Part shown: in pieces, positions 1 through 64,000 of the stretch
Layout of the letters: the number at the start of each line of letters is the position of its first letter
How positions within the stretch are numbered: position 1 is the stretch's first letter
Source of the DNA: an uncultured Mesonia sp.
GTDB lineage: Bacteria; Bacteroidota; Bacteroidia; Flavobacteriales; Flavobacteriaceae
Length of the DNA stretch: 64,000 nt
Assembly: GCA_958296185.1 (NCBI GenBank)
Contig: CATQIB010000007.1
Coordinates: 1-64,000 of the forward strand
Direction: 5' to 3'
Position numbers and translations under genes: made by a program
Notes under the pieces: model-generated
Told to the model about the DNA's origin: nothing
Database searches by the model: none
Seen by the model: only the letters and a program-made list of their open reading frames with translations

Positions 1-62
1 TAATGAACAGAAAAAAAGAAAAGTAAGTTAAACTAAAGCCAGCGCGAAGTTTAAACAAAAAA

Positions 63-84
63 AAGAGCCTGCGAACAGGCTCTT
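63..84 (-). terminator. Intrinsic terminator of the metal-resistance cluster
   Basis: A perfect 9-bp stem (AAGAGCCTG / CAGGCTCTT) with a CGAA loop lies just beyond the 3' end of the minus-strand HMA lipoprotein gene. The run of A on the plus strand at 55-62 becomes a U-tract on the minus-strand transcript. Positions 1-62 hold nothing recognisable. Confidence 0.85.
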
Positions 85-95
85 GGTAGCTCCAC

Positions 96-551
96 TTAGT
101 GGGCGTGATCTTCGTGAGCGTGATCTTCGTGAGCGGCATCACCCGCATCGGTTTGGTTCATCGCCATGCTGCGGTCGTATTGGCAGCAATCTGGTAAATT
201 CTTATAAGCATTTTCATCGGCTGCTATTTGCTCGGTATCATAACCGGCGGCAGCGATGGCTTCTTGCACGCCCATGGCATCGGCTTTTTGGGCATCGTAT
301 TGAATAGCGATACGTTTTTGTGTACGGTTCCATTCCGCAGAAGCTACTCCGTCTACACTACGCGCCGCTTTTTCGATGGTCTTTTTACACATGCCGCAGT
401 TTCCACGTACGCCAAAGGCCAATTCACTTTGACTCACCTCTGTCGTTGCTTGTGTTTCCACTTGATTTTCCTTTGTTTGTGCCTGGTCTTTACAACTTGT
501 AAAGCTTAAAGCGAGCAGCATAGCAGTTCCTAAAATCATTGTTTTCTTCAT
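96..551 (-). CDS. Heavy-metal-associated (HMA) domain lipoprotein with His-rich tail
   Basis: A 151-residue protein with a lipoprotein signal (lipobox Cys at about residue 20). An HMA-like fold follows, with metal ligands in GNCGMC (Cys52, Cys55). A DCCQYD segment sits near residue 121, and a His/Asp/Glu tail (HEDHAHEDHAH) ends the chain. The HMA fold is known to bind Cu(I) and similar soft metals through CxxC. The tail adds a second likely metal-binding site. It is last in a minus-strand run with cusB, cusC and cusA homologues, so a periplasmic copper-binding or copper-delivery role is inferred. A terminator follows immediately. The family is seen directly; the metal is inferred from context. 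Confidence 0.85.
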   Translation of the reverse strand: MKKTMILGTAMLLALSFTSCKDQAQTKENQVETQATTEVSQSELAFGVRGNCGMCKKTIEKAARSVDGVASAEWNRTQKRIAIQYDAQKADAMGVQEAIAAAGYDTEQIAADENAYKNLPDCCQYDRSMAMNQTDAGDAAHEDHAHEDHAH

Positions 552-583
552 GTTTCTTGGGTTTTAATGCCGGTTAGGGCGTG

Positions 584-2333
584 TTAATTGAGTTTAAAAG
601 TTTGTTTTACTTCACCGCATTTTAGCATAGCCGCTCCAAAATACGGATTGCGTATACCGGGCTCGGCGCTTAGCCAATAAGCCCCCTGGTCGCTATCGGC
701 CATTGGGCAATAGGCAACATAAGTGGGCGTTGGCAGTGCAAAGGCCTGCAACGCCTGTATCCAATACAAAGACAGGGCTATAAAATCTTGGCGCTGCTGG
801 TCGAGACTTTCAGATTGACTTATGCTCTTCGCGGTTTCTAGCATACCAGGATATAGTTTTTGCCAATTAGCTTGCGCGGAATCGCTTAGCTTTGGGCTAG
901 CTAAGTTTTTGCGTTTCATTGTAAAGTTGTAGGGCAGCTGGCTGGCCTTTGTTGGTTCACTTTCCACCAAAGCATCTTTTAAGGCCAAGTAAGCCGTATA
1001 GGCTTGCTGCAGTTTGCTAGTAAGGCTTCGGGGGCTTCCCATCTGGGAGTATTCGGATTAAAAGACAAGCTCAAGCCTTCGTCGGTTTGCTGGTGATGAG
1101 CTTGCTCACTATGCTGGCGATTCATCATCGAGGGTTTGGCTTGCAATTGCGCAGCTGCGTCTAAGGTAAAAGTTCCGTGAGTCACCAACTCATCGCCTGC
1201 TTGCAATCCGTCAAGCAGCGTATAGGAATCGCCTATTTTTGTACCCAACTGCACTTCTTTCATTTCAAATACGGGCGCATCGGGTTGAGCTTTCAAGTAC
1301 ACCACCGAGCGTTCACCCGTCCATAACACAGCCGAAGCAGGTATTTGCAATTGTGTTGTGGCATTTGAGGCTTGTTCTAGCTCGGCCGTTACAAACATAC
1401 CCGGTTTAAATAAACCCTCGGTATTGTCAAGTACCACCCGTAAATTAAGGGTTCGGGTGTCGGCATTCAACAAGGGGTCAATAAAATCGACCTTCGCCTC
1501 AAAACTTTTGTCGGGATAACTGGCTGCTTGTACCCTTATACTTTGCCCCGGCTCTAACTGACTAATTTGATGTTCGTACACATCAAAATTGGCCCAAACC
1601 GTACTCAGGTTGGCAATTTTAAATAGGGGTTCGCCTTGTGCTACATAGTCCCCTTGTTCTACCAACTTTTGGGTGAGCGTTCGGTTACGGTCGCATAAAT
1701 AGGAAAAGCTGCTTGTACTTCGCCGCTTTTTTCGATGCGTGCAATTTGTGCATCGCTTATTTTCCATAAACGCAACTTTTTACGCACCGCTTGATACAAG
1801 GCCGGTTGCTGCTCTTTCATTTGGCTGGCGGTAATGAGCTCTTGCTGGGCAGCATATAAATCGGGTGCATAAACCTGCGCCAGAAGCTGTCCTTTTTTCA
1901 CCCTTTCGCCGGTAGCATTCACGTACAAGCGTTCTATACCCCCAGCAAAATAACTCACCTGCACCGCATTGGCCTTTTCGTTTTCGGCAATTTTCCCCGA
2001 TAATTGTAAGCGCTGTGGTGTACTGCCGGGTTCTCCCACCACTTGAGTTTGTATGTTGGCCAGTGCCATGGCGCGAGGGGTGAGCTTAAACTGCTCGGAC
2101 CTCAAGCCCTCGGCACCGGTATCGGCCTTAATTAAATCCATACCACAAAGTGGACAGTCTCCAGGTTCGGGTTGCATAATTTGCGGATGCATACTGCAGG
2201 TCCACATCTGCGCTTGCGCGGATGCAGGTTCGGCTGTATCAGATGCTTCTTGGTTTCCGCCAAAAAGCCACCATCCTAAACCAAGACCTAGTAGCAAAAG
2301 GCCGGCATAAGTAAGTAAGCTGCTAGTTTTCAT
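584..2333 (-). pseudogene. cusB: CusB-type efflux RND periplasmic adaptor, two frameshifts
   Basis: Three overlapping reading frames together give one adaptor of about 583 residues, the usual size for Bacteroidota CusB with a C-terminal DUF3347. Order: N-terminal membrane anchor; heavy-metal-binding domain (MWTCSMHPQ...CPLCGMDL, about residues 43-67); barrel-sandwich and beta-barrel adaptor domains; DUF3347 with AYLALKDALVE. The frame breaks near 1681, where one G restored to the coding strand gives ATVTGTLTQKLVEQGDYV. It breaks again near 1022, where one T restored gives EAFTSKLQQAY. Both are single-base losses in short homopolymers, so sequencing error is as likely as real decay. The adaptor would link CusA in the inner membrane to CusC in the outer membrane. 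Confidence 0.85.
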
Positions 2334-2814
2334 TTTCTAATCGTTTTATCATGGCTTTCATTTCTTTGATTTCTTTACGCTGCGCTTCAATAATCTCCTT
2401 GGCCAATTCCTTTACTTCGGGGTCTTGCAAATCGGCACGTTCACTGGTTAAAATAGCAATAGAATGATGCGGAATCATGGCTTTCATCCACAGTACATCG
2501 CCTATGATGGGTTTTTGCATCCGCACCAAGCTTAAAGCCGATGCAAATAGCAATACACTGCCTAATAAAATAGCGATATTCTTCTTTTTATCCTTATACA
2601 TATTGCGCATAAACGCCCACATTATTACCGCCATTGCAGCTATACCCAAGCAAGTCATATAAAAACGGGTCAGGCTAAAAAATACATGGTCTATCGCATA
2701 GGTGTTCAAATACATAGTGATGTACATCGCTACAAACGAAGCACCTAGCATCAAAAAGAATTTGGTATAGGCTCCTGTGGCCGATTGATTCGTGGTTTTG
2801 GTTTCACTTTTCAT
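2323..2814 (-). CDS. DUF305-type membrane protein
   Basis: A 163-residue protein with three predicted membrane segments (about residues 18-37, 48-67 and 80-98). A soluble tail follows, containing MKAMIPHHSIAIL, the His-rich helix typical of DUF305. In that ferritin-like family the MxxHH residues are proposed metal ligands. The end of this gene overlaps the start of cusB by 11 bases, which argues for co-transcription in the copper cluster. A role in periplasmic copper handling is inferred from context only. Confidence 0.8.
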   Translation of the reverse strand: MKSETKTTNQSATGAYTKFFLMLGASFVAMYITMYLNTYAIDHVFFSLTRFYMTCLGIAAMAVIMWAFMRNMYKDKKKNIAILLGSVLLFASALSLVRMQKPIIGDVLWMKAMIPHHSIAILTSERADLQDPEVKELAKEIIEAQRKEIKEMKAMIKRLENEN

Positions 2815-2832
2815 AATTTTAGTTTTTTAAGA

Positions 2833-3570
2833 TTAATAAATTAACATTAAAACAGCCATGACCAACATAATGGCGTTTTCTATAAAAGTAGCTTCGGTCA
2901 TGGGCAATTTTAGCGCTGTACCCAGGCAAGCGCAACGAATGGCTTTTTTATCGAGCAGCGTTTTGGTCACCCCCACCGTGGTAATGCCCAATACAATAAG
3001 GGTGATCACCAAAGCCAAATCTATTTGAAAACGCAGCAAGAACATAAGACCTAATGCTGTTTCTATAAACGGATAAACTTTTCCGTACAACGGAACCCGT
3101 TGGGCAAGCGGATCGTACATACTAAACGAAGTGGGAAAACCTTTGAGGTCAAGCATTTTAAAAAAGCTAAACACAATATAAAACAAGCCCATAAAATCGA
3201 GCATCATCGCCTCCCAATCGGTACTTTGGTAATGCAACCCAACACTTGCCGTGGTGATATAAAACAAGATGATAAACAAGGGCTTTAACTGCTGAAATTT
3301 GCTTTTGTTGTTGGCATCGTCCATTCCTGAAGTTTCAGCAGCAGTGGCGGCAAAAACATCTTGTTGCTTCTTCTCGCTTAAGCTGTATTTATCGGGTAAG
3401 GCTGCTTGTAGGCGTTGGGTGGGTATATGCTGCTGCATACTGATTTCGGCCTCGCCAGCTGCCAAGTTTACCTTCACTTGGGTCACTCCCTCTACAGCCG
3501 ATAAATGTTTCTCGACTCCGGCTTTACAGTTTTGGCAGGTCATGCCTTGAATATTATAAGTATGTTTCAT
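2833..3570 (-). CDS. HMA domain fused to MauE/DoxX-like membrane domain
   Basis: A 245-residue protein. Residues 1-65 form an HMA domain with GMTCQNCKAG (CxxC). After a linker, four membrane segments of the MauE/DoxX redox-associated type follow from about residue 95. A Cys pair (RCACLG) sits near residues 212-215. The fusion suggests coupling of metal capture to thiol-redox chemistry in the inner membrane, which is an inference. It lies 5 bases downstream of the cusC-like gene on the same strand, consistent with one operon. Confidence 0.8.
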   Translation of the reverse strand: MKHTYNIQGMTCQNCKAGVEKHLSAVEGVTQVKVNLAAGEAEISMQQHIPTQRLQAALPDKYSLSEKKQQDVFAATAAETSGMDDANNKSKFQQLKPLFIILFYITTASVGLHYQSTDWEAMMLDFMGLFYIVFSFFKMLDLKGFPTSFSMYDPLAQRVPLYGKVYPFIETALGLMFLLRFQIDLALVITLIVLGITTVGVTKTLLDKKAIRCACLGTALKLPMTEATFIENAIMLVMAVLMLIY

Positions 3571-3575
3571 TGTTT

Positions 3576-4862
3576 TTATGGTATTAAGTAATTAAGATTT
3601 GCTTGTTCTAAATAATAATCCTTTACGGATTCAATTTGTTGCATTTCAAAATCCAGTTGTAAAGATTGTAAGTCTAAGACATCATTAAAATCGATACTTC
3701 CGGTTTCATAGGTTTTTAGCAATATTTGCATCGCACGCTCTGCCTGGGCTAAGTTTTTTTGCTGAGTAGTATAGCGTATGCGGGCTTGCTCTCGTTTGGC
3801 TAAAGCCTGCACCCAAAGCGATTTAAGCTTATTGTGTTTTACTTGCTTTTCCGATTCCAAAGCCTGCTGCTGCAGCTCGTTTTGCTTGGTTTTAGAGGCG
3901 TGTGGAGCATTGAACAGAGGTACTTTTAAAGAAAACATCGGCATCAGCATATCCTTATGACTGCTCGTAATCATAGGGCTGTCTTCTTGGTTGATGTATT
4001 CTAAACCAATACCCCATTTTGGTTTGCGTTCTTGTTGATTCAGCGTCTCAGCTTGACTCACCGATGCATACCATTTATCATATTGCAACAATTCCGGGTT
4101 CACCGCCAATCCATCAATAGCATAAATGGTATCTTCCTCTGGCAAAGCCAATGTATCAACGATTAAAAGCGATGCATTGGCCGCTCTATTCAACTGAGCG
4201 TTTAAGCCGGCTTGCATACCTTGATATTCTTGCTGTAAAATGGCTTTTTGTTGCTTAAGTTCATTTTGTCTTATCTGCAGACGCAGCACTTCTACCGCCG
4301 AGGCTTTACCCACTTCAACGCCGGTAAGCGCCATCTCTTCGTAAGTGGTTAACAATGCAATATGATTGTTGAGCACCTTTTGTTTGGCTTGTAGGGCATA
4401 GAGTTGATAGTATAGACTACGCACACTCAAAGCCAATTTTCGTTTGGCGATAGCAATTGAAATAGCCGATGCATCTGCTAAACTGCTGGCGTAGGCTTTT
4501 CGGGCATCTCGTGTACCAAACCAAGGCAGCATTTGCATTGCCGATACGCGAAAGTTGGCCATAGGCATATTCATTTCCGGTTTAACCGCCATTACCCCCA
4601 CATTAAATTCGGTTGAGGGCAAGCTGTTGGCTTCATTTACCTTTTCGGCTGTGCCTTGGTATTGGTATTCCATTTGTTGAATCTCAGGATTATTCGTCCA
4701 CGCCTCTTTGATGAGTTGTTCGGGCTGTTGGGCTTGTCCTAGCGCGTAGAGCAACAAAAAAACAATCAGCCACAAGCGCTTGTTGCGAATAAAAACAGCC
4801 GATAAGCAAGACCTGTGTCTATTGGCTGCTGCTATGCGTGTAAGTTTCTGTAAATGTTTCAT
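3576..4862 (-). CDS. cusC: TolC-family outer-membrane efflux protein (CusC-like)
   Basis: A 428-residue protein with an unusually long positively charged N-terminus before a hydrophobic signal segment (LWLIVFLLLYALGQAQ). Two repeats of long amphipathic helices rich in Gln, Ala and Leu then follow, typical of the outer membrane factor family (usual length 400-500). It lies between the cusA and HMA-MauE genes. It would form the outer-membrane exit duct for the CusA-CusB pump. The copper assignment comes from the neighbours; the TolC fold assignment is direct. Confidence 0.85.
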   Translation of the reverse strand: MKHLQKLTRIAAANRHRSCLSAVFIRNKRLWLIVFLLLYALGQAQQPEQLIKEAWTNNPEIQQMEYQYQGTAEKVNEANSLPSTEFNVGVMAVKPEMNMPMANFRVSAMQMLPWFGTRDARKAYASSLADASAISIAIAKRKLALSVRSLYYQLYALQAKQKVLNNHIALLTTYEEMALTGVEVGKASAVEVLRLQIRQNELKQQKAILQQEYQGMQAGLNAQLNRAANASLLIVDTLALPEEDTIYAIDGLAVNPELLQYDKWYASVSQAETLNQQERKPKWGIGLEYINQEDSPMITSSHKDMLMPMFSLKVPLFNAPHASKTKQNELQQQALESEKQVKHNKLKSLWVQALAKREQARIRYTTQQKNLAQAERAMQILLKTYETGSIDFNDVLDLQSLQLDFEMQQIESVKDYYLEQANLNYLIP

Positions 4863-4881
4863 TTTTTTTATCCTTTAAGCA

Positions 4882-7800
4882 TTAAGCTTGATACGGTTTT
4901 ACTTGATTGTTTCCTTTTTGCTTGGCTAGTTTGTGCTCGGCATGCCAACTGTATAGCACCGGCACCACAAACAAACTGATTAAAGCTACTAGCATACCGC
5001 CAAAACTGGGTATGGCCATGGGTATCATAATGTCGCTTCCCCTTCCGGTAGAAGTAAGTATCGGCAATAATGCCAATAAAGTGGTGGCGGTAGTCATCAA
5101 ACACGGTCTGATGCGCTTTTCTCCAGCTTCTACCACCGATTCTCGAATACTTTGTCTGCTAGCAGGTGAATTGCGTTTAAAGCTTTGGCTGAGGTAGGTA
5201 GCCATTACCACCCCATCATCGGTAGCAATACCAAAGAGTGCAATAAAACCAACCCACACGGCAACACTTAAGTTGATGGGCTGTAGCTGAAATAACTCGC
5301 GTAAATTGACGCCAAATAAACTAAAATTTAAAAACCAATCTTGACCATACAGAGCCATCATAATGAATCCGCCGGCAAAGGCTACGGCTATACCGCTAAA
5401 TACCATTAAACTGGTGGCCACCGAACGGAATTGAAAATACAAGATCAAAAAGATAATCGCCAGCGCTAGCGGAACCACCAACGACAGCGTCTTCTCGGCT
5501 CTGACTTGGTTTTCGTAATTACCTGTAAAGGCGTAACTAATTCCCGGTTGCACTTTTAAATGCCCTGCGGCAATCTGATTGTCAAGATAATCCTGGGCAG
5601 CTTCGACTACACTTACTTCTGCAAATCCGTCTTGCTTATCAAACAACACATAACCGACCAAAAAGGTGTCTTCGCTTTTAATTACCTGCGGACCCTTTTC
5701 GTAGCGAATCTTTGCCAAGCTGCTTAGGGGTACGGGCTGCGCATTGGCTACCGGCACATAAATATCATCTAAATCGCTGGGGTGGTCGCGTAATTCTCGT
5801 GGGTAACGCACGCGCACATTATAACGTTCACGGCCTTCGACCGTCTGTGTAAGCGGCGTACCGCCTACTGCCACTTGCAAGACCTCTTGCACCGCCTCAA
5901 TGCGAAGTCCATAACGCGCCAGCTGCTCCCGATCGATATCAATGAGTACATAAGGTTTCCCAACAATACGATCGGCAAAAACGGCTTCGGCTTTTACACC
6001 TTCTACCTCCTTGAGCAATTGCTCCAACTCCATGCCAAAAGCTTCTATTTGTTTTAAATCTTGGCCTTTAATTTTTATACCCATTGGCGCACGCATACCG
6101 GTTTGTAGCATCACCAAGCGGGTTTCTATGGGTTGCAATTTGGGTGCCGAGGTAACCCCTGGCAAACGTGTAGCTTGCACAATGGCTTCCCAAATATCCT
6201 CGGGAGATTTGATTTCGGGGCGCCAATTGCGGTAAAATGCCCCTTCTTCATCGGGAATCAAATCGGTGCGCGTTACGGGGTATTGAAACGCCATTCGCGC
6301 ATTCGCCGCTTGTGCAGTTTCGAGCGAAGTTGTGGTGTTGGCATTGTATAACAAGCCCCCATCTTGCATCACAAACAGCCCCTCCTCATTGGTGCGGTAG
6401 CCTTGGCGTTCTCCTTCTTCATTGAGCATATACTCGGGCTTGTATTGTATAATGTTTTCATACATCGACAAAGGCGCCGGGTCTAAAGCCGATTCGGTTC
6501 GACCGGCTTTACCAACTACCGTTTCAATTTCGGGAATACTTGCTACTGCCATATCCAATTGTTGTAAAACGCGCTTATTTTCTTCTACACCAGAATGTGG
6601 CATTGAGGTTGGCATTAACAGAAAAGAACCCTCGTTTAATGATGGCATAAACTCTTTACCTGTATTTTTCATAATGAAAAAACCTGCAATTACAATTGCT
6701 GTTGGGACAGACAAAAAGAGTAACTTATTATCTAAACACCACCTTAAAATGCGTGTGTAATATTTGATGAATAATGAGAAAACACCTAATAAACCAAAGC
6801 AAATAACACTCACAAAAATGAGATTCCAAAAAATGCTTTTATCAACGCCTAATGGTCTCCAATATTCGGCTAACAAGAATACAATAGCTGATACCGAAAT
6901 AATGATATTGATAAGATTAGCTTGCTTGTCTGTTATCTTACTTTGAAGATTGAGAAATGCTGTAATCCCAAACGCAATTAAAATTAATCCTAACCAATAT
7001 CCATAGACTATGGCTACGATTCCCAATGCTATTAAAACACCATTTAAAACATATTTAAAAGTGTTTTTGATGTTTTTCTTTCTGAATAAAAATGCAGCAA
7101 ACGGTGGAATTAAAAACAACGCTACTATTATAGAAGTTGTTAATGCAAAAGTCTTTGTGAAGGCTAATGGTCTGAATAGTTTTCCTTCCGCTCCAATCAT
7201 TGTAAATACAGGAATGAAACTGATAATAGTTGTCATAACTGCGGTTACGATTGCACCAGACACTTCAGCTGTTGCGTTATAGACTACTGTGTTTATGGGT
7301 AACTTTTTATGAGATTCCTCGTCGCTCGTTCCTTGCTCTGTCGGAATGACATTTTCGTTTTCATCCAAATGCCTTATAATGTTTTCTGATAGTATGACAC
7401 CTACGTCGACCATTGTACCAATAGCAATAGCAATACCTGATAATGCCACAATATTAGCATCAACACCAAAGAGTTTCATCGCAATAAACACCATTAAAAC
7501 CGCTACTGGTAAAAGTCCAGAAATTAGTATGGAAGCTCGAAGATTAAATACCATAATGATAATGACCAATATGGTAATGAGTATTTCTAAAGTTAAGGCT
7601 TCGTTTAATGTGCCTAATGTTTCTTGAATCAATTCTGTTCTGTCATAAAATGGGACTATTGTTACTTGGGAAGTTCTACCATCCGCCAATACTTTTGAAG
7701 GTAATCCTGCACTTAATTCATTAATCTTCTCTTTCACATTATTGATAACTTCCATTGGGTTGGCACCATAACGAGCCACCACAACAGCACCAACAACCTC

Positions 7801-8694
7801 TGCACCTTCTTTATCTAAAATACCACGTCTTGTTGCAGGACCTAAAGACACTTTTGCAACATCTTTAATTTTTATAGCTGTGTAATCTTCTGAAGTGACT
7901 ACTGCATTTTCGATGTCTGAAATAGACTTGACATAACCTAACCCACGTACCAGATATTCGGCTTGATTAATTTCTAAAGTCTGCGCTCCAATATCTTTAT
8001 TACTTTCCTTTACGGCTTTTACAATTTGGTTTAAACCAATATTATATTGACGCATTAGTTCAGGGTTTACATCCACTTGGTATTCTTGCACGTAACCACC
8101 AATAGATGCAACCTCTGAAACACCACTTGCAGAAGATAGAGCATATTTTACATAGTAATCCTGAATACTGCGTAACTCTTGCAAATCCCAACCACCCGTT
8201 ACATTTCCGTTTTCATCACGTCCTTCAAGTGTGTACCAAAATATTTGTCCTAATCCTGTGGCATCTGGACCCAAAGCAGGATTAACACCTTCGGGCAATA
8301 AACCACTTGGTAAGGAATTAAGTTTTTCGAGAATACGACTTCTACTCCAGTAAAACTCTATGTCTTCTTCAAAAATGATATAGATGCTTGAAAAGCCAAA
8401 CATAGAGGAACTACGAATGGTTTTTACTCCAGGAATACCCAATAATGATGTGGTTAATGGATAGGTAATTTGGTCTTCTATATCTTGTGGCGAACGTCCA
8501 TCCCATTTGGTAAAAACGATTTGTTGGTTTTCGCCTATATCTGGTATGGCATCTACAGCAACTGGATTACTTGGTAAGAAACCAGTATCCCTATTGAAAG
8601 GTGCATTAACCGTTCCCCATCCTACAAAAAGGACGAGTAGCAGAACTGCTACGAGTTTGTTTTCTATTAAAAATTTGATGCTTTTATTGAGCAT
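4882..8694 (-). CDS. cusA: CusA/CzcA heavy-metal efflux RND transporter
   Basis: A 1270-residue inner-membrane proton/metal antiporter of the HME-RND family. It is longer than the roughly 1040 residues of E. coli CusA because of extra membrane-proximal sequence in the first half, a form common in Bacteroidota. Visible family signatures include DIEDQITYPL and SSMFGFSSIY near the N-terminus, VDVGVILSENIIRH in the first membrane bundle, GKEFMPSLNEGSFL at mid-protein, and GIATDDGVVMATYL in the second bundle. Base composition changes sharply inside the gene: sampled 60-base lines run about 45-50% GC below position 6500 and about 32-38% above 6660. This suggests a recombinant gene. The reading frame is intact. 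Copper/silver specificity is inferred from the DUF3347-type CusB partner. Confidence 0.9.
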   Translation of the reverse strand: MLNKSIKFLIENKLVAVLLLVLFVGWGTVNAPFNRDTGFLPSNPVAVDAIPDIGENQQIVFTKWDGRSPQDIEDQITYPLTTSLLGIPGVKTIRSSSMFGFSSIYIIFEEDIEFYWSRSRILEKLNSLPSGLLPEGVNPALGPDATGLGQIFWYTLEGRDENGNVTGGWDLQELRSIQDYYVKYALSSASGVSEVASIGGYVQEYQVDVNPELMRQYNIGLNQIVKAVKESNKDIGAQTLEINQAEYLVRGLGYVKSISDIENAVVTSEDYTAIKIKDVAKVSLGPATRRGILDKEGAEVVGAVVVARYGANPMEVINNVKEKINELSAGLPSKVLADGRTSQVTIVPFYDRTELIQETLGTLNEALTLEILITILVIIIMVFNLRASILISGLLPVAVLMVFIAMKLFGVDANIVALSGIAIAIGTMVDVGVILSENIIRHLDENENVIPTEQGTSDEESHKKLPINTVVYNATAEVSGAIVTAVMTTIISFIPVFTMIGAEGKLFRPLAFTKTFALTTSIIVALFLIPPFAAFLFRKKNIKNTFKYVLNGVLIALGIVAIVYGYWLGLILIAFGITAFLNLQSKITDKQANLINIIISVSAIVFLLAEYWRPLGVDKSIFWNLIFVSVICFGLLGVFSLFIKYYTRILRWCLDNKLLFLSVPTAIVIAGFFIMKNTGKEFMPSLNEGSFLLMPTSMPHSGVEENKRVLQQLDMAVASIPEIETVVGKAGRTESALDPAPLSMYENIIQYKPEYMLNEEGERQGYRTNEEGLFVMQDGGLLYNANTTTSLETAQAANARMAFQYPVTRTDLIPDEEGAFYRNWRPEIKSPEDIWEAIVQATRLPGVTSAPKLQPIETRLVMLQTGMRAPMGIKIKGQDLKQIEAFGMELEQLLKEVEGVKAEAVFADRIVGKPYVLIDIDREQLARYGLRIEAVQEVLQVAVGGTPLTQTVEGRERYNVRVRYPRELRDHPSDLDDIYVPVANAQPVPLSSLAKIRYEKGPQVIKSEDTFLVGYVLFDKQDGFAEVSVVEAAQDYLDNQIAAGHLKVQPGISYAFTGNYENQVRAEKTLSLVVPLALAIIFLILYFQFRSVATSLMVFSGIAVAFAGGFIMMALYGQDWFLNFSLFGVNLRELFQLQPINLSVAVWVGFIALFGIATDDGVVMATYLSQSFKRNSPASRQSIRESVVEAGEKRIRPCLMTTATTLLALLPILTSTGRGSDIMIPMAIPSFGGMLVALISLFVVPVLYSWHAEHKLAKQKGNNQVKPYQA

Positions 8695-8803
8695 TGGCTT
8701 TGATTATTAAACAGTTAAACATTGGTGTTGCCCTAAAGGCATAAAAAAGCAGGCAGCCCAGGGTGCAAAAGCACAGGGCGCGTTAAAAAAACTGTTTAAT
8801 AAA

Positions 8804-9217
8804 TCAAATGAGGTAAGTCTCGTCTAGCTTATAGATAGGCTTGACGACCAGTGGTGGTTTGTAGGTTCTAAAAGGGACCACTTTTGTAGTAGGCTCAGCG
8901 AATAACTGACTATAAGTGTAAACCATTGTAGCAACAAACACCTGCTTGTTCCAGCTTAGCTGGTCGCTTTGCTGCGGCAATTCATCTTGGCCGTCAATGG
9001 TTTCTTGGGTATTATCACAGCAATTCGGTTTATCGATAGAGCAAGCATCGGTAGTAGGCTGATTCATTTCCATACCACAACCCTCTGCTTTGGCCCAAAC
9101 CACTTTCTCGACCAAGGTGTCTCCACAGTAATGCATATTTACCGTTAATGAAAAGGTAGATGCTAAAAGCACCACACTCATCACCCAAGCCGTTATTTTA
9201 TAAAAAAAGCTGTTCAT
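8804..9217 (-). CDS. HYC_CC_PP family small secreted protein
   Basis: A 137-residue protein with an N-terminal membrane/signal segment, then the family hallmark MHYCGD and a CC pair (PNCCDN). The start at 9217 is preferred over the in-frame one at 9319, because a consensus promoter lies immediately upstream of 9217. This family of unknown function is often found next to CusA-type efflux genes in flavobacteria. A role in copper sensing or handling is an inference from that association and from the Cys, Met and His content. Confidence 0.8.
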   Translation of the reverse strand: MNSFFYKITAWVMSVVLLASTFSLTVNMHYCGDTLVEKVVWAKAEGCGMEMNQPTTDACSIDKPNCCDNTQETIDGQDELPQQSDQLSWNKQVFVATMVYTYSQLFAEPTTKVVPFRTYKPPLVVKPIYKLDETYLI

Positions 9218-9224
9218 TGCGCTA

Positions 9225-9257
9225 CAAAGATATACAATGCTTTTGGTATAAACGCAA
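9225..9257 (-). promoter_or_regulatory. Bacteroidota-type promoter of the metal cluster
   Basis: Read on the minus strand: TTG (9257-9255), a 22-base spacer, then TATCTTTG (9232-9225), matching the TAnnTTTG element used by the Bacteroidota primary sigma factor. The expected start point leaves an almost leaderless transcript for the gene starting at 9217. Confidence 0.6.
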
Positions 9258-9564
9258 GGCTTAACTATTTTTTTAATTTTGGCTAATCCTACCAAGCTTA
9301 ATAATACGCAGCCAATCAATAGGTTATAATACTATCTACCTGGCAGATGTTTAACTCACAGCCTTGTTACAAGAGAATATTATGACCGCTTTCGGTGTAA
9401 AGCATGCCTATTTAAAACCCTAAGTTGTTTAGCTTTAAGCTGATAAATTTTTCTTAATTCCAATTTTAAAAGCAAAATAAATCTTTAGCTTTAAGGAGCA
9501 AAACACAAAAGGCTTTGCAGCGCAGCGGCTTAACAACCCTTTTATCAACCTTTAAAATAAGTAA
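9258..9564. other. Intergenic region without recognised content
   Basis: This AT-rich stretch separates the divergent metal cluster and the EEP-family gene. No RNA gene, repeat or coding sequence was recognised. An AGGAG-like string (TTTAAGGAGC near 9490) is too far from the next start to be its ribosome-binding site. Confidence 0.4.
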
Positions 9565-10560
9565 ATGGGGAATTGGAAAAAAGTAGTACGAATTGTCATT
9601 GATGGTTTAGCCATACTCATCGCCTTAGCCAGTATACTTTCGGTTTTTAGAAATACCGAATGGCGGTACCTTAAATTTTTAGACTTTCCGCGCATACAAC
9701 TTTTTTTTACTGCCCTAGTTGGTTTTGTACTCATCGCTTTGATTCCGCATAAGCATAAATTAACGCAATATGTGATTATGGCTTGCCTTATAGTGGGCTT
9801 AGGTCTTAACCTGAGGTACCTCTTACCCTATACCATCTTAAGTCCGAAAGACGTACCCCAAGCCGAAAATATAACGGCTAAAGACCAAGTGTTTTCTGTT
9901 TTTTTGAGCAATGTTAAAATGAAAAACAATCAACACCAAGCCCTACTGGATTTGATTAAAGAAAAAGAACCCGATTTGGTTTTACTTATGGAAGTCAATG
10001 CCCGCTGGGATCAAGCGATAAAATCATTAGCCAAGGATTACCCTTTTGTTAAAAAAGCGATCAATGAAAAAGCCTACGGTATGGCGCTTTACAGTAAAAT
10101 ACCCTGGAAAAATGCCCAGGTGCATTACCTGAATAATGAGCATGTACCCTCAATCATTACCGAAATGGAATTAGCATCTGGCAAGCGCTTTACCTTGTAC
10201 AATATGCATCCCGTTCCGCCTAAGCATTTTGAACACCTCCCCGATAACAAAGGCCAACAAGAAAAAGAATTGATTAAAATGGGCCGAATGATTAAGCAAA
10301 ACCAACAGGCTTGTTTGGTGATGGGCGATATGAACGATGTGGTCTGGTCGCATGTTGACCCCCTAACCAAAACCAAAGATCTTTTAAAAGATGTAAGGGT
10401 AGGTCGTGGGGTTTTTCCTAGTTTTCATACCCAAAAATGGTATATGCGTTGGCCTTTAGATCATATTTTTACGACCGAAGGCTTTCGAGTAAAAACCTTA
10501 GAACGCTTACCCAGCATAGGCTCCGATCATTTCCCGCTTTACGCGGAATTGGTACTTTAG
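9565..10560 (+). CDS. Membrane-anchored endonuclease/exonuclease/phosphatase (EEP) family protein
   Basis: A 331-residue protein. Three membrane segments (about residues 8-25, 44-60 and 67-85) are followed by an EEP domain. The metal-binding and catalytic motifs are present in order: SNVKMKN (Asn116), LLMEVN (Glu143), NMHPVPP, GDMND, and the terminal GSDHFPL (Asp321, His322). The fold is that of DNase I, sphingomyelinase and inositol phosphatases. The substrate cannot be told from sequence. Topology places the catalytic domain outside the cytoplasm. It stands alone between oppositely oriented genes. Confidence 0.8.
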   Translation: MGNWKKVVRIVIDGLAILIALASILSVFRNTEWRYLKFLDFPRIQLFFTALVGFVLIALIPHKHKLTQYVIMACLIVGLGLNLRYLLPYTILSPKDVPQAENITAKDQVFSVFLSNVKMKNNQHQALLDLIKEKEPDLVLLMEVNARWDQAIKSLAKDYPFVKKAINEKAYGMALYSKIPWKNAQVHYLNNEHVPSIITEMELASGKRFTLYNMHPVPPKHFEHLPDNKGQQEKELIKMGRMIKQNQQACLVMGDMNDVVWSHVDPLTKTKDLLKDVRVGRGVFPSFHTQKWYMRWPLDHIFTTEGFRVKTLERLPSIGSDHFPLYAELVL

Positions 10561-10607
10561 CCGCTTAACTAAAAAACCTCACTCACCAAATTTAATCTGC
10601 CCAGCCA

Positions 10608-11018
10608 CTAAACTTTGGGCTTAGCTTTTGATTTCGGCTCCTTAACCAGCGTAGGCTTACCTCTAAGCCATTTTTTTAAAGCCCGACTGGGTTGGTAATT
10701 GATATGAAATTTTTTAACCTTTTTGGGCGATAATTCTCGAATTGTAGTCGCGGACTCCGATTTAAATCCTACCTTAAACCGACCCAAATTATCGAGTTCA
10801 ACCACTCGGCCTTCAGACAGATGAAACTGTACTTTCTGACCCAAAGCTTTTAAAACCGCTACCACATCAGCTTGACTTAGCGTAGATTCATTACTGATTT
10901 CATAAGCCAAACGCTCCGAATCTATTTCTCCCGTATGTACGGCCTGCATCATATAGCGCAAAGACTCAGACGGATTTAAATTGTTTTTTCGTTTTCCAAT
11001 GCTGTACTGTACGGGCAT
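10608..11018 (-). CDS. HU-like DNA-binding protein (Bacteroidota type)
   Basis: A 136-residue protein. The start at 11018 (MPVQYSIG) is preferred over the in-frame ATG at 11063, because family members begin with a short MxVxYxxxxR strand. It has an HU/IHF-like alpha-helical body (SLRYMMQAVHTG) and a beta-arm segment (LDNLGRFKVGFKSES). A Lys/Arg-rich tail ends in KEPKSKAKPKV. Such proteins bend DNA and shape the nucleoid. A phased array of TTGTACAA sites lies about 80-150 bases upstream of its start and may be its operator (inference). Confidence 0.8.
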   Translation of the reverse strand: MPVQYSIGKRKNNLNPSESLRYMMQAVHTGEIDSERLAYEISNESTLSQADVVAVLKALGQKVQFHLSEGRVVELDNLGRFKVGFKSESATTIRELSPKKVKKFHINYQPSRALKKWLRGKPTLVKEPKSKAKPKV

Positions 11019-11096
11019 ATTTTTTAGTATTAAAGGGTAAAACAAAATAAAGTTACGGTACAATTAATCTTTTGATCAGTAACTAATTTACAAAAG

Positions 11097-11170
11097 TTAT
11101 ACAATTTTAGAAAAAATATTGTACAACTTTTATATAAATATTGTACAATTTTTGAGTAAATATTGTACAA
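11097..11170. repeat. Four TTGTACAA-type sites phased every 22 bp
   Basis: The 8-bp palindrome TTGTACAA occurs at 11119, 11141 and 11163. A degenerate copy, TTATACAA, lies at 11097. Starts are exactly 22 bp apart. The last three share the longer core AAATATTGTACAA. Spacing of about two helical turns puts all sites on one DNA face, as in operators or iterons bound cooperatively. The array lies upstream of the minus-strand HU-like gene. Confidence 0.85.
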
Positions 11171-11183
11171 TATTTTATTACCT

Positions 11184-11215
11184 CTTCAAAGGCTTTTGTT
11201 TAAAAGCCCTTGAAG
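11184..11215. other. 14-bp hairpin next to the TTGTACAA array
   Basis: CTTCAAAGGCTTTT and AAAAGCCCTTGAAG form a 14-bp stem with one mismatch and a GTTT loop, 13 bases after the last TTGTACAA site. There is no U-tract on the plus side, so a terminator is not clear. Nothing further was recognised from 11216 to 11516. Confidence 0.55.
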
Positions 11216-11516
11216 CTAGGATAAAAAGTAGCGGTAGTTTCTTAAAAAATATGCTTATCCTTCTATTTTTCACAAGGCATATTAAATAGAAATCGCCTTT
11301 AAATCGTTTTTAAAAAATGCTGGTAGTGGGCTAGATAAAAGTTGTTCTTCTACACAAGAAATGGAGAAAAAAAGAAGATAGATTTAAATGGAAAATAACC
11401 GAGCAAGGCAAAATGAGCTATCGCTAAAACCAACTATGGTTTTCTTTATTTGCGGGCGATTATTTCCATCCGCGTAAGCGACATTAAAAACAACCAAACT
11501 ATGTGGATTACGATAC

Positions 11517-12104
11517 TTAGTTTACCGCCCAGAACTCGTAAAGATAAACTACGCCATACAACCAGCCCACATATAAGAAGGTATAGATGCTCGCGTACAG
11601 CAGCGACAAACCTAAATCTTTTTGGGTGTCTTTAGATTTTCTAAAAACCATGCGCATTGCTCTAAAAAACACCCAATATAACATGGTGAGTAAAACAAAT
11701 AGAGAGAACCAAAAAAAGACTTCTAAAAAAAGTAACATGACCAGACAAAGAATGGTCATGGCAATCCATAAAATAACCGATAAAAACAGGCCTGCAATGC
11801 CATCGCCAGTATCAATCTGTGGCATTTCATACTTTTCGGGTGTGATATGCTCAAAAAAATGGCCGCGTTTAAAATGCTTAAATTTGGGGAAGTCGTCTAT
11901 AAGTCCTATACCCGTATAAAGCCCATAGGTCATAAATAAAAACAAGCAAGAAGCAATTAGACTTAGGGCCGTGTAGATCTTCACCTCAAGTCTTTTATCA
12001 AACGAAAGTCCTATACTGTAAACCAAAACCACACTGAGCCCTAAGACTAAAAGTGAAATGATAAAAACATATTTTCCGCTTAGGTATTTTGGTCGCGTTG
12101 CCAT
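11517..12104 (-). CDS. Four-helix membrane protein, function unknown
   Basis: A 195-residue protein with membrane segments near residues 13-32, 43-62, 103-126 and 128-147, and a further hydrophobic stretch at 170-190. A soluble loop (about residues 68-100) contains HFFEHITPEKYEMPQID. I do not recognise the family. It starts 10 bases downstream of a lipoprotein gene on the same strand, so the two probably form one operon. Confidence 0.65.
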   Translation of the reverse strand: MATRPKYLSGKYVFIISLLVLGLSVVLVYSIGLSFDKRLEVKIYTALSLIASCLFLFMTYGLYTGIGLIDDFPKFKHFKRGHFFEHITPEKYEMPQIDTGDGIAGLFLSVILWIAMTILCLVMLLFLEVFFWFSLFVLLTMLYWVFFRAMRMVFRKSKDTQKDLGLSLLYASIYTFLYVGWLYGVVYLYEFWAVN

Positions 12105-12114
12105 AGTCCTGATT

Positions 12115-12660
12115 TTACACGTTAAAATTGCTTTTTAAAATTGCTAGGAAATCCTGATTTTCTTGGTGGCGAACCAAAATAATATAGGTCTCCAAATCGT
12201 GACTCACCACATACTGGGTGATATAAGCCTGCGCCTCTTCAAGCGCTTGAAGGTATTTTATTTTAATGATTTCGGCGCTACCATAACGCAACATTTTGGC
12301 CTCTAAGCGTTGCATTGCCAATCCTTCTTTAGAAAAATGCCTTTCGAGATCGTTTACATAGTAATTGATTAAGGGTTTAGACAATTTGGTATAATCGGCC
12401 GGCATAAAAGTAATGCTATTCACCCCATTTTGCCGATCCACAAAGAGTACACTATTAGCATCAAAATTAGCCAAATATTCGGCTGCAGCCTCATTATCCT
12501 CTTTGTGCACGGGCTGGAAACCAGCAGGTAAATATACCGATTGGTTTAAAAATCCCACCGCCTGTAAGTTGTTGCCGGTTAATGCGGCTAGCTTGTTTTT
12601 CTCAACGGTATTACAGCCCAAGGCAAAGCATAAAATAAATAAGACTATAAGGTTTTTCAT
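12115..12660 (-). CDS. Lipoprotein of unknown function
   Basis: A 181-residue protein with a lipoprotein signal (LFILCFALGCNT; lipid-modified Cys near residue 16) followed by a soluble alpha/beta-looking domain. No family is recognised. It is transcribed with the four-helix membrane protein that follows 10 bases later, and a shared envelope role is possible. Confidence 0.65.
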   Translation of the reverse strand: MKNLIVLFILCFALGCNTVEKNKLAALTGNNLQAVGFLNQSVYLPAGFQPVHKEDNEAAAEYLANFDANSVLFVDRQNGVNSITFMPADYTKLSKPLINYYVNDLERHFSKEGLAMQRLEAKMLRYGSAEIIKIKYLQALEEAQAYITQYVVSHDLETYIILVRHQENQDFLAILKSNFNV

Positions 12661-13000
12661 TTTTACTGTTAGTTATAAGATATAAGGTAAACAAAAACTG
12701 CAATAGGCACCTTACCCCCTAATTCATACACATTTGGCTTCTACCTATCCTACTAAATTAACAAAAAATTATGAATTGAATACTATGTATCTGCAAATTA
12801 TTAATGGACAGCTCTCGCATAGACTGAAAAGCTTGTTGCCAACTGCCACCCCCAGAAATACATTTAAACTATTAGTGCGCTAGCCTTTAATCTAGAACCA
12901 GAAAAGAACAAAACGGTATGATTTTAAAAAAAAGTTGGATTTCAGTGTATCTTTTTGGTCACTTTTCTATCTACTTCATGAACCCTAAAAACAAAAAATT
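12661..13000. other. Intergenic region upstream of the metallothionein gene
   Basis: No coding region or RNA gene is recognised. The 16-base string ACAAAAAATTATGAAT at 12761-12776 recurs at 12991-13006 over the start codon of the Cys-rich peptide. At the first copy the ATG is followed after one codon by TGA, so it may be a relic of a duplicated leader. No clean TAnnTTTG promoter precedes the peptide gene (nearest: TATCTTTTTG at 12948). Confidence 0.4.
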
Positions 13001-13114
13001 ATGAATACTTGCACATGTACACAATGCGAATGTAAAAAATGTAACTGCGTGAACTGCGCGCAAAAGAACTGTCTTTGTGATCGTTGTGAATGCAGCCAAT
13101 GCACTTGTTGTTAA
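13001..13114 (+). CDS. Metallothionein-like Cys-rich peptide (37 residues)
   Basis: A small gene of 38 codons including stop. The peptide has 14 Cys in 37 residues, at positions 4, 6, 9, 11, 14, 16, 19, 24, 26, 29, 31, 34, 36 and 37. They are arranged mostly as repeated CxC and CxxC (for example CTCTQCEC and CNCVNC). It has no aromatic residue and no His. This composition is the hallmark of metallothioneins, which chelate Cu(I), Zn or Cd in thiolate clusters. It does not match the His-containing bacterial SmtA/BmtA pattern I know. An AT-rich leader precedes it. A strong terminator follows at 13118 and a Cys-tailed sigma factor gene at 13158. A metal-buffering role is inferred. Confidence 0.8.
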   Translation: MNTCTCTQCECKKCNCVNCAQKNCLCDRCECSQCTCC

Positions 13115-13117
13115 ACC

Positions 13118-13147
13118 AAAAGCTTGGTTTTTTAACCAAGCTTTTTT
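13118..13147 (+). terminator. Intrinsic terminator between metallothionein and sigma genes
   Basis: A perfect 12-bp stem, AAAAGCTTGGTT / AACCAAGCTTTT, with a TTTT loop and a following T run. It begins 3 bases after the metallothionein stop codon and ends 10 bases before the sigma-factor start. The sigma gene is therefore probably expressed by read-through. Confidence 0.9.
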
Positions 13148-13157
13148 ATATTGTCTT

Positions 13158-13688
13158 ATGCTTACAAAAGAACTTTGGGAAGAATACAAAAAACCAATTT
13201 ACTACTTTATCTTAAAATGGGTAAAGCAGCCCGAGACCAGTAAAGATATCTTACAAAATACCTTTTTACGGGCCCACCTAAAAAAACACCAACTGCGAGA
13301 CGATAAAAAAGCTAAAGCTTGGTTGTTTCAAATTGCCCGTAATGAAGTTTATACCTATTTCGCTCAGCAAAAAACGCATCTACCTTTATTGGAAAACGAG
13401 GCTGTAGTCGAAAACAACGCTGCCTTTACCCCATGCTGTTGGGAACGCTTTTTAAGCGAGCTACCCCCATCTTACCAAGAGGTGGTAAAATTATGTTTTA
13501 TTGCCGGTAAAAAACAACAAGAAGCCGCTGCTCTACTAGGACTTAGTTTAGCCAATGTAAAAGCACGTATTCGCCGAGCCAAGACTTGGTTGCAAGAGGC
13601 TTTGGTAAACTGTTGCGGATATACCCTAGATGAAAATGGAACACTTAGCGGCGAATCGCATTGTGCGCGTTGCGCCCCTAGAATTTAA
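13158..13688 (+). CDS. ECF sigma factor (SigZ-like) with Cys-rich C-terminal tail
   Basis: A 176-residue protein with sigma-70 region 2 (KDILQNTFLRAHL, about residues 29-41; AWLFQIARNEVYTYF) and region 4 (LPPSYQEVVKLCF and the HTH QQEAAALLGLSLANVKARIR). A tail follows, with CCGYTLDENG...HCARC. An extra CC pair (TPCCWE) lies in the linker between regions 2 and 4. The CC-x(16)-CxxC tail resembles SigZ-type factors. It is also reminiscent of metal-sensing ECF factors such as CorE, whose Cys-rich tail binds metal. No anti-sigma gene is adjacent. The start at 13158 excludes upstream in-frame sequence that overlaps the metallothionein gene. Metal-responsive control of its own operon is inferred. 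Confidence 0.8.
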   Translation: MLTKELWEEYKKPIYYFILKWVKQPETSKDILQNTFLRAHLKKHQLRDDKKAKAWLFQIARNEVYTYFAQQKTHLPLLENEAVVENNAAFTPCCWERFLSELPPSYQEVVKLCFIAGKKQQEAAALLGLSLANVKARIRRAKTWLQEALVNCCGYTLDENGTLSGESHCARCAPRI

Positions 13689-14899
13689 TCGATTTGTGCT
13701 TCGATTTGTTTAATGAAATTCATACGTCGCTGCACCAATTCTTTAGTACCCGCTTTTGGCCAGGCTCCCAATTGCACCACTACCAAGTTTTTACTCGGAT
13801 TCAAATAAAGAAACTGACCAAAAATTCCGGCGGCTGCATAGGCACTATGCTTGGTACGCCACCACAAATAACCATAACCACTCCCATCGGGTTGGGTTTG
13901 GTACAGCGCCTTACTTGCATTTTGGCGGTAGGCATCGGCAAGTAAGCCGGTGCTTTCTCTTTCTTCTTGCATCATAACAAGACCCAAACGCGCAAAATCA
14001 CGCAAGCTCGCCGATAGCCCACTGCCCCCTAAATTTAAACCGCTACACTCGTCGGTAAGCCAAAAGGCACAATCTTGCATGCCGTATTTTTGCCAAATGT
14101 GTTCAGCGAGATAGCTCGCCAAACTTTGTCCCGTGGCTTTTTGTAAAACAATACCCAGCAAATCGGTTTCACCCGTATTATAATTCCATACCTCTCCAGG
14201 TTCATGCGCTTTCTTCAATCGCTTCATATAGCTTAATATATGCGCTTCCCCACCTTGGCATTCGCCTTGATACATACGGGCAACATCAGATCCGGGATCT
14301 TGGTAATCTTCGTTCCAAGCAATGCCCGAAGTCATGCTTGCCAATTGGCGCAAACTCACCTCACCATAGTCATAACCCGCCAACTCTGGCACATAGGTTT
14401 TAAGCTTATCATCTAGATGTTGAATATCGCCTTGTTTTAGCGCCACGCCCAGCAGCATAGAAGTAATTGATTTTGCCACCGAAAAGCTGGTCCATACGCC
14501 ATCAGCTTTTAAGGGCGCTGCATAACGCTCTAACCGAATGTGGCCGTCTTGCCAAACCAACAATCCCGTAAGCTGGTTGTCTTGCATATAACTGCTTATC
14601 GCTTGCTGTTGCGTCTCATCTTGAAACCATACATCGGCTTTGGTAAGAGGTTTCGCTTCCGCGGAAGCGGGTATAGCTATACTAGGAAACAACCGATGCA
14701 TGTTACCAAAGCGGTTTAACTTTTCTTCATTGTTCCAAAACAATAAACTCTCTAGTTTTTGACCCATGGTCTCGCCGGGAATCTGATCGCGATCTGCAGA
14801 CAAGTCTTGGGTTGCCACACCCTCACAATGCTGTGCATAAATGGGAGAAACCCATAATAATAAAATCAGGCTTAAAGCCGAAAGCGGTAAATTACGCAT
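13685..14899 (-). CDS. Serine hydrolase, class C beta-lactamase-like
   Basis: A 404-residue secreted protein starting at 14899 (MRNLPLSALS) with a signal peptide cleaved after PIYAQ. The catalytic SxxK motif is in FSVAKSITS, and the YxN-type motif is NYNTGE. A late GxFGQ region replaces the KTG triad. The family includes penicillin-binding proteins, D-aminopeptidases and esterases, so the substrate is open. The 3' end overlaps that of the convergent sigma-factor gene by 4 bases. Confidence 0.8.
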   Translation of the reverse strand: MRNLPLSALSLILLLWVSPIYAQHCEGVATQDLSADRDQIPGETMGQKLESLLFWNNEEKLNRFGNMHRLFPSIAIPASAEAKPLTKADVWFQDETQQQAISSYMQDNQLTGLLVWQDGHIRLERYAAPLKADGVWTSFSVAKSITSMLLGVALKQGDIQHLDDKLKTYVPELAGYDYGEVSLRQLASMTSGIAWNEDYQDPGSDVARMYQGECQGGEAHILSYMKRLKKAHEPGEVWNYNTGETDLLGIVLQKATGQSLASYLAEHIWQKYGMQDCAFWLTDECSGLNLGGSGLSASLRDFARLGLVMMQEERESTGLLADAYRQNASKALYQTQPDGSGYGYLWWRTKHSAYAAAGIFGQFLYLNPSKNLVVVQLGAWPKAGTKELVQRRMNFIKQIEAQID

Positions 14900-14911
14900 C
14901 TTTTTTTTTGA

Positions 14912-14919
14912 CAAAGATA
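14912..14919 (-). promoter_or_regulatory. TAnnTTTG promoter element of the serine hydrolase
   Basis: The minus strand reads TATCTTTG 12 bases upstream of the start codon at 14899. It fits the Bacteroidota -7 element and supports the chosen start. No clear TTG -33 element is present. Confidence 0.4.
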
Positions 14920-15044
14920 ATCTACTTAGGGCAGAGCCACCTCTAGAGCACTTATAATTTATACTCTTTAGACCGGTTTGTAGATGAAAAATTAGTTTAA
15001 CCGGCAGGCTAATTGATAAAAAAAGAATAACTTGGAGCTGGTTT

Positions 15045-15863
15045 ATGAAAAAGTCAAAACTTAGCCGAAGAAAATTCATTAGAGGTTCGCTTTTAGCACT
15101 TGCGGGCGTCTTGGTATGGGATATGTGTTGGTTTGAACGCTATGTTCTTGATTGGAGTGTTCATGTGCTGCCTAGCGCACCAAAACACCCTATTCGCGTG
15201 TTGCAAATCAGTGATTTACATATGCAGCAACTCGGCCGCAGTCAGCGTAAAATAGCTAGAAAAATTAAAGCTCAACCCCCCGATTTATTGGTGCTTACGG
15301 GCGATGTTATCGATGAGCAAAAAGGCTTAACCGCCTTAGAAGAATTTCTAGCTTTACTCCCCAAAAGCTTGCCTAAAGTAGCGATTCTAGGCAATTGGGA
15401 ATATTGGGGGAAAGTGAATTTAAGTCAGCTTAAAAATTTATATTCCGCCTACGGTGTCCAATTGTTGGTCAATTCGCACACTCAATTTACCCTTAATGGA
15501 CGTAGCATTGGTATTTTGGGTGTAGACGATTGGGTGGCCGGTTTGCCCGATTGGACCACAACCACAAAGGACTACGTTCCGCAAGAGGTTAACTTGCTTT
15601 TATGCCACTGCCCTGCATTTCGCGATCTAGTAATGGCACAGCCACCCAATTTTACTTTGCACGCATTGCTAGCCGGTCATACCCACGGGGGTCAATTGAA
15701 TTTTTTTGGGTGCACCCCATTTAAACCTAGAGGAAGCGGTAAGTATTTAAGCGGTTGGTACACCCAAGGCGGTTACCCTATGTATGTTTCGAAAGGAATT
15801 GGCACCAGCATCTTACCCCTGCGTTTTGGTGCTCGAGCCGAAGTAGTAGAATTGCAGGTTTAA
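15045..15863 (+). CDS. Metallophosphoesterase, YaeI-like
   Basis: A 272-residue protein. The N-terminus has a twin-arginine-like signal (LSRRKFIRG followed by a hydrophobic helix), so it probably acts at or beyond the membrane. Metal-binding motifs of the calcineurin-like family are in order: SDLHMQQ, GDVIDEQ, GNWEYW, and GHTHGGQLN. The spacing resembles the E. coli YaeI phosphodiesterase family. It starts divergently from the serine hydrolase, with about 145 bases between the start codons. Confidence 0.8.
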   Translation: MKKSKLSRRKFIRGSLLALAGVLVWDMCWFERYVLDWSVHVLPSAPKHPIRVLQISDLHMQQLGRSQRKIARKIKAQPPDLLVLTGDVIDEQKGLTALEEFLALLPKSLPKVAILGNWEYWGKVNLSQLKNLYSAYGVQLLVNSHTQFTLNGRSIGILGVDDWVAGLPDWTTTTKDYVPQEVNLLLCHCPAFRDLVMAQPPNFTLHALLAGHTHGGQLNFFGCTPFKPRGSGKYLSGWYTQGGYPMYVSKGIGTSILPLRFGARAEVVELQV

Positions 15864-15913
15864 TACTAATGAATTACATTTAATGACTTATTAGGAACAA
15901 TAGCGAGTAAACT

Positions 15914-17233
15914 ATGCCAGTAGCAAATGAAATACAGGATTTAGCCTTAGAAAGTGAAGTTTTACCGCTGTTTGATTTTACCTTACAAGCGCAGACTAAG
16001 CAACGCTTAAAAGCACTCTTGCAGCAAACTTTACCCAACGCAGCAGCCGTAGAAGCGCAGCAAAATACTTTAAAAGCTTTGATTGCTCAGCACAAGGTAT
16101 TGGGAAGCTATACTTACAGTCCGCTTTATTTCAATGAAGTATTTGCTTTTTTACAACAAGAACATATAGAAGACCTATCTGCACGCGCTTGGCATTATCG
16201 CTTATTCAGTACGCGAAAGCAAAAGCACCAACAGCAAAGTCAATACAAATTATTGGTTTTGTTTTTACATAAATTAGAATTCAACTACTTTTCTCTATTG
16301 TCATTAACGGATTTTCCTGAAGCCTTTAAACGAAAAATACAAGGTATTCAGGTTTTTTTAGCCGGATTTAAACTATCGGGTTATCAGGCAGCCATTCAAG
16401 CCGATGCTTTCAAGCTCTCGCATAGTATTGCTTTGAGTCAGCATGTACACCAATTAAAAGAAAAAGGACTGGTAAAAGCATTCTGGGAAGATTTATTTGA
16501 ATTTGAGGCCTTATTATCGGTAAGTATAGCGATTAGCAAAAATGATTTTGTTTTTCCTGAATTAAGCGCAACAAAACTGCTACTCCAAGGCTTTTATCAT
16601 CCCGCTTTAACCGAACCTGTAAAAAATGATTTTAGCAGTAATCAACGTGTCAATTTAATTAATGGCGCCAATATGTCGGGCAAATCTACTTTTTTAAAAA
16701 GCATCAGTTTATGTGTGTATTTAGCGCATTTAGGATGGGCGGTCCCCGCAAAAAAGGCATCGCTCCCCTTTATCGATTATTTTGGCATTCACCTGCACAA
16801 ACGCGATGCACTACAGCAAGGCTACAGTCATTTTATGCAAGAGCTAATGTACTTTAAGCAAGCCTTGCTACAAGCCCAACGCGGCAAGTCTTGTTGGGTG
16901 GTTTTTGACGAGTTTTTTAATGCTACCAATGCAGAGGATGCGCGAGTGCTAATGCAAAAAAGCATCACTGGGCTCAATCAGTGGCAACAAGGCTACTGTT
17001 TTATTGCGACGCACCTTTTAGACTTATCCCAAAGCTGCCTCAGCACTGTTGGGACTTATCATCTGGCGTGCCAAATTAAAGAGCAGCAGCCACAGTTCAC
17101 CTATCGCTTAGTGCCAGGCTGGTCTACGCTGCAAGTGGGGCAATTGCTTTTTAAGCAGGAAGGTCTAGAACAATTATTAGTACAAAACACCACCTGGTAC
17201 CTGGGCGGCCAAAGTGTTAAAAAATTAGGCTAA
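15914..17233 (+). CDS. MutS-like ATPase lacking the mismatch-recognition domain
   Basis: A 439-residue protein. The C-terminal half is a MutS domain V ATPase with Walker A GANMSGKST (about residue 255) and Walker B WVVFDEFFN (DE motif). The N-terminal half is helical lever/clamp-like. There is no mismatch-binding domain I and no Smr nuclease domain. Proteins of this build (MutS-related, about 430-600 residues) are common in Bacteroidota; their role is unsettled. It follows the metallophosphoesterase by 50 bases. Confidence 0.75.
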   Translation: MPVANEIQDLALESEVLPLFDFTLQAQTKQRLKALLQQTLPNAAAVEAQQNTLKALIAQHKVLGSYTYSPLYFNEVFAFLQQEHIEDLSARAWHYRLFSTRKQKHQQQSQYKLLVLFLHKLEFNYFSLLSLTDFPEAFKRKIQGIQVFLAGFKLSGYQAAIQADAFKLSHSIALSQHVHQLKEKGLVKAFWEDLFEFEALLSVSIAISKNDFVFPELSATKLLLQGFYHPALTEPVKNDFSSNQRVNLINGANMSGKSTFLKSISLCVYLAHLGWAVPAKKASLPFIDYFGIHLHKRDALQQGYSHFMQELMYFKQALLQAQRGKSCWVVFDEFFNATNAEDARVLMQKSITGLNQWQQGYCFIATHLLDLSQSCLSTVGTYHLACQIKEQQPQFTYRLVPGWSTLQVGQLLFKQEGLEQLLVQNTTWYLGGQSVKKLG

Positions 17234-17285
17234 TTCAGTACAAACCATTACTTTGCCCCAAATTTATTTTTTTAATCAGACGTAT

Positions 17286-17827
17286 ATGATAAAAACACAA
17301 GGCATTGTTCTTTTATGTTTTGCGCTTATCGCCACCTTTGTAGCCTGCGATAAAATAGATGAGTTAACACATTTAAACTCGAATACCAAAAAACCGTTAC
17401 CATACCCTCGTCGGCGGTTGTTGATTTACCCTTTAATGTGCAGTCGCCCGAGATTGAATCGAATGCCGAAACCGAATTTGAAAGCAATCATACCCGTAAG
17501 GATTTGGTTGAAAAAATTGAACTCACCAAAATGGAGTTGCGTATAAAATCGCCAGAAGATGGTAATTTCAATTTCTTAAACAGCATCGAGGTGTATATTT
17601 ATTCTGAGCAACACGAAGAGGTGAAAATTGCTTATTTAGAAGATATTCCTGCCGATGGCCGACAAAAATTAAAGTTAAACACCGTACGCAAGAATTTAAT
17701 GAAGTACATCAAAGAAGATCATTTTAAATTGCGTTTGGCCACCCGTACCGACGAGGTGATTACCCGCAATCATGAAATACTAGTAGACACCGAGTTTTTT
17801 GTAGACGCAAAAATATTAGGCATTTAG
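17286..17827 (+). pseudogene. Lipoprotein of unknown function, one frameshift
   Basis: Two frames together encode a lipoprotein of about 180 residues. The signal ends at the lipobox Cys in FVACDK. The frame breaks in the A6 run at 17388-17393. One more A gives the continuous reading TKKTVTIPSSAVVDLPFNV, which runs on into the downstream frame. That frame has NFLNSIEVYIYS and a beta-rich body. A single homopolymer loss suggests a sequencing artefact or recent inactivation. The family is not recognised; the fold looks like a secreted beta-sandwich. Confidence 0.7.
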
Positions 17828-17869
17828 CCTTAGCACATCAAGCCTTATGCTTACTTTTTAGCCATAAAG

Positions 17870-17894
17870 AACCCCAAATAATTTGGGGTTTTTT
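17870..17894 (+). terminator. Intrinsic terminator, probably bidirectional
   Basis: A 9-bp stem AACCCCAAA / TTTGGGGTT with a TAA loop and a T run. It sits between the plus-strand lipoprotein gene and the convergent cold-shock gene. Confidence 0.85.
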
Positions 17895-17959
17895 GTACTT
17901 GAAGCTTTGTGAAGTACTTCTTACAATTGCTGGAAAAAGCACTTAACTTATAAGCGGGA

Positions 17960-18154
17960 TTAGTCGATTACCTCAACGTTTACCGCGTTCAATCCTTTTC
18001 TACCGTTTTCGGTGTTGAATTGAACTTTGTCATCTTCTCTAATTTCATCGATTAAACCTGTACTGTGAACAAAAATATCCTCACCTGTTTCGTTTGATTT
18101 AATGAATCCAAATCCTTTTGTGTTGTTAAAGAATTTTACTGTACCTTCTTGCAT
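17960..18154 (-). CDS. cspA: Cold-shock protein, CspA family
   Basis: A 64-residue single cold-shock domain protein. RNP1 is KGFGFI and RNP2 is DIFVH, which bind single-stranded RNA and DNA. The length is typical (65-70). It probably acts as an RNA chaperone. A long untranslated leader of about 210 bases, implied by the upstream promoter, fits the temperature-sensitive leader control known for cspA-type genes. Confidence 0.95.
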   Translation of the reverse strand: MQEGTVKFFNNTKGFGFIKSNETGEDIFVHSTGLIDEIREDDKVQFNTENGRKGLNAVNVEVID

Positions 18155-18372
18155 TTTACTAAATATTAATTTGTTATTATAAATACATCAGCAACCTATT
18201 TTTCAAACTACCAGCTCATCAGCTCTCAGAATGTTAAACATCCTTCAATTAGATAAAAACAAATATTAAAAAGTAAAAAGGAAATAAAATCGATAAGAAT
18301 GCGAGTTGAACTCGAAAAACAAATAATAATATAAACTACTACTTAGAATTTGAAGTGGTTTCTAATGTTAAG

Positions 18373-18401
18373 CAAACATACCACCTTTATATCTCCCACA
18401 A
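18373..18401 (-). promoter_or_regulatory. Promoter of the cold-shock gene, with long 5' leader
   Basis: The minus strand reads TTG (18401-18399), an 18-base spacer, then TATGTTTG (18380-18373), a strong match to the Bacteroidota consensus. The expected start point near 18366 gives a leader of about 210 bases to the start codon at 18154. The leader is AT-rich and holds no open reading frame of note. Confidence 0.6.
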
Positions 18402-18480
18402 GCTTTTAATATGTTAAAGTTTTAAAAATAAAAAACATAGCAGCCAAAGCAATCCTAACAAGCTGTTAATATACAAGGCT

Positions 18481-18515
18481 TTGGCGGATTTACTGCCGAT
18501 TATTATTTAAGTTTG
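18481..18515 (+). promoter_or_regulatory. Promoter of the sugar dehydrogenase / TonB receptor pair
   Basis: TTG at 18481-18483 and TAAGTTTG at 18508-18515, separated by 24 bases. The -7 element matches TAnnTTTG, though the spacer is slightly long. The start codon follows at 18542. Confidence 0.45.
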
Positions 18516-18541
18516 TATTTCAACCCACTAAAGTCCAACCT

Positions 18542-19781
18542 ATGAAAATGTTTTTTGCCTTGGCCCTTTCCGCTTTAAGTTTATTGGCCTGTAAACCTAA
18601 AAACCAACAAGCTACACCCACTGCTGCTGCACAAGACAGTTTAACACATAAAAACACCCCTCCTAAACCCGACAATGCGCATTATGCGCCGGCTTTTGAA
18701 GGCCAAACCCGCGCACCGCACGTGCAAACCCAAACCGATTATGAGGTGATTTTACGCAGCGATAAGTTACAAGAGCCTTGGGGAATTACGGCTATGCCCG
18801 ATGGTAACCTTACTGCTTACCGAAAATAAAGGTTTTATGCGCATCCTAAATCCGGAAACGGGTAAAATACTTCAAGATATTAAAGGATTTCCCGACGTAG
18901 ATGATCGCGCTCAAGGCGGAATGTTAGGCCTGTGCCTTTCTCCCGAATTTGAACAAGACCGCATGGTTTTTTGGACCTTTACCGAGCGGGTAGCCGATGG
19001 TAATCATACCGCCGTGGCCAAAGGAAAACTGCCCCAAGGCGCCGATAAAATAGAACAAGTAGAAATTATTTATCGTGCCAGCCCTACCTACGACGGGCGT
19101 TTGCATTATGGCGGACGAGTATTATTTGACGATACAGGAAATTTATTGGTGAGCATCGGCGAGCGTTCCGATAAGCAAACCCGAGTAAAAGCTCAGGATT
19201 TAGACACTTCATTCGGAAAAATCATTCGCATTACAAGGGAGGGACAGGCAGTAGCTACCAATCCGTTTATAGATCAACCTAGCGCCCTACCCGAAATTTA
19301 CAGCTACGGGCACCGGAATCCGCAAGGCTTAGCCATACATCCCGAGACTCGAGCGCTATGGAGCAATGAATTTGGCCCCCGTGGTGGCGACGAACTCAAT
19401 CTTATTGAGCCCGGAAAGAACTACGGTTGGCCCGTAATTACCTATGGGGTAGAATACAGTGGCGCCGAAATTGGCGATCCGCCGATACAACAGAAAGAAG
19501 GCATGGAGCAACCGGTATATTACTGGGATCCTGTACTCTCTCCTAGCGGTATGAGCTTTTATTCTGGCGATGCAATTCCCGAATGGAAAAACAATCTTTT
19601 TCTGGCCGGATTAAGCAGCCAACACATTGCGCGTTTGGTACTGGAAGACAATCGCGTGGTGGGCGAAGAACGTTTGTTAGCCGACAAAGGCGAGCGGTTT
19701 AGAGCGATTACTGAAGGCAAGGATGGTAAGTTATACGCGATAAGCCAAAGCGGAAAGTTATTTGTTATTCAAAAGAAATAA
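18542..19781 (+). pseudogene. PQQ-dependent sugar dehydrogenase-like lipoprotein, one frameshift
   Basis: Two frames together encode about 412 residues. A lipoprotein signal (LSLLACKPK) comes first, followed by a six-bladed beta-propeller of the soluble glucose dehydrogenase/Hhip-like type. Family motifs include EPWGITAMPDG, YDGRLHYGGR, YSYGHRNPQGLA and NEFGPRGGDELN. The frame breaks near 18806 in ...GATGGTAACCTTACTG. Removing one C yields PDGNLLLTENKGF, as expected for the family. This one-base gain resembles the other homopolymer changes in the window. The product would oxidise a sugar in the periplasm with PQQ. The TonB receptor gene starts 3 bases downstream. Confidence 0.85.
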
Positions 19782-19784
19782 ATC

Positions 19785-21929
19785 TTGTATACCGTCTCTT
19801 TTACTCTTTTTACAAAGGGTCTAGCAAGCCTTTTTACTTCTTTCTTTGGACGGTCAATAAAATTTCGCTTGCTTCTCGGCGGATTAAGCCTTTTAGGGTT
19901 GGGGAACGGTAACGCCCAAAACAAAGACAGCACCGCCGTTGATGCCCTTAATAGCGTGCATATAATTGCCCATACAAATCGGCAGCCGCTGCAGCAGTTA
20001 AATACGGCGGCGCAGATTCTTGGGCAAGCTCAGCTTTCGGCTACTTATACTGGTAGTTTGGTACCCGCCTTGAATCAGGTGGCCGGTCTGCGAATGGAAG
20101 AACGTTCCCCCGGCAGTTATCGCATCGCTTTACGCGGAAATTTAATCCGTTCGCCATTTGGCGTGCGTAATTTGCAGGTTTATCTCGGTGATTTTCCGCT
20201 TACCGATGCCAGTGGAAATACCTATATCAATTTAATAGATCCTGCGGCACTCGCCCAAGTGCAAGTTTTAAAAGGGCCCAATGCGTCGTTATATGGTGCC
20301 AATTCGGTTGGGGTGATTCGCCTTGAGCCCAAAGGTTTTAATGTTCAAGAAAATAAACAACAAATAAGTTTGGGTGGTGGAGCATATGGCTTGTTTCGAG
20401 AGCACTTTAGTCTACAAAGAAGTTATGAGCGGTATTCATTTTCTATCGATCAAATGTATCAACAATCAGACGGATACCGAGACCATACTGCGCTGAATAA
20501 AAAAAGTATACAAACCGCGCATCGCTATCAATATGCGACCAATAGTGAGTTGCGTTTTTTACTTTTGTATACCGATTTGCATTATGAGACACCAGGAGGC
20601 TTGACGCGTGAGCAACTAGAGGAACAACGGCGTATGGCCCGACCCGCATCGAGCCGATTTCCATCAGCCGAAGCTCAGGAAGCCGGCATTCAAAACCGAA
20701 GTCTCTTTGGCGGCATCACCCACCAGATCGCAATCAATAAGCATTGGCAGCATCAAATCAGTTTGTTTGGCTCTTACACCGATTTTGAAAATCCGTTTAT
20801 TACCAATTATGAATTCCGTAAAGAAGAAAATATTGGCTTGCGCACATATCTTTCTTACCAAAATCAAATCGCCACTGCTTGGCATTTTGAAGCTCAGCTG
20901 GGTTACGAAGGGCAAAAAGGTTGGTATGCGCTTCAAAATTTTGACAACAATCAAGGAGAACCACAAGGCTTACAAGCCCAAGATGATTTAACCAACGGCA
21001 GGCAAAATTATTTTTTACGTACACAAATCGGCTGGAAAGAAAAACTCAGCATAGAAACCTCCCTGGGTTACCATAATTTTACTTTGGGCTATACCACGCA
21101 TTTTCCTTCTAAAGCTCGTGCCCAAGGTGAGGTTAATTATGATGCCATTTGGATGCCCAGGATCGCGGGTCGTTATACCTTTAATCGGCAATGGAGTATG
21201 CGTGCGTCTGTGGCCAGAGGGTTTTCTGCGCCCACACTGGCCGAGGTTCGTTCTTCTACCAATCAAATCAACACCGATTTAAAGGCAGAAGAAGGTGTAA
21301 ATTATGAGTTAGGCTTTAGGTTTCAACACCCCAAACAATGGTTGGTGTTAGACCTAAGCGCCTATACCTACCCTATTGAATCGGGGATTGTAAGGCAGCT
21401 CAATGCCGCTGGAAATGAGTATTTTGTCAATGCTGGCGAGTTAAAGCAAAACGGAATGGAATTAACGGGTGAGTTTAGGCTCTTGCCTGAAGACGGCTCT
21501 CGGTTATTGCATAATTTGCAGTGGCATACAGCGCTAACGTACAACCAACATGAATTTGAGCGTTACATTGTTAAAGAAAACAACTATAGTGGCAACCCCG
21601 TAACTTCTGTACCCGACTGGATGCTCGCCAATAGCTTAAACTTTGCGATGGGAAAGCCCTGGAGTATGGCAGTTAAGCATAGATACACTTCGCGCATCCC
21701 ATTAAACGATGCCAATACCGTTTTCAGCAAGGCCTTTCATTTGGTTCAATTACAACTGAATTGGCAACAGCGCTTTGGATCCGCAATGCGTTTTCGCTTA
21801 TTTGCAGGGGTAGATAATCTATTAAATGAGCGCTATAGCTTAGGAAACGACATCAATGCTTTTGGAAAACGCTATTTCAATCCGGCCCCCGAGCGTAACA
21901 TCTATGCGGGGCTTCATTGGAGGTTTTAA
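19785..21929 (+). CDS. TonB-dependent outer-membrane receptor
   Basis: A 714-residue protein with a signal peptide (RLLLGGLSLLGLGNGNAQ). A plug domain covers about residues 50-185, with ALRGNLIRSPFGVRNLQVYLG and LKGPNASLYGANS. A 22-strand barrel follows, ending in the aromatic HWRF needed for Bam insertion. No ATG is available before the plug, so a TTG start at 19785 is chosen; it lies 3 bases after the dehydrogenase stop. There is no carboxypeptidase-like N-terminal domain, so it is not SusC. It may import PQQ or the dehydrogenase's substrate (inference from pairing). Confidence 0.85.
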   Translation: MYTVSFTLFTKGLASLFTSFFGRSIKFRLLLGGLSLLGLGNGNAQNKDSTAVDALNSVHIIAHTNRQPLQQLNTAAQILGQAQLSATYTGSLVPALNQVAGLRMEERSPGSYRIALRGNLIRSPFGVRNLQVYLGDFPLTDASGNTYINLIDPAALAQVQVLKGPNASLYGANSVGVIRLEPKGFNVQENKQQISLGGGAYGLFREHFSLQRSYERYSFSIDQMYQQSDGYRDHTALNKKSIQTAHRYQYATNSELRFLLLYTDLHYETPGGLTREQLEEQRRMARPASSRFPSAEAQEAGIQNRSLFGGITHQIAINKHWQHQISLFGSYTDFENPFITNYEFRKEENIGLRTYLSYQNQIATAWHFEAQLGYEGQKGWYALQNFDNNQGEPQGLQAQDDLTNGRQNYFLRTQIGWKEKLSIETSLGYHNFTLGYTTHFPSKARAQGEVNYDAIWMPRIAGRYTFNRQWSMRASVARGFSAPTLAEVRSSTNQINTDLKAEEGVNYELGFRFQHPKQWLVLDLSAYTYPIESGIVRQLNAAGNEYFVNAGELKQNGMELTGEFRLLPEDGSRLLHNLQWHTALTYNQHEFERYIVKENNYSGNPVTSVPDWMLANSLNFAMGKPWSMAVKHRYTSRIPLNDANTVFSKAFHLVQLQLNWQQRFGSAMRFRLFAGVDNLLNERYSLGNDINAFGKRYFNPAPERNIYAGLHWRF

Positions 21930-22081
21930 AGCCAACAAGTGACCAAAAAAGTACTGTAATAAGTTAAATTTTCATTTAAAAATAAAGGCAATTTAACAAG
22001 GTATTAAGCCTATCTGTACTACAATCGCTTTAAAGAACAGGTCAATTATTGTAAATTGCAGCCTAAAGAAAGTAAGAAATA

Positions 22082-23983
22082 ATGGAGCAAAAAAATATAC
22101 AACAGCAATTAAAACGCATACTCGCCCATACGCCAACAGACTGGTTAAGCTTAACTACGCATCGGCTAGATATTTACGAGGAAGACCAGGCTAAAACACA
22201 GTTTCTGCAAGCCTTTGAAGAATTAATGAACTCTGAAATTAGTGGGGCAGCATTTACCGAACGACTGGCACAATTGCCAACGGCTTATGACTACATTCGT
22301 TTAGGGCATCCCTTATCTAGTGTATTGGAGTGGAGTTTAGCACAGTTACAAGGACTATCGGCAGATCGAGTGATTTGCTTTCAATCTTTAAGCATGCCGC
22401 TTTTAGCCATAGCCCGTAAAAACAGCCTGGCCGGTAAGGTAACCCAAATCGCTTATAGCGGAAACTTACCCGCAGCACTAGATCAAGACTTAATTAGAAA
22501 GGTGTATGGCTACGAAATCGAGTGGTTGGCAGTAGAAAACCCTAGTCAAATTCAACACGCCCCTGGTTATAAAGCATCAGCAAGTCTGGTATATGTTGAA
22601 AGCAATTTTGATTGGACCGCACAACAGTCGGTTTTAACTGCTGCAGATCATCCGGTAGATTACTTTGTAGGATTAGATGCCGCATTAGGTAGCGTTCTAT
22701 ACATTGGGCCAGGCCAAGAAGAAGCGAGCATAGGCGCAATACAGCATGTTAGGAGACGCGAAACCGTAGCCATTACTCCGTTAAACGCTTACCGCGGATT
22801 ACAACGATTGGCAAATGAACCCTTAGAACAACCCGAAAATCATCAAGCTTCCAACCAAAAAGAAGTAGCCGATAACATTCGGTCGATAACGGGTACCAGT
22901 GGAGAAGTTCTGGTTGCCTCCTCGGGATTATCGATGCAATACGCCATTATGATGGGCTTGGTTGATTATGCTCTAGAACAACATCCGGGTAAACAGATAA
23001 AATTTATCGTCCCTCCAAATTGCTATGGAGGCACCAATGATCAAGCGCGCAGGTTAGCCCAAAGTTTAGAGCAAGTTAGTATTGTAGACTTACCCGTTGA
23101 TCGTGATAATGATATGGTAAGCAGTGTAGAACAGGTTTTGAGTCAATTGGCGCAAGAAGACGCAGTACCTTATATCATTGCCGAAATACCTACCAACCCA
23201 AGAGTAGAAGTACCCGATTTAGAAGGTTTAGCAGCAGCTTTACGAAAATCTAGACAGACCCCAAACGGCACGGCTGCTATTGCACCCGTTTTTATATTAG
23301 ACCAAACTTTTTGTCCGAATGTTCCCTTTTTAAGTCAGAAAAGCGATGAAAACAACAATAATATATTAGCGGAAGGCTATGCTTTGGCCTACGCCAGCGG
23401 ATCTAAATTCCCTAGCGGAGGAAAATGTACGGCCGGTTATTGTGTGGGCAACCAGCAATCTCAAGCGATGATGAACAAAATAGCCACGCATTTGACACTG
23501 TGCGACAATGAAGCTACCGCCAGACAGTATGCTAAGTTGGCCGAACAGCTACCCAGTATGCTTGAGCGCATAGAAAAAGCCTATCGCAATACACGGGCAT
23601 TTGTGGAGTTTATTAAAAAAGAATTACCCGAAGCCAAAATTAATTTTGTTTCAGAAGATTTAGCGCAACGCGGATTTACCCCATCGGTATTTTCATTAGA
23701 TCTCCCTACCAAAGGCGATACGCCTCAAGAACGGGAAACCTATAAAAGAGCATTAAATCATAAGCTGATACAGATGATGATCACGCAAATTCCTAAGGAA
23801 AGCAAATATTGTGTGAGTTATGGGCAGTTGAAAGGTTGTTATTGGACAATACCAGCCACCTCAACCCAAGGAACTACCAAAGAAACCGATAAAGATTATA
23901 TCGTACGCGTTTCTTTAGCTCCCGAATTGGATTTGGAACGCCACCAATCGGTTTTTCGCGATTTTGTGCAAAAACATATTTAA
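22082..23983 (+). CDS. PLP-dependent enzyme of the Cys/Met metabolism class
   Basis: A 633-residue protein, longer than cystathionine gamma-synthase (about 390). An N-terminal region of about 230 residues is extra. The C-terminal part is a fold type I PLP domain. The presumed PLP-binding lysine is in YASGSKFPSGGKCTAGY, preceded by IAEIPTNPRVEVPDL and FILDQTFCPN, typical of trans-sulfuration enzymes. The exact reaction is uncertain; a cystathionine synthase/lyase or related gamma-elimination is possible. It is followed by a strong terminator and stands alone. Confidence 0.75.
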   Translation: MEQKNIQQQLKRILAHTPTDWLSLTTHRLDIYEEDQAKTQFLQAFEELMNSEISGAAFTERLAQLPTAYDYIRLGHPLSSVLEWSLAQLQGLSADRVICFQSLSMPLLAIARKNSLAGKVTQIAYSGNLPAALDQDLIRKVYGYEIEWLAVENPSQIQHAPGYKASASLVYVESNFDWTAQQSVLTAADHPVDYFVGLDAALGSVLYIGPGQEEASIGAIQHVRRRETVAITPLNAYRGLQRLANEPLEQPENHQASNQKEVADNIRSITGTSGEVLVASSGLSMQYAIMMGLVDYALEQHPGKQIKFIVPPNCYGGTNDQARRLAQSLEQVSIVDLPVDRDNDMVSSVEQVLSQLAQEDAVPYIIAEIPTNPRVEVPDLEGLAAALRKSRQTPNGTAAIAPVFILDQTFCPNVPFLSQKSDENNNNILAEGYALAYASGSKFPSGGKCTAGYCVGNQQSQAMMNKIATHLTLCDNEATARQYAKLAEQLPSMLERIEKAYRNTRAFVEFIKKELPEAKINFVSEDLAQRGFTPSVFSLDLPTKGDTPQERETYKRALNHKLIQMMITQIPKESKYCVSYGQLKGCYWTIPATSTQGTTKETDKDYIVRVSLAPELDLERHQSVFRDFVQKHI

Positions 23984-24010
23984 AAAAAAGAGGCTTTCGC
24001 CTCTTTTTTT
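23983..24010 (+). terminator. Intrinsic terminator after the PLP enzyme
   Basis: AAAAAAAGAGGC / GCCTCTTTTTTT forms a perfect 12-bp stem with a TTTC loop and terminal T run, starting at the stop codon of the PLP enzyme. Confidence 0.9.
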
Positions 24011-24068
24011 AATCTCTGGCCCGAGCATTTGTGTGGTTGGCAGTGCTAAAAGACAGACAAAATTTGAT

Positions 24069-24076
24069 TACATTTG
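24069..24076 (+). promoter_or_regulatory. TAnnTTTG promoter element
   Basis: TACATTTG lies 43 bases before the TTG start of the DUF1206 gene, just after the preceding terminator. A properly spaced TTG -33 element is not evident. Confidence 0.4.
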
Positions 24077-24118
24077 TAGTAACCAGGAAACTTTTATTAG
24101 GCCTAAGTAACATTTATC

Positions 24119-24901
24119 TTGAAAAAATCTTTTAAAGTTTTAGCCGCTATTGGTTTTGTATCCAAAGGATTAATCTACGTCATTATCGGTGTCTTATCAC
24201 TTTTGGCAGCGCTAGAATTAGGCGGACAAAGTTCGGGTACCAATCAAGCTTTATCTTTTTTAAAGCAACAAGCCTTCGGACGTACACTCCTCTTTTTACT
24301 GGGCAGCGGTTTGGTTTGCTACTCGGTTTGGATGTTTATTCAAAGTATTTATGATCCTGAACAAAAGGGCAAAAAACGCCAAGCAATTTTAAAGCGATTC
24401 GGATTATTTACCACTGGTCTAGTGTACACCGGAGTGGCCGCTTTGGCCTTTTATCATTTATTCACCCAAGACTATACAGGAGATCAAAGCACTTCCTATG
24501 CGCAATTTATCGGTTCTACCGCTCTGACTTACGGCTTTATCTTGATTGGTATAATCTTAGCGGTACAAGGCGTAGTGCTCATTCGCGGCGGACTACTCGA
24601 TCAGTTTAATTTAGAAGGTCAAAAACACTATCGACTCATCAGAGCGATGGGAAAATTTGGTTTTTATGCCCGTGCCTTTGTGGTTTTAATCATTGCTTAT
24701 TTCTTTTTGCGTGCTGGCTTTTATTCGGGCAACCGAGAAATTAAAGGTATTCAGGATGCCTTTGCCTTTTTAGAACAAACTTTTTGGAGCCGTTTGTTAA
24801 TGATTCTTACCGCAGTGGGCTTTATAGCCTACGGCGCATTTTTTATAATTTTATCGAAATACAGGCGTTTTCAAGCAGAAGAATCTGATAAAGCAGATTA
24901 A
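24119..24901 (+). CDS. DUF1206 membrane protein
   Basis: A 260-residue protein with six membrane helices in three tandem two-helix repeats (about residues 8-75, 95-155 and 175-245). Each repeat has a G-x-x-x-x-G/Y-x-x-x-G-x-x-A/S pattern such as GFVSKGLIYVIIGVLS. This is the DUF1206 arrangement. The function is unknown. The start is TTG at 24119; no upstream ATG is in frame near the promoter. Confidence 0.8.
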   Translation: MKKSFKVLAAIGFVSKGLIYVIIGVLSLLAALELGGQSSGTNQALSFLKQQAFGRTLLFLLGSGLVCYSVWMFIQSIYDPEQKGKKRQAILKRFGLFTTGLVYTGVAALAFYHLFTQDYTGDQSTSYAQFIGSTALTYGFILIGIILAVQGVVLIRGGLLDQFNLEGQKHYRLIRAMGKFGFYARAFVVLIIAYFFLRAGFYSGNREIKGIQDAFAFLEQTFWSRLLMILTAVGFIAYGAFFIILSKYRRFQAEESDKAD

Positions 24902-25072
24902 CTCGCTGGCGGCAGATCAAAAGCAATTGGACTGAATTGTTTTATCTAAAAAATTTATCGATTTCATTACCCGACTCCGAAAAGAAGCGAGAAACCTTAT
25001 ATTGATTTACTTAAAAATGCTAGCAATAGCTTATATTTAGCCAAGGCCAAAGGCAAAGAAATTTAGATTTTT

Positions 25073-25585
25073 ATGAAGGAATTACTACTTCGTCTGCAAT
25101 CGGATCCTCCTCAATCGGTAAAGGAAATGGAGCAATTATATCGCCACCATCCCCTAATACCCGATGATGTGTCGGATTTGCTCTCAATTTTAATGACTCA
25201 TAGTCACTTAGAATCCATTTGTACTTGGTTGATCAAGCGCTATCAAAAAGATGGTAAAGACCTAAACCCGAGTCATGTAAGCATTCTAATCGACAATTTA
25301 GCGCATTTAAAAACAACCCACGGGAAACTGCATGTGCTACAAATTTTGAGTCGGTTGCATTTATCAAAAGCCCTAAGTGCGGAATTAATCGCGGCGGTAG
25401 AACCCTATTTAAACGACAAGCATAAATTTATTCAAGCAAGCGCTTTTGACGCTTATGCCGCAGCGGCCCGGCATTTCCCCAGCTTAGAAGCAGAGTTTAA
25501 GCAGCGCTGCGCCTTAGTGTTACCACAGGCCAATGCATCATTAGCTGTTAAACTAAGGCGTATTTTAAATGCAAAAAAATCATAA
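25073..25585 (+). CDS. Helical-repeat (HEAT-like) protein, function unknown
   Basis: A 170-residue soluble protein made almost wholly of amphipathic helices, with HEAT/ARM-like pairs such as LHVLQILSRLHL and KFIQASAFDAYAAAARHFP. No catalytic motif is seen. Before the island inserted, this gene would have been convergent with mnmE; its stop is 28 bases from the left att repeat. Confidence 0.6.
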   Translation: MKELLLRLQSDPPQSVKEMEQLYRHHPLIPDDVSDLLSILMTHSHLESICTWLIKRYQKDGKDLNPSHVSILIDNLAHLKTTHGKLHVLQILSRLHLSKALSAELIAAVEPYLNDKHKFIQASAFDAYAAAARHFPSLEAEFKQRCALVLPQANASLAVKLRRILNAKKS

Positions 25586-25613
25586 ATTAACTTAAGGCTT
25601 TATTTTAAGGGTT

Positions 25614-25631
25614 TTATTTCCCGATACAGAA
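25614..25631 (-). repeat. Left attachment-site repeat (mnmE 3'-end copy)
   Basis: On the minus strand TTCTGTATCGGGAAATAA encodes Phe-Cys-Ile-Gly-Lys-stop, the exact C-terminus of MnmE. It is detached from the gene by the island. It matches 16 of 18 bases of the copy at 48978-48995. Confidence 0.85.
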
Positions 25632-25669
25632 TGTAACTATTGTTGATATTGTTGAGATGCGATGGTTTA

Positions 25670-25680
25670 GGCAACAAATA
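25670..25680 (+). repeat. Candidate integrase arm-site GGCAACAAATA (left end)
   Basis: The 11-mer GGCAACAAATA lies 39 bases inside the left att repeat and recurs at 48842 near the right end. Shared short repeats just inside both ends are typical of tyrosine-integrase arm sites. The site assignment is inference. Confidence 0.5.
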
Positions 25681-25788
25681 GGATACAAAGTAATTCAGAA
25701 AAAGGATAATTGGCGGCAAATAATCACAAATGGTAAACTATCATTATTAGGTCACTAAGATAGAAAATTTAATGAATAGAGCATAAAA

Positions 25789-25811
25789 AAACCGCTCACA
25801 AAGAGCGGTTT
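25789..25811 (-). terminator. Intrinsic terminator of the DUF6266 gene
   Basis: A perfect 9-bp stem AAACCGCTC / GAGCGGTTT with a 5-base loop. A-rich sequence on the plus strand to the left gives the U-tract on the minus-strand transcript. Confidence 0.9.
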
Positions 25812-25831
25812 CTTAACTTCAATCCTAAGAC

Positions 25832-26473
25832 TTATTGAGCGGTTCCAGAGCCTAAATAAGTACTGTTAGATACTTGACTGCCATCTGCATTAATGAAAGC
25901 TGCAAACAGTTCTACAGTATCTCCAGCGTAGGTAGTCGGAATAACTATGGTTTGACTTCCTGAAGTTCTGAGGTTACCATCAGTTACAGAAATGGATTCT
26001 TTCTTTGCTGGATTGTAAACCAATAGCATTGCTTTATCGGTCGTATTAGCATTTCCTTCTACCGAGTTATCATCCCAGTCGAAAGTTACTTCACCAGGGT
26101 TGGTTAAATCAGTAGTTCCATTTAGAACACCTGAAAGTCCTCCACGGCTAACTAAAGCATCATTGTAATTGACGTTAAAGTTAGGTGCAGTACCTGTTAC
26201 CGCATTGTTCAAAATGTACGACATAGCTGCGTTAAACTCGGTTTTCTTAATCGCGAGCGATTTGTAACCTTGTTTGATAAACGGCTTAATTGCCTGTAAA
26301 AATTCTAAAGTCACAGTAAACCTGTTTCGTTGGTTTACCTGACCTTCAGTACGTGGATTGGCTACACTTGAAGGTTTAATTCTAATGTAGTCAATTCCTT
26401 TCCAGCTTCCACCGATAACGTTTCCAACCTTACCTGAAAGCCCACCTAAGATTCCTTGTGCTATTTTACCCAT
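25832..26473 (-). CDS. DUF6266 family protein
   Basis: A 213-residue protein beginning MGKIAQGILGGLSGKVGNV, the recurrent start of this Bacteroidota family, with KPSSVANPRTEGQVNQRNRF and a beta-rich C-terminal half. The function is unknown; members are often scattered in accessory regions. It is the first gene inside the left island end and has its own terminator. Confidence 0.75.
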   Translation of the reverse strand: MGKIAQGILGGLSGKVGNVIGGSWKGIDYIRIKPSSVANPRTEGQVNQRNRFTVTLEFLQAIKPFIKQGYKSLAIKKTEFNAAMSYILNNAVTGTAPNFNVNYNDALVSRGGLSGVLNGTTDLTNPGEVTFDWDDNSVEGNANTTDKAMLLVYNPAKKESISVTDGNLRTSGSQTIVIPTTYAGDTVELFAAFINADGSQVSNSTYLGSGTAQ

Positions 26474-26896
26474 TGTTCTGATTTTTTGGGGTTAAACAAA
26501 ATTTGATTCGGACTTGGTATGGCTTTGGCCTGAAGCAATACCAGTTCTGCGTAATATATGGCAACTTCTGTGCAAATAGATACTATCAGTTTAGGTTGCA
26601 GACTTTTGCTGTGTTTTGCATTCAACTAAGAAAATGAACACATTTTTTTAAAAGAAAAAGAGAAAAAAGAAAGCCGTTTTGCTGATGGCGTGGCATTTCT
26701 GTCAAGCTTTTTGGAAAAAATCGTGCGCTTGGATAAGGTTTTAAAAAAAGTACGCCATTTTGTAGCGTACTATTTTTTTCAAAACCCTTGGGGCTTGAGC
26801 TTTACTGGAATATAGCGGTGGGCGTTGGAAGCCATCTATATTTGCCTTCTTTTTACTCTTTTACTATCTTTAGTATTTAAATTAAATTTATAGACA
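26474..26896. other. Intergenic region in the island, with a strong hairpin
   Basis: No coding region is recognised. AGTACGC (26749-26755) and GCGTACT (26765-26771) form a stem, flanked by an A7 run and a T7 run, so it can act as a bidirectional terminator. No gene immediately upstream on the plus strand explains it, and a short transcript ending here is possible. Confidence 0.45.
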
Positions 26897-27223
26897 ATGG
26901 CAAAATTTGAAATTTACAAGGATGCAAAAAGTGAATACCGCTTTAGATTAAAAGCAGGAAATGGTCAAAATATTTTAGCAAGTGAAGGTTATTCTTCAAA
27001 AGCTGGATGTGAAAATGGTATCGAGTCTGTTCGAAAAAACTCGCAAGATGATAGCCGCTACGATAGAAAAAAGTCGAGTAATGGCAAGCATTACTTTAAT
27101 TTAAAAGCTTCGAATGGTCAAGTTATCGGTACAAGTGAAATGTACGAGAGTTCATCTGGAATGGAAAATGGTATTGATTCCGTAAAAACTAATGCTCCTG
27201 ATGCAGAAGTAGTAGAAGTATAA
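26897..27223 (+). CDS. YegP family (DUF1508) protein
   Basis: A 108-residue protein of two tandem DUF1508 repeats. The first (about residues 3-50) has KFEIYKDAKSEYRFRLKAGNGQ...SEGYSSKAGCENGIESV, split here for length; the second (about residues 60-102) has YFNLKASNGQVIGTSEMY. DUF1508 proteins are small stress-associated proteins without a defined biochemical role. An imperfect stem downstream (about 27241-27278) may end its transcript. Confidence 0.85.
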   Translation: MAKFEIYKDAKSEYRFRLKAGNGQNILASEGYSSKAGCENGIESVRKNSQDDSRYDRKKSSNGKHYFNLKASNGQVIGTSEMYESSSGMENGIDSVKTNAPDAEVVEV

Positions 27224-27828
27224 ATATTAACTTCATAACCTTATATCAATCTAATATAAAATCAGATTGTATATAAGTTTTACTCAGTTTGTTGAGCAGG
27301 TAATCCAAAAGGCGCGAGCCGACTGCGAGATGAGCGAGGGTGCTGTGAGTGATAGCCTGTAGCGAGTTTATTTAATTGAAATTCCTTTTTTTGAGGATAT
27401 ATCGGTTGTTTGATTGATTCGAGCGGAAGGCTCTCACGGCTATGTAGCATACACAAGGCTGGCGCTGTTTTTTGATGCGGTGGGAAAGGCAAGTGCAGCG
27501 ATTGTAGGAAGCAATTTATTTCGGTGGCGGTGGGTTATCATCTTTCTTTAAAAAGGTGGTTTAAGGAATTGCGGATTTTGAGGAAATGGGTGATTTGGGA
27601 TTTACATTCCAATGTGAGATGTATAACCTGCCGTAGTGCGTTGGCTTAAATTGCTGACGGAATGAGCTGCTCTTGCGAGCGGTTGCAATATGTAATCATC
27701 CGCTGTTTGATTGTGGTTTAAATGTCATTTAAAGATGGTTGCTTTATTGTTTCAATTCAGTTTTATAGAATGGCAGCGGTGATTTCATATTGTGACTTGG
27801 ATGCACTCAAAAACTGTGACAGCCTGTA

Positions 27829-28003
27829 GACCTAAGCCCTATAGCAGACTTCCTATTCCGAAGTCAAAAAACGCGTCGAACTCAATCGCTTTGCTTCTTT
27901 AAAATCCTTCAATCGTAGTTACCACTATGCTCTTGTATTTTAAAGATTGATTTCTTAGCGTTTTGACCTTCTCATAACGAAATTCTGCTATGGGGTTTAG
28001 GTC
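27829..28003. repeat. 175-base imperfect inverted repeat
   Basis: The left arm starts GACCTAAGCCCTATAGCAGA. The reverse complement of the right arm starts GACCTAAACCCCATAGCAGA. Similarity continues through the GAAGTCAAAA / GAAGGTCAAAA segments and the inner CTTTAAAAT / ATTTTAAAG arms around a central TACC. The whole stretch can fold into one long interrupted hairpin. It could be a MITE-like element or a structured RNA. Confidence 0.6.
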
Positions 28004-28243
28004 GTAGCCCGAAGCGACCCGCAGGCTCGCAAAACATTAAGTAGCGGTAACACCCCAAAAAAACACTTGCGCGATAGCGCAAAACCTAATTGGGGTTTGG
28101 GGTGATAGAGTAGCTACGGGTGAGGAATGCGTGAAATGTGTGCAATAAAACAAATAAATAGTGCCAGCGAGGACGTGTCGCCGCAGTGGGGCTATTTATG
28201 GTATATGCAAGCCATACCTGTAAAAGTGTTATTTGTATTTAAG

Positions 28244-28269
28244 ACCTCTCGACTGCGCTCGAGGTGACA
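28244..28269. repeat. Short REP-like palindrome
   Basis: ACCTCTCGACTGCGCTCGAGGT with GACA following is an imperfect palindrome. It is of the kind I associate with dispersed intergenic repeats in flavobacterial genomes. Only one copy is in this window. Confidence 0.4.
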
Positions 28270-28578
28270 ATGGAAAATCGATGCTGGCTTGCAGATATGT
28301 TTTATGGAACTAAATGGAACAACTGACGAACACCTTATTACCTGCCTTCCCGAATGTTTATTGTTTGTACTGCTGTTTAATTGAAAGAGAAAACCCGAGG
28401 GCAAAGGCAAAAAGCACGAGCAATAGTTTTGAACTTCGTTTCTTTAAAAATCCTATGCTTAATAAAACTATTGCTGGTGCTGCGCGGAACCGTAGGCTTT
28501 TGCGATTGAATGAGTGTAGCGCGCGGAACGAATGAATGAGCGAGTGCCGAAGGTGGGGCTTTTAGTGTGTTTCATTTA

Positions 28579-29712
28579 CTACCAATAGTTTTTCTTTTTA
28601 GATTTTAACGTATCTCTATCAACATCCTTTAGCAGATCGACTTCTTTTTCTATAAAGGGGTCGTACCAATCTGCTTTTTCCTTTGCCCATTTAATCCACT
28701 CTTGTTTATCGGGATCAAGCGTTTTTGAATCAAGTGCATATTTTTCAAACTCATTGATGTAGTTTCTCAGGTATTGAGATTTATGCCATCGAGATGCGGT
28801 ATCAAATAATTGTTGAAAACGATTCAATTCATTATCCTTTAATGCTTGTAGTTGCTTTTCTCTTTCTCTTTCTTCCTCAATTTTTTTACGCCATAGAGCT
28901 CTTTGGATTGCTTGTTCCTCATCTTTTTTGGCCCTGATTTCTAGCCAAGAAAGAATATCAAGAACTCTTTCTTCTAATTGTTTAGTTTTTGAATCCGCCC
29001 ATTCTTTTATAGGTGAGTAATCATCAATTTTTAAGCATAATCTACCCGTGGGAACAAAAACGTAAGAGTCCCAACTTCGATTGTCTTCTCGTTTTACTCT
29101 CTTTGATTTCTCCGTGATGCGTATTGAGTAGGATTGCCCATTTATGGTTACTTCTGTCTTTTTATTTGAGGAAATCTTGTAACCTCTTTTGTCAAAAACT
29201 TTAAGTAACGTATCAAATATTCTGAGGGCTCTTGGGACTAAGCTTTCTGACACATTTATATTCAAAGCATCTGATGAATCCACATCGCTACTCCAGCCAC
29301 CTCGTTTTCGTATTATCTTCAACTGTTTGTGATACTCTTTGGTGGCCGTTACATACTTATGCGGTTTTGATATGCGATCTGGAACTGTAAACGTCAAATC
29401 CTCTATTTCCTTAAGTTCCTTTTTCCTTAAAGCCATCTGAGAATTGATATGGTTGCCCCCAGAAACGACAGAGATAGACTTCTCTAAAGTGATTTGGGGA
29501 TTATCGTCTTGCTTAGGCAGTTTTGTTTTAGTTACTTTTTTATTGAATTTAATTTTAGACCAATATCCATTTTTAGGTAATGGAATGTTATTCTTTTTGC
29601 AAATCTTACGTATACCATTGTCAGAAAACCCATATTCTTTAGCAATATGGGTAACTGGTTTACTCCAAACTAAATCATATAGTTGTTTTCTTGTTAAAAT
29701 ATTTTCTGACAT
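28579..29712 (-). CDS. Helix-turn-helix / coiled-coil protein in the pAgo operon
   Basis: A 377-residue protein. Residues 5-50 form a helix-turn-helix region (LTRKQLYDLVWSKPVTHIAK then YGFSDNGIRKICKKN, ending PLPKNGYWSK), a start seen in a widespread uncharacterised family. A long charged coiled coil (about residues 255-310, EEEREREKQLQALKDNE) and an acidic/aromatic C-terminal part follow. No nuclease motif is evident. It lies 7 bases downstream of the helicase gene on the same strand, so it is the third gene of the pAgo-helicase operon. A DNA-binding or scaffold role is inferred. Confidence 0.7.
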   Translation of the reverse strand: MSENILTRKQLYDLVWSKPVTHIAKEYGFSDNGIRKICKKNNIPLPKNGYWSKIKFNKKVTKTKLPKQDDNPQITLEKSISVVSGGNHINSQMALRKKELKEIEDLTFTVPDRISKPHKYVTATKEYHKQLKIIRKRGGWSSDVDSSDALNINVSESLVPRALRIFDTLLKVFDKRGYKISSNKKTEVTINGQSYSIRITEKSKRVKREDNRSWDSYVFVPTGRLCLKIDDYSPIKEWADSKTKQLEERVLDILSWLEIRAKKDEEQAIQRALWRKKIEEEREREKQLQALKDNELNRFQQLFDTASRWHKSQYLRNYINEFEKYALDSKTLDPDKQEWIKWAKEKADWYDPFIEKEVDLLKDVDRDTLKSKKKNYW

Positions 29713-29719
29713 TATAAAA

Positions 29720-31438
29720 TTATTTAATTGATAAAACTTTCATTCTTGCTCTGATTGATTTGGTTGAGCGTTCTAGGGTTGTTGCGATCCCTTTGATAGT
29801 AATACCATCACGTAACCCCTGTTTTAGTATTTGGTCTTGTTCAAACGTCCAAGGTGTAAAGGCTTTCGGGTACTTTTTTTGAATTTCTTTTGCAATAGGG
29901 GAATTTTCATCGATTTGTTGATCTTCTTCTGCCGGGACGGTAATAGGTTTAATATTGGGGGATGATTTAAAATAATCGGGAATGTAATTTTCTGGAATTA
30001 CCAATGTATTCTTCGCCCTTGTTATGGCTACATATAAGAGATTTATTTCTTCATTTATTCTATCTGCTAATAAACCTTCGTATTCGTCTTGTAGGTGCTG
30101 TATTCTATCTTTATCAATAAAATCTGCTGCCAACTTTACCGCATCATATTCCATACCTTTACTGCGGTGCACGGTTGAAAAGATGATTTCTGCTTCATCC
30201 TTTCTATCGCTATTGATGTGCTTTGTTTTAATTTCCTTAATAATGGCAGGAATTTTATCGCCGTATTTTTTTACTACCTCTACCATTAGGCCCAATTGAA
30301 CATCTTCGGTTTGCTTAATATAATCCTCTAAATCCTCTAAATCCTTCATCCCCTTAATCAGTGTATCTCTAATCAGATGTTTTTTGTCTTGATATAGATT
30401 TAAAATATCGTAAAGCGATGCCCCATCTTCAGCATAAGTATAAGAATTAATATTGCCCTCAAAGTAAATTTTAGATGCTTTGTTTTCTTCAACAACATAT
30501 TCTATTGCATTGACTAATAAACCTAAATTGGTTCGTGCTAATATTGCTTTTGTTTCAATTGTATCACAATTTCCCTTACCTTGAATTGATACCGCATTGT
30601 ACTCCACTACATTTCGTTTTAGGTCTAATGTGCTTTTGGCTAAATCTGCAATATCTTGATTAAACCTAAAACTGGTAGATAAGTTGTATGTCTTAAACTT
30701 TGCCTTTTCTAAAGAGTTTACCGCATATCGCCAGGAATAGATTTGTTGATGTGTATCGCCTACAATTACCTTAGTTGCCTCTTGGCTCATAAAAATATCG
30801 AGCATAGCTGCTGAGGCATCTTGACCTTCATCAAATAGTATGTAATCATACTTTAATTTAGGAAAAGAGAGTTGGTACTTTTTGAGGTAGAAATCGTGTA
30901 TGATATCTATTTCACCTTTATCCATTCGTTCGATGAAGTATTCTGTTTTTTCAACTATGGTGTCTAAATACTTTGAAACAAAACCTTTTGCCTTTGGGTC
31001 TGTTAGTGTTTCCAAATATTTTAAATCGCTTACTCTTTCAGCATCACTATTACAGTAATATGATGCTAACTTGTTGATGTGATTTGCTAATATGTACGCA
31101 CCGTGACGTTGTGAATCTTCGAATAAACCTAATATTGGTACTAACTCGTGTGACTTGTATCCTTGGCAGACTCTATAATTGTGTTTCCTAACTATGTAAC
31201 GATGTGCCAGAGAGTGAGCAGTTTCTACTTTAACGTTGGATAAGCCCTTTTGTTTAAACTTGTGTATTGCTTCTGTTTTAACAGATTTATTAAATACCAA
31301 GTATAGAATTTTAGCTGTTTTGGGTCTGCTTGCAGCATATTCAATTACTGTAGTCGTTTTGCCCGAACCAGCAATAGCGTTAATACGAATGTTGCCCTCA
31401 GAATTGATTATAGCCTTTTGTTCTTTAGTTAATTTCAT
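29720..31438 (-). CDS. SF1 UvrD/FBH1-like helicase partnered with pAgo
   Basis: The chosen start at 31438 (MKLTKEQKAI) lies 2 bases after the pAgo stop; an in-frame ATG at 31453 would overlap it. Numbering from 31453, Walker A is IAGSGKTTT (about residues 27-35) and Walker B is FDEGQD (208-212, Gly where UvrD has Ala/Tyr). Motif III is VGDTHQQIYSWR, with VHRSKGMEYD and LYVAITRAKN near the end. After the helicase core comes a separate tail, FTPWTFEQDQILKQGLRDG then SIRARMKVL, resembling a SANT/GcrA-like DNA-binding helix bundle. At about 575 residues it is shorter than UvrD (about 720). It probably unwinds DNA selected by the Argonaute (inference). Confidence 0.85.
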   Translation of the reverse strand: MKLTKEQKAIINSEGNIRINAIAGSGKTTTVIEYAASRPKTAKILYLVFNKSVKTEAIHKFKQKGLSNVKVETAHSLAHRYIVRKHNYRVCQGYKSHELVPILGLFEDSQRHGAYILANHINKLASYYCNSDAERVSDLKYLETLTDPKAKGFVSKYLDTIVEKTEYFIERMDKGEIDIIHDFYLKKYQLSFPKLKYDYILFDEGQDASAAMLDIFMSQEATKVIVGDTHQQIYSWRYAVNSLEKAKFKTYNLSTSFRFNQDIADLAKSTLDLKRNVVEYNAVSIQGKGNCDTIETKAILARTNLGLLVNAIEYVVEENKASKIYFEGNINSYTYAEDGASLYDILNLYQDKKHLIRDTLIKGMKDLEDLEDYIKQTEDVQLGLMVEVVKKYGDKIPAIIKEIKTKHINSDRKDEAEIIFSTVHRSKGMEYDAVKLAADFIDKDRIQHLQDEYEGLLADRINEEINLLYVAITRAKNTLVIPENYIPDYFKSSPNIKPITVPAEEDQQIDENSPIAKEIQKKYPKAFTPWTFEQDQILKQGLRDGITIKGIATTLERSTKSIRARMKVLSIK

Positions 31439-31440
31439 AA

Positions 31441-33528
31441 TTATAAAAACCAAAGTTTATTTTTTGCTTCCTCATCAATATCGTTTTTAAAACGTGGTAC
31501 TAATTGTGCAACCATTTCAGGGTATTTAATTGTTATAGGTACATTTTGAGGTTTTAAGGATTTCCAGTACAATCTACTAAACTGAAAAACTTGTGTTAGC
31601 AACTCAGTAATTACATTTTCATCTTCAAAAGCATCTTCATTAGGGCTACTCATACTGACTTTAATTGGAAATGGAAAGCCATCAGAATCATAAAAGCGTT
31701 CGCCTTCAAATCTACCGTTGTTAAATAACAAAAATTTACGCTCGCCTAAGCGTATGAATGTACCGCTATAAGGCATCAGATTATCTACAAAATCTGTGTC
31801 GTATGCTATGATGTCTTTAGTTTCAGTTTTATTGATATTAAGAATGTAAATAGGCTTGTTTTCCAAGTTAAGGTTATGCATACCTTCAAGAATGGGTTGC
31901 ATTTCTTTTTTACTCATTTCCTTATAAAAGTGAATCACAATCTTATCTGCTTCGGTCTGGTTAAAAAATGTTCGGATTGCTGTAACGATGCTTCCTGCTA
32001 ATACCTCAGTTTCTGTTTTTGAAAAACAATTGAACCTATTGAAAATACCATTATTTTGAAAGCTAAATGCACTTGCTACATAACGGTGATTTTTTTCTTG
32101 ATTAGTAAATGCGCCTACACCAATAACCAATTCTTTCTTTTCGGTAAGCGCGAGTTTCCAAGGTTTACCGCCTAATTTAGCGTGAATGGCCAATGAAATG
32201 TTGTTTAGGTGCCATTGATAGTTATTGATGTTGCGTTGTAAATCTTCAAAATCTATAGCTTGGGTCATAATGTCTTCTTTAAGACATAATTCTTTTAACT
32301 GATAATAAATATTCTTTAGTTCGGGGTCGGATTCAAAACGGGTGTATGGGCTAATGTAAAATGCGAGGTATGCAACTGATGGATCCCATTTTAAATCACC
32401 AAGTTTTTCTTCTATTTCAGGAATTGGGTTTTTCTTATTTTCAAATTCTATGAAGTGCTTTGGTGCTGAATTGACAGGAATATCGATGAATTTTTTTAAA
32501 CCTTGGTAGTATTTACCTGTCCCTTTTTTAAGATACCCCCATAGTTTTTTTATGGTTGCCTCGTGTTCTTTGTGATAAATAAAAAAGAATTTGATGTTTG
32601 GATTGGGTGGCCTAAAATAAGGTCTGTATCTATTAAGTTCTAATTTTGGTGTGATGCCAGTTTGCTTATTACCCTGAGCATTTTTACCATATTCTAATAG
32701 ACCTTTGTCTTTAGGTATATGACCTATGCGGCTTAATGGAGCATCTATAAATTCTTGACTTCTAAAATCGCATATCTTTTTAAAATCTTCGGTATAAAGG
32801 TATTCTTTGGTGAATTTTTCAATTTTCTCAAGATATTGGGTATATCTGTTTTCAGTTTTTTCAAATTTAAAAGGAATGTTGAGCGCTCTTTGAAGTTTAG
32901 GATTTAAACGCGGGAACACTTCTTCTAAAATCAAACTGTTGTAGAATTCTTGTTTTTCAGGTGTATCTGTATCAACTTGTAGATTTACTACTCTATTTCT
33001 GTAAATAGCCTTGGTTGCCAGATGTGAATCTTCTAGTTCTAGTATTGATTTTTTTAAAATTTTTGATGTACCATTGTAAGACACGACCAACTCGGGGTGT
33101 TTTGAAACTTGGCCTATTTGAATTTTAAGCGTGAATCTATCGTAATAGTGATAGTCCTTATGATATCTGTCTTTATCTACTACCCAAACCTGTCTATCTT
33201 TAAGCACACCGTTTTTGCGATTAATGATGTTTAGGCTATCAAAATACTTTCTTATTTGAGTGTTAAGAAACTGCTTGTACAGGTCTAGATTGGCATTGTT
33301 ACAATCTACTTTTAAAGCTTTGAAGTCTTTTTTGGGTGTTGTAAAAGTGGTATAAATTTCTTCTTTCCCCTCTAATTCTTCCTTACTGAACACATCGGTT
33401 ATGTTATATGGAAACTTTCTGTAATGAATGGTGTCTACACCTTCTTCTTTATTGAGTGACACGTAAAAAGTTAAAAGCTTACGAGGCCAATTGAAGTTAA
33501 GTATGTTGAATTTGATGTGTTCTTTCAT
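31441..33528 (-). CDS. Long prokaryotic Argonaute, catalytically inactive
   Basis: A 695-residue protein. The MID-PIWI half is clear. Tyr408, Lys412 and Gln423 with Lys451 (AKLGGKPWKL) have the spacing of the guide 5'-phosphate pocket (R/Y-x3-K-x10-Q, then a PIWI Lys). The PIWI catalytic tetrad is lost: VIGVGAF has Gly472 where the first Asp (GxD) belongs, and VIHFYKE has Tyr535 where VIHRDG has Asp. It should therefore bind a guide and target but not cut. Length and dead PIWI fit long-B-type pAgos, which work with separate effectors. It is first in a tight operon with the helicase and HTH protein, 64 bases after rhuM. Confidence 0.85.
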   Translation of the reverse strand: MKEHIKFNILNFNWPRKLLTFYVSLNKEEGVDTIHYRKFPYNITDVFSKEELEGKEEIYTTFTTPKKDFKALKVDCNNANLDLYKQFLNTQIRKYFDSLNIINRKNGVLKDRQVWVVDKDRYHKDYHYYDRFTLKIQIGQVSKHPELVVSYNGTSKILKKSILELEDSHLATKAIYRNRVVNLQVDTDTPEKQEFYNSLILEEVFPRLNPKLQRALNIPFKFEKTENRYTQYLEKIEKFTKEYLYTEDFKKICDFRSQEFIDAPLSRIGHIPKDKGLLEYGKNAQGNKQTGITPKLELNRYRPYFRPPNPNIKFFFIYHKEHEATIKKLWGYLKKGTGKYYQGLKKFIDIPVNSAPKHFIEFENKKNPIPEIEEKLGDLKWDPSVAYLAFYISPYTRFESDPELKNIYYQLKELCLKEDIMTQAIDFEDLQRNINNYQWHLNNISLAIHAKLGGKPWKLALTEKKELVIGVGAFTNQEKNHRYVASAFSFQNNGIFNRFNCFSKTETEVLAGSIVTAIRTFFNQTEADKIVIHFYKEMSKKEMQPILEGMHNLNLENKPIYILNINKTETKDIIAYDTDFVDNLMPYSGTFIRLGERKFLLFNNGRFEGERFYDSDGFPFPIKVSMSSPNEDAFEDENVITELLTQVFQFSRLYWKSLKPQNVPITIKYPEMVAQLVPRFKNDIDEEAKNKLWFL

Positions 33529-33592
33529 AACATATTATTTTTTTAGTTTACATATTGGGCTTGGGGTTTTTTGTAATTATTATACTTCGTTA

Positions 33593-34621
33593 TTAATTAT
33601 TTCCTGAGTTTTTTGCTTGTTTTAGATGCTTGTCAAAATCTGAAATGATTTTTTGGGTTTTATTAAATGTATCATATTCTTTAGCTGCTTTTGCAACTGC
33701 CTGTTTGTTTGAAATACGTCCTTTACCTTCTAATATTTGATATTCGTTAAAGTTTAAAAACTTGTCCACGCTTTCTGCAAGACCTTGCATAGTAAAGGTG
33801 TTACGTCTTTTGATTAGGTTTTCGATATAATCGAAGTAGCCAGAAACGTTGCGCTCTAGTTCTTTAATTTCGTCTTCTTCGAGATAGTTTTTTGCGATTT
33901 TAGCATCGGTTTTTAAGACTCTGCCGTCTGGTGCATTTTTATAGGTGGTTAAGCCCATTTTTGGCTTTTTGCTGTCTGCTCTTTTATGAATGATTTCGGC
34001 TGCTGTTTGTCCTGTAATGGCGAAATGAAACTTGTTTTGCACCATTGCATAAAAGTTTTTAGTAATCTCGCTTTTAGGATTATAATCAATACTACACTCT
34101 GCAAATATTTGTGTTACTTGATGGTAAATGCGTTGCTCACTAGCACGTATAGAGCGTACTCTATCGAGTAACTCTCTAAAATAGTCTTTGCCGAATGTGC
34201 TTTGTGCTTGTTTTAAACGGTTATCATCTAAAACAAAGCCTTTTATAATATATTCGCGTAAGGTTTTGGTGGCCCATATACGAAATTGTGTACCCTGAAG
34301 CGATTTTACACGATAGCCCACAGAAATAATAACGTCTAGATTGTAAAATTTGGTGGTATGTGTTTGTGTTTTACCCTTTATAGCACCGTGTTTTGTGGTT
34401 GTTCGGAAATTCCGAACAACCTCTTCTTCTATGAGTTCACCTTCTTGAAATACATTAGAAATATGCTCGCTAATGGTAGATTTTGCTCTGCCAAACAATT
34501 CTTGCATCCCTTCTTGTGTGAGCCAAACGGTTTCGTCTAAAATAAGTACTTGCAAGTTTACCTCGCCTTGCGGTGTTGTGTAAAGTAAAAACTCGCTTTC
34601 TTGTGGTAATTGGTTTGCCAT
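33593..34621 (-). CDS. rhuM: RhuM family protein
   Basis: A 342-residue protein with the family signature: an N-terminal TVWLTQEGMQELFGRAKSTI helix-turn-helix-like region, VVRNFRTTTKHGAIKGKTQ, YNLDVIISVGYRVKSLQGTQ and RIWATKTLREYIIKGF. RhuM proteins occur widely in pathogenicity and defence islands and near restriction systems. Their molecular role is unknown. It sits between the restriction-modification genes and pAgo on the same strand. Confidence 0.85.
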   Translation of the reverse strand: MANQLPQESEFLLYTTPQGEVNLQVLILDETVWLTQEGMQELFGRAKSTISEHISNVFQEGELIEEEVVRNFRTTTKHGAIKGKTQTHTTKFYNLDVIISVGYRVKSLQGTQFRIWATKTLREYIIKGFVLDDNRLKQAQSTFGKDYFRELLDRVRSIRASEQRIYHQVTQIFAECSIDYNPKSEITKNFYAMVQNKFHFAITGQTAAEIIHKRADSKKPKMGLTTYKNAPDGRVLKTDAKIAKNYLEEDEIKELERNVSGYFDYIENLIKRRNTFTMQGLAESVDKFLNFNEYQILEGKGRISNKQAVAKAAKEYDTFNKTQKIISDFDKHLKQAKNSGNN

Positions 34622-34700
34622 ACTACTAGTTATTTCAATTTATTTTACGAACTATTAACCTGCTTTTGTACGTTATAATGTTAATCATTAATTCTGCTAT

Positions 34701-36917
34701 TTAAGAAATTTTCATTTCTAAAAATTGATTCAAACTTTTTCTCAATAAATCTCTACATTCTTCAGCTGATTTTAAATCTAAAGTGCTGACGTGTGCTGCT
34801 TTATTTCTATATTCTTTTTGAATTGTCTGTATCTGATTTAAGAAATCTTCACTTGTAATTTCTTCTTGAAAATAGGTTGTGCAAAATGCTCTGAAATGTT
34901 GTAGTAAGAGACTTTTTTTATAGGTACTTCCTTTTGGCTTCATTAAGTTTAAAATCCAATGCATATCTCCTAAAGGATAATGTGTATTGTTTCTTTTGAC
35001 ATATAAAGCAAATTTTGCTGCCTTTGTTCTATTTTCTATGTCATAAGTTACAAGTTCTTCAATATTTACATTGGCTAAACCTTCTGAATGATATTTTTGA
35101 AATAGTTTTATTAATATCTCATTTTCTAGTGTTCGGCAATATTGTAATACAAAAGGTGAAAAGTCAGGTTCTTTAAGATTGACTAATTCATCATATAAAA
35201 ATTCTGCTAAGGGTAAGAATTTTTTTGATGATGGATGTAATTCTTCCCATAAATGAAGCCAGCGTTGTGTAAGTAATTCATATTCTTCAATGGTTTCTCG
35301 CTTTTCATCTAAAACCGATTTAATGCGCCTATCTAAAGATGATAACAGTAAGAAAATTTTTTCTTCATCATCTCTGTAGTTGGACTTGATTCTAATAAAA
35401 TCATCCTGTAATGTATTTAGTACTTCTAAAATAGAATCTAGCTTAGTTCCTATTTTTTGTAATTCGTCTAAAATCTTTTTGTCTCTATTCTCCAGTATTT
35501 GCTTGAACCCATCTATTGAAATGGCATTACGTTTATGCTCTTCTAGCTTTGCTTTATAATACTCTACTTGCTCTTTAAGTTGTTCTAGCTCTTCTTTGTC
35601 TGCGTGTTCTATAGCATCATCACCCCAACTACTAATATCCTCAATTGGAAATATTGGAATTTTAATTCTTTTTAAACTTGAAATAGAAATTTGCGGAATT
35701 ACCGCTCCTGTTTGTAAATCTTCTGTTTGGGTTTTGAATATTTCTCTTCCTTTTTCTGTATCAAAATACACTTTGAGGTAATCATTATCTATACCTCTTA
35801 AAATGACCATATTATTGGATACTACGATTGGTGGATCATTTTGCTTAACTCTATATATTTTGCCTTGGTTAAAAACAGTTGAAATAAGTATATCACCAGG
35901 TTGTGCTAACGCCCTTTCTTCAGCTTTACTATCAAGCACATTTATATACCTTGACTTTTCACTCACAAGAACGGTATTATCTTTTATATCAATTGGTCTA
36001 ATTAACAGATAATTGCCTTGAGCTTTTTTTCTATCCTGCTTTATGTATGCCCCTCTTATAATTTCTGCAAGGTCTTCTAAGTTTTTAGTTTCAAATTCAT
36101 CTATAAAATCATATTTACCTGAATTAAGGCTTAAATAATATTCAGGGTTAAGGCGATTTTCAAGGTCTTTTTTGGGTAATGTTAATGACAAATGATTTGT
36201 AATAGTATTTTTGATATCTTTCATTTTATCTATTACCCCAAAGTGCATATTCTCTGTATGTGTTTTTGTAAGATGTACTAGATAGCGTTTGACACTTGAA
36301 TATGAAGGATTAGCAACAGGTAAGGCTACTATAGCATTTATGTTTGGCATAATACTTTCTCTAACATTTGCCGATGATGCTGTAGTAAGAAATGCATTAC
36401 TAGAAAAGAGAAAGGCTTCTCCTTTTTCATTCAGTAACTCTAGTGTTTTAAGTGTAAACGCTTCTTCCGAAGACATTTTTTTACCTTGATAGTTTAGCCG
36501 TAATCCCAAAGGTATGTTCGCTACTATAAGGTCGTATGTGTTATAACCTGTATATGTTAAAGCATCTGCACTGTTAATTTCTGCATCAGGAATGAGTAAT
36601 TGCGTTATTTTGGCAATAGTAGTATTAATTTCTATACCTGTAAGTTTGGCGTCATCAAATTTATTATGAAGAAAATACAAGATATTACCTAATCCACAGC
36701 AAGGATCTAATACCGTTTTAGGTGTTTTAGATACAGAATTTGTAATTAAAGAAGAGAATTGATTAGGTGTATAGTGCATATACAATTGTCTATCTTCTTT
36801 TATATTTTCAAAGAAGGATTCTCTATAATCTTCATTGTTAGATTTTGCTAGTTCCTCTAGCACTGTAGCGTAGTGTTCTAAACCTGTTGTAAAATCTCTA
36901 CTTTGAAAATAACTCAT
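34701..36917 (-). CDS. Methylase-like / TRD-like / coiled-coil / HEPN-like fusion protein
   Basis: A 738-residue protein. The N-terminal part has a Rossmann methylase with motif I VLDPCCGLGNIL (about residues 69-80), but the catalytic NPPY/F is replaced by ANIPLG. A region at about residues 250-430 resembles a type I S-subunit target-recognition domain (GAYIKQDRK...ALAQPGDILISTV). A coiled coil follows (about 440-560). The C-terminal 150 residues are helical and end with RNKAAH (Arg704 to His709), the RxxxxH motif of HEPN RNases. It shares TAATG-type overlap with the S-subunit gene upstream. It may be a DNA-sensing effector of the restriction system. The HEPN call is tentative. Confidence 0.7.
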   Translation of the reverse strand: MSYFQSRDFTTGLEHYATVLEELAKSNNEDYRESFFENIKEDRQLYMHYTPNQFSSLITNSVSKTPKTVLDPCCGLGNILYFLHNKFDDAKLTGIEINTTIAKITQLLIPDAEINSADALTYTGYNTYDLIVANIPLGLRLNYQGKKMSSEEAFTLKTLELLNEKGEAFLFSSNAFLTTASSANVRESIMPNINAIVALPVANPSYSSVKRYLVHLTKTHTENMHFGVIDKMKDIKNTITNHLSLTLPKKDLENRLNPEYYLSLNSGKYDFIDEFETKNLEDLAEIIRGAYIKQDRKKAQGNYLLIRPIDIKDNTVLVSEKSRYINVLDSKAEERALAQPGDILISTVFNQGKIYRVKQNDPPIVVSNNMVILRGIDNDYLKVYFDTEKGREIFKTQTEDLQTGAVIPQISISSLKRIKIPIFPIEDISSWGDDAIEHADKEELEQLKEQVEYYKAKLEEHKRNAISIDGFKQILENRDKKILDELQKIGTKLDSILEVLNTLQDDFIRIKSNYRDDEEKIFLLLSSLDRRIKSVLDEKRETIEEYELLTQRWLHLWEELHPSSKKFLPLAEFLYDELVNLKEPDFSPFVLQYCRTLENEILIKLFQKYHSEGLANVNIEELVTYDIENRTKAAKFALYVKRNNTHYPLGDMHWILNLMKPKGSTYKKSLLLQHFRAFCTTYFQEEITSEDFLNQIQTIQKEYRNKAAHVSTLDLKSAEECRDLLRKSLNQFLEMKIS

Positions 36918-38341
36918 TAATTAAGGTTTTTAGTATTCACATTAATATATTCTAACCCTTTATCTTCGCCTTCTTCAATAGCTATCTCTACTGCTCTTTT
37001 GGCTACTTCGAATAAATGCTCACTTTGTTTTTTTAGCGCAAAGCTTTCTTCTACTAAAGCTGCAATTTCTTGTTGTTTTATATAGTCTATTACTGGCACA
37101 AGTACATTTTCTATTTCGCTTACCCGCCAATGCAAAATAATAGAACCACCTGCATCTCTTTCTGCTTGCATTTGCACTACTTGGGAATTTAAAGCCAGCG
37201 TTAAATATTCTGGAATAATTTTAGACTCATCTTTTACTTTTAAATGCAAAATTGCTCCAGAGGTAATACCATTGAAATCTTCTCTTAAATGATAAGCAGT
37301 TCCTACACTACCATCTTTTGAAAATAAAATAGTTCCTTTCTTAGGCTTTAGCTTTTTAATCTTATCCTTATTTTCGGAAACAAAATCTGACGCTAAATAC
37401 TTTTGAGGTTCTGTTAAGCCAAATTTAGAATAATCTGCTACACGCATAAAAGGTAGCCCTTCTTCGCTATAGTTTTTAGAACCTGGCTCAATAGACTTTT
37501 TAATGCTTACAATATTTATTAAACTAACGTAGGGTTGTGATTTTATTTTCTCTACTATTTCATCATATTTAGGTTGGTAATACTCTGCATCTAATCTACC
37601 TGTATCCCCAAAACTATTTGAAAGTGATTTAACATTAATACCATCTGAACTTGGTGTGAAGTCTTGTAAGCCTAATTGTTCGAGCAATAATTTTTCAGCT
37701 TGTTTGTAGATTTGTTTTCCTTGTTCTCTATTAAGTTTAGATTCAACAACAATATCATCAATTTTTCCTTGAAAATCTTGAGACAACAGAGGTACTAAAA
37801 TTGATTTTACTTGTAATAAGTTTAAAAGCGGCTGTACATTTCCTGTCGAAAATCTCTCAGTCTGATACTTACCATAAGATGAATTTAAAAAAGTAGATAA
37901 AAACTTGGGATTCAGATTATTGTCAATTTTTTTTATTGTAGCAACATTTCTGTCGGTATTTGCTAATACATCATCATAAACAACACTTGATCTACCAATA
38001 GTACCTACAATTGACATTAACACATTGTCAACTTTAAGTGCTGAGCGTAAGTTTTTTAAATGTAATTTTTCAGAACACCTTCTGGTGTTATCTAAATCAA
38101 GATAATTCTCTTTTATATTATGACCAGATAAATATAAGATACCACTATTCTCATCAAGGTCAGGAGAACCGTGTTCTCCATCGGTAACAACTGCTAATTC
38201 TGATATTTTTTTTACAACATTTTGTTTAAGTTTTATTTCTTTATTTAAAAAATCACTTCCAAAAAATTCACTGTCAATTCTTCCAAAATCATTATTAATA
38301 ACTTCTTTGAAATTCAAAACACTAATCTCTAGCCCTTCCAA
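36917..38341 (-). CDS. hsdS: Type I-like restriction specificity subunit (HsdS)
   Basis: A 474-residue protein with two target-recognition domains in tandem. The first (about residues 30-200) carries YLSGHNIKENYLDLDNTRR. The second (about 250-450) carries LPFMRVADYSKFGLTEPQKY and GTILFSKDGSVGTAYHL. Each is followed by a conserved helix. Two TRDs imply a bipartite DNA target. It lies 32 bases after the nuclease-methylase gene. Its stop overlaps the start of the next gene, so all three are co-transcribed. Confidence 0.85.
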   Translation of the reverse strand: MEGLEISVLNFKEVINNDFGRIDSEFFGSDFLNKEIKLKQNVVKKISELAVVTDGEHGSPDLDENSGILYLSGHNIKENYLDLDNTRRCSEKLHLKNLRSALKVDNVLMSIVGTIGRSSVVYDDVLANTDRNVATIKKIDNNLNPKFLSTFLNSSYGKYQTERFSTGNVQPLLNLLQVKSILVPLLSQDFQGKIDDIVVESKLNREQGKQIYKQAEKLLLEQLGLQDFTPSSDGINVKSLSNSFGDTGRLDAEYYQPKYDEIVEKIKSQPYVSLINIVSIKKSIEPGSKNYSEEGLPFMRVADYSKFGLTEPQKYLASDFVSENKDKIKKLKPKKGTILFSKDGSVGTAYHLREDFNGITSGAILHLKVKDESKIIPEYLTLALNSQVVQMQAERDAGGSIILHWRVSEIENVLVPVIDYIKQQEIAALVEESFALKKQSEHLFEVAKRAVEIAIEEGEDKGLEYINVNTKNLN

Positions 38342-38373
38342 CAGTTCCCTATAACGGGTTTCGTTAAAAGGGC

Positions 38374-40449
38374 TTAACGCTTTCCCACAAAAGACAGTTT
38401 TTCTTTCTTGGCAAACTCTATAAAGGCTTCGGCTATACCGTCTTTGGTTAATCCATCGTGGTTATATAAGTCGTGTTTAACGATGAGGTGACCGTGGGTA
38501 TCTAATAAATATTCATCAAGATTTTTAGGGGTTTCATCATAATGATCTACTGGCTCTGCTACAGCATCATCATCAACATCTTTGTTAGCTGTTTTAGCTT
38601 TTGGAAACTCACTTTTCTTGACAAAGATTTTTTCACCACTACTGTCTTTACTTGGCTCTTGCATTGTTGCAAAGAAAATAGGATAATCGTCTACCTTAGG
38701 GCATAATGTATCATCCCATTTTTGTACAAATAACACGGATGTTTTAGTACCTGTATGTGGTTTAAATACGTTACCGTGTAAACCTACTACTGCTAATATG
38801 CGGCAATGCTCTGCAATGTAATCGCGTATGTTTTTATCACTACTATTGTTAAACCTACCTTGTGGCAATACTACTGCCATACGCCCACCAGGTTTTAAGA
38901 AATCGAGATTGCGCTCTATAAACAGAATGTCTCTACCTACTTTAGTTTGGTATTTGCCGTTTGGTTTTTTCCCTAATTCATACTTAGCTAATATTCTACT
39001 TTCTTTAATATCTCCGGCAAATGGTGGATTTGCCATTAATACATCGAAATTGAAATCTCTGTTAGAGCTACTACTAGCTCTTTGCTTTCTTAAGTTTTTC
39101 CAGCCTGTGTAATAGGTATCTTGCCAGTTTTCATCATCTGTTTTTTCATCCCAACGCTCATAATCTAATGTATTTAGATGCAATACATTGGTTTGACCAT
39201 CACCAGCAATTAAATTTAATGTTCTGGCTACACGTACCGCTTTTTCATCAAAATCTATAGCAAACACATTGTTTTGTACATAATCTTGAACTCTTGGTAT
39301 CGGTGGCTTGGTTGTCATTAATTCATCATCAACAATACCTTCCTCCTTGTGAATTTGATTTTTTACGTGAAAAAAGGAATGTACAGGAAACCCACAACTC
39401 CCAGCTGCCGTATCAATAATAGTTTCGTGTTCTTGTGGATTCATCATTTTTACACACATATCAATAACATAGCGCGGTGTAAAGTATTGTCCTTTTTCGC
39501 CTTTACTACTTTTATTAATCAAGTATTCAAACGCTTCATCTACCACATCTAAGTTTGAGTTGAATAGCTTTACATCCTGTAAGGAAGACACACAAACCGA
39601 TAAGTGGGATGGTGTCAACATTAACTTAGCATCTTCTGAAAATACACCTTCCCATTTGCTATTTGCTTTTTCAAAAAGCTTTTGAATTTTCTCTTTTAAT
39701 TCAGATTCTGTATCTCCATAATTACGGAATACTAAATGTCTGGTTTTATTTCTACCGCTTTCCATTTCATCATACAACTTGGTAAAAATGAGTTTAAAGA
39801 GTTCTTCAAATACATCTACACCTGCATTTGCTAATACCTCATCTTCCATTTCGAGAATCAAATCTTTTAGAGATTTTTTCTCTGTAACAAGTTTGTCTTT
39901 TTTGATAAGATCATCTATCGTCCAACGCTCAGAAAGTATGTCTGATAATTTTTCATTGGCGTTTGGTATTGCTGAAATATCTTCGAAATAGTTAGGGTCT
40001 TTTCTGTGATAGTATGAAATAGAATCTCCGTTACTCCAAACTCCAATAGGTGCGCCTGTAGCATTACAATAGGATTTTAATTGCTCTTTACCATCTTTTA
40101 ACTTTGGCTTTTTAAGCTCTACCATTAAGTAAATAGCCCTTGTATCCTTCTTGTCAAATACGACAATGTCTGCACGTTTCTTTTCACGTCCGAAACTTAC
40201 TGCGTATTCTAGCTCCATACGATCAAACGAATAATCGTATACTTCATTGAGCACCATTAGGTACAGTTGTCTAACCGCTTCTTCGGGTGTTAACTTTATA
40301 TCCTTATTACGTACTAAACATTTAATATATGGTGTTTCTTTTCCTCTTACATCTTTGGTAAAAATAGTAGCCTCTAAACGCTCTATTTGTTCAGGTTGAA
40401 ATTGGGTTAACTTGTAGTTGGAATCTTTTAATATTTCGGTAAGTGTCAT
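38374..40449 (-). CDS. Fused PD-(D/E)xK nuclease and N6-adenine methyltransferase (BcgI-like RM subunit)
   Basis: A 691-residue protein. Residues 50-130 form an HSDR_N-like nuclease: RADIVVFDKKDTRAIYLMVE then LKKP, giving Asp94...Glu111-Leu-Lys113. Residues about 200-640 are an HsdM-type methylase with QYFTPRYVIDMCVKMMNP, motif I DTAAGSCGFPV and catalytic ANPPFAGD. There is no HsdR translocase. A nuclease-methylase chain plus a separate S subunit is the architecture of BcgI-type (IIB/IIG) systems. It would methylate adenine in the recognised site and cut unmodified DNA. Confidence 0.85.
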   Translation of the reverse strand: MTLTEILKDSNYKLTQFQPEQIERLEATIFTKDVRGKETPYIKCLVRNKDIKLTPEEAVRQLYLMVLNEVYDYSFDRMELEYAVSFGREKKRADIVVFDKKDTRAIYLMVELKKPKLKDGKEQLKSYCNATGAPIGVWSNGDSISYYHRKDPNYFEDISAIPNANEKLSDILSERWTIDDLIKKDKLVTEKKSLKDLILEMEDEVLANAGVDVFEELFKLIFTKLYDEMESGRNKTRHLVFRNYGDTESELKEKIQKLFEKANSKWEGVFSEDAKLMLTPSHLSVCVSSLQDVKLFNSNLDVVDEAFEYLINKSSKGEKGQYFTPRYVIDMCVKMMNPQEHETIIDTAAGSCGFPVHSFFHVKNQIHKEEGIVDDELMTTKPPIPRVQDYVQNNVFAIDFDEKAVRVARTLNLIAGDGQTNVLHLNTLDYERWDEKTDDENWQDTYYTGWKNLRKQRASSSSNRDFNFDVLMANPPFAGDIKESRILAKYELGKKPNGKYQTKVGRDILFIERNLDFLKPGGRMAVVLPQGRFNNSSDKNIRDYIAEHCRILAVVGLHGNVFKPHTGTKTSVLFVQKWDDTLCPKVDDYPIFFATMQEPSKDSSGEKIFVKKSEFPKAKTANKDVDDDAVAEPVDHYDETPKNLDEYLLDTHGHLIVKHDLYNHDGLTKDGIAEAFIEFAKKEKLSFVGKR

Positions 40450-40468
40450 TTTGTATGATGATGTTATT

Positions 40469-40765
40469 TTATTCTAAATCTTTAAAGTTCTTAATTTTTT
40501 CTTCAGCAATTTTGAGGATTTCCGTACTGTTCTTTTCCTCTTTTAGCATTTCTGTTATTTTATCTGCCATCCAGATTTTTAATAATTCCGTTTCATTTTC
40601 ATTGAGTGCTACTGCTAAAGCTTGTACTTGCTCTTTTCTTGCTATACGTGTGCTACGTTCAATTTTGCTAAGTAAGGCTGTATCGATATTCATTTGCGAT
40701 GCGACCTCACGTAACAATAATTGCTTTTGCTCTCTTAGCTTTCTAATATGTTCGCCGAACGTCAT
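40469..40765 (-). CDS. XRE-family controller protein
   Basis: A 98-residue protein. Residues 4-58 are an XRE helix-turn-helix (EHIRKLREQKQLLLREVASQ, then ALLSKIERSTR). A helical tail with KIWMADKITEML follows. It is the first gene of the restriction-modification operon, 19 bases before the nuclease-methylase gene. Controller proteins of this type delay nuclease expression. An AACAACTG...CAGTTGTT inverted repeat upstream is a candidate site. Confidence 0.85.
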   Translation of the reverse strand: MTFGEHIRKLREQKQLLLREVASQMNIDTALLSKIERSTRIARKEQVQALAVALNENETELLKIWMADKITEMLKEEKNSTEILKIAEEKIKNFKDLE

Positions 40766-40818
40766 TTTTGGGAAAATTTTGACTTGTCAATATTTGTCTA
40801 ATATAAGAAAAAGAAAAA

Positions 40819-40849
40819 AACAACTGATAAAAAGAAGTGAACAGTTGTT
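40819..40849. promoter_or_regulatory. Inverted repeat, candidate operator of the XRE controller
   Basis: AACAACTG (40819-40826) and CAGTTGTT (40842-40849) form a perfect 8-bp inverted repeat with a 15-base spacer. It lies between the divergent XRE gene and the ncRNA promoter. It is placed to control either side. Confidence 0.45.
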
Positions 40850-40870
40850 AACAATTTGAAAAATAAAATA

Positions 40871-40899
40871 TTGTAGGAATATAAATATTAATATATTTG
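40871..40899 (+). promoter_or_regulatory. Promoter of the RT-associated non-coding RNA
   Basis: TTG (40871-40873), an 18-base spacer, then TATATTTG (40892-40899). This is an excellent match to the Bacteroidota TTG/TAnnTTTG promoter. The start point is expected near 40905, exactly where the folded RNA begins and some 350 bases before the RT start codon. Confidence 0.7.
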
Positions 40900-40903
40900 G
40901 GGA

Positions 40904-41250
40904 AAGAGCTGGCTAGCCGGTATGTACGTTTTCTTATGGTATTCTAGCTGAAGAGTTGGAATGCACCCAACTATGGGTTGTCCATAGTTTGATTGAACAT
41001 TCCAAAGTGAGGCATTGTATCTCTTCCCTTTAGTAGGAAAGAGAGCAGTAACCTTACAAGGAACTGTAATAAGCTGTTAATGAGTAAATGTGTCATATTG
41101 TTTGATATATTTATAATAATAATTAATACAGCAATAAGTATTCTAATTAGCGTAGGGACGCTATCTATGAGCGGATTTAATTCTGCAATAAAGTAGCAAT
41201 GGATGTACTACCACATATAGGCGAAAATATAGTCCCGGTCAGCTCATTTT
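40904..41250 (+). ncRNA. Structured non-coding RNA upstream of the reverse transcriptase
   Basis: About 345 bases with its own promoter and no conserved protein. The ends can pair: GAGCTG (40906-40911) with CAGCTC (41240-41245), and CCGG (40917-40920) with CCGG (41235-41238). A T7 run follows the 3' arm. Internal stems include TTGGAATG/CATTCCAA (40956-40963 with 40998-41005) enclosing AACTATGG/CCATAGTT (40969-40976 with 40982-40989), and TAGCGT/ACGCTA (41148-41163). DRT2- and DRT9-type antiviral RTs are known to use an RNA encoded just upstream. The role as template or scaffold here is inferred from that arrangement. Confidence 0.7.
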
Positions 41251-41256
41251 TTTATT

Positions 41257-42861
41257 ATGGCTGTAAAAGATTGGTACAAACTAAAACAATATCCACATAT
41301 TGGTCTTCCTTTTAAACCTAGAGATAAATCTTGGTTAGTTGAGTACGTAAAAGATCCAGATAGAATAAAAAAACACAGGTTTACACCATTTATAAAACGT
41401 GAAATAATACAACGTAAGTTTCGACCTGAAAACTCAGATAAAAATGTATATGGAAAGCGTATACGTAAACCTAAAGACCCACCCAAAAAACGTCCTATAC
41501 TTTATGCATCCCATTTAGATTCTCTAATATTCAGTTATTACAGTTACTATTTGAGTGTTATGTATGAATGTTATTTGAGAAGAAAAACTTATAAAGATTG
41601 CCCTGTAGCTTATAGAAAAATAAGAAAAGGGAATAAAGCAAAAGGTAATAAATCTAACATTGAGTTTGCTCACGATGCATTTTCTGCTATAAATAATTTT
41701 AAGGGTAAACCTGTAAGTATTATTGTGGCAGATGTATCTAATTTCTTTGATGAGTTAGACCATAAAATTTTACATCATCATTGGAAGTTGGTTTTAAATA
41801 AATATGATGATAAGAATAGGCTAACGATGCCTGACGACCATTACAATGTATTTAAAGCACTCACTAAAAAACGTTATGTAAAAATTAATGAACTGCATAA
41901 TACTTTTTATGATAGATTGTGGGTTGAACGCAATAAACCTAATAACCCTAAAAAGATTATCTGGAAGCAGAAAAAAGTATCTAAACGTGTGAACTTTAAA
42001 AGAGAACGTGTTATAGCATTTTGTAAAAAGAAAGATTTTTATAAATATCACAGTCAGTTGGTATACTCTGAGCGACGCGGTGAGAAAGGGCTAAAACAAC
42101 ACAAAAATTCTTTTTCTAAAAAAGGGATACCACAAGGTAGCCCTATGAGTGCTACTTTAGCGAACATCTATATGCTTAGTTTTGATGAAGCTATGTATAA
42201 TGCTATTACATCTGTAGGTGGCTTTTATCAGCGTTATAGTGATGATTTGATATTGATTTGTCCGAGAGAGTCTGAAAATTTTATTCATCAAACTATGCTT
42301 GATGCTATTAGGGATACGAATAGTTGTAATCTTAATATTCACCCAGATAAAACTAAACTCTACAGGTATTCTTTTATTGACGGTTATTATAAAGGCGGAT
42401 TAGTATGTCCTGAAGATAAGGTTAATACCTACCATCAACTAGAGTATCTTGGTTTTGAATATACAGGTAAAAGGGTTTATGTTAAAGCACAAGGGATTTC
42501 AAAATATTACCGTAGTATGATACGCAGTATCAAACGCGGTAAATTTTATGCCAATAAAAAACATCATAAACACAAAGGGCTTTTTAAGAATAAACTTTTT
42601 AAACGTTTTACCATACTAGGTGGTAAGCGAGTTTTAAAACGAATACCTGATCCTAAACGTCCTAATAAATATCTTCCAGATCCTGAGAAGACTTATAATT
42701 GGGGGAATTACTTTAGCTATTTAATGAAAGCTAATTCTGTAATGAAAGATTTGAATGAAAATGAAGATACGATAAACAAGCAAACTAGAAAATTTGAAAG
42801 TAATTTTCACAGGTTGATTAGAAATAAAAAAACTAAATTGAAACCGACTAAGCGCAGATAA
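41257..42861 (+). CDS. Stand-alone reverse transcriptase, DRT-like
   Basis: A 534-residue very basic protein. RT motifs: A in SIIVADVSNFFDELDHKIL (Asp159), B in KKGIPQGSPMSATLANIY (about 288-305), C in QRYSDDLILI (YSDD at 327-330), D around LNIHPDKTKLYRY, and E in LEYLGFEYTGKRVYVK. The N-terminal 150 residues (RPILYASHLDSLIFSYYSYY, and AYRKI with NIEFAHDAF) and the C-terminal 120 basic residues flank the core. No maturase X, HNH or integrase domain is present, so it is not a group II intron protein. The upstream ncRNA suggests a DRT2/DRT9-like antiviral RT; the exact class is not certain. Confidence 0.8.
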   Translation: MAVKDWYKLKQYPHIGLPFKPRDKSWLVEYVKDPDRIKKHRFTPFIKREIIQRKFRPENSDKNVYGKRIRKPKDPPKKRPILYASHLDSLIFSYYSYYLSVMYECYLRRKTYKDCPVAYRKIRKGNKAKGNKSNIEFAHDAFSAINNFKGKPVSIIVADVSNFFDELDHKILHHHWKLVLNKYDDKNRLTMPDDHYNVFKALTKKRYVKINELHNTFYDRLWVERNKPNNPKKIIWKQKKVSKRVNFKRERVIAFCKKKDFYKYHSQLVYSERRGEKGLKQHKNSFSKKGIPQGSPMSATLANIYMLSFDEAMYNAITSVGGFYQRYSDDLILICPRESENFIHQTMLDAIRDTNSCNLNIHPDKTKLYRYSFIDGYYKGGLVCPEDKVNTYHQLEYLGFEYTGKRVYVKAQGISKYYRSMIRSIKRGKFYANKKHHKHKGLFKNKLFKRFTILGGKRVLKRIPDPKRPNKYLPDPEKTYNWGNYFSYLMKANSVMKDLNENEDTINKQTRKFESNFHRLIRNKKTKLKPTKRR

Positions 42862-42870
42862 TTACAAAGT

Positions 42871-42899
42871 AAAACCGAGGTATTCCCTCGGTTTTGTTT
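42871..42899. terminator. Bidirectional terminator between RT and primase genes
   Basis: A perfect 10-bp stem AAAACCGAGG / CCTCGGTTTT with a TATTC loop. T-rich sequence follows on the plus side and A-rich sequence precedes it. It serves the RT gene and the convergent primase-like gene. Confidence 0.85.
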
Positions 42900-44632
42900 T
42901 AAGATGGCTTTTCATATTTGCCGTGAGCATCCCTATGTACAAGTCCTGTTTTTACAAAGTTTGTAATGTAGCCCTCAGCTGTTTTATGCGGAATTTTAAG
43001 CTTGCTCGCTACTTTTAAATAATCTTGTCTCGTAAATTTTATGGCTAATTGCTCTAGAAACCTTTCTTTTTTGTTAAGTCGCTTTTGTGTTTTAGGCTCT
43101 ACAGGTAAATCATTAAATACCTTACTGCTATGTTTTACTAATATGTCAATCATCGCAATAGCGTTTTGAAAATCTTCATCCTCACACTCCTTAATTTTAT
43201 TTACATCGCCATCTTCCATAATTCGCAAGGCTGTAAAAAGCATTGTGAAGCGAAACGCGATTAGGCCTAAGCGTCTTACCGTTGCAATATATTCTTCAGG
43301 TTGCAAGTTGATATATTTAGTTTGCAAGGCTGCAAAAAACTCATTGAATTGCTGCTGTTGCTTCCGCGAAAGCGTCACTTCAATAGGCGGATTGTTTTTG
43401 AGGGTTCTGTATAGTCCTAAAAATTCCTTGCCCAGTTGCTCATAATGTTCTTCCAAACCAAGCTTTGCACGTTTGGCAAATACATCTTTCCAGACTGGTT
43501 TGATGTTCATATAGTAGAATATAAACCTGCTGAATAAGCCGTTTTCTGCATTAGGAACTAATGCTGCTATTTGTTTAGGTGTACCTGATAACACCGTAGA
43601 TAAACAAGGGTTTTCAATATCTACATATTCGCGATCTGTTCTACGGTAATAGCTAATTGTTTCGTGATGAAATGCTTTTCTAAATCCATCACTATAATTA
43701 CCATAATCACTTTTAAAAGCTTGTGCTAAAGTGTCTCCTTCGGTTTCAAACATTAAGCCCTTTCCCTTGTTATCTGAAATTAATTGATAAACCCCAGTCA
43801 CACTATTGTTTGCAGGAATAAAAAGCATACGTTCTGGCGGTTTGCCCGGTTTCTCAAGGTTTTCATTTTTACCCTTATTCATATTGTATGTAGCCATTTC
43901 ACTTTCAAATTGTTGTTTCAGCGTTTTGGCTTGTTCCCGATGTAGCTTGTGGATGGGTGAAACCAGCTTTTTGATTTGGTTAAGCTTTCCCTTTCCTGCG
44001 CTTGCTGGTGCGGTTACGAATAGGTACAGATTGCTGTACACCTTGCGTTCATCATAAATGCCAAACAGATTAGGGAAACAGGCACTAAAAGCGGTAAGCG
44101 CACCCAAAAGCATAATGTCTCTTTCTTCATTACTGTTTGCTGGCACAATTACCTGCTTTAGAAAATCAGGTATCGTGTCGTAGAGACTATCTGGAAAGGT
44201 AGGTAGTTGCTCTTTGGTTGCTTCTGCAACTGGCAAGGTTGCAACCTGTGGTTGTGATCGTTGCGGTTTTATTCCTGCCTGATGTGCATAATGAAAGAAT
44301 GTTGCAATCGTGATGCCGTGCCCTTTGGCATTCAGGCATTTTGTGTACTGTTCGTCACATTCCTTTTGGTCATAACCAGTATAGTGGCGACTGACTCTGT
44401 GATAGTACTCTCTGCCTTGTTCATTGTACGCTTCCGCAAAAGCAAAACCAATATCACGCCAGCGCGCATAATCGCCAGTAATATCTATTCCAGATTGTTC
44501 AATGGCCGTGATGTAGGTTTCAATGTCATTGTTATCAATGCCAACCGCAGGGGTTGCTTTTGGGGTTGCTATAGGTTGCTCTGCAATCTTAGGTTGATGC
44601 AACCAGTCTTTAGGATTGAAGTTCTTTTTCAT
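42899..44632 (-). CDS. PriCT-2 / DUF3987 primase-helicase-like protein
   Basis: A 577-residue protein. Residues about 30-120 form a primase C-terminal 2-like region (WRDIGFAFAEAYNEQGREYY). A DUF3987 P-loop domain follows, with VTAPASAGKGK as the Walker A-like loop and LFETEGDTLAQAF downstream. The C-terminus has a winged-helix look. Together with the BT4734-like gene upstream (4-base overlap) it forms the replication-type module common in Bacteroidota integrative elements. Confidence 0.8.
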   Translation of the reverse strand: MKKNFNPKDWLHQPKIAEQPIATPKATPAVGIDNNDIETYITAIEQSGIDITGDYARWRDIGFAFAEAYNEQGREYYHRVSRHYTGYDQKECDEQYTKCLNAKGHGITIATFFHYAHQAGIKPQRSQPQVATLPVAEATKEQLPTFPDSLYDTIPDFLKQVIVPANSNEERDIMLLGALTAFSACFPNLFGIYDERKVYSNLYLFVTAPASAGKGKLNQIKKLVSPIHKLHREQAKTLKQQFESEMATYNMNKGKNENLEKPGKPPERMLFIPANNSVTGVYQLISDNKGKGLMFETEGDTLAQAFKSDYGNYSDGFRKAFHHETISYYRRTDREYVDIENPCLSTVLSGTPKQIAALVPNAENGLFSRFIFYYMNIKPVWKDVFAKRAKLGLEEHYEQLGKEFLGLYRTLKNNPPIEVTLSRKQQQQFNEFFAALQTKYINLQPEEYIATVRRLGLIAFRFTMLFTALRIMEDGDVNKIKECEDEDFQNAIAMIDILVKHSSKVFNDLPVEPKTQKRLNKKERFLEQLAIKFTRQDYLKVASKLKIPHKTAEGYITNFVKTGLVHRDAHGKYEKPS

Positions 44633-45540
44633 AGTAGTCTATGTCTTTTATGTAAGTAGGCATTGGCATCGTGCGGTAAAAAACAGGCTCTGGAAACGTC
44701 TTTTCCCGATGCGTCAACCTCAAGGTTATAGGTATGTTTGATGTAATTTGTAATTGCCAAGAAGTTCTCTTGATGCGTGAATTCTCCCAGCTCAATGCGA
44801 ACAATCCATTTTAAGCCATCGCCAGATGGTGAAATGAAAAGCATTTCGGTTTCGAAATATTCATCATCAAGTAGTTGTTGCCTGACTTTTTCTATGTCTT
44901 GCAAATGGTCAAAATCAAGTGTGATAAGGTTGGAATGCTTTTGCAGAAACTTATCATTTCTGCGTTCAAATACTCCTGAGAATGTGACGTAATCAAAGCG
45001 ATTAGCTTTGAATTTCCGTTTTTCCTTACTATCCTCGATTGCCCTAAGTTTCTCGGTTATGGCTTTATACTTATCGCCAACAATTAATTGATGGATTTTG
45101 CCCAAACGTAAGGTTTCCGAAGGAAATACATTGCGTACCGGTGCTTTAAAAAAACTACAGTCTGTATACCAAGTATCATCTGGTTTATTTACCCAGCTTA
45201 ATTCATCTTCCTCTTCAACTGTAAGGTTAAGATGCAAGGCATCGTTAATCTTGTTCAGTAATTCGTCTTCTGTTTTGGTTTCAAAATAGAACTGTGCAAA
45301 GTCGAAGGCATCGCCTGAGAAACTTTTGTATTCTGTATCACTATGAAGAGCCATACCGTCCTCAATACGAATCGATAAGATTTCCTTATCTGCATTAAAA
45401 GGGTTACGCGTTATCCCGCACGTCCTTCCCGAAAGGGAAAGGACGGTTGTATCGGGATAGAATTGTCTCAACACATAGGCATATATCTTTATGCCATAAT
45501 GTGTTTTTGCCAAAATGTTCTTTCTACTTAACTCCATCAC
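44629..45540 (-). CDS. BT4734/BF3469-type protein (VirE N-terminal-like)
   Basis: A 303-residue protein with LITLDFDHL and LFISPSGDGLKWIV, the conserved strands of the BT4734-like N-terminal domain found in mobile-element primases. An N-terminal part of about 100 residues precedes these. It overlaps the next gene by 4 bases, and the HTH gene upstream by 17. It is likely the N-terminal half of a split primase, acting with the PriCT-2/DUF3987 protein. Confidence 0.8.
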   Translation of the reverse strand: MMELSRKNILAKTHYGIKIYAYVLRQFYPDTTVLSLSGRTCGITRNPFNADKEILSIRIEDGMALHSDTEYKSFSGDAFDFAQFYFETKTEDELLNKINDALHLNLTVEEEDELSWVNKPDDTWYTDCSFFKAPVRNVFPSETLRLGKIHQLIVGDKYKAITEKLRAIEDSKEKRKFKANRFDYVTFSGVFERRNDKFLQKHSNLITLDFDHLQDIEKVRQQLLDDEYFETEMLFISPSGDGLKWIVRIELGEFTHQENFLAITNYIKHTYNLEVDASGKDVSRACFLPHDANAYLHKRHRLL

Positions 45541-45820
45541 ACTTAAAATTTGGGTTATAGTAATTGCTTTGAAGTAGTTCCTCTATATCAGAAACCTTGT
45601 AGTAGAATTTGCCTTTTACTTTGCTATAAGGTAACGTGCCATTCTTGCGAAAGGTTTGCAATGTACGCTTGCTTATATGCAAGGTTTGCAAAACATCTTG
45701 GTTGTCAATCCACGAGTCTTTTAATCGCTCTGCTCGTGATTGCTTTAAAAGCTGAATATATGCTTTTATGAACTTTATTTCCTGTGAGAGCGCCAGGATG
45801 AGGTCGATTAACTCTTTCAT
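45524..45820 (-). CDS. Excisionase-type helix-turn-helix protein
   Basis: A 98-residue protein with a MerR-like HTH_17 domain (DNQDVLQTLHISKRTLQTFR, then GTLPYSKVKGKFYYKVSDIE) after a helical N-terminus. Paired HTH proteins of this kind control excision and mobilisation in Bacteroides elements. It overlaps the neighbouring genes at both ends, indicating one operon. Confidence 0.85.
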   Translation of the reverse strand: MKELIDLILALSQEIKFIKAYIQLLKQSRAERLKDSWIDNQDVLQTLHISKRTLQTFRKNGTLPYSKVKGKFYYKVSDIEELLQSNYYNPNFKCDGVK

Positions 45821-46119
45821 AACTGCACCTTTCCTTTCTTGATTAGATAATCGGCAGCTTGCTGCTCGATTTCATCCCTTGAGTCCATACGGTTGCGTAG
45901 CAACCATTGGTCAAGTTCTTCTCGTTGGAAATAAATTTTTTTGCCGTTAGGCTTGTAATGAGGTACTGCGTTCGTACTTGTCAATTTGTACAAGTGAGAC
46001 TGCGATAATTCTAAGTAAGCACAAGCTTCATTAAAATTGAGTACCGTTTTTTGCATTGTCTGCTGTTCTGTAAGCAGTTTTTCAATGCGGTTTAATTGTT
46101 CTTTAATGTTCGTGTCCAT
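45817..46119 (-). CDS. Second excisionase-type helix-turn-helix protein
   Basis: A 100-residue protein with an HTH_17 domain (LNFNEACAYLELSQSHLYKL, then PHYKPNGKKIYFQREELDQW) after a short coiled-coil start. It heads the primase operon and overlaps the second HTH gene by 4 bases. It is probably a regulator or excision factor of the island. Confidence 0.85.
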   Translation of the reverse strand: MDTNIKEQLNRIEKLLTEQQTMQKTVLNFNEACAYLELSQSHLYKLTSTNAVPHYKPNGKKIYFQREELDQWLLRNRMDSRDEIEQQAADYLIKKGKVQL

Positions 46120-46304
46120 CTTCTTTATGGATTAAATTGAATAAGGACATCAGCGCTAATGTCGCCCTTGCTCGTCAAGGACAGTACATAGGTAATTCAA
46201 ATAGAAACGGATATGAATTGCGGAAATGGAAATACAAATAAGCCATTGAAAAACAACGGCTTACAGTTTAAAATGGAAATGATAATTGGAACTAAACCAA
46301 TGAA

Positions 46305-47288
46305 TTACCGAATTTTATTTGGTAGGTTTTTTAGGATGTATTCGGCACTTATTAAGTCATTGCGCTCTGCATCATTGTTCTCAAAAGTTTTAAATTGCTT
46401 TCGAGCATCGGTATTGTAGCGATGGTTTAGGAATCGTACTATATCAGTCGATTTAATCCGCTTAAAAGGATCAGTTGTTATTTTGTTGAAGTAGTCTTTC
46501 TCAATAAATAGGAAATAGAGTACGCCCAATACTGATTTGTTTTTATGCTTTGTGTTGGGAATGAAATTGTAATCCTTATCGATAATATCGGCTTCAAACA
46601 TCATTTCTTCCGCTCTTGCTAAACTTTTTGAATGCTGCACAATATCTTTATAGGCAAGTACCTTATCTTTGGGGTGTCTATGAGGCAAGTCGCTTTCGAT
46701 TGCATTGAATGCTGGCTCAACTGTTCTTTCTTTGATTGCAGTTTTGCCGATTTCCGAAGGCTTAATTTCGAGTTCATCCAAAACTTCATTAAAATGATAT
46801 TGGTAGATTTCCTCAGTAGTTAAAATATCTTCATCGCCATATTTTCCAAATCGTTCCTGAAGTTCTAAATAGAGCCAAATCATATTAGCCTTTAAATACT
46901 GAATTATAAACGTATCCTCGTTGCGGATGGACTCCCGCGAATGCTCGTATTTATCTATGTAGCTTTTTACCCGTTCAAGGTTTGAATGATGCTGATTGAA
47001 CAGCCTTTTATAATTAAAGATGTGTTCTGGTTCGGTGGCACTCGCAGGAAAGCTTGAAATGATCTCATTAAATTTTTTATTGGCTTCCTGGTCGATTAAG
47101 TTCTTGTAGTATTTGCGTTTGTCGCCTAAAGCTCTTTCTGGAAACTCAATCATAAAAAGTGGCGCTTCCTTGTACTGCATCTTTACATTTTGGTTGCAGA
47201 CTAAATCCCTGAACTCTCTATCAGTTCGTTTATCCCTATGAAGACCTTTGGTGATCGATATTAGTGATGCAAAAATGTCTTTTATCAT
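46305..47288 (-). CDS. Mobile-element protein of unknown function (RteC/DUF6617-like)
   Basis: A 327-residue largely helical protein with IIQYLKANMIWLYLELQERF and a C-terminal KRIKSTDIVRFLNHRYNTD region. It resembles RteC/DUF6617-type proteins that lie next to integrases in Bacteroidota elements, but I am not certain of the family. Its start overlaps the integrase stop by one base, so the two are translated together. Confidence 0.6.
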   Translation of the reverse strand: MIKDIFASLISITKGLHRDKRTDREFRDLVCNQNVKMQYKEAPLFMIEFPERALGDKRKYYKNLIDQEANKKFNEIISSFPASATEPEHIFNYKRLFNQHHSNLERVKSYIDKYEHSRESIRNEDTFIIQYLKANMIWLYLELQERFGKYGDEDILTTEEIYQYHFNEVLDELEIKPSEIGKTAIKERTVEPAFNAIESDLPHRHPKDKVLAYKDIVQHSKSLARAEEMMFEADIIDKDYNFIPNTKHKNKSVLGVLYFLFIEKDYFNKITTDPFKRIKSTDIVRFLNHRYNTDARKQFKTFENNDAERNDLISAEYILKNLPNKIR

Positions 47289-48382
47289 TATAAATCGAGT
47301 TTAATACGGTTAGACGCTTCACGCTTTTTATCATCGATAACTTTAGCATAAATCTGCGTGGTGCGCAATTCTTTATGCCCTAATAGCTTGGAAACTGTAT
47401 AAATATCTGTTCCTAAAGTGAGTTGTAAGGTTGCATACGTATGACGAGCGCAATGGAACGTTATCGTTTTACTTATTCCTGCATTCATCATCCATTGTTG
47501 TAGCTTTAGATTTGTCCACGCACTATAATGTAAGCCAGGCAATACTAAATCATCATCATTACCGCGCTCGCCTAATAATTCAACAGCTTGGTCTGAGATA
47601 GGAAGGGTTTCTGCTCCTTTGGTTTTTTTCTGTCTGAATCGCACGTAGTAACCTCTTTCTTTGGAATGCTGTATTTCTGACCATTTCATCTTTTCAATAT
47701 CAGACCAGCGTAAGCCAGTAAGAGCAGAGAAAATGAATGCCTTTTTGAGTTGTGGCAATTCACATTCAGTATTTACTGCTTTTTGAAGTTCTTCCAGCGT
47801 AAGGAACTCTCGCTGTGGTTCACCTTGTTTGAAATTAGAAACATCATTTGCAGGATTGGATTTTAAGATGCCATCTGCTACGGCTTGCTTTAAAGCTGCA
47901 TTAAACTTACCATAATAAGAATACTTGGAATTTTGAGATAGCGGTTTGTTTGCTCTACCAATTGCTTTTTTGTCCAGATAGTCTTTAAAGCCCTCTACAA
48001 ACTCTTTATCGAGGTCTTGAAACGTAATGTCTGTTGGTCGATACGCCTTGAAGTGTTTAAGCATACTGTACCAATTACCATAATTACCTGAACTTGTGTT
48101 TTTCTTTTCTGCCAAAGCGGTGATGTAGGTTGTAAAACTGCCTTTAAGCTTCTCAATATCATTAAAGCCATATTGACCTTGCTGAATTTCAACTTGGCGT
48201 TGCGCCCAGATAGTTTCCGCTAACTCGCGTGTTTTCTTATTAACGGTACGCTCATTTTTCGTTTTCGGATTTGGAATGAGATACAAGCTGAGGTACTCAG
48301 TCTTGCGTTTGCCTTTGTTGTAGTAGTCGAGGTATAAGGCTATTTTTCCGTTTTTCTTGCGTTCTCTGAGTGTGACTTTCAT
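47288..48382 (-). CDS. int: Tyrosine site-specific integrase
   Basis: A 364-residue protein. An arm-binding N-terminus and SAM-like core-binding domain come first. The catalytic domain has Arg in TGLRWSDIEKM, then HCARHTYATLQL (HxxR), LLGHKELRTTQIYAKV (His and the nucleophile Tyr). All catalytic residues are present. It is adjacent to the mnmE 3' end and to the right att repeat, and is the likely enzyme for island integration. Confidence 0.9.
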   Translation of the reverse strand: MKVTLRERKKNGKIALYLDYYNKGKRKTEYLSLYLIPNPKTKNERTVNKKTRELAETIWAQRQVEIQQGQYGFNDIEKLKGSFTTYITALAEKKNTSSGNYGNWYSMLKHFKAYRPTDITFQDLDKEFVEGFKDYLDKKAIGRANKPLSQNSKYSYYGKFNAALKQAVADGILKSNPANDVSNFKQGEPQREFLTLEELQKAVNTECELPQLKKAFIFSALTGLRWSDIEKMKWSEIQHSKERGYYVRFRQKKTKGAETLPISDQAVELLGERGNDDDLVLPGLHYSAWTNLKLQQWMMNAGISKTITFHCARHTYATLQLTLGTDIYTVSKLLGHKELRTTQIYAKVIDDKKREASNRIKLDL

Positions 48383-48389
48383 AAGGCTA

Positions 48390-48758
48390 CTAATTAAAAA
48401 GGTTTTCTATCTGGTGACGGGCAATAATATGTTTTCTGCCAAATGGCACAGCTTTAAGCTGGCCACGCTTAATCATTCTTTGAATGGTCCATCTGCTAAC
48501 ACCTATCAGTTTAGATGCATCGGTGATGCTTAAAAAATCCTTGTTGGATAAACTGTCTGTTGAAACCGTTACCGAATCTTGTGCTTCTTGATTTGCTTTA
48601 GTTTCTTGAAGCGCAGCATCAATTTTCTCTTTTCTCTTTCGTGCCTTGTAAGCTTTCTTAGCACAACTGTCACTACAGTATTTGGTTACGGTTGTACGTG
48701 CTGTAAAGAGATTACCGCAATGCTGACAGGTTTTTGGGATGTAAAGATTACTGCTCAT
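48390..48758 (-). CDS. Zinc-finger plus excisionase-type HTH protein
   Basis: A 122-residue protein, with the start taken at 48758 (MSSNLYIPKTC). The N-terminal CxxC...CxxxC finger (TCQHCGNLF, KYCSDSCAKK) precedes an HTH_17 domain (LSITDASKLIGVSRWTIQRM, then KRGQLKAVPFGRKHIIA). It lies 7 bases upstream of the integrase start on the same strand and is likely its regulator or directionality factor. Confidence 0.8.
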   Translation of the reverse strand: MSSNLYIPKTCQHCGNLFTARTTVTKYCSDSCAKKAYKARKRKEKIDAALQETKANQEAQDSVTVSTDSLSNKDFLSITDASKLIGVSRWTIQRMIKRGQLKAVPFGRKHIIARHQIENLFN

Positions 48759-48841
48759 AAATGGTACATTATGTAGCGTTATGGTGCAACGTGGGGCAAT
48801 ATGGTGCATCATTTCGCCTTGTTTCCTAAACCTGAGAATTG

Positions 48842-48910
48842 GGCAACAAATACCTATATCAGGCAACAGATATACAACAAATATAGCTTAAAAAAAGCAA
48901 AAAGGCAACA
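48842..48910 (+). repeat. GGCAACA repeats, candidate arm-type sites (right end)
   Basis: GGCAACA occurs at 48842, 48862 and 48904, so spacings are 20 and 42 bases, near multiples of 21. The first is part of GGCAACAAATA, which also occurs at 25670. They lie between the zinc-finger/HTH gene and the right att repeat. Confidence 0.5.
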
Positions 48911-48977
48911 AAAAAGAAGTAATAACTAACGCATAAACCCTTGTATAACAAGAAAAAGATAATAAAAGGAAAAGTAA

Positions 48978-48995
48978 TTACTTTCCGATACAGAA
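48978..48995 (-). repeat. Right attachment-site repeat within the mnmE 3' end
   Basis: The minus strand reads TTCTGTATCGGAAAGTAA, the last 18 bases of mnmE including the stop codon. It differs at two positions from the left copy at 25614-25631. Both copies encode FCIGK-stop. Confidence 0.85.
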
Positions 48996-50375
48996 GTTTG
49001 CGAAAATATTCCCCAGGATATCGTCATTTGACACCTGCCCCGTGATCTCCCCAAAATGATATAAGGCTTGACGAATATCTATCGCCAGTAAATCGCCTGT
49101 TAATCCCATTTGCATTCCTTCTTGCACTTTATTGATTTCTTCTTGGGCTTTTAGCAAAGCCTCATAGTGTCTTGAATTGGTTACAATAGTATCATTACTC
49201 TTTAAAGCGCCTGTATTTACAAAATCTAACAACCGATTTTGTATGGTTTCTACGCCCAGTTTTTCTTTGGCCGAAATCAAATGCAGATCGGTTATTGCTT
49301 CTTTATAAGCATTTTGTTCTTCTTGAGTAAGACTATCTTTTTTGTTAGCGATGATTAATAAAGGTTTACCCGGAAATCTATTTTTTATCTTTTCGATTTC
49401 GGTTTTCACTTGTTTAATACTCAGTTGATCGTTTTTGATTTTACTGGCATCGAATAAGTACAATACTACTTGAGCTTGTTCGATTTTTTGAAAGGTTTTT
49501 TGAATACCTAAACCCTCAATAGTATCGGTGGTTTCCCGGATACCTGCAGTATCTATAAACCTGAATCCCACGCCGCCAATAGCGATTTCATCTTCGATGG
49601 TATCTCGAGTTGTTCCCGCAATATCGCTCACAATGGCTCGGTCTTCATTCAATAGTGCATTTAACAAGGTAGATTTACCCACGTTGGGTTCTCCTACAAT
49701 GGCCACAGGGATCCCGTTTTTCAAAACATTACCCACCGCAAATGAATCGATTAGCTTATTTAATACTTTTTGAATTCGATTGACCAAGCGCTGGAATTCT
49801 GCACGATCGGCAAACTCTACATCTTCTTCCGAGAAATCGAGTTCCAACTCAATCAAGGAAGCAAAATTGAGTAATTCATCTCGTAATAGTTGTAATTCTG
49901 AAGCAAAGCCTCCACGCATTTGCTGCATGGCAATTTGATGACTGGCCGCATTATCACTGGCAATTAAATCGGCTACAGCTTCGGCTTGACTCAAATCCAT
50001 TTTTCCATTGAGAAAAGCACGCATAGTAAACTCTCCAGGTTTCGCCATACGGCACCCCTGTTTAAGCATTAGATTAATGATTTCTTGCTGAATATACGGA
50101 CTTCCATGGCAGGATATTTCTATGGTAGGTTCGCCCGTATAGGAGCGTTTACCGTGAAAAACACTCACCAAACTTTCATCAATTACCCGTTCTTGATCTA
50201 CTATATGACCTAATTGCAGGGTATGCGTAGGTTGTTGAGTGAGCGGAACTTTATTTTTAGCTTTAAAAACCGGATTTGTTTTTTCAATGGCATCGGGTCC
50301 CGACACTCTGATGACCGCTATTGCTCCCGCTCCTGGGGCACTGGCCAAGGCTACTATGGTATCATCTAAAATCAT
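48978..50375 (-). CDS. mnmE: tRNA modification GTPase MnmE
   Basis: A 465-residue protein of full length. The N-terminal tetrahydrofolate-binding domain (residues 1-120) is followed by the helical domain, which contains an inserted G domain with G1 GEPNVGKST, G3 DTAG and G4 NKKD. It ends in the catalytic C-terminal motif FCIGK. With MnmG it makes the cmnm5 modification at U34 of certain tRNAs. The gene is intact although its 3' end is the island's attachment site, because the repeat preserves the coding sequence. Confidence 0.95.
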   Translation of the reverse strand: MILDDTIVALASAPGAGAIAVIRVSGPDAIEKTNPVFKAKNKVPLTQQPTHTLQLGHIVDQERVIDESLVSVFHGKRSYTGEPTIEISCHGSPYIQQEIINLMLKQGCRMAKPGEFTMRAFLNGKMDLSQAEAVADLIASDNAASHQIAMQQMRGGFASELQLLRDELLNFASLIELELDFSEEDVEFADRAEFQRLVNRIQKVLNKLIDSFAVGNVLKNGIPVAIVGEPNVGKSTLLNALLNEDRAIVSDIAGTTRDTIEDEIAIGGVGFRFIDTAGIRETTDTIEGLGIQKTFQKIEQAQVVLYLFDASKIKNDQLSIKQVKTEIEKIKNRFPGKPLLIIANKKDSLTQEEQNAYKEAITDLHLISAKEKLGVETIQNRLLDFVNTGALKSNDTIVTNSRHYEALLKAQEEINKVQEGMQMGLTGDLLAIDIRQALYHFGEITGQVSNDDILGNIFANFCIGK

Positions 50376-50464
50376 AGCACAAAGGTAAGAAAGTAATCAA
50401 ATTTTGCCTAAATCTAGCGGCTTATAAAAACTTGATGTATTTTTGCATTTCTAATACGAATACT

Positions 50465-50818
50465 ATGGAAGTTATCAGCGAAAAAAAGCAAGACAGTCAG
50501 CTGCTCTATTTAATGCACCTCTCTCAATTACTCAACTTGGTTACAGGAATGGGTGGCTTTATTGTTCCGCTTATTATTTGGCTTTTAAAACGAGACGAAA
50601 TTGAAAATTTAGATTATGAAGGCAAAGAAATATTAAATTTTCAAATAAGCATATTTCTTTATTTCATACTTAGCGCGATAATGATTGTATTTTTAGTAGG
50701 GTTTGTGTTCATTGGCTTTGTAACAATTATTGCGATTGTAACGCCTATATTGCAGGCCAACAAGTCAAAAGCCGGCGAAGAAGTTCGTTACCCCTTAACT
50801 ATAAGATTTATTCGTTAG
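50465..50818 (+). CDS. DUF4870 membrane protein
   Basis: A 117-residue protein. The start at 50465 (MEVISEKKQD) is chosen because TATTTTTG, a TAnnTTTG element, lies at 50438-50445 immediately upstream. An upstream in-frame ATG would fall within that promoter. Three membrane helices and the family string LKRDEIENLDYEGKEILNFQ are visible. Function unknown. Its 3' end overlaps that of msrA by 11 bases. Confidence 0.85.
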   Translation: MEVISEKKQDSQLLYLMHLSQLLNLVTGMGGFIVPLIIWLLKRDEIENLDYEGKEILNFQISIFLYFILSAIMIVFLVGFVFIGFVTIIAIVTPILQANKSKAGEEVRYPLTIRFIR

Positions 50819-51491
50819 TTGGTTTTACTAAATCAGGGAACTGCCGCTTAAACATTTCATAACGCTTTTTAGATACGTTTTGAATATAGAGGTTGTTGGG
50901 GTTATTGGCTTCGTAATCTTGATGATAGTCTTCTGCCTCCCAAAATTTGTCAAAGGCTTTAACCTCAACTGCTACCGGTTGATTGGTGGTTTGCTTAAGA
51001 CGCGAAATATAATTTTCTATAAGCTTTTTTTCTTGGGGGTTGTTGTAAAACGCAATCGACCTATACTGGCTTCCAAAATCTGGTCCTTGACCGTTTTCTT
51101 GAGACCAATTAAGGGTTTTAAAGTAAATATCTAGCAGCGTGGAAAAATCAATAAAATTAGGATCGTAAATGATTTTTACCGCCTCAGCGTGACCGGTTGT
51201 ACCTGTATTGGTTTTTTGATAAGTAGGATTTGCCGTATACCCACCAGCGTATCCCGAAATGGCCGCCTTTACCCCTATAACATCTTCGTAAATGGCCTCT
51301 ACACACCAAAAGCAGCCACCCGCAAAATATGCGGTAGCGTATATATCTTGAGCCTCATTTAAGCTAAAAGTATTGACATTTTGATTATTTACCTTATTCG
51401 CTTTTGGCGGCTGATTTGATTTTTCTTGGGCTTTATTTTCACAGCTATAGCAAAAAAAGATAAGCCCTAGTAAAAGTCCCCAGTTCTTCAT
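50808..51491 (-). CDS. msrA: Peptide methionine (S)-S-oxide reductase, lipoprotein form
   Basis: A 227-residue protein. A lipoprotein signal (LIFFCYSCEN) precedes the MsrA domain with the catalytic motif GGCFWCVEA. DFGSQYRSIAFY and EDYHQDYEANNP are further family strings. It reduces methionine-S-sulfoxide in proteins. The lipid anchor puts it in the periplasm, where it may counter oxidation of envelope proteins. Confidence 0.95.
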   Translation of the reverse strand: MKNWGLLLGLIFFCYSCENKAQEKSNQPPKANKVNNQNVNTFSLNEAQDIYATAYFAGGCFWCVEAIYEDVIGVKAAISGYAGGYTANPTYQKTNTGTTGHAEAVKIIYDPNFIDFSTLLDIYFKTLNWSQENGQGPDFGSQYRSIAFYNNPQEKKLIENYISRLKQTTNQPVAVEVKAFDKFWEAEDYHQDYEANNPNNLYIQNVSKKRYEMFKRQFPDLVKPTNE

Positions 51492-51549
51492 TGTTTTTTA
51501 TGCTAAAGGTAAACTTTTATGCCGCAAAAATTTTTAAACAAATCATAAA

Positions 51550-51582
51550 AAAACCCTTTAAAACAAATGTTCTAAAGGGTTT
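51550..51582 (-). terminator. Intrinsic terminator of the coiled-coil protein gene
   Basis: AAACCCTTTA and TAAAGGGTTT form a 10-bp stem. The A run to the left on the plus strand gives the U-tract for minus-strand transcription. Confidence 0.8.
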
Positions 51583-51602
51583 GAATATTAAGTCTTGTTG
51601 TC

Positions 51603-52382
51603 TTAGAATTTTTTAAACAATTCATTCATCTTTTCGCGCTCTTCTTCTGCCAGCTGCGAATCAACTAGAATACGTCCACTGTGCTCATCGGTAATTATTT
51701 TCTTACGCGATGCGATTTCCATCTGCACTTGTGGAGGAATGGTAAAAAATGAACCTCCAGAAGCACCACGTTCAACCGGAACAACAGCCAAACCATTCTT
51801 TACGCTTCCGCGGATACGTTCGTATGCGGTAACCAAACGAGTTTCAATGCCTTTCTTAAAGTCTTCAGACTTTTCGATTAACGCTTTTTCTTCGCGTTCG
51901 GTTTCGCTTAAGATTTCATCTAACTCGTCTTGCTTATGCTGTAAGTGGTCCTGTCTAGCTTCAATTTTTTCTTGAGTGGCCGTAATCACCTCATTTTTAT
52001 GCTCTATCTGTGCTTTAAACTCTCGAATATGCTTTTCGGCCAATTCAATTTCTAATTCTTGAAATTCAATCTCTTTTGAAATAGCATTAAATTCGCGATT
52101 GTTACGCACATTTTTTTGCTGCTCGTTGTATTTCTTAATCAGCGCTTTTGATTCTTCTATAGCATTTTTCTTATCGGCTATATTTTGGTTAAGCCCTTCT
52201 AAATCAATATTTAATTTTTCTAAACGCTTGTTTAAACCAGCTACCTCATCCTTCAAATCTTCTACCTCTAAAGGCAATTCTCCGCGTACATTGCGAATCT
52301 CATCGATGCGGGCGTCTATTAATTGTAAATCAAATAATGTTCTTAGCTTTTCTTCTACGCTAATTTCTTTTTTCTTGGCCAT
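51603..52382 (-). CDS. C4 zinc-ribbon family coiled-coil protein without zinc ligands
   Basis: A 259-residue protein starting at 52382 (MAKKKEISVEEKL). A long coiled coil fills residues 20-180. The C-terminal domain matches the C4 zinc-ribbon (zf-RING_7) family: ASGGSFFTIPPQ and DEHSGRILVD align with the usual CGGCF...PPQ and CxxCGRIL. All four Cys are replaced here (the domain contains none). The family is essential in some bacteria but its role is unclear. It follows the Nif3-like gene by 2 bases. Confidence 0.8.
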   Translation of the reverse strand: MAKKKEISVEEKLRTLFDLQLIDARIDEIRNVRGELPLEVEDLKDEVAGLNKRLEKLNIDLEGLNQNIADKKNAIEESKALIKKYNEQQKNVRNNREFNAISKEIEFQELEIELAEKHIREFKAQIEHKNEVITATQEKIEARQDHLQHKQDELDEILSETEREEKALIEKSEDFKKGIETRLVTAYERIRGSVKNGLAVVPVERGASGGSFFTIPPQVQMEIASRKKIITDEHSGRILVDSQLAEEEREKMNELFKKF

Positions 52383-52384
52383 AA

Positions 52385-53479
52385 TCAACTATATTGAATG
52401 GGGTTGGTACTTTTCTCTGATAAAACGATGGCAAAATTAGGGAATTTTTTTGTAAGTAAAGCATGTAATAAGTTTTTTGTGAACTGCTCACTTTCATAAT
52501 GCCCTATATCGGTTAATAGAATTTTGTTTTCCGCTTTAAAAAAATCGTGGTATTTCAAATCGGCGGTGACCAATACGTCTGCTCCTTTAGCCATTGCAGC
52601 CGAAATGGCAAATGCTCCACTCCCCCCCAATACGGCTACCTTTTTTATAGGTTTTTGCCTTAAAGCAGAATGCCGAATTACCGGAGTTCCAAAGACCTTT
52701 TTTAATTGATTTATAAATTCTTTCTCACTTTTGGCTTGCGGTAACTCTCCCAGCATACCAATACCTATTTGCTGGTTCTCATTGGCTATAGGTATAAGCT
52801 CATAAGCGACTTCTTCGTAGGGATGCGACTCAAACATAGCGCGCAATACTTGGTGCTGTTTATGTTTTTCGAACACCACATGTAGCATTTTTTCTTGACC
52901 CACATGCCACTGGTTAGCTTTGCCAGTATGGGGTTGCGCCTGATCGTTGGGCTTGAAGCTCCCTTCTCCCAATAGACCAAAACTACACGAATCATAGTTT
53001 CCTACACTTCCTGCTCCGGCATTAAATAAGGCTTGTTGTACAGCCGAATAATGATCTAAAGGCACGTAGGTATTCAACTGCATCAAGGTGTTTTTTTGCG
53101 GAATTAATATTTGGGTTTGGGTTAAACCTAACACCTCAGCCATTTTAAAATTCACCCCATGAAGGTGATTGTCTAAGGCCGTATGAATAGCATATATTTG
53201 CACGTCATGTTTAATTGCTTTCTGCACCACACGTTCTACATAGGTCTTACCCGTCAGTGCTTTTAATCCGCTAAAAATAATAGGGTGAAAAGCTATTATT
53301 AGGTTACAATCTTGTGCTATAGCCTCGTCAACGGTATCTTCTAGCGTATCTAATGCCACTAAAATACCGGTGAGTTCTCGCGTATCATCTCCTACCAATA
53401 AGCCTACATTGTCAAAATCTTCGGCGTAACTTAGGGGTACACTTTCTTCTATTTGCTTGATTACTTCTTTTATTTTCAT
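52385..53479 (-). CDS. Nif3-like dinuclear metal-centre hexameric protein
   Basis: A 364-residue protein. The split Nif3 halves (about residues 1-130 and 240-364) flank a PII-like insert. Metal-site motifs include DNVGLLVGD, AFHPIIFSGL, YAIHTALDNH and, near the C-terminus, LTDIGHYESEQFTK. The precise enzymatic activity of the family is not settled, despite its former name GTP cyclohydrolase 1 type 2. It pairs with the zinc-ribbon family gene, a neighbourhood conserved in many bacteria. Confidence 0.9.
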   Translation of the reverse strand: MKIKEVIKQIEESVPLSYAEDFDNVGLLVGDDTRELTGILVALDTLEDTVDEAIAQDCNLIIAFHPIIFSGLKALTGKTYVERVVQKAIKHDVQIYAIHTALDNHLHGVNFKMAEVLGLTQTQILIPQKNTLMQLNTYVPLDHYSAVQQALFNAGAGSVGNYDSCSFGLLGEGSFKPNDQAQPHTGKANQWHVGQEKMLHVVFEKHKQHQVLRAMFESHPYEEVAYELIPIANENQQIGIGMLGELPQAKSEKEFINQLKKVFGTPVIRHSALRQKPIKKVAVLGGSGAFAISAAMAKGADVLVTADLKYHDFFKAENKILLTDIGHYESEQFTKNLLHALLTKKFPNFAIVLSEKSTNPIQYS

Positions 53480-53513
53480 AACTTGAATCCTTAAAAGGTA
53501 AATATAAAAATTA

Positions 53514-53521
53514 TACTTTTG
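53514..53521 (+). promoter_or_regulatory. TAnnTTTG promoter element of lpxK
   Basis: TACTTTTG lies just before the lpxK start codon at 53526, implying a very short or leaderless transcript, or an alternative downstream start. The only upstream TTG is 28 bases away. Confidence 0.35.
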
Positions 53522-53525
53522 TGGA

Positions 53526-54530
53526 ATGCGTCAATTACGAAAAATTCTATACCCGTTTTCTTTGCTTTACGGAGGTATTTTGCGGTTAAGAAATTATTTA
53601 TATAATCATCAAATACTAGAATCAAAGGTTTACGATTTCCCCGTAATTTGCGTAGGAAACTTGAGTATGGGTGGCACAGGCAAATCGCCAATGATAGAAT
53701 ATCTGGTACGTTTATTAGCTACACATTACCGCTTGGGTACTCTATCGCGCGGTTATAAAAGAAAAACCAAGGGTTTTGTAGAAGTAAGCACAGCCCATAC
53801 CGCACTAGAAGTGGGGGACGAACCTTTACAGTTTAAACGCAAATTTGAACCCTTATTGGTAGCGGTTTGCGAAGATAGACGAAAGGGAATTGAACAAATG
53901 CGTAAGCGCCAAAAACCGCCTGAGGTCATTTTATTAGATGACGCTTTTCAACATCGCCGCGTGCAGCCAAATTTATCTATATTGCTAAGTGCCTATAACG
54001 ACTTATACACCCAGGATTGCGTTTTACCTGCCGGTAACCTTCGCGAACCTAAAGTCGGAGCAAGAAGAGCTCAGCTTATTGTGGTTACAAAATGCCCTGT
54101 AGACTTGGGCAAAGCGGAGCGTCAAAAAATTATTAGGGCAATACAACCAAAACCCGATCAGCTGGTTTTTTTTAGTTCTATAACCTATGCAGATCAGGTT
54201 ACTAACGGTAAACAACACATACCTTTGCCTGTACTACAAGATACTTTTACACTGGTAACGGGAATTGCTAAACCTAAACCTTTGGTTGATTTTTTAAAGG
54301 CAAAAGGGTTTAACGTAAATCACAAACAATATCCTGACCATCATAATTTTAGTCGGCAAGAAATTGAGACATTAGAAGAAGAACCTTTTATTATCACTAC
54401 AGAAAAAGATTTTGTGCGCTTACGCGATTACATTTCTCCTGAAAAATTATTTTATTTACCAATAAAAATGGAGTTTATTAATGATGCAACTTCTTTTGAC
54501 CAGTGCATCAAAAAACATGTGCAAGCTTAG
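53526..54530 (+). CDS. lpxK: Tetraacyldisaccharide 4'-kinase LpxK
   Basis: A 334-residue protein with the family Walker A motif VGNLSMGGTGKSPM (about residues 43-56) and DDAFQHRRV (catalytic Asp/His region). It phosphorylates the 4' position of lipid A disaccharide at the inner membrane. Its presence supports a Gram-negative cell with lipid A. Its 3' end overlaps that of the histidine kinase gene by 4 bases. Confidence 0.95.
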   Translation: MRQLRKILYPFSLLYGGILRLRNYLYNHQILESKVYDFPVICVGNLSMGGTGKSPMIEYLVRLLATHYRLGTLSRGYKRKTKGFVEVSTAHTALEVGDEPLQFKRKFEPLLVAVCEDRRKGIEQMRKRQKPPEVILLDDAFQHRRVQPNLSILLSAYNDLYTQDCVLPAGNLREPKVGARRAQLIVVTKCPVDLGKAERQKIIRAIQPKPDQLVFFSSITYADQVTNGKQHIPLPVLQDTFTLVTGIAKPKPLVDFLKAKGFNVNHKQYPDHHNFSRQEIETLEEEPFIITTEKDFVRLRDYISPEKLFYLPIKMEFINDATSFDQCIKKHVQA

Positions 54531-56326
54531 GCTTGGGATTGAAGTAACACTTCATAAATTTTTTGATAAAACATTTCTGTTTTATAAGGCTTAGGGATAA
54601 CCGTCACAAATCCTTGCTTTATGTACTTTTCTGAAGATTCTCCTAGACTAACTGCGGTTAATGCGATAATGGGTAATTTAGGTTTATGGCTTTTAATTTC
54701 TATTGTAGCCTGTATCCCATCTAGGATTGGCATATTAATATCCATCAAGATTAAGTCGTAATCTTTTTCTACCGCTTTATTAATCGCCTCTAAGCCGTTT
54801 TTGACCAAATCGGTTTCAAAGCCACGACGCAATAAAATTTTATTGGTTAATTTTAGGTTGATGATGTTATCTTCGGCAATAAGTACTTTTTTACCTTTAA
54901 AAAATTCATCCATGCTCCGCGGATCATCTATAGCCACTTGAATTTGGTTTTTACCTATCTTCTCTTTTGGCTGATGAAAAACAATATCAAAATAGAAGGT
55001 ACTTCCTTCACCGAAAGTACTCTCTAAATTTATTTCTGAATCAAAAAACTCCAATAAACTTTTCACGATAGGAAGCCCTAGACCGGTTCCTCCATAATTG
55101 GAAGATGTAGAACTCTCTCCTTGATGAAAGTTATCAAAAATTTTTTGTTGAAACTCTTCTTTAATACCTCTACCGGTATCTCGAATACTAAAACGAATCT
55201 TACTGCGGTTTGTTTCTAAATTCAAGCAAGTAATGCTCAGCCAAACCTCCCCGTTTTCAGTAAATTTTATGGCATTAGAAAGTAAATTAATTAAAATTTG
55301 CTTAAGCTTAAGGATATCGCCAAATAACTTTGAAGGTACTTTTTCATCTATTTCCAGATGTAAAGTTACCGCATTTGCCTCTGCCGCATTTTTAAAGGAA
55401 TAGGTTAGTTCTTCCATTACCGATTTTACCTCAAAAAAGCTCTCTGTTTTGGTCACCTTACCTGCCGCCAATTTATTTAAGTCTAGAATATTGTTGACCA
55501 AAGAAAGTAAATGTTCACCGCTGTAGTTAAGCGCTTTGATATGCTCTAGTTGCTCGGGCCTAGGGTTTTCTTGTTTGAGCAAATAGGCAAAACCATTAAT
55601 AGCGTATATAGGGGTTCTTAATTCGTGGGTTATGGTAGAAAGAAATTGATCTTTTACCTCATTCGCTTTTTCGGCTTTCATTTTAGCAGCCAATAATTCG
55701 TTGTTTTTAGTTTTTAGCAAATTGTTCACTCCGGCGCGAAGACGGTTGTTTTTGTATAAGGCTAAGGTAAATAATGATAAGATAGAAATTAACAATACAC
55801 TTAACACAACTGCTAATTGATTGAATTTCAACTTTTTTTCCTGGGCAGTTTTTTCCTCTTGTAATTTATTGTAAGCTGTATTAAAAGCTGCATTTGATGC
55901 CCAATGTTGAGTTAAATCTAAATTAACTGTATTGTTTAAAATAGAATCGGCCTCTTGACGGTACCGAAGGGCTTTCTTATAGTTATTTTGACTGGCGTGA
56001 ATTTCACTTAGCAGTTTTAAGGCTTTTATCTCATAATCTAAATTGGCATTATCGCGTGCATAGCCTTTTAATTTGAGGCTATACTCTACTGCATTGGCTA
56101 TATTACCTTGATTAAAATTAAACAAGGCTTTATTAAATTTAACCAGTAAAGCGTTATGAAGGGAGTCTTCTTTTTTTTCTTGCTTTATTGCAGCCTGATT
56201 TGATGGCGCAGCTTGTTCGTGTTGCTTAGGAATCCAATCTTTTTGCTGGCTTACTTCAGCTTGACTGCTTTCTACAAAAAGCAAAAAGCAGCATATAAAA
56301 GCCAGAAAAAAAATGTGTATTTTCAT
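54527..56326 (-). CDS. Hybrid sensor histidine kinase with TPR-like sensor
   Basis: A 599-residue protein starting at 56326 (MKIHIFFLAFICC) with a signal segment. A periplasmic helical region with TPR-like pairs follows (about residues 70-160), then one membrane helix (about 175-195) and HisKA with HELRTP (phospho-His). HATPase_c has N and G boxes (NLLSNAIKF, DTGRGIK, GGTGLGLPI). The receiver domain has the phospho-acceptor in LMDINMP. No cognate output gene is adjacent. It follows gap by 28 bases. The signal is unknown. Confidence 0.9.
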   Translation of the reverse strand: MKIHIFFLAFICCFLLFVESSQAEVSQQKDWIPKQHEQAAPSNQAAIKQEKKEDSLHNALLVKFNKALFNFNQGNIANAVEYSLKLKGYARDNANLDYEIKALKLLSEIHASQNNYKKALRYRQEADSILNNTVNLDLTQHWASNAAFNTAYNKLQEEKTAQEKKLKFNQLAVVLSVLLISILSLFTLALYKNNRLRAGVNNLLKTKNNELLAAKMKAEKANEVKDQFLSTITHELRTPIYAINGFAYLLKQENPRPEQLEHIKALNYSGEHLLSLVNNILDLNKLAAGKVTKTESFFEVKSVMEELTYSFKNAAEANAVTLHLEIDEKVPSKLFGDILKLKQILINLLSNAIKFTENGEVWLSITCLNLETNRSKIRFSIRDTGRGIKEEFQQKIFDNFHQGESSTSSNYGGTGLGLPIVKSLLEFFDSEINLESTFGEGSTFYFDIVFHQPKEKIGKNQIQVAIDDPRSMDEFFKGKKVLIAEDNIINLKLTNKILLRRGFETDLVKNGLEAINKAVEKDYDLILMDINMPILDGIQATIEIKSHKPKLPIIALTAVSLGESSEKYIKQGFVTVIPKPYKTEMFYQKIYEVLLQSQA

Positions 56327-56354
56327 AGAAGCCCGTACTGATGGTATAAATATA

Positions 56355-57362
56355 CTATTTAATATCACATAGTTTTATAATCAAATCGATAATTCTGCTA
56401 CTATAACCGCGCTCATTGTCATACCAGCCTATAAGTTTAACCAAATGCCCATCGATAACCGAAGTCATTAAACCATCAAAAACGCAGGAATGCGAATTAC
56501 CAACAATATCTATAGATACAATAGGATCTTCGGTATATGCTAAAACTCCTTTTAAGTAACCTGCTGCGGCCTTCTTAAAAAGATCATTAATTTGGTTTAT
56601 ACTGGCTTCTTTTTCTAGATGCAAGGTCATATCGGTTAAAGAACCATTAGGTACCGGTACTCGAATACCACAGCCCCCAATAACCTGAGCAAGATCTGGG
56701 AAAATTTTGGTAAGCGCCTTGGCTGCTCCTGTAGTGGTAGGAATAATAGACTGTGTGGCAGCACGCGCTCTACGCAAATCGCGGTGTGGCTGATCGTGTA
56801 GGTTTTGATCGCTAGTAAACGAATGTACGGTTGAGATATAGGCTTGCTTCACACCAAAATGCTGATGCATTACTTGTAGCATAGGTGCGGCATTATTGGT
56901 GGTACAACTAGCATTAGAAATGATGGTATCGCTTTCTTGAATGATATGATCGTTTACGCCTAAAACTACCATAGGAATATCTTCTGAAATCGGTGGCACA
57001 CTTAACACTACTTTTTTTACGTGTTTGCTGAGATGTTTCTCTACTTCTTCACGGGTCTTGAATTTACCCGTTGCTTCTACCACCAGTTGAACTTCTTGCG
57101 GCCACTTTATATTTTCAATTTTGGCTTCTTGCGAAAAGACCACTTGTTGGTTATTAGCTAGTAAAGTATTGGCCTTAATCTCAATGTCGGTTTTAAAATT
57201 ACCATGAATACTATCGTATTTTAAAAGATGAGCCAAGGTGTTAATATCGGCTAAATCATTTACGGCTATCACTTCAAGAAGCGGATGCGCATCTAAAAGT
57301 CTGAACAAGCTTCGCCCTATTCTGCCAAAACCGTTTATTCCTATTTTTATCTTATTTGCCAT
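56355..57362 (-). CDS. gap: Glyceraldehyde-3-phosphate dehydrogenase, type I
   Basis: A 335-residue protein of normal length. NAD-binding GINGFGRIGRS comes at the N-terminus, and the catalytic Cys is in ASCTTN. The conserved NDL after the second strand suggests NAD preference. It catalyses the oxidative phosphorylation step of glycolysis. It sits 4 bases after lipA in one operon. Confidence 0.95.
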   Translation of the reverse strand: MANKIKIGINGFGRIGRSLFRLLDAHPLLEVIAVNDLADINTLAHLLKYDSIHGNFKTDIEIKANTLLANNQQVVFSQEAKIENIKWPQEVQLVVEATGKFKTREEVEKHLSKHVKKVVLSVPPISEDIPMVVLGVNDHIIQESDTIISNASCTTNNAAPMLQVMHQHFGVKQAYISTVHSFTSDQNLHDQPHRDLRRARAATQSIIPTTTGAAKALTKIFPDLAQVIGGCGIRVPVPNGSLTDMTLHLEKEASINQINDLFKKAAAGYLKGVLAYTEDPIVSIDIVGNSHSCVFDGLMTSVIDGHLVKLIGWYDNERGYSSRIIDLIIKLCDIK

Positions 57363-57366
57363 TACA

Positions 57367-58239
57367 CTATGTTAGGTGTTTTTGTGCTTTGTATGAAGAG
57401 CGTACCAAAGCGCCGCTTTCAACATGCCTAAAACCTAAATCTAATCCAATTTCTTCGTATTTTTTAAATTGATCTGGAGTAATGAATTGTTTTACTGGCA
57501 AATGCTTTTTACTAGGTTGTAAATATTGTCCAATGGTAACGATATCAAGGTTTACCGCACGTAAATCTTTAAGAGTCTGAATTACTTCTTCTTCTTTTTC
57601 ACCCAGTCCTAGCATTATACCAGATTTAGTTCTGGCTATACCTTGGTCTTTTAAATACTTAAGTACAGCTAAACTTCGATCATATTTGGCTTGTATACGC
57701 ACTTCACGCGTTAGACGTCGCACGGTTTCCATGTTATGGGAAACTACTTCCGGTTTAACCGCAATTATACGGTCGAGATGTTTTTCTATACCCTGAAAAT
57801 CTGGAATTAAGGTCTCTAAAGTTGTGTTCTTATTCATACGCCGCACCGCTTTAACTGTTTCGGCCCACATGATAGATCCCATATCTTTTAAATCATCTCG
57901 ATCTACACTCGTTAGCACTGCGTGCTTTATATCCATCAGTTTTATAGAACGCGCCACCTTTTCTGGCTCATCCCAATCTAAAGTTTCTGGACGCCCAGTT
58001 TTCACTCCACAAAATCCACAGCTACGGGTACAAATGTTTCCTAAAATCATAAAGGTTGCCGTACCTTCACTCCAACACTCACCCATATTGGGACAGCTGC
58101 CCGAAGTACAAATGGTATGCAAATCGTAGCGATCTACTAATTTTCTTAAATTGGTGTATTTTTTACCAGTGGGTAGTTTTACCCGCAACCATTTTGGTTT
58201 TTTTATGGTTGTTTTATTTTCAAGAACTTGAGGAGTCAT
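57367..58239 (-). CDS. lipA: Lipoyl synthase
   Basis: A 290-residue protein with its start at 58239 (MTPQVLENK). Two Fe-S sites are evident: the auxiliary cluster CTSGSCPNMGEC and the radical-SAM motif CTRSCGFC. It inserts two sulfurs into octanoyl groups on lipoyl-dependent enzymes. It is upstream of gap on the same strand. Confidence 0.95.
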   Translation of the reverse strand: MTPQVLENKTTIKKPKWLRVKLPTGKKYTNLRKLVDRYDLHTICTSGSCPNMGECWSEGTATFMILGNICTRSCGFCGVKTGRPETLDWDEPEKVARSIKLMDIKHAVLTSVDRDDLKDMGSIMWAETVKAVRRMNKNTTLETLIPDFQGIEKHLDRIIAVKPEVVSHNMETVRRLTREVRIQAKYDRSLAVLKYLKDQGIARTKSGIMLGLGEKEEEVIQTLKDLRAVNLDIVTIGQYLQPSKKHLPVKQFITPDQFKKYEEIGLDLGFRHVESGALVRSSYKAQKHLT

Positions 58240-58360
58240 CAATAAAATATTTTTTGAGAAAACAAATATAAAAAATTGCAATGCGCTACCCTATTTTTAA
58301 AAAAGTATATTACCTCAGGGATTTATTTTTAACTTTTTAAATAAGCTTGTTTAAATAAAG

Positions 58361-58915
58361 CTATATTGATTTTGGTGTATTTTTAATTTTATCGGCCAGC
58401 ATTTTTTTGGCTCTTAAGAGCTTTACCTTTATATTGCCAAGCGGCTCATCTAAATACTGCGCAATCTCTTTATAACTCATTTCACGAAAGTAACGTAGCC
58501 GAATGACCTGCTCGTAATTAGGTTTAAGCTGTTTGAGATAATACAATAAAATATTCAGGTTTTGCTCTCGAATGATTTGATCTTCAGCGGTATCGTTTTC
58601 ATCTACCAAAGCTTCGTATTCTTTAAAATCAATCAAATTTGCGGTCGTAGCCGATTTAACCCGACTCAGATCAATTTGAATGTTTTTTGAGATTGTAATG
58701 AGCCAAGTTTTGAAATTATACGATTCTTTAAAAGTGCTTATTTTTTCAAAGGCTTTGCTAAAAGTTTGTATGGTTATCTCTTCGGCCTCATACTCGTTAC
58801 CTGTTCTCTTTAATTGAAATCGATAAACATCTCGCCAAAAGAGATCTAGTAGGTATTTAAAAGCATGTTCTTGGCCAGCTTTTGCTTCTTGTATGTACTT
58901 AGTATAATCTGGCAA
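58361..58915 (-). CDS. ECF-type RNA polymerase sigma factor
   Basis: A 184-residue protein. Region 2 carries FKYLLDLFWRDVYRFQ and KTWLITISKNIQID; region 4 carries YEQVIRLRYFREMSYKEIAQ then GNIKVKLLRAKK. No anti-sigma gene is adjacent. It lies 6 bases after the glycosyltransferase gene, so the small membrane protein, glycosyltransferase and sigma factor form an operon. Regulon unknown. Confidence 0.9.
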   Translation of the reverse strand: MPDYTKYIQEAKAGQEHAFKYLLDLFWRDVYRFQLKRTGNEYEAEEITIQTFSKAFEKISTFKESYNFKTWLITISKNIQIDLSRVKSATTANLIDFKEYEALVDENDTAEDQIIREQNLNILLYYLKQLKPNYEQVIRLRYFREMSYKEIAQYLDEPLGNIKVKLLRAKKMLADKIKNTPKSI

Positions 58916-58921
58916 ACTGAT

Positions 58922-60052
58922 TTATCGCGCCCAAGTAGTAGGCTTTTTGTTTTGGTTACTAACGAATATAAGCATTTGTATCGTAACCAACCCCCATTCT
59001 AGTAAAGGAAATAATCGTAGCAGCCTTTTTTCTTTAAAGACACGTGTAGCCTTTGCAAAAACAAGCAAAACCACGAGGTAACGCAGCAACATCACAATCC
59101 AAAGCAATTGGAGTACATCAGCTTCAAATTTAAAAATCAATAAAATATTTGTAAGTAGAAAAAAAAGTCCCATACCCAATTGACTGGTATAAAAAAGACC
59201 TAGGAAAAATTTATGCCGGCCCTTATAATGTTTGGCCGTACTAATATGTCTTTTCTTTTGAAACATCCAATCTTTCCAATTATTCTCTGGATCACTTAAG
59301 GTAAAAGAATTCTTATTGGTACAATAAGCGGTGTTCTCTCTATTAGCACTTTCATTAACAAACAAATCGTCATCTCCAGATAGTATGTTCATATGGTTGA
59401 CAAAACCATTGTGTTCATAAAACAATTTTGAGGTATAGGCTAAATTTCGGCCAACCCCCATATAGGCAGATTTATAATGGGCGTAAGCAAAATACTGAAT
59501 TGCCGTTAACAATGTTTCAAAGCGTATAAATTTATTGAGAAGTCCTTTTTGAGTCTTGTATTTTCCATAGCCCAGCACCAATTGCTTTTGCGAATTAAAA
59601 GCAGTAGCCAAATATTGTAACCACAAGTCACTTGTCGGTTGACAATCTGCATCGGTAAAAACTAAAAATTCATTTTTAGCTTTCTTAATACCAAGTGTTA
59701 AGGCGTATTTTTTGTTACCCCAAAAATGCTCGTTTGGAAGTACGTTTACAACTTTCACTCTGTCATCGGCTTTTGCAAACTCCTCCATCACCGACAAAGT
59801 GTTATCTTTAGAAGAGTCGTTGACCAGAATAAGTTCAAAATTTGGATAATCTTGACTTAGAATATGAGGGATATTCTTCTCTAGGTTTTGTGCTTCATTT
59901 TTAGCACAAACAATAACAGAAAGTGGTTTTGCTAAAGTTTTTCCGCTAGGCTTAATCAACTTACGCCGCCATAAAAACCCTGCAAAAAAAGCATAAAAGA
60001 ATAGGTTTATCAGCGCGAAACCAACAAACAACCACAAAGATAGGTTTAGCAT
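58922..60052 (-). CDS. Family 2 glycosyltransferase, membrane-bound
   Basis: A 376-residue protein. One N-terminal membrane helix precedes a GT2 domain with VIVCAKNEAQNL, LILVNDSSKDNT, FTDADCQP (DxD-like) and SGDDDLFV, then a QKKRH motif. Three C-terminal membrane helices follow. It probably transfers a sugar to a lipid or polymer at the inner membrane; the substrate is unknown. Confidence 0.85.
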   Translation of the reverse strand: MLNLSLWLFVGFALINLFFYAFFAGFLWRRKLIKPSGKTLAKPLSVIVCAKNEAQNLEKNIPHILSQDYPNFELILVNDSSKDNTLSVMEEFAKADDRVKVVNVLPNEHFWGNKKYALTLGIKKAKNEFLVFTDADCQPTSDLWLQYLATAFNSQKQLVLGYGKYKTQKGLLNKFIRFETLLTAIQYFAYAHYKSAYMGVGRNLAYTSKLFYEHNGFVNHMNILSGDDDLFVNESANRENTAYCTNKNSFTLSDPENNWKDWMFQKKRHISTAKHYKGRHKFFLGLFYTSQLGMGLFFLLTNILLIFKFEADVLQLLWIVMLLRYLVVLLVFAKATRVFKEKRLLRLFPLLEWGLVTIQMLIFVSNQNKKPTTWAR

Positions 60053-60055
60053 AAT

Positions 60056-60253
60056 TTAAGCCGTTTCTGACTTACATTCTGCTTCTTCTGGCAACTTACC
60101 ACACATACTGCAGGCCTCCCCATCTTTATTTAAAAACGGACTCTGACTTGCGCAAGTTCCTGCAAATTTACCATCTTTTTTAGCCCATATTTTTATCGCA
60201 ATACCGGCAACCGCTAATCCTAGTAATATAAGAGATATAAATAGTAATTTCAT
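60056..60253 (-). CDS. Small single-span membrane protein with Cys motifs
   Basis: A 65-residue protein starting at 60253 (MKLLFISLILLG). One membrane helix covers residues 2-21. The soluble tail has GTCASQSPFL and ACSMCGKLP. Four Cys suggest a metal or iron-sulfur site, or disulfides. It is 3 bases before the glycosyltransferase gene. A TATTTTTG promoter element lies directly upstream on the minus strand. Confidence 0.8.
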   Translation of the reverse strand: MKLLFISLILLGLAVAGIAIKIWAKKDGKFAGTCASQSPFLNKDGEACSMCGKLPEEAECKSETA

Positions 60254-60375
60254 ACTGCAAAAATACAATTAAGCCCGGGTAGAAAAAAGCTTTTTTTAGA
60301 ATTAATATTTCGTTTACATAATTTAACGATATTTTATTTTATTTACTGATTTTTATCAGCTTTTGCATAGTATAT

Positions 60376-60383
60376 TAGCTTTG
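60376..60383 (+). promoter_or_regulatory. TAnnTTTG promoter element of the fasciclin gene
   Basis: TAGCTTTG lies 20 bases before the start codon at 60404, at the usual place for a Bacteroidota -7 element. Confidence 0.45.
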
Positions 60384-60403
60384 TAAAACCAAAATTAAAT
60401 TTT

Positions 60404-61000
60404 ATGAAAATCACAAAAACAATTGCTCTAGCGGCCTTTGCCCTAATCGGTTTAACCGCATGCAAAAACGAAAATGAAAAGGATAAGGAGAAGGAAATAA
60501 GTATTGAAAAAGAAGAAGTAATAACTACAGATGAGCAAGCTGACAAAAAGGAAGAAGATTTGGTAGCGGTAATTGGTCAATCGAAGCAACACACTACGCT
60601 GGCTTCGGCATTAGAAAGTGCAGGATTGGTAGCCGTTTTAAAATCTGAAGGACCCTATACTATTTTTGCTCCAACTAATGAAGCGTTTAATAAAATACCT
60701 AAAGAGAAGCTAGATGAACTTATGCAACCCGAGCAAAAAGAAACCTTAGAAGGTATTTTGAGTTACCACGTGGTACCGGGTGAGATTTCTGCCGATAAGT
60801 TGACGAGTTTAATTCAAGAAAGCGGATCGGGTAGTTATGAACTGGTAACGGCCAATGATGGTAAATTAAAAGCTTCTATTAAAGATAACGCTGTTGTTTT
60901 AACCGATAATACCGGAACCGAAATTAAAGTTACCGATGTAGATCGCGAAGGGTCAAATGGTTATATACACGTTATAGATGGTGTATTAATGCGCGAATAA
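60404..61000 (+). CDS. Fasciclin-domain lipoprotein
   Basis: A 198-residue protein. A lipoprotein signal (LIGLTACKNE) and a charged Lys/Glu linker precede a FAS1 domain (about residues 58-197). Its H1 and H2 strings are GPYTIFAPTNEAF and NGYIHVIDGVL. Fasciclin domains mediate adhesion; in bacteria they are often surface-exposed. Followed by a strong terminator. Confidence 0.9.
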   Translation: MKITKTIALAAFALIGLTACKNENEKDKEKEISIEKEEVITTDEQADKKEEDLVAVIGQSKQHTTLASALESAGLVAVLKSEGPYTIFAPTNEAFNKIPKEKLDELMQPEQKETLEGILSYHVVPGEISADKLTSLIQESGSGSYELVTANDGKLKASIKDNAVVLTDNTGTEIKVTDVDREGSNGYIHVIDGVLMRE

Positions 61001-61018
61001 GTTTTAGACACCAACAAT

Positions 61019-61053
61019 AAAAAAGGGCTTTAATTTATTTAAAGCCCTTTTTT
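61019..61053. terminator. Bidirectional terminator between fasciclin gene and murB
   Basis: AAAAAAGGGCTTTAA and TTAAAGCCCTTTTTT form a perfect 15-bp stem with a 5-base loop, with A and T runs at either end. Confidence 0.9.
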
Positions 61054-61055
61054 AT

Positions 61056-62069
61056 TTATATAATATTCACTTCCATCTCTAACATTATATTGAATTTCTG
61101 ATGTACGGTTTGCTGAATTTCTTTGGCTAGAGCCAAAATTTCTGCCCCGCTTGCTTCTCCATAATTCACTAATACCAATGCTTGTTTGTGATGCACGCCG
61201 GCATCGCCACGGCGCACTCCTTTAAAACCTAATTGCTCGATAAGCCATCCTGCTGGTATTTTAAAACTATCGCTTGAAACAGGATAAAAAGGCATTTCTT
61301 TAAATTCGCCACGTAATGCCTCAAACAATTGTTTTTTGATCACAGGGTTTTTGAAAAAGCTACCGCTATTCCCTATCTCTTTAGGATTAGGTAGTTTTGT
61401 GGAGCGTATAGCGATTACCGCCTCTGCAACATCGGCTATACCAGGATTTATTATTCCCGCTTTATCCAATTGATTTTGAATAGCACCATAATCGGTTTTT
61501 AGCCTATGCTTGCGCTTTGTTAATTTAAAAAGCACACTTGTAATGATATAAGTGCCTTTATATTTGTTTTTAAAAACTGAGTCACGATAACCAAAATTAC
61601 AATCTGCTTTTAAAAAGGTTTTTTTTGAAAGACTCTGCCTATGAATCGCATCACAAGAAACAAATACATCTTTTAACTCTACCCCATAAGCACCGATATT
61701 TTGAATGGGACTTGTACCTACATTACCCGGAATAAGCGAAAGATTTTCTAGTCCGCCAAAACCTTGATTAATACACCAAGACACAAATTCGTGCCAATTC
61801 TCGCCGGCTTGGGCTTCTACCCACACAAAATCTTGGTCTTCTTTAACCAGTTCAATTCCTTTAGTGGCGAGTTGAACAACCGTTTTATCTAATGGTTGGG
61901 TGAGCAGTAAATTGCTACCCCCACCCAAAATCAAAATTTCGTCGGCATAAAACTGCTGTAAGACGGTTTGCAACTCTGAATTGGTTTGTACCTTAACAAA
62001 TTGCTTAGCCGGCACATCTATCCCAAAAGTATTCAAAGCCTTTAAAGAGAAGTTGGCATGTATCTCCAT
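61056..62069 (-). CDS. murB: UDP-N-acetylenolpyruvoylglucosamine reductase
   Basis: A 337-residue protein of the type I MurB class. The FAD-binding GGGSNLLL is near residue 48. SLIPGNVGTSPIQNIGAYG and GNSGSFFKNPV (catalytic Ser) are present, and the chain has the C-terminal extra domain. It makes UDP-MurNAc for peptidoglycan. It starts 4 bases after the aminotransferase stop. Confidence 0.95.
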   Translation of the reverse strand: MEIHANFSLKALNTFGIDVPAKQFVKVQTNSELQTVLQQFYADEILILGGGSNLLLTQPLDKTVVQLATKGIELVKEDQDFVWVEAQAGENWHEFVSWCINQGFGGLENLSLIPGNVGTSPIQNIGAYGVELKDVFVSCDAIHRQSLSKKTFLKADCNFGYRDSVFKNKYKGTYIITSVLFKLTKRKHRLKTDYGAIQNQLDKAGIINPGIADVAEAVIAIRSTKLPNPKEIGNSGSFFKNPVIKKQLFEALRGEFKEMPFYPVSSDSFKIPAGWLIEQLGFKGVRRGDAGVHHKQALVLVNYGEASGAEILALAKEIQQTVHQKFNIMLEMEVNII

Positions 62070-62073
62070 TATT

Positions 62074-63267
62074 TTATTTGGCTTGATATTTCTCTAATCC
62101 TTTTCGTAAAATTTCTACCGCCTTTTTTAAATTATCTTGTTCTAGAACATAGGCAATTCTCACTTGATTATTTCCTGTATTAGGAGTCGAGTAAAAGCCC
62201 TGAGCAGGAGCAACCATAATAGTTTGACCATTATAATCAAAATCTTCTAGCATCCATTTTGCAAAATCTTCTGCATCGTTTACAGGTAATTCTGCAATAC
62301 AATAAAAGGCACCGTTTGGTTTTGCTACTTTTACTCCAGGTATACTCTCTAAGCCTTGGATTAAGGTATCTCTTCTTTGAACGTATTCTTCAATTACTTC
62401 GTCAAAATAAGACTGAGGGGTTTCTAAAGCCGCTTCACTAGCGATTTGTGCAAAGGTTGGCGGACTTAATCTAGCTTGTGCAAATTTCATAGCTGTTTGC
62501 ATCACTGCTTTATTTTTAGACACCAAACACCCTATTCTGGCACCACACATGCTATAACGCTTAGATACACTATCAATCATAATCGCATGTTCGGCTAAGC
62601 CTTCTTGAGCCATTACAGAAAAGTGTTTTAAACCCTCATAGGCAAACTCACGGTATACTTCATCGGCTACTAGAAATAGATCGTATTTTTTTACCAAAGC
62701 ACTCAATTGCTCAATTTCTTCTTGAGTATACAAGTAACCTGTTGGGTTGCCTGGATTACAAATTAAAATGGCTTTGGTTTTATCTGTAATCAGCTTCTCA
62801 AACTCAGCAATAGGAGGCAGTGCGAAACCGTTTTCAAATTTTGCTTGAACCGGCACCACTTCTACTCCTGCAGAGGTTGCAAAACCATTGTAATTGGCAT
62901 AAAATGGTTCTGGAATAATCACTTCATCTCCCGGATCTGTAATACTACCCATGGCAAAAAGCAAGGCTTCAGAACCTCCAGTAGTTATAATGATGTCTTC
63001 TGATTCAACAGGCAATTGTACCCTTTGATAATAACCGGCAAGTTTCTCTCTATAGCTCGCAAAACCAGCGGAATGACTATAGGAGATAATCTCTAAATTA
63101 TTATTTTTTACAGCATCTAAAGCTACTTGAGGCGTTTTAATATCGGGCTGACCTATATTCAGGTAAAAGATTTCTTTTCCTTGCGCTGTTGCTTTCTCTG
63201 CATAAGGTACCAATTTGCGTATAGGCGATTCGGGCATAGCTTGCCCCTTGGCTGAAATATTTGGCAT
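62074..63267 (-). CDS. Class I aminotransferase (aspartate aminotransferase-like)
   Basis: A 397-residue protein of fold type I. The PLP lysine lies in DSVSKRYSMCGARIG. NPGNPTG and ADEVYREFAYEG bracket the cofactor site. The usual substrate-binding Arg is in QVRIAYVLEQ. It is similar to AspB-type enzymes, with substrate probably aspartate or a related amino acid. Upstream of murB in the same operon. Confidence 0.9.
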   Translation of the reverse strand: MPNISAKGQAMPESPIRKLVPYAEKATAQGKEIFYLNIGQPDIKTPQVALDAVKNNNLEIISYSHSAGFASYREKLAGYYQRVQLPVESEDIIITTGGSEALLFAMGSITDPGDEVIIPEPFYANYNGFATSAGVEVVPVQAKFENGFALPPIAEFEKLITDKTKAILICNPGNPTGYLYTQEEIEQLSALVKKYDLFLVADEVYREFAYEGLKHFSVMAQEGLAEHAIMIDSVSKRYSMCGARIGCLVSKNKAVMQTAMKFAQARLSPPTFAQIASEAALETPQSYFDEVIEEYVQRRDTLIQGLESIPGVKVAKPNGAFYCIAELPVNDAEDFAKWMLEDFDYNGQTIMVAPAQGFYSTPNTGNNQVRIAYVLEQDNLKKAVEILRKGLEKYQAK

Positions 63268-63330
63268 ACTACAAAATTTTTGTGCAAAAATGCGAAAAAT
63301 AAATGGGTCAATTCAATTTTGATGCAACAA

Positions 63331-63361
63331 AAAACCTCTTTCTTATTCAGAAAAAGGTTTT
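63331..63361 (-). terminator. Probable terminator of the DUF1573 gene
   Basis: AAAACCTCTTTC pairs with GAAAAAGGTTTT with one mismatch around a 7-base loop, between the DUF1573 gene and the aminotransferase gene. Confidence 0.6.
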
Positions 63362-63385
63362 ATATTAATTAAGGGTGGTTAAATT

Positions 63386-63778
63386 CTATTTTTCTAAAAC
63401 ACTTTTAGTGTCTTTTTTGGCTACATAACCTTTAATTTTTAAGGGTGTAGGAGAATTTTGCGCATTAGAGTATACCGTTACCGTTTTACGAATAGGCCCT
63501 GGTCTTTTTGTATCATACTTAACCTTAATCTCCCCTTTATTTCCAGGCAAAATAGGCTCTTTAGGTTTTTCTGGAACCGTGCACCCACAAGTAGAAGAAA
63601 CTCGACTTATAACTAAAGGCTCATCACCGGTATTGGTAAAAACAAAGGTTCTTAAACCATCACTATCGTAGTCAACATTACCATAATCTATAGTTTCTTG
63701 CTCAAAAGCAATTTCTGCTTGTGCTTGCATTGCAAAACTGGTCATTAAAACAACAGCTACTAAAAATATCTTTTTCAT
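63386..63778 (-). CDS. DUF1573 secreted protein
   Basis: A 130-residue protein. A signal peptide (about residues 1-21, ending MQAQA) is followed by an Ig-like DUF1573 domain with FTNTGDEPLVISRVSSTCGC and the late GYVAKK strand. DUF1573 proteins are common in Bacteroidota with no fixed role. It has its own terminator. Confidence 0.85.
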   Translation of the reverse strand: MKKIFLVAVVLMTSFAMQAQAEIAFEQETIDYGNVDYDSDGLRTFVFTNTGDEPLVISRVSSTCGCTVPEKPKEPILPGNKGEIKVKYDTKRPGPIRKTVTVYSNAQNSPTPLKIKGYVAKKDTKSVLEK

Positions 63779-63875
63779 TGTATAATAATTTGGTTACTAA
63801 ATTAAACTTTAATCGCTTGATTGCAAAAAAATAAGAATAACATTTTATAATCTTTTAAAATCAAGCCTTAATAAC

Positions 63876-63883
63876 TACTTTTG
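63876..63883 (+). promoter_or_regulatory. TAnnTTTG promoter element of valS
   Basis: TACTTTTG lies 28 bases before the valS start codon; no -33 TTG was found. Confidence 0.4.
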
Positions 63884-63911
63884 TCTCTTGTAAATCAAAA
63901 AACAGACCAAA

Positions 63912-64000
63912 ATGCCCATCGCTGCCAATTATAATCCAAAAGAAATAGAAGAAAAATGGTATAAGTACTGGTTAGAGAACCGTTATTTTCACTCTGAGGT
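63912..64000 (+). CDS. valS: Valyl-tRNA synthetase, N-terminal part (runs off the window)
   Basis: The reading frame begins MPIAANYNPKEIEEKW and continues YKYWLENRYFHSEV to the window edge. The YNPKEIEEKWYKYW stretch is the conserved start of ValS. The enzyme charges tRNA-Val. Only about 29 residues are visible, so no further feature can be judged. Confidence 0.8.
   Translation, partial: MPIAANYNPKEIEEKWYKYWLENRYFHSE

Follow-up and report, generated by a model that had tools for sequence, protein, structure and literature searches.

A cleavage-dead long Argonaute as a probable core gene of an integrative element branch at the mnmE 3' end

What surrounds the Argonaute gene of an uncultured Mesonia sp.? 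The window, by which we mean the whole 64,000-nucleotide stretch of contig CATQIB010000007.1 that was analysed, carries on its minus strand three closely spaced open reading frames: a long pAgo of 695 residues (31441-33528), an FBH1/UvrD-like SF1 helicase of 572 residues from its ATG (29720-31438), and a 377-residue protein with an HTH and a coiled coil (28579-29712). Their coordinates leave gaps of 2 and 7 bases, respectively, bearing out the tight three-gene operon of an initial annotation in all its reading frames and its spacing.

The pAgo matches Pfam Piwi (E 2.3e-13) and the PADLOC pAgo profile PDLC02385 (800 bits, covering residues 3-695). The proteins of known structure closest to it in sequence are AF1318 (AfAgo), EcAgo and the entries 6d95, 5awh and 6d8a, which we take to be RsAgo; against the PDB at E <= 1e-10, its profile found AfAgo, EcAgo and RsAgo entries only. 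Because the structure model was too poor for use (pLDDT 37.8), the MID-PIWI assignment was made on sequence profiles. The Y-x3-K...Q...K motif of the long-B MID domain, in the window Y408, K412, Q423 and K451, is present as the initial annotation had it and does not vary among all 40 full-length members of the family, nor do the glycine and tyrosine (Gly472 and Tyr535) at the two PIWI columns which that annotation had assigned, from sequence, to Asp; by that assignment, the PIWI domain lacks a DEDX tetrad. The gene evolves with a dN/dS of 0.04-0.08 in the pairs with computable dS. These include pairs with loci L005 and L006, in whose genomes the pAgo is under purifying selection and the searches found neither helicase nor HTH protein. 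In plasmids, 10 records match over the PIWI part at no more than 21-28% identity, each with less than 80% coverage, and single-protein scans of viral contigs, with a reach of close relatives, gave no confirmed relative of pAgo, helicase or HTH protein.

The helicase has UvrD N and C domains, and F-box DNA helicase 1 (2.4e-52) is the sole protein of known structure related to it at E <= 1e-5, in agreement with its annotation as UvrD/FBH1-like SF1. The motor motifs were read by eye. The Walker lysine, numbered Lys32 before, is K27 when counted from the ATG; the number 32 holds only for a start at an upstream TTG (31453). Pfam reported no nuclease domain beside UvrD N/C. The HTH protein has no Pfam family above cut-off and no solved relative below E 0.1; its AlphaFold model, poor overall (pLDDT 51.1), has N-terminal helices and a 62-residue helix. 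Taken together, sequence analysis supports a long pAgo that keeps its guide pocket and is predicted not to cleave, in a tight operon with an SF1 helicase and within a stretch rich in defence genes.

These genes lie within an element of 23.4 kb (25614-48995) that sits at the 3' terminus of mnmE (48978-50375, minus strand; Pfam TrmE_N and MnmE_helical), a gene for which the names thdF and trmE are also in use. Repeats of this terminus, 18 bp long, delimit the element. A repeat search identified attL as the last 18 bases of mnmE (48978-48995) and attR as a direct repeat of them with 16 of 18 matches (25614-25631), both given on the minus strand; 200 base shuffles of 8 kb reached 14 at best, and synteny with the nearest relative, L003, ends at the exact base of attR. 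From mnmE inwards, all on the minus strand, follow a small HTH_17 protein (48390-48866), the tyrosine integrase (47288-48382; Pfam and comparison of loci), a DUF6617 protein (46305-47288), an excisionase-like HTH_17 protein (45817-46119), a BT4734-like_N protein (44629-45540; 2.7e-21) and a PriCT_2/DUF3987 primase (42899-44632), assigned by Pfam; the DUF6617, BT4734-like_N and primase genes belong to the element core. BT4734-like_N (PF08800) was formerly named VirE_N. With an integrase that adjoins mnmE and direct repeats of the mnmE 3' end at both ends, the region has the make-up of an integrative element. None of the element proteins run against Pfam is a relaxase, Rfam gave nothing at gathering score in 24000-52000, and the window holds no tRNA or tmRNA.

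Repeats of the mnmE end recur in L003 (17/18), in genome G057 (18/18 and 17/18) and in G281 (16/18), with attR candidates of 16/18 in L192 and L201; attR was not found in the retrieved tails of L005, L006, L035, L036 and most of 29 further loci. By eye, L004 has at best a decayed copy of attR. The target site resembles that of SGI1, which is reported to integrate in the final 18 bp of thdF and to be flanked by direct repeats of 18 bp (PMC2297512), and that of further islands at trmE (PMC8409611, PMC7449626); unlike for those islands, the hosts here are Bacteroidota and the core genes differ. Literature searches yielded no account of an mnmE element that carries a pAgo, which does not prove that there is none.

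How firmly is the pAgo tied to this element? We counted 42 pAgo loci, among them the window and L040, whose contig stops right after the pAgo; L007, L041 and more distant or fragmentary pAgos (identity mostly <32% or partial) were left out before counting. The primase lies upstream of the pAgo on the same strand in 34 of the 42. This arrangement occurs in the window, in 9 of 13 further genomes (in one of the nine, G146, the primase is interrupted by a stop) and in 24 of 29 further loci; the retrieved stretches of the other five (L173, L183, L190-L192) hold no primase, and the pAgos of L191 and L192 are shortened. Of 10 first-clade loci, 9 have the integrase next to mnmE; among the 29 further ones the two are seen side by side in 11, that side being out of view in 14; the integrase lies away from mnmE in G126 and in four of the 29 (L194-L196 and L198; integrase 56%). 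Among 395 genomes, including that of the window, five of the six carriers of an integrase of at least 63% identity also have the pAgo. In a set of 80 Flavobacteriaceae without pAgo, the integrase occurs in two at 73%, both with a different replication module, and in a third at 59%; G355 has a degraded integrase and, also in a whole-genome search, no pAgo, and was entered as a carrier of the integrase alone. Thus, the pAgo is not universal within the integrase family.

The genes around the pAgo are of another kind. Between primase and cargo lies, on the minus strand, an XRE-type HTH gene of 98 codons (40469-40765), identified by homology (HTH_31/HTH_3 in its L005 homologue), homologues of which stand upstream of the pAgo in 25 of the 29 further loci. 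The cargo of the window comprises, also on the minus strand, a RhuM-family protein (33593-34621; PF13310, 9.1e-104) that ends 64 bases before the pAgo start, and a variable R-M block of a methylase/specificity protein (34701-36917; Pfam), an HsdS-like specificity protein (36917-38341; Pfam and PADLOC) and an N6-methylase with an N-terminal HSDR_N_2 domain (38374-40449; type I/IIG-like, Pfam and PADLOC); a DRT2-family reverse transcriptase is encoded on the plus strand (41257-42861). Across the loci, the genes between primase and pAgo and those behind the pAgo vary, including R-M types (type IIG in L005), McrBC-like, DISARM and HEPN-like genes, helicases and RND efflux, and most of the neighbours that were tested are defence genes. 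In many loci the pAgo is preceded by R-M or restriction-like genes; a role as a fixed R-M appendix was rejected, as L174 and L193-L197 have only the XRE-type gene between primase and pAgo. Therefore, from a primase that stays upstream in 34 of 42 loci while the neighbours vary, we regard the pAgo as a likely core gene of a mobile-element branch.

In its setting, the pAgo fits, by gene context and residues, a subclade already described. The 'og_54 VirE-N' long-B pAgos, presented in Song 2023 (PMC10620215) with orthogroups from Ryazansky 2018 (PMC6299218), have a VirE_N gene 2-8 genes upstream, and the text on them assigns no function. The window pAgo shares with them the dead PIWI, the YK-type MID and the VirE_N/BT4734-like gene upstream, here the seventh gene upstream on the pAgo strand; unlike in that text, where VirE_N is listed as an associated protein, it is part of the integrase-primase core of a mobile element. 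BPAN, BPAS and BPAM belong to the same broad class of dead long pAgos and, in the passages that describe them, have the pAgo first and its partner downstream (PMC10620215). In contrast, a UvrD/FBH1 helicase and an HTH protein, rather than a PD-(D/E)XK nuclease, SIR2 or membrane protein, follow directly on the window pAgo, and the downstream genes are not conserved.

Could the trio nevertheless be a dedicated system comparable to DdmDE, with target recognition by the dead pAgo, an FBH1-like helicase brought in by it and an HTH protein that regulates or is a third subunit? In both DdmD and ApsA, an SF2 helicase is joined to a PD-(D/E)XK nuclease domain. The likeness drawn by the initial annotation thus holds for a non-cutting Ago-like protein accompanied by a helicase, as in DdmDE and ApsAB, but not for the partner itself, which in the description of ApsAB is an SF2 helicase-nuclease (PMC11096173, in part) and here an SF1 helicase in which no nuclease domain was seen and which is not conserved. 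Linkage in other genomes had been set as the test, and the trio failed it as a recurrent system: the helicase lies behind the pAgo in 2 of 42 loci, the window and L003, an HTH homologue in 3 of 42, and all three families meet in the window and L003 only. The genomes of pAgos 82% and 77% identical to that of the window yielded, over their whole length, neither helicase (E <= 1e-15) nor HTH protein (E <= 0.001), the helicase was not found in 8 of 9 pAgo genomes searched, and the retrieved stretches of all 10 homologous helicase loci elsewhere hold no pAgo or HTH gene. The HTH family is widespread and mostly occurs without this pAgo; the left-out loci retrieved at length (L007, L041-L052) have neither gene. 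In genome G222, an HTH gene lies about 10 kb from a distant pAgo (L222). An independent helicase-HTH system was also rejected, as both occur together in none of the 10 helicase loci and none of the 23 HTH loci, four of them plasmids, in the retrieved stretches.

In favour of a dedicated trio are the tight operon and the retention of helicase and HTH protein with the pAgo in L003, where they are 96% and 94% identical and under purifying selection (dN/dS 0.06 and 0.14). SF1-type helicases may also have come to stand behind this pAgo about three times, if one includes L004, with a weakly UvrD-like ATPase whose Pfam match (E 0.0096) misses the cut-off, and L173, with a PIF1 helicase (3.2e-31). However, a HEPN-like gene parts pAgo from helicase in L003, and synonymous divergence is unequal (pAgo 0.56, helicase 0.33, HTH protein 0.18); the pAgo-helicase junction is a seam between stretches of differing divergence. 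We consider a dedicated trio unlikely; from their sequences, helicase and HTH protein look like recent, swappable cargo rather than fixed pAgo partners. A local joint function of the pair, common in full to the window and L003, is possible.

The HEPN-like gene raises an equally improbable alternative, a HEPN/Abi-like ribonuclease that would be the ancestral toxic partner, cutting RNA upon sensing by the pAgo, and would have been lost from the window copy. It starts 6-9 bases after the pAgo in L003, L176, L177, L181, L182 and L184 and adjoins it in L192 (7 of 42 loci). The proteins of the other six of these loci are 58-59% identical to that of L003, with a motif of the R-N-x-x-V-H type, read by eye, and toxic downstream partners are known from other long-B pAgos (PMC10620215, in part). 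Yet no homologue adjoins the pAgo in 32 of 42 loci, in three (L178, L183, L188) it lies upstream, Pfam support is weak (Abi_2 at 1.4e-5 in L003, none in L176 and L178), and the two bases between pAgo and helicase in the window leave no HEPN remnant. Least probable of all is a pAgo that is a silent passenger or regulates replication or excision of the element instead of serving defence: the steady linkage to integrase, primase and XRE-type gene without a steady effector would suit it, as would the spacing in L174 and L193-L197, where only 5-20 bases separate the XRE-type gene from the pAgo start that follows it, but purifying selection speaks against a silent passenger, and the neighbours tested are largely defensive.

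Thus, the reading we favour, and hold to be probable, is that a branch of integrative elements at the mnmE 3' end has the pAgo among its core genes, and that helicase and HTH protein were captured behind the pAgo as cargo in one small lineage. Its basis is apparent in the sequences: the element ends, the integrase-primase core, a steady pAgo with an invariant predicted pocket and without catalytic residues, flanking genes that change, and purifying selection where the helicase is missing. Most likely, the pAgo is a putative guide-loaded, non-cutting sensor or blocker in the service of the element. By analogy with its long-B relatives, of which EcAgo takes 5'-P small RNA guides (PMC10620215, in part), it would load 5'-phosphorylated small RNAs from the transcriptome and bind complementary invader DNA without cutting. 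Such binding might exclude plasmids, phages or rival elements for the element's benefit, either by itself or by marking the DNA for any effector present, be it R-M, HEPN-like, DISARM or host nucleases; in the window locus, the helicase could unwind or strip the marked DNA as an add-on, not a required effector. More tentatively, the branch may keep a programmable, non-cutting pAgo beside integrase and primase to shut out rival elements, plasmids or phages under the direction of guides, leaving killing or clearing to interchangeable cargo such as R-M, HEPN-like genes, DISARM or, here, the FBH1-like helicase. A direct test is within reach, since the element and its attachment sites are mapped and nature offers variants that have or lack R-M, the HEPN-like gene or the helicase. 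If VirE-N-linked long-B pAgos have a mobile element rather than an effector as their steady partner, exclusion between elements and plasmids would be worth testing besides abortive infection with a toxic partner.

Do the long pAgo (31441-33528), the SF1 helicase (29720-31438) and the HTH/coiled-coil protein (28579-29712), all encoded on the minus strand, constitute one guide-directed defence system, as the initial annotation proposed? The re-derived reading frames agree with its coordinates and gaps of 2 and 7 bases, and comparison by sequence with solved structures upholds the helicase as an FBH1-like SF1 enzyme; the HTH protein matched no Pfam family above the cut-off. Equally confirmed are the pAgo pocket (Y408, K412, Q423, K451) and the lost catalytic PIWI positions (G472, Y535), with the same residues in 40/40 full-length relatives, a count omitting 2 of 42 loci with shortened pAgos. 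The window pAgo matches Pfam Piwi (2.3e-13), is covered over residues 3-695 by the PADLOC pAgo model (800 bits), and its 13-sequence profile matched PDB entries of AfAgo, EcAgo and RsAgo.

Recurrence of the trio, however, was not borne out, as the helicase lies behind pAgo in 2/42 loci and the HTH gene in 3/42. These loci comprise L005, L006, L033 to L040 and 32 Flavobacteriaceae loci from 30 genomes, found in a second sample of 339 (E <= 1e-80); three of the 32 are, by identical coordinates, the window, L003 and L004, and the fetched stretches of the 29 further loci held no helicase or HTH homologue. In L040 absence is not demonstrable, since the contig stops behind pAgo. A scan of a genome collection gave four close pAgos, of 91 (L003), 83 (L004), 82 (L005) and 77% (L006) identity: in L003, pAgo is followed by a HEPN-like gene of 240 aa, the helicase (96%) and the HTH gene (94%); in L004, by an 812-aa ATPase with weak likeness to UvrD, two small genes and an HTH at 49%; L005 and L006 have neither helicase nor HTH. 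When nine pAgo genomes were searched in full, the helicase turned up in that of L003 alone (E <= 1e-15) and the HTH in those of L003 and L004 (E <= 0.001). Of 395 Bacteroidota genomes, 22 have a pAgo relative (E <= 1e-10), 20 have an HTH relative (E <= 1e-5) and three have both: the window's, G222, with a distant pAgo about 10 kb from the HTH gene on one contig, and G235, with the two on separate contigs. The helicase was present in 11/296 genomes (E <= 1e-40), and in the stretches fetched from the ten other than the window's neither pAgo nor HTH was seen near it.

The junction between pAgo and helicase is a seam: identity between window and L003 is 93.5% over 25614 to 31439 and 89.0% over 31441 to 33566, and synonymous divergence is 0.56 for pAgo, 0.33 for the helicase and 0.18 for HTH. 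The dN/dS of pAgo is 0.04 to 0.08 (8/10 pairs with computable dS), also in pairs with L005 and L006, in whose genomes helicase and HTH are both missing.

The HTH family has settings of its own: after a TOTE-type pair, HsdR, an SF1 helicase-Fic pair or a PLD protein, near a HerA-SIR2 pair, and on alphaproteobacterial plasmids. A same-strand gene ends at most 150 bases upstream in 10/23 loci, and in 8/23 the upstream neighbour is on the opposite strand. Members follow unrelated defence genes at several loci, as on a Chryseobacterium oryzae plasmid (L077 4335-9107). Most simply, this would be a regulator-like gene that hitch-hikes with defence loci.

What does accompany pAgo is the core of the integrative element (25614-48995) at the 3' end of mnmE (also known as thdF). 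Upstream of its restriction-modification (R-M) block, the element runs from an XRE-type gene through a PriCT_2/DUF3987 primase, a protein of the BT4734-like_N family (formerly VirE_N), an HTH protein resembling excisionases and a DUF6617 protein to a tyrosine integrase adjoining mnmE. The primase precedes pAgo, on its contig and its strand, in 9/13 further genomes tested, the misses being G108 (on another contig), G286, G235 and G337, with pAgos of 31-34% identity; it does so in 24/29 further Flavobacteriaceae loci and, window included, in 34/42 overall (G108, G286 and G235 enter as L038-L040; G337 is left out). In 25/29, a homologue of the XRE-type gene likewise precedes pAgo on its strand. 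The integrase adjoins mnmE in 9/10 first-clade loci (exception G126) and visibly in 11/29 further loci, the flank being out of view in 14/29; in L194-L196 and L198 a 56% integrase sits elsewhere. In the 395-genome sample, 5/6 genomes with an integrase of at least 63% identity, the window's included, also have pAgo; in the sixth (G355) the integrase is degraded and lies at the end of a contig, and none of ten with 47-51% integrases is in the pAgo list. Among 80 of 309 pAgo-negative Flavobacteriaceae, two integrases at 73% and one at 59% were found; in both 73% genomes the integrase belongs to an mnmE element flanked by repeats, which are identical in G478 and differ at two positions in G468, and the replication module is a different one. 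The pAgo thus goes with the primase-type branch, not with all mnmE elements.

A 16/18 copy of the final 18 bases of mnmE lies at 25614-25631, exactly where synteny with L003 stops, and L003 has a 17/18 copy at its own break. Shuffling the bases of 8 kb 200 times gave no match better than 14/18, and real tails of other loci gave chance-like best matches of 12 to 14. Copies of 18/18 and 17/18 occur in G057 and one of 16/18 in G281, with candidate 16/18 copies in L192 and L201. The two in G057 (contig C1, 395719 and 401993; L134) follow one another beyond the pAgo element, an arrangement suggestive of a further small element having inserted there. In Salmonella, SGI1 inserts into the final 18 bp of thdF (PMC2297512). 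Towards the right end lies a DUF6266 gene (window 25832-26473; also L003, L004, L034, L173, L178, L192, L212, L214), likewise present in two mnmE elements without pAgo. The window element also encodes a DRT2-type defence reverse transcriptase (41257-42861, plus strand, opposite to pAgo; PADLOC Drt2, 1.8e-126), with a 66% relative in the L003 element.

Around pAgo the cargo varies. Between primase and pAgo lie type I/IIG-like genes in the window, type III in L003 and L037, type IIG in L005 and L006, an AAA_5 gene plus one of 559 aa (by eye, McrBC-like) in L033 and L034, type I genes with a YhcG/DUF1016 nuclease in L035, and only the XRE-type gene in L174 and L193-L197. After pAgo come the FBH1-like helicase in the window, a PIF1 helicase (L173), DISARM-related genes (L033, L180), HEPN-like plus DUF4238 (L176) or HsdM-type R-M (L193). 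In elements of different families, pAgo is followed by an AcrB-family efflux gene that includes a fused outer-membrane efflux domain (L006 10674-15008, L037 3572-7885), and 14/29 further loci have a gene there that is alike judged by size alone; it is possibly resistance cargo or marks a common neighbour site. A HEPN-like gene adjoins pAgo in 10/42 loci (among them L176 7860-8594, L003 10095-10817 and L178 11018-11725), next behind it in seven and before it in three, and is a candidate partner that the window lacks.

The window's genome has a second, distant pAgo near R-M genes (contig C15, L007 5198-7000), whose end is overlapped by a 287-aa gene (6988-7851) without Pfam match and, by eye, with hydrophobic C-terminal segments; the pair resembles BPAM, a long-B pAgo with a downstream membrane protein. 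Lone C-terminal pAgo-family fragments with open frames of about 150 aa (L042 7640-7921, contig C19 of the same genome; L046 7253-7627) are probably gene remnants.

How might such a pAgo act? UvrD helicases and VirE-N proteins are already known as pAgo neighbours (PMC6299218, PMC10620215); in the literature we found no account of this element with its ends or of its core as the place of the VirE-N gene, nor a description of a steady pAgo amid changing neighbours. The long-B EcAgo recognises DNA and loads small RNAs with a 5' phosphate that come from the transcriptome (PMC10620215). The invariant pocket argues for EcAgo-like guide use, so that the window pAgo would load such guides and recognise DNA, and the missing aspartates argue against slicing. 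Since no conserved effector was seen beside pAgo among the compared loci, the most economical interpretation is that it acts by binding itself or by tagging DNA for variable effectors. The pAgo would presumably benefit the element that carries it.
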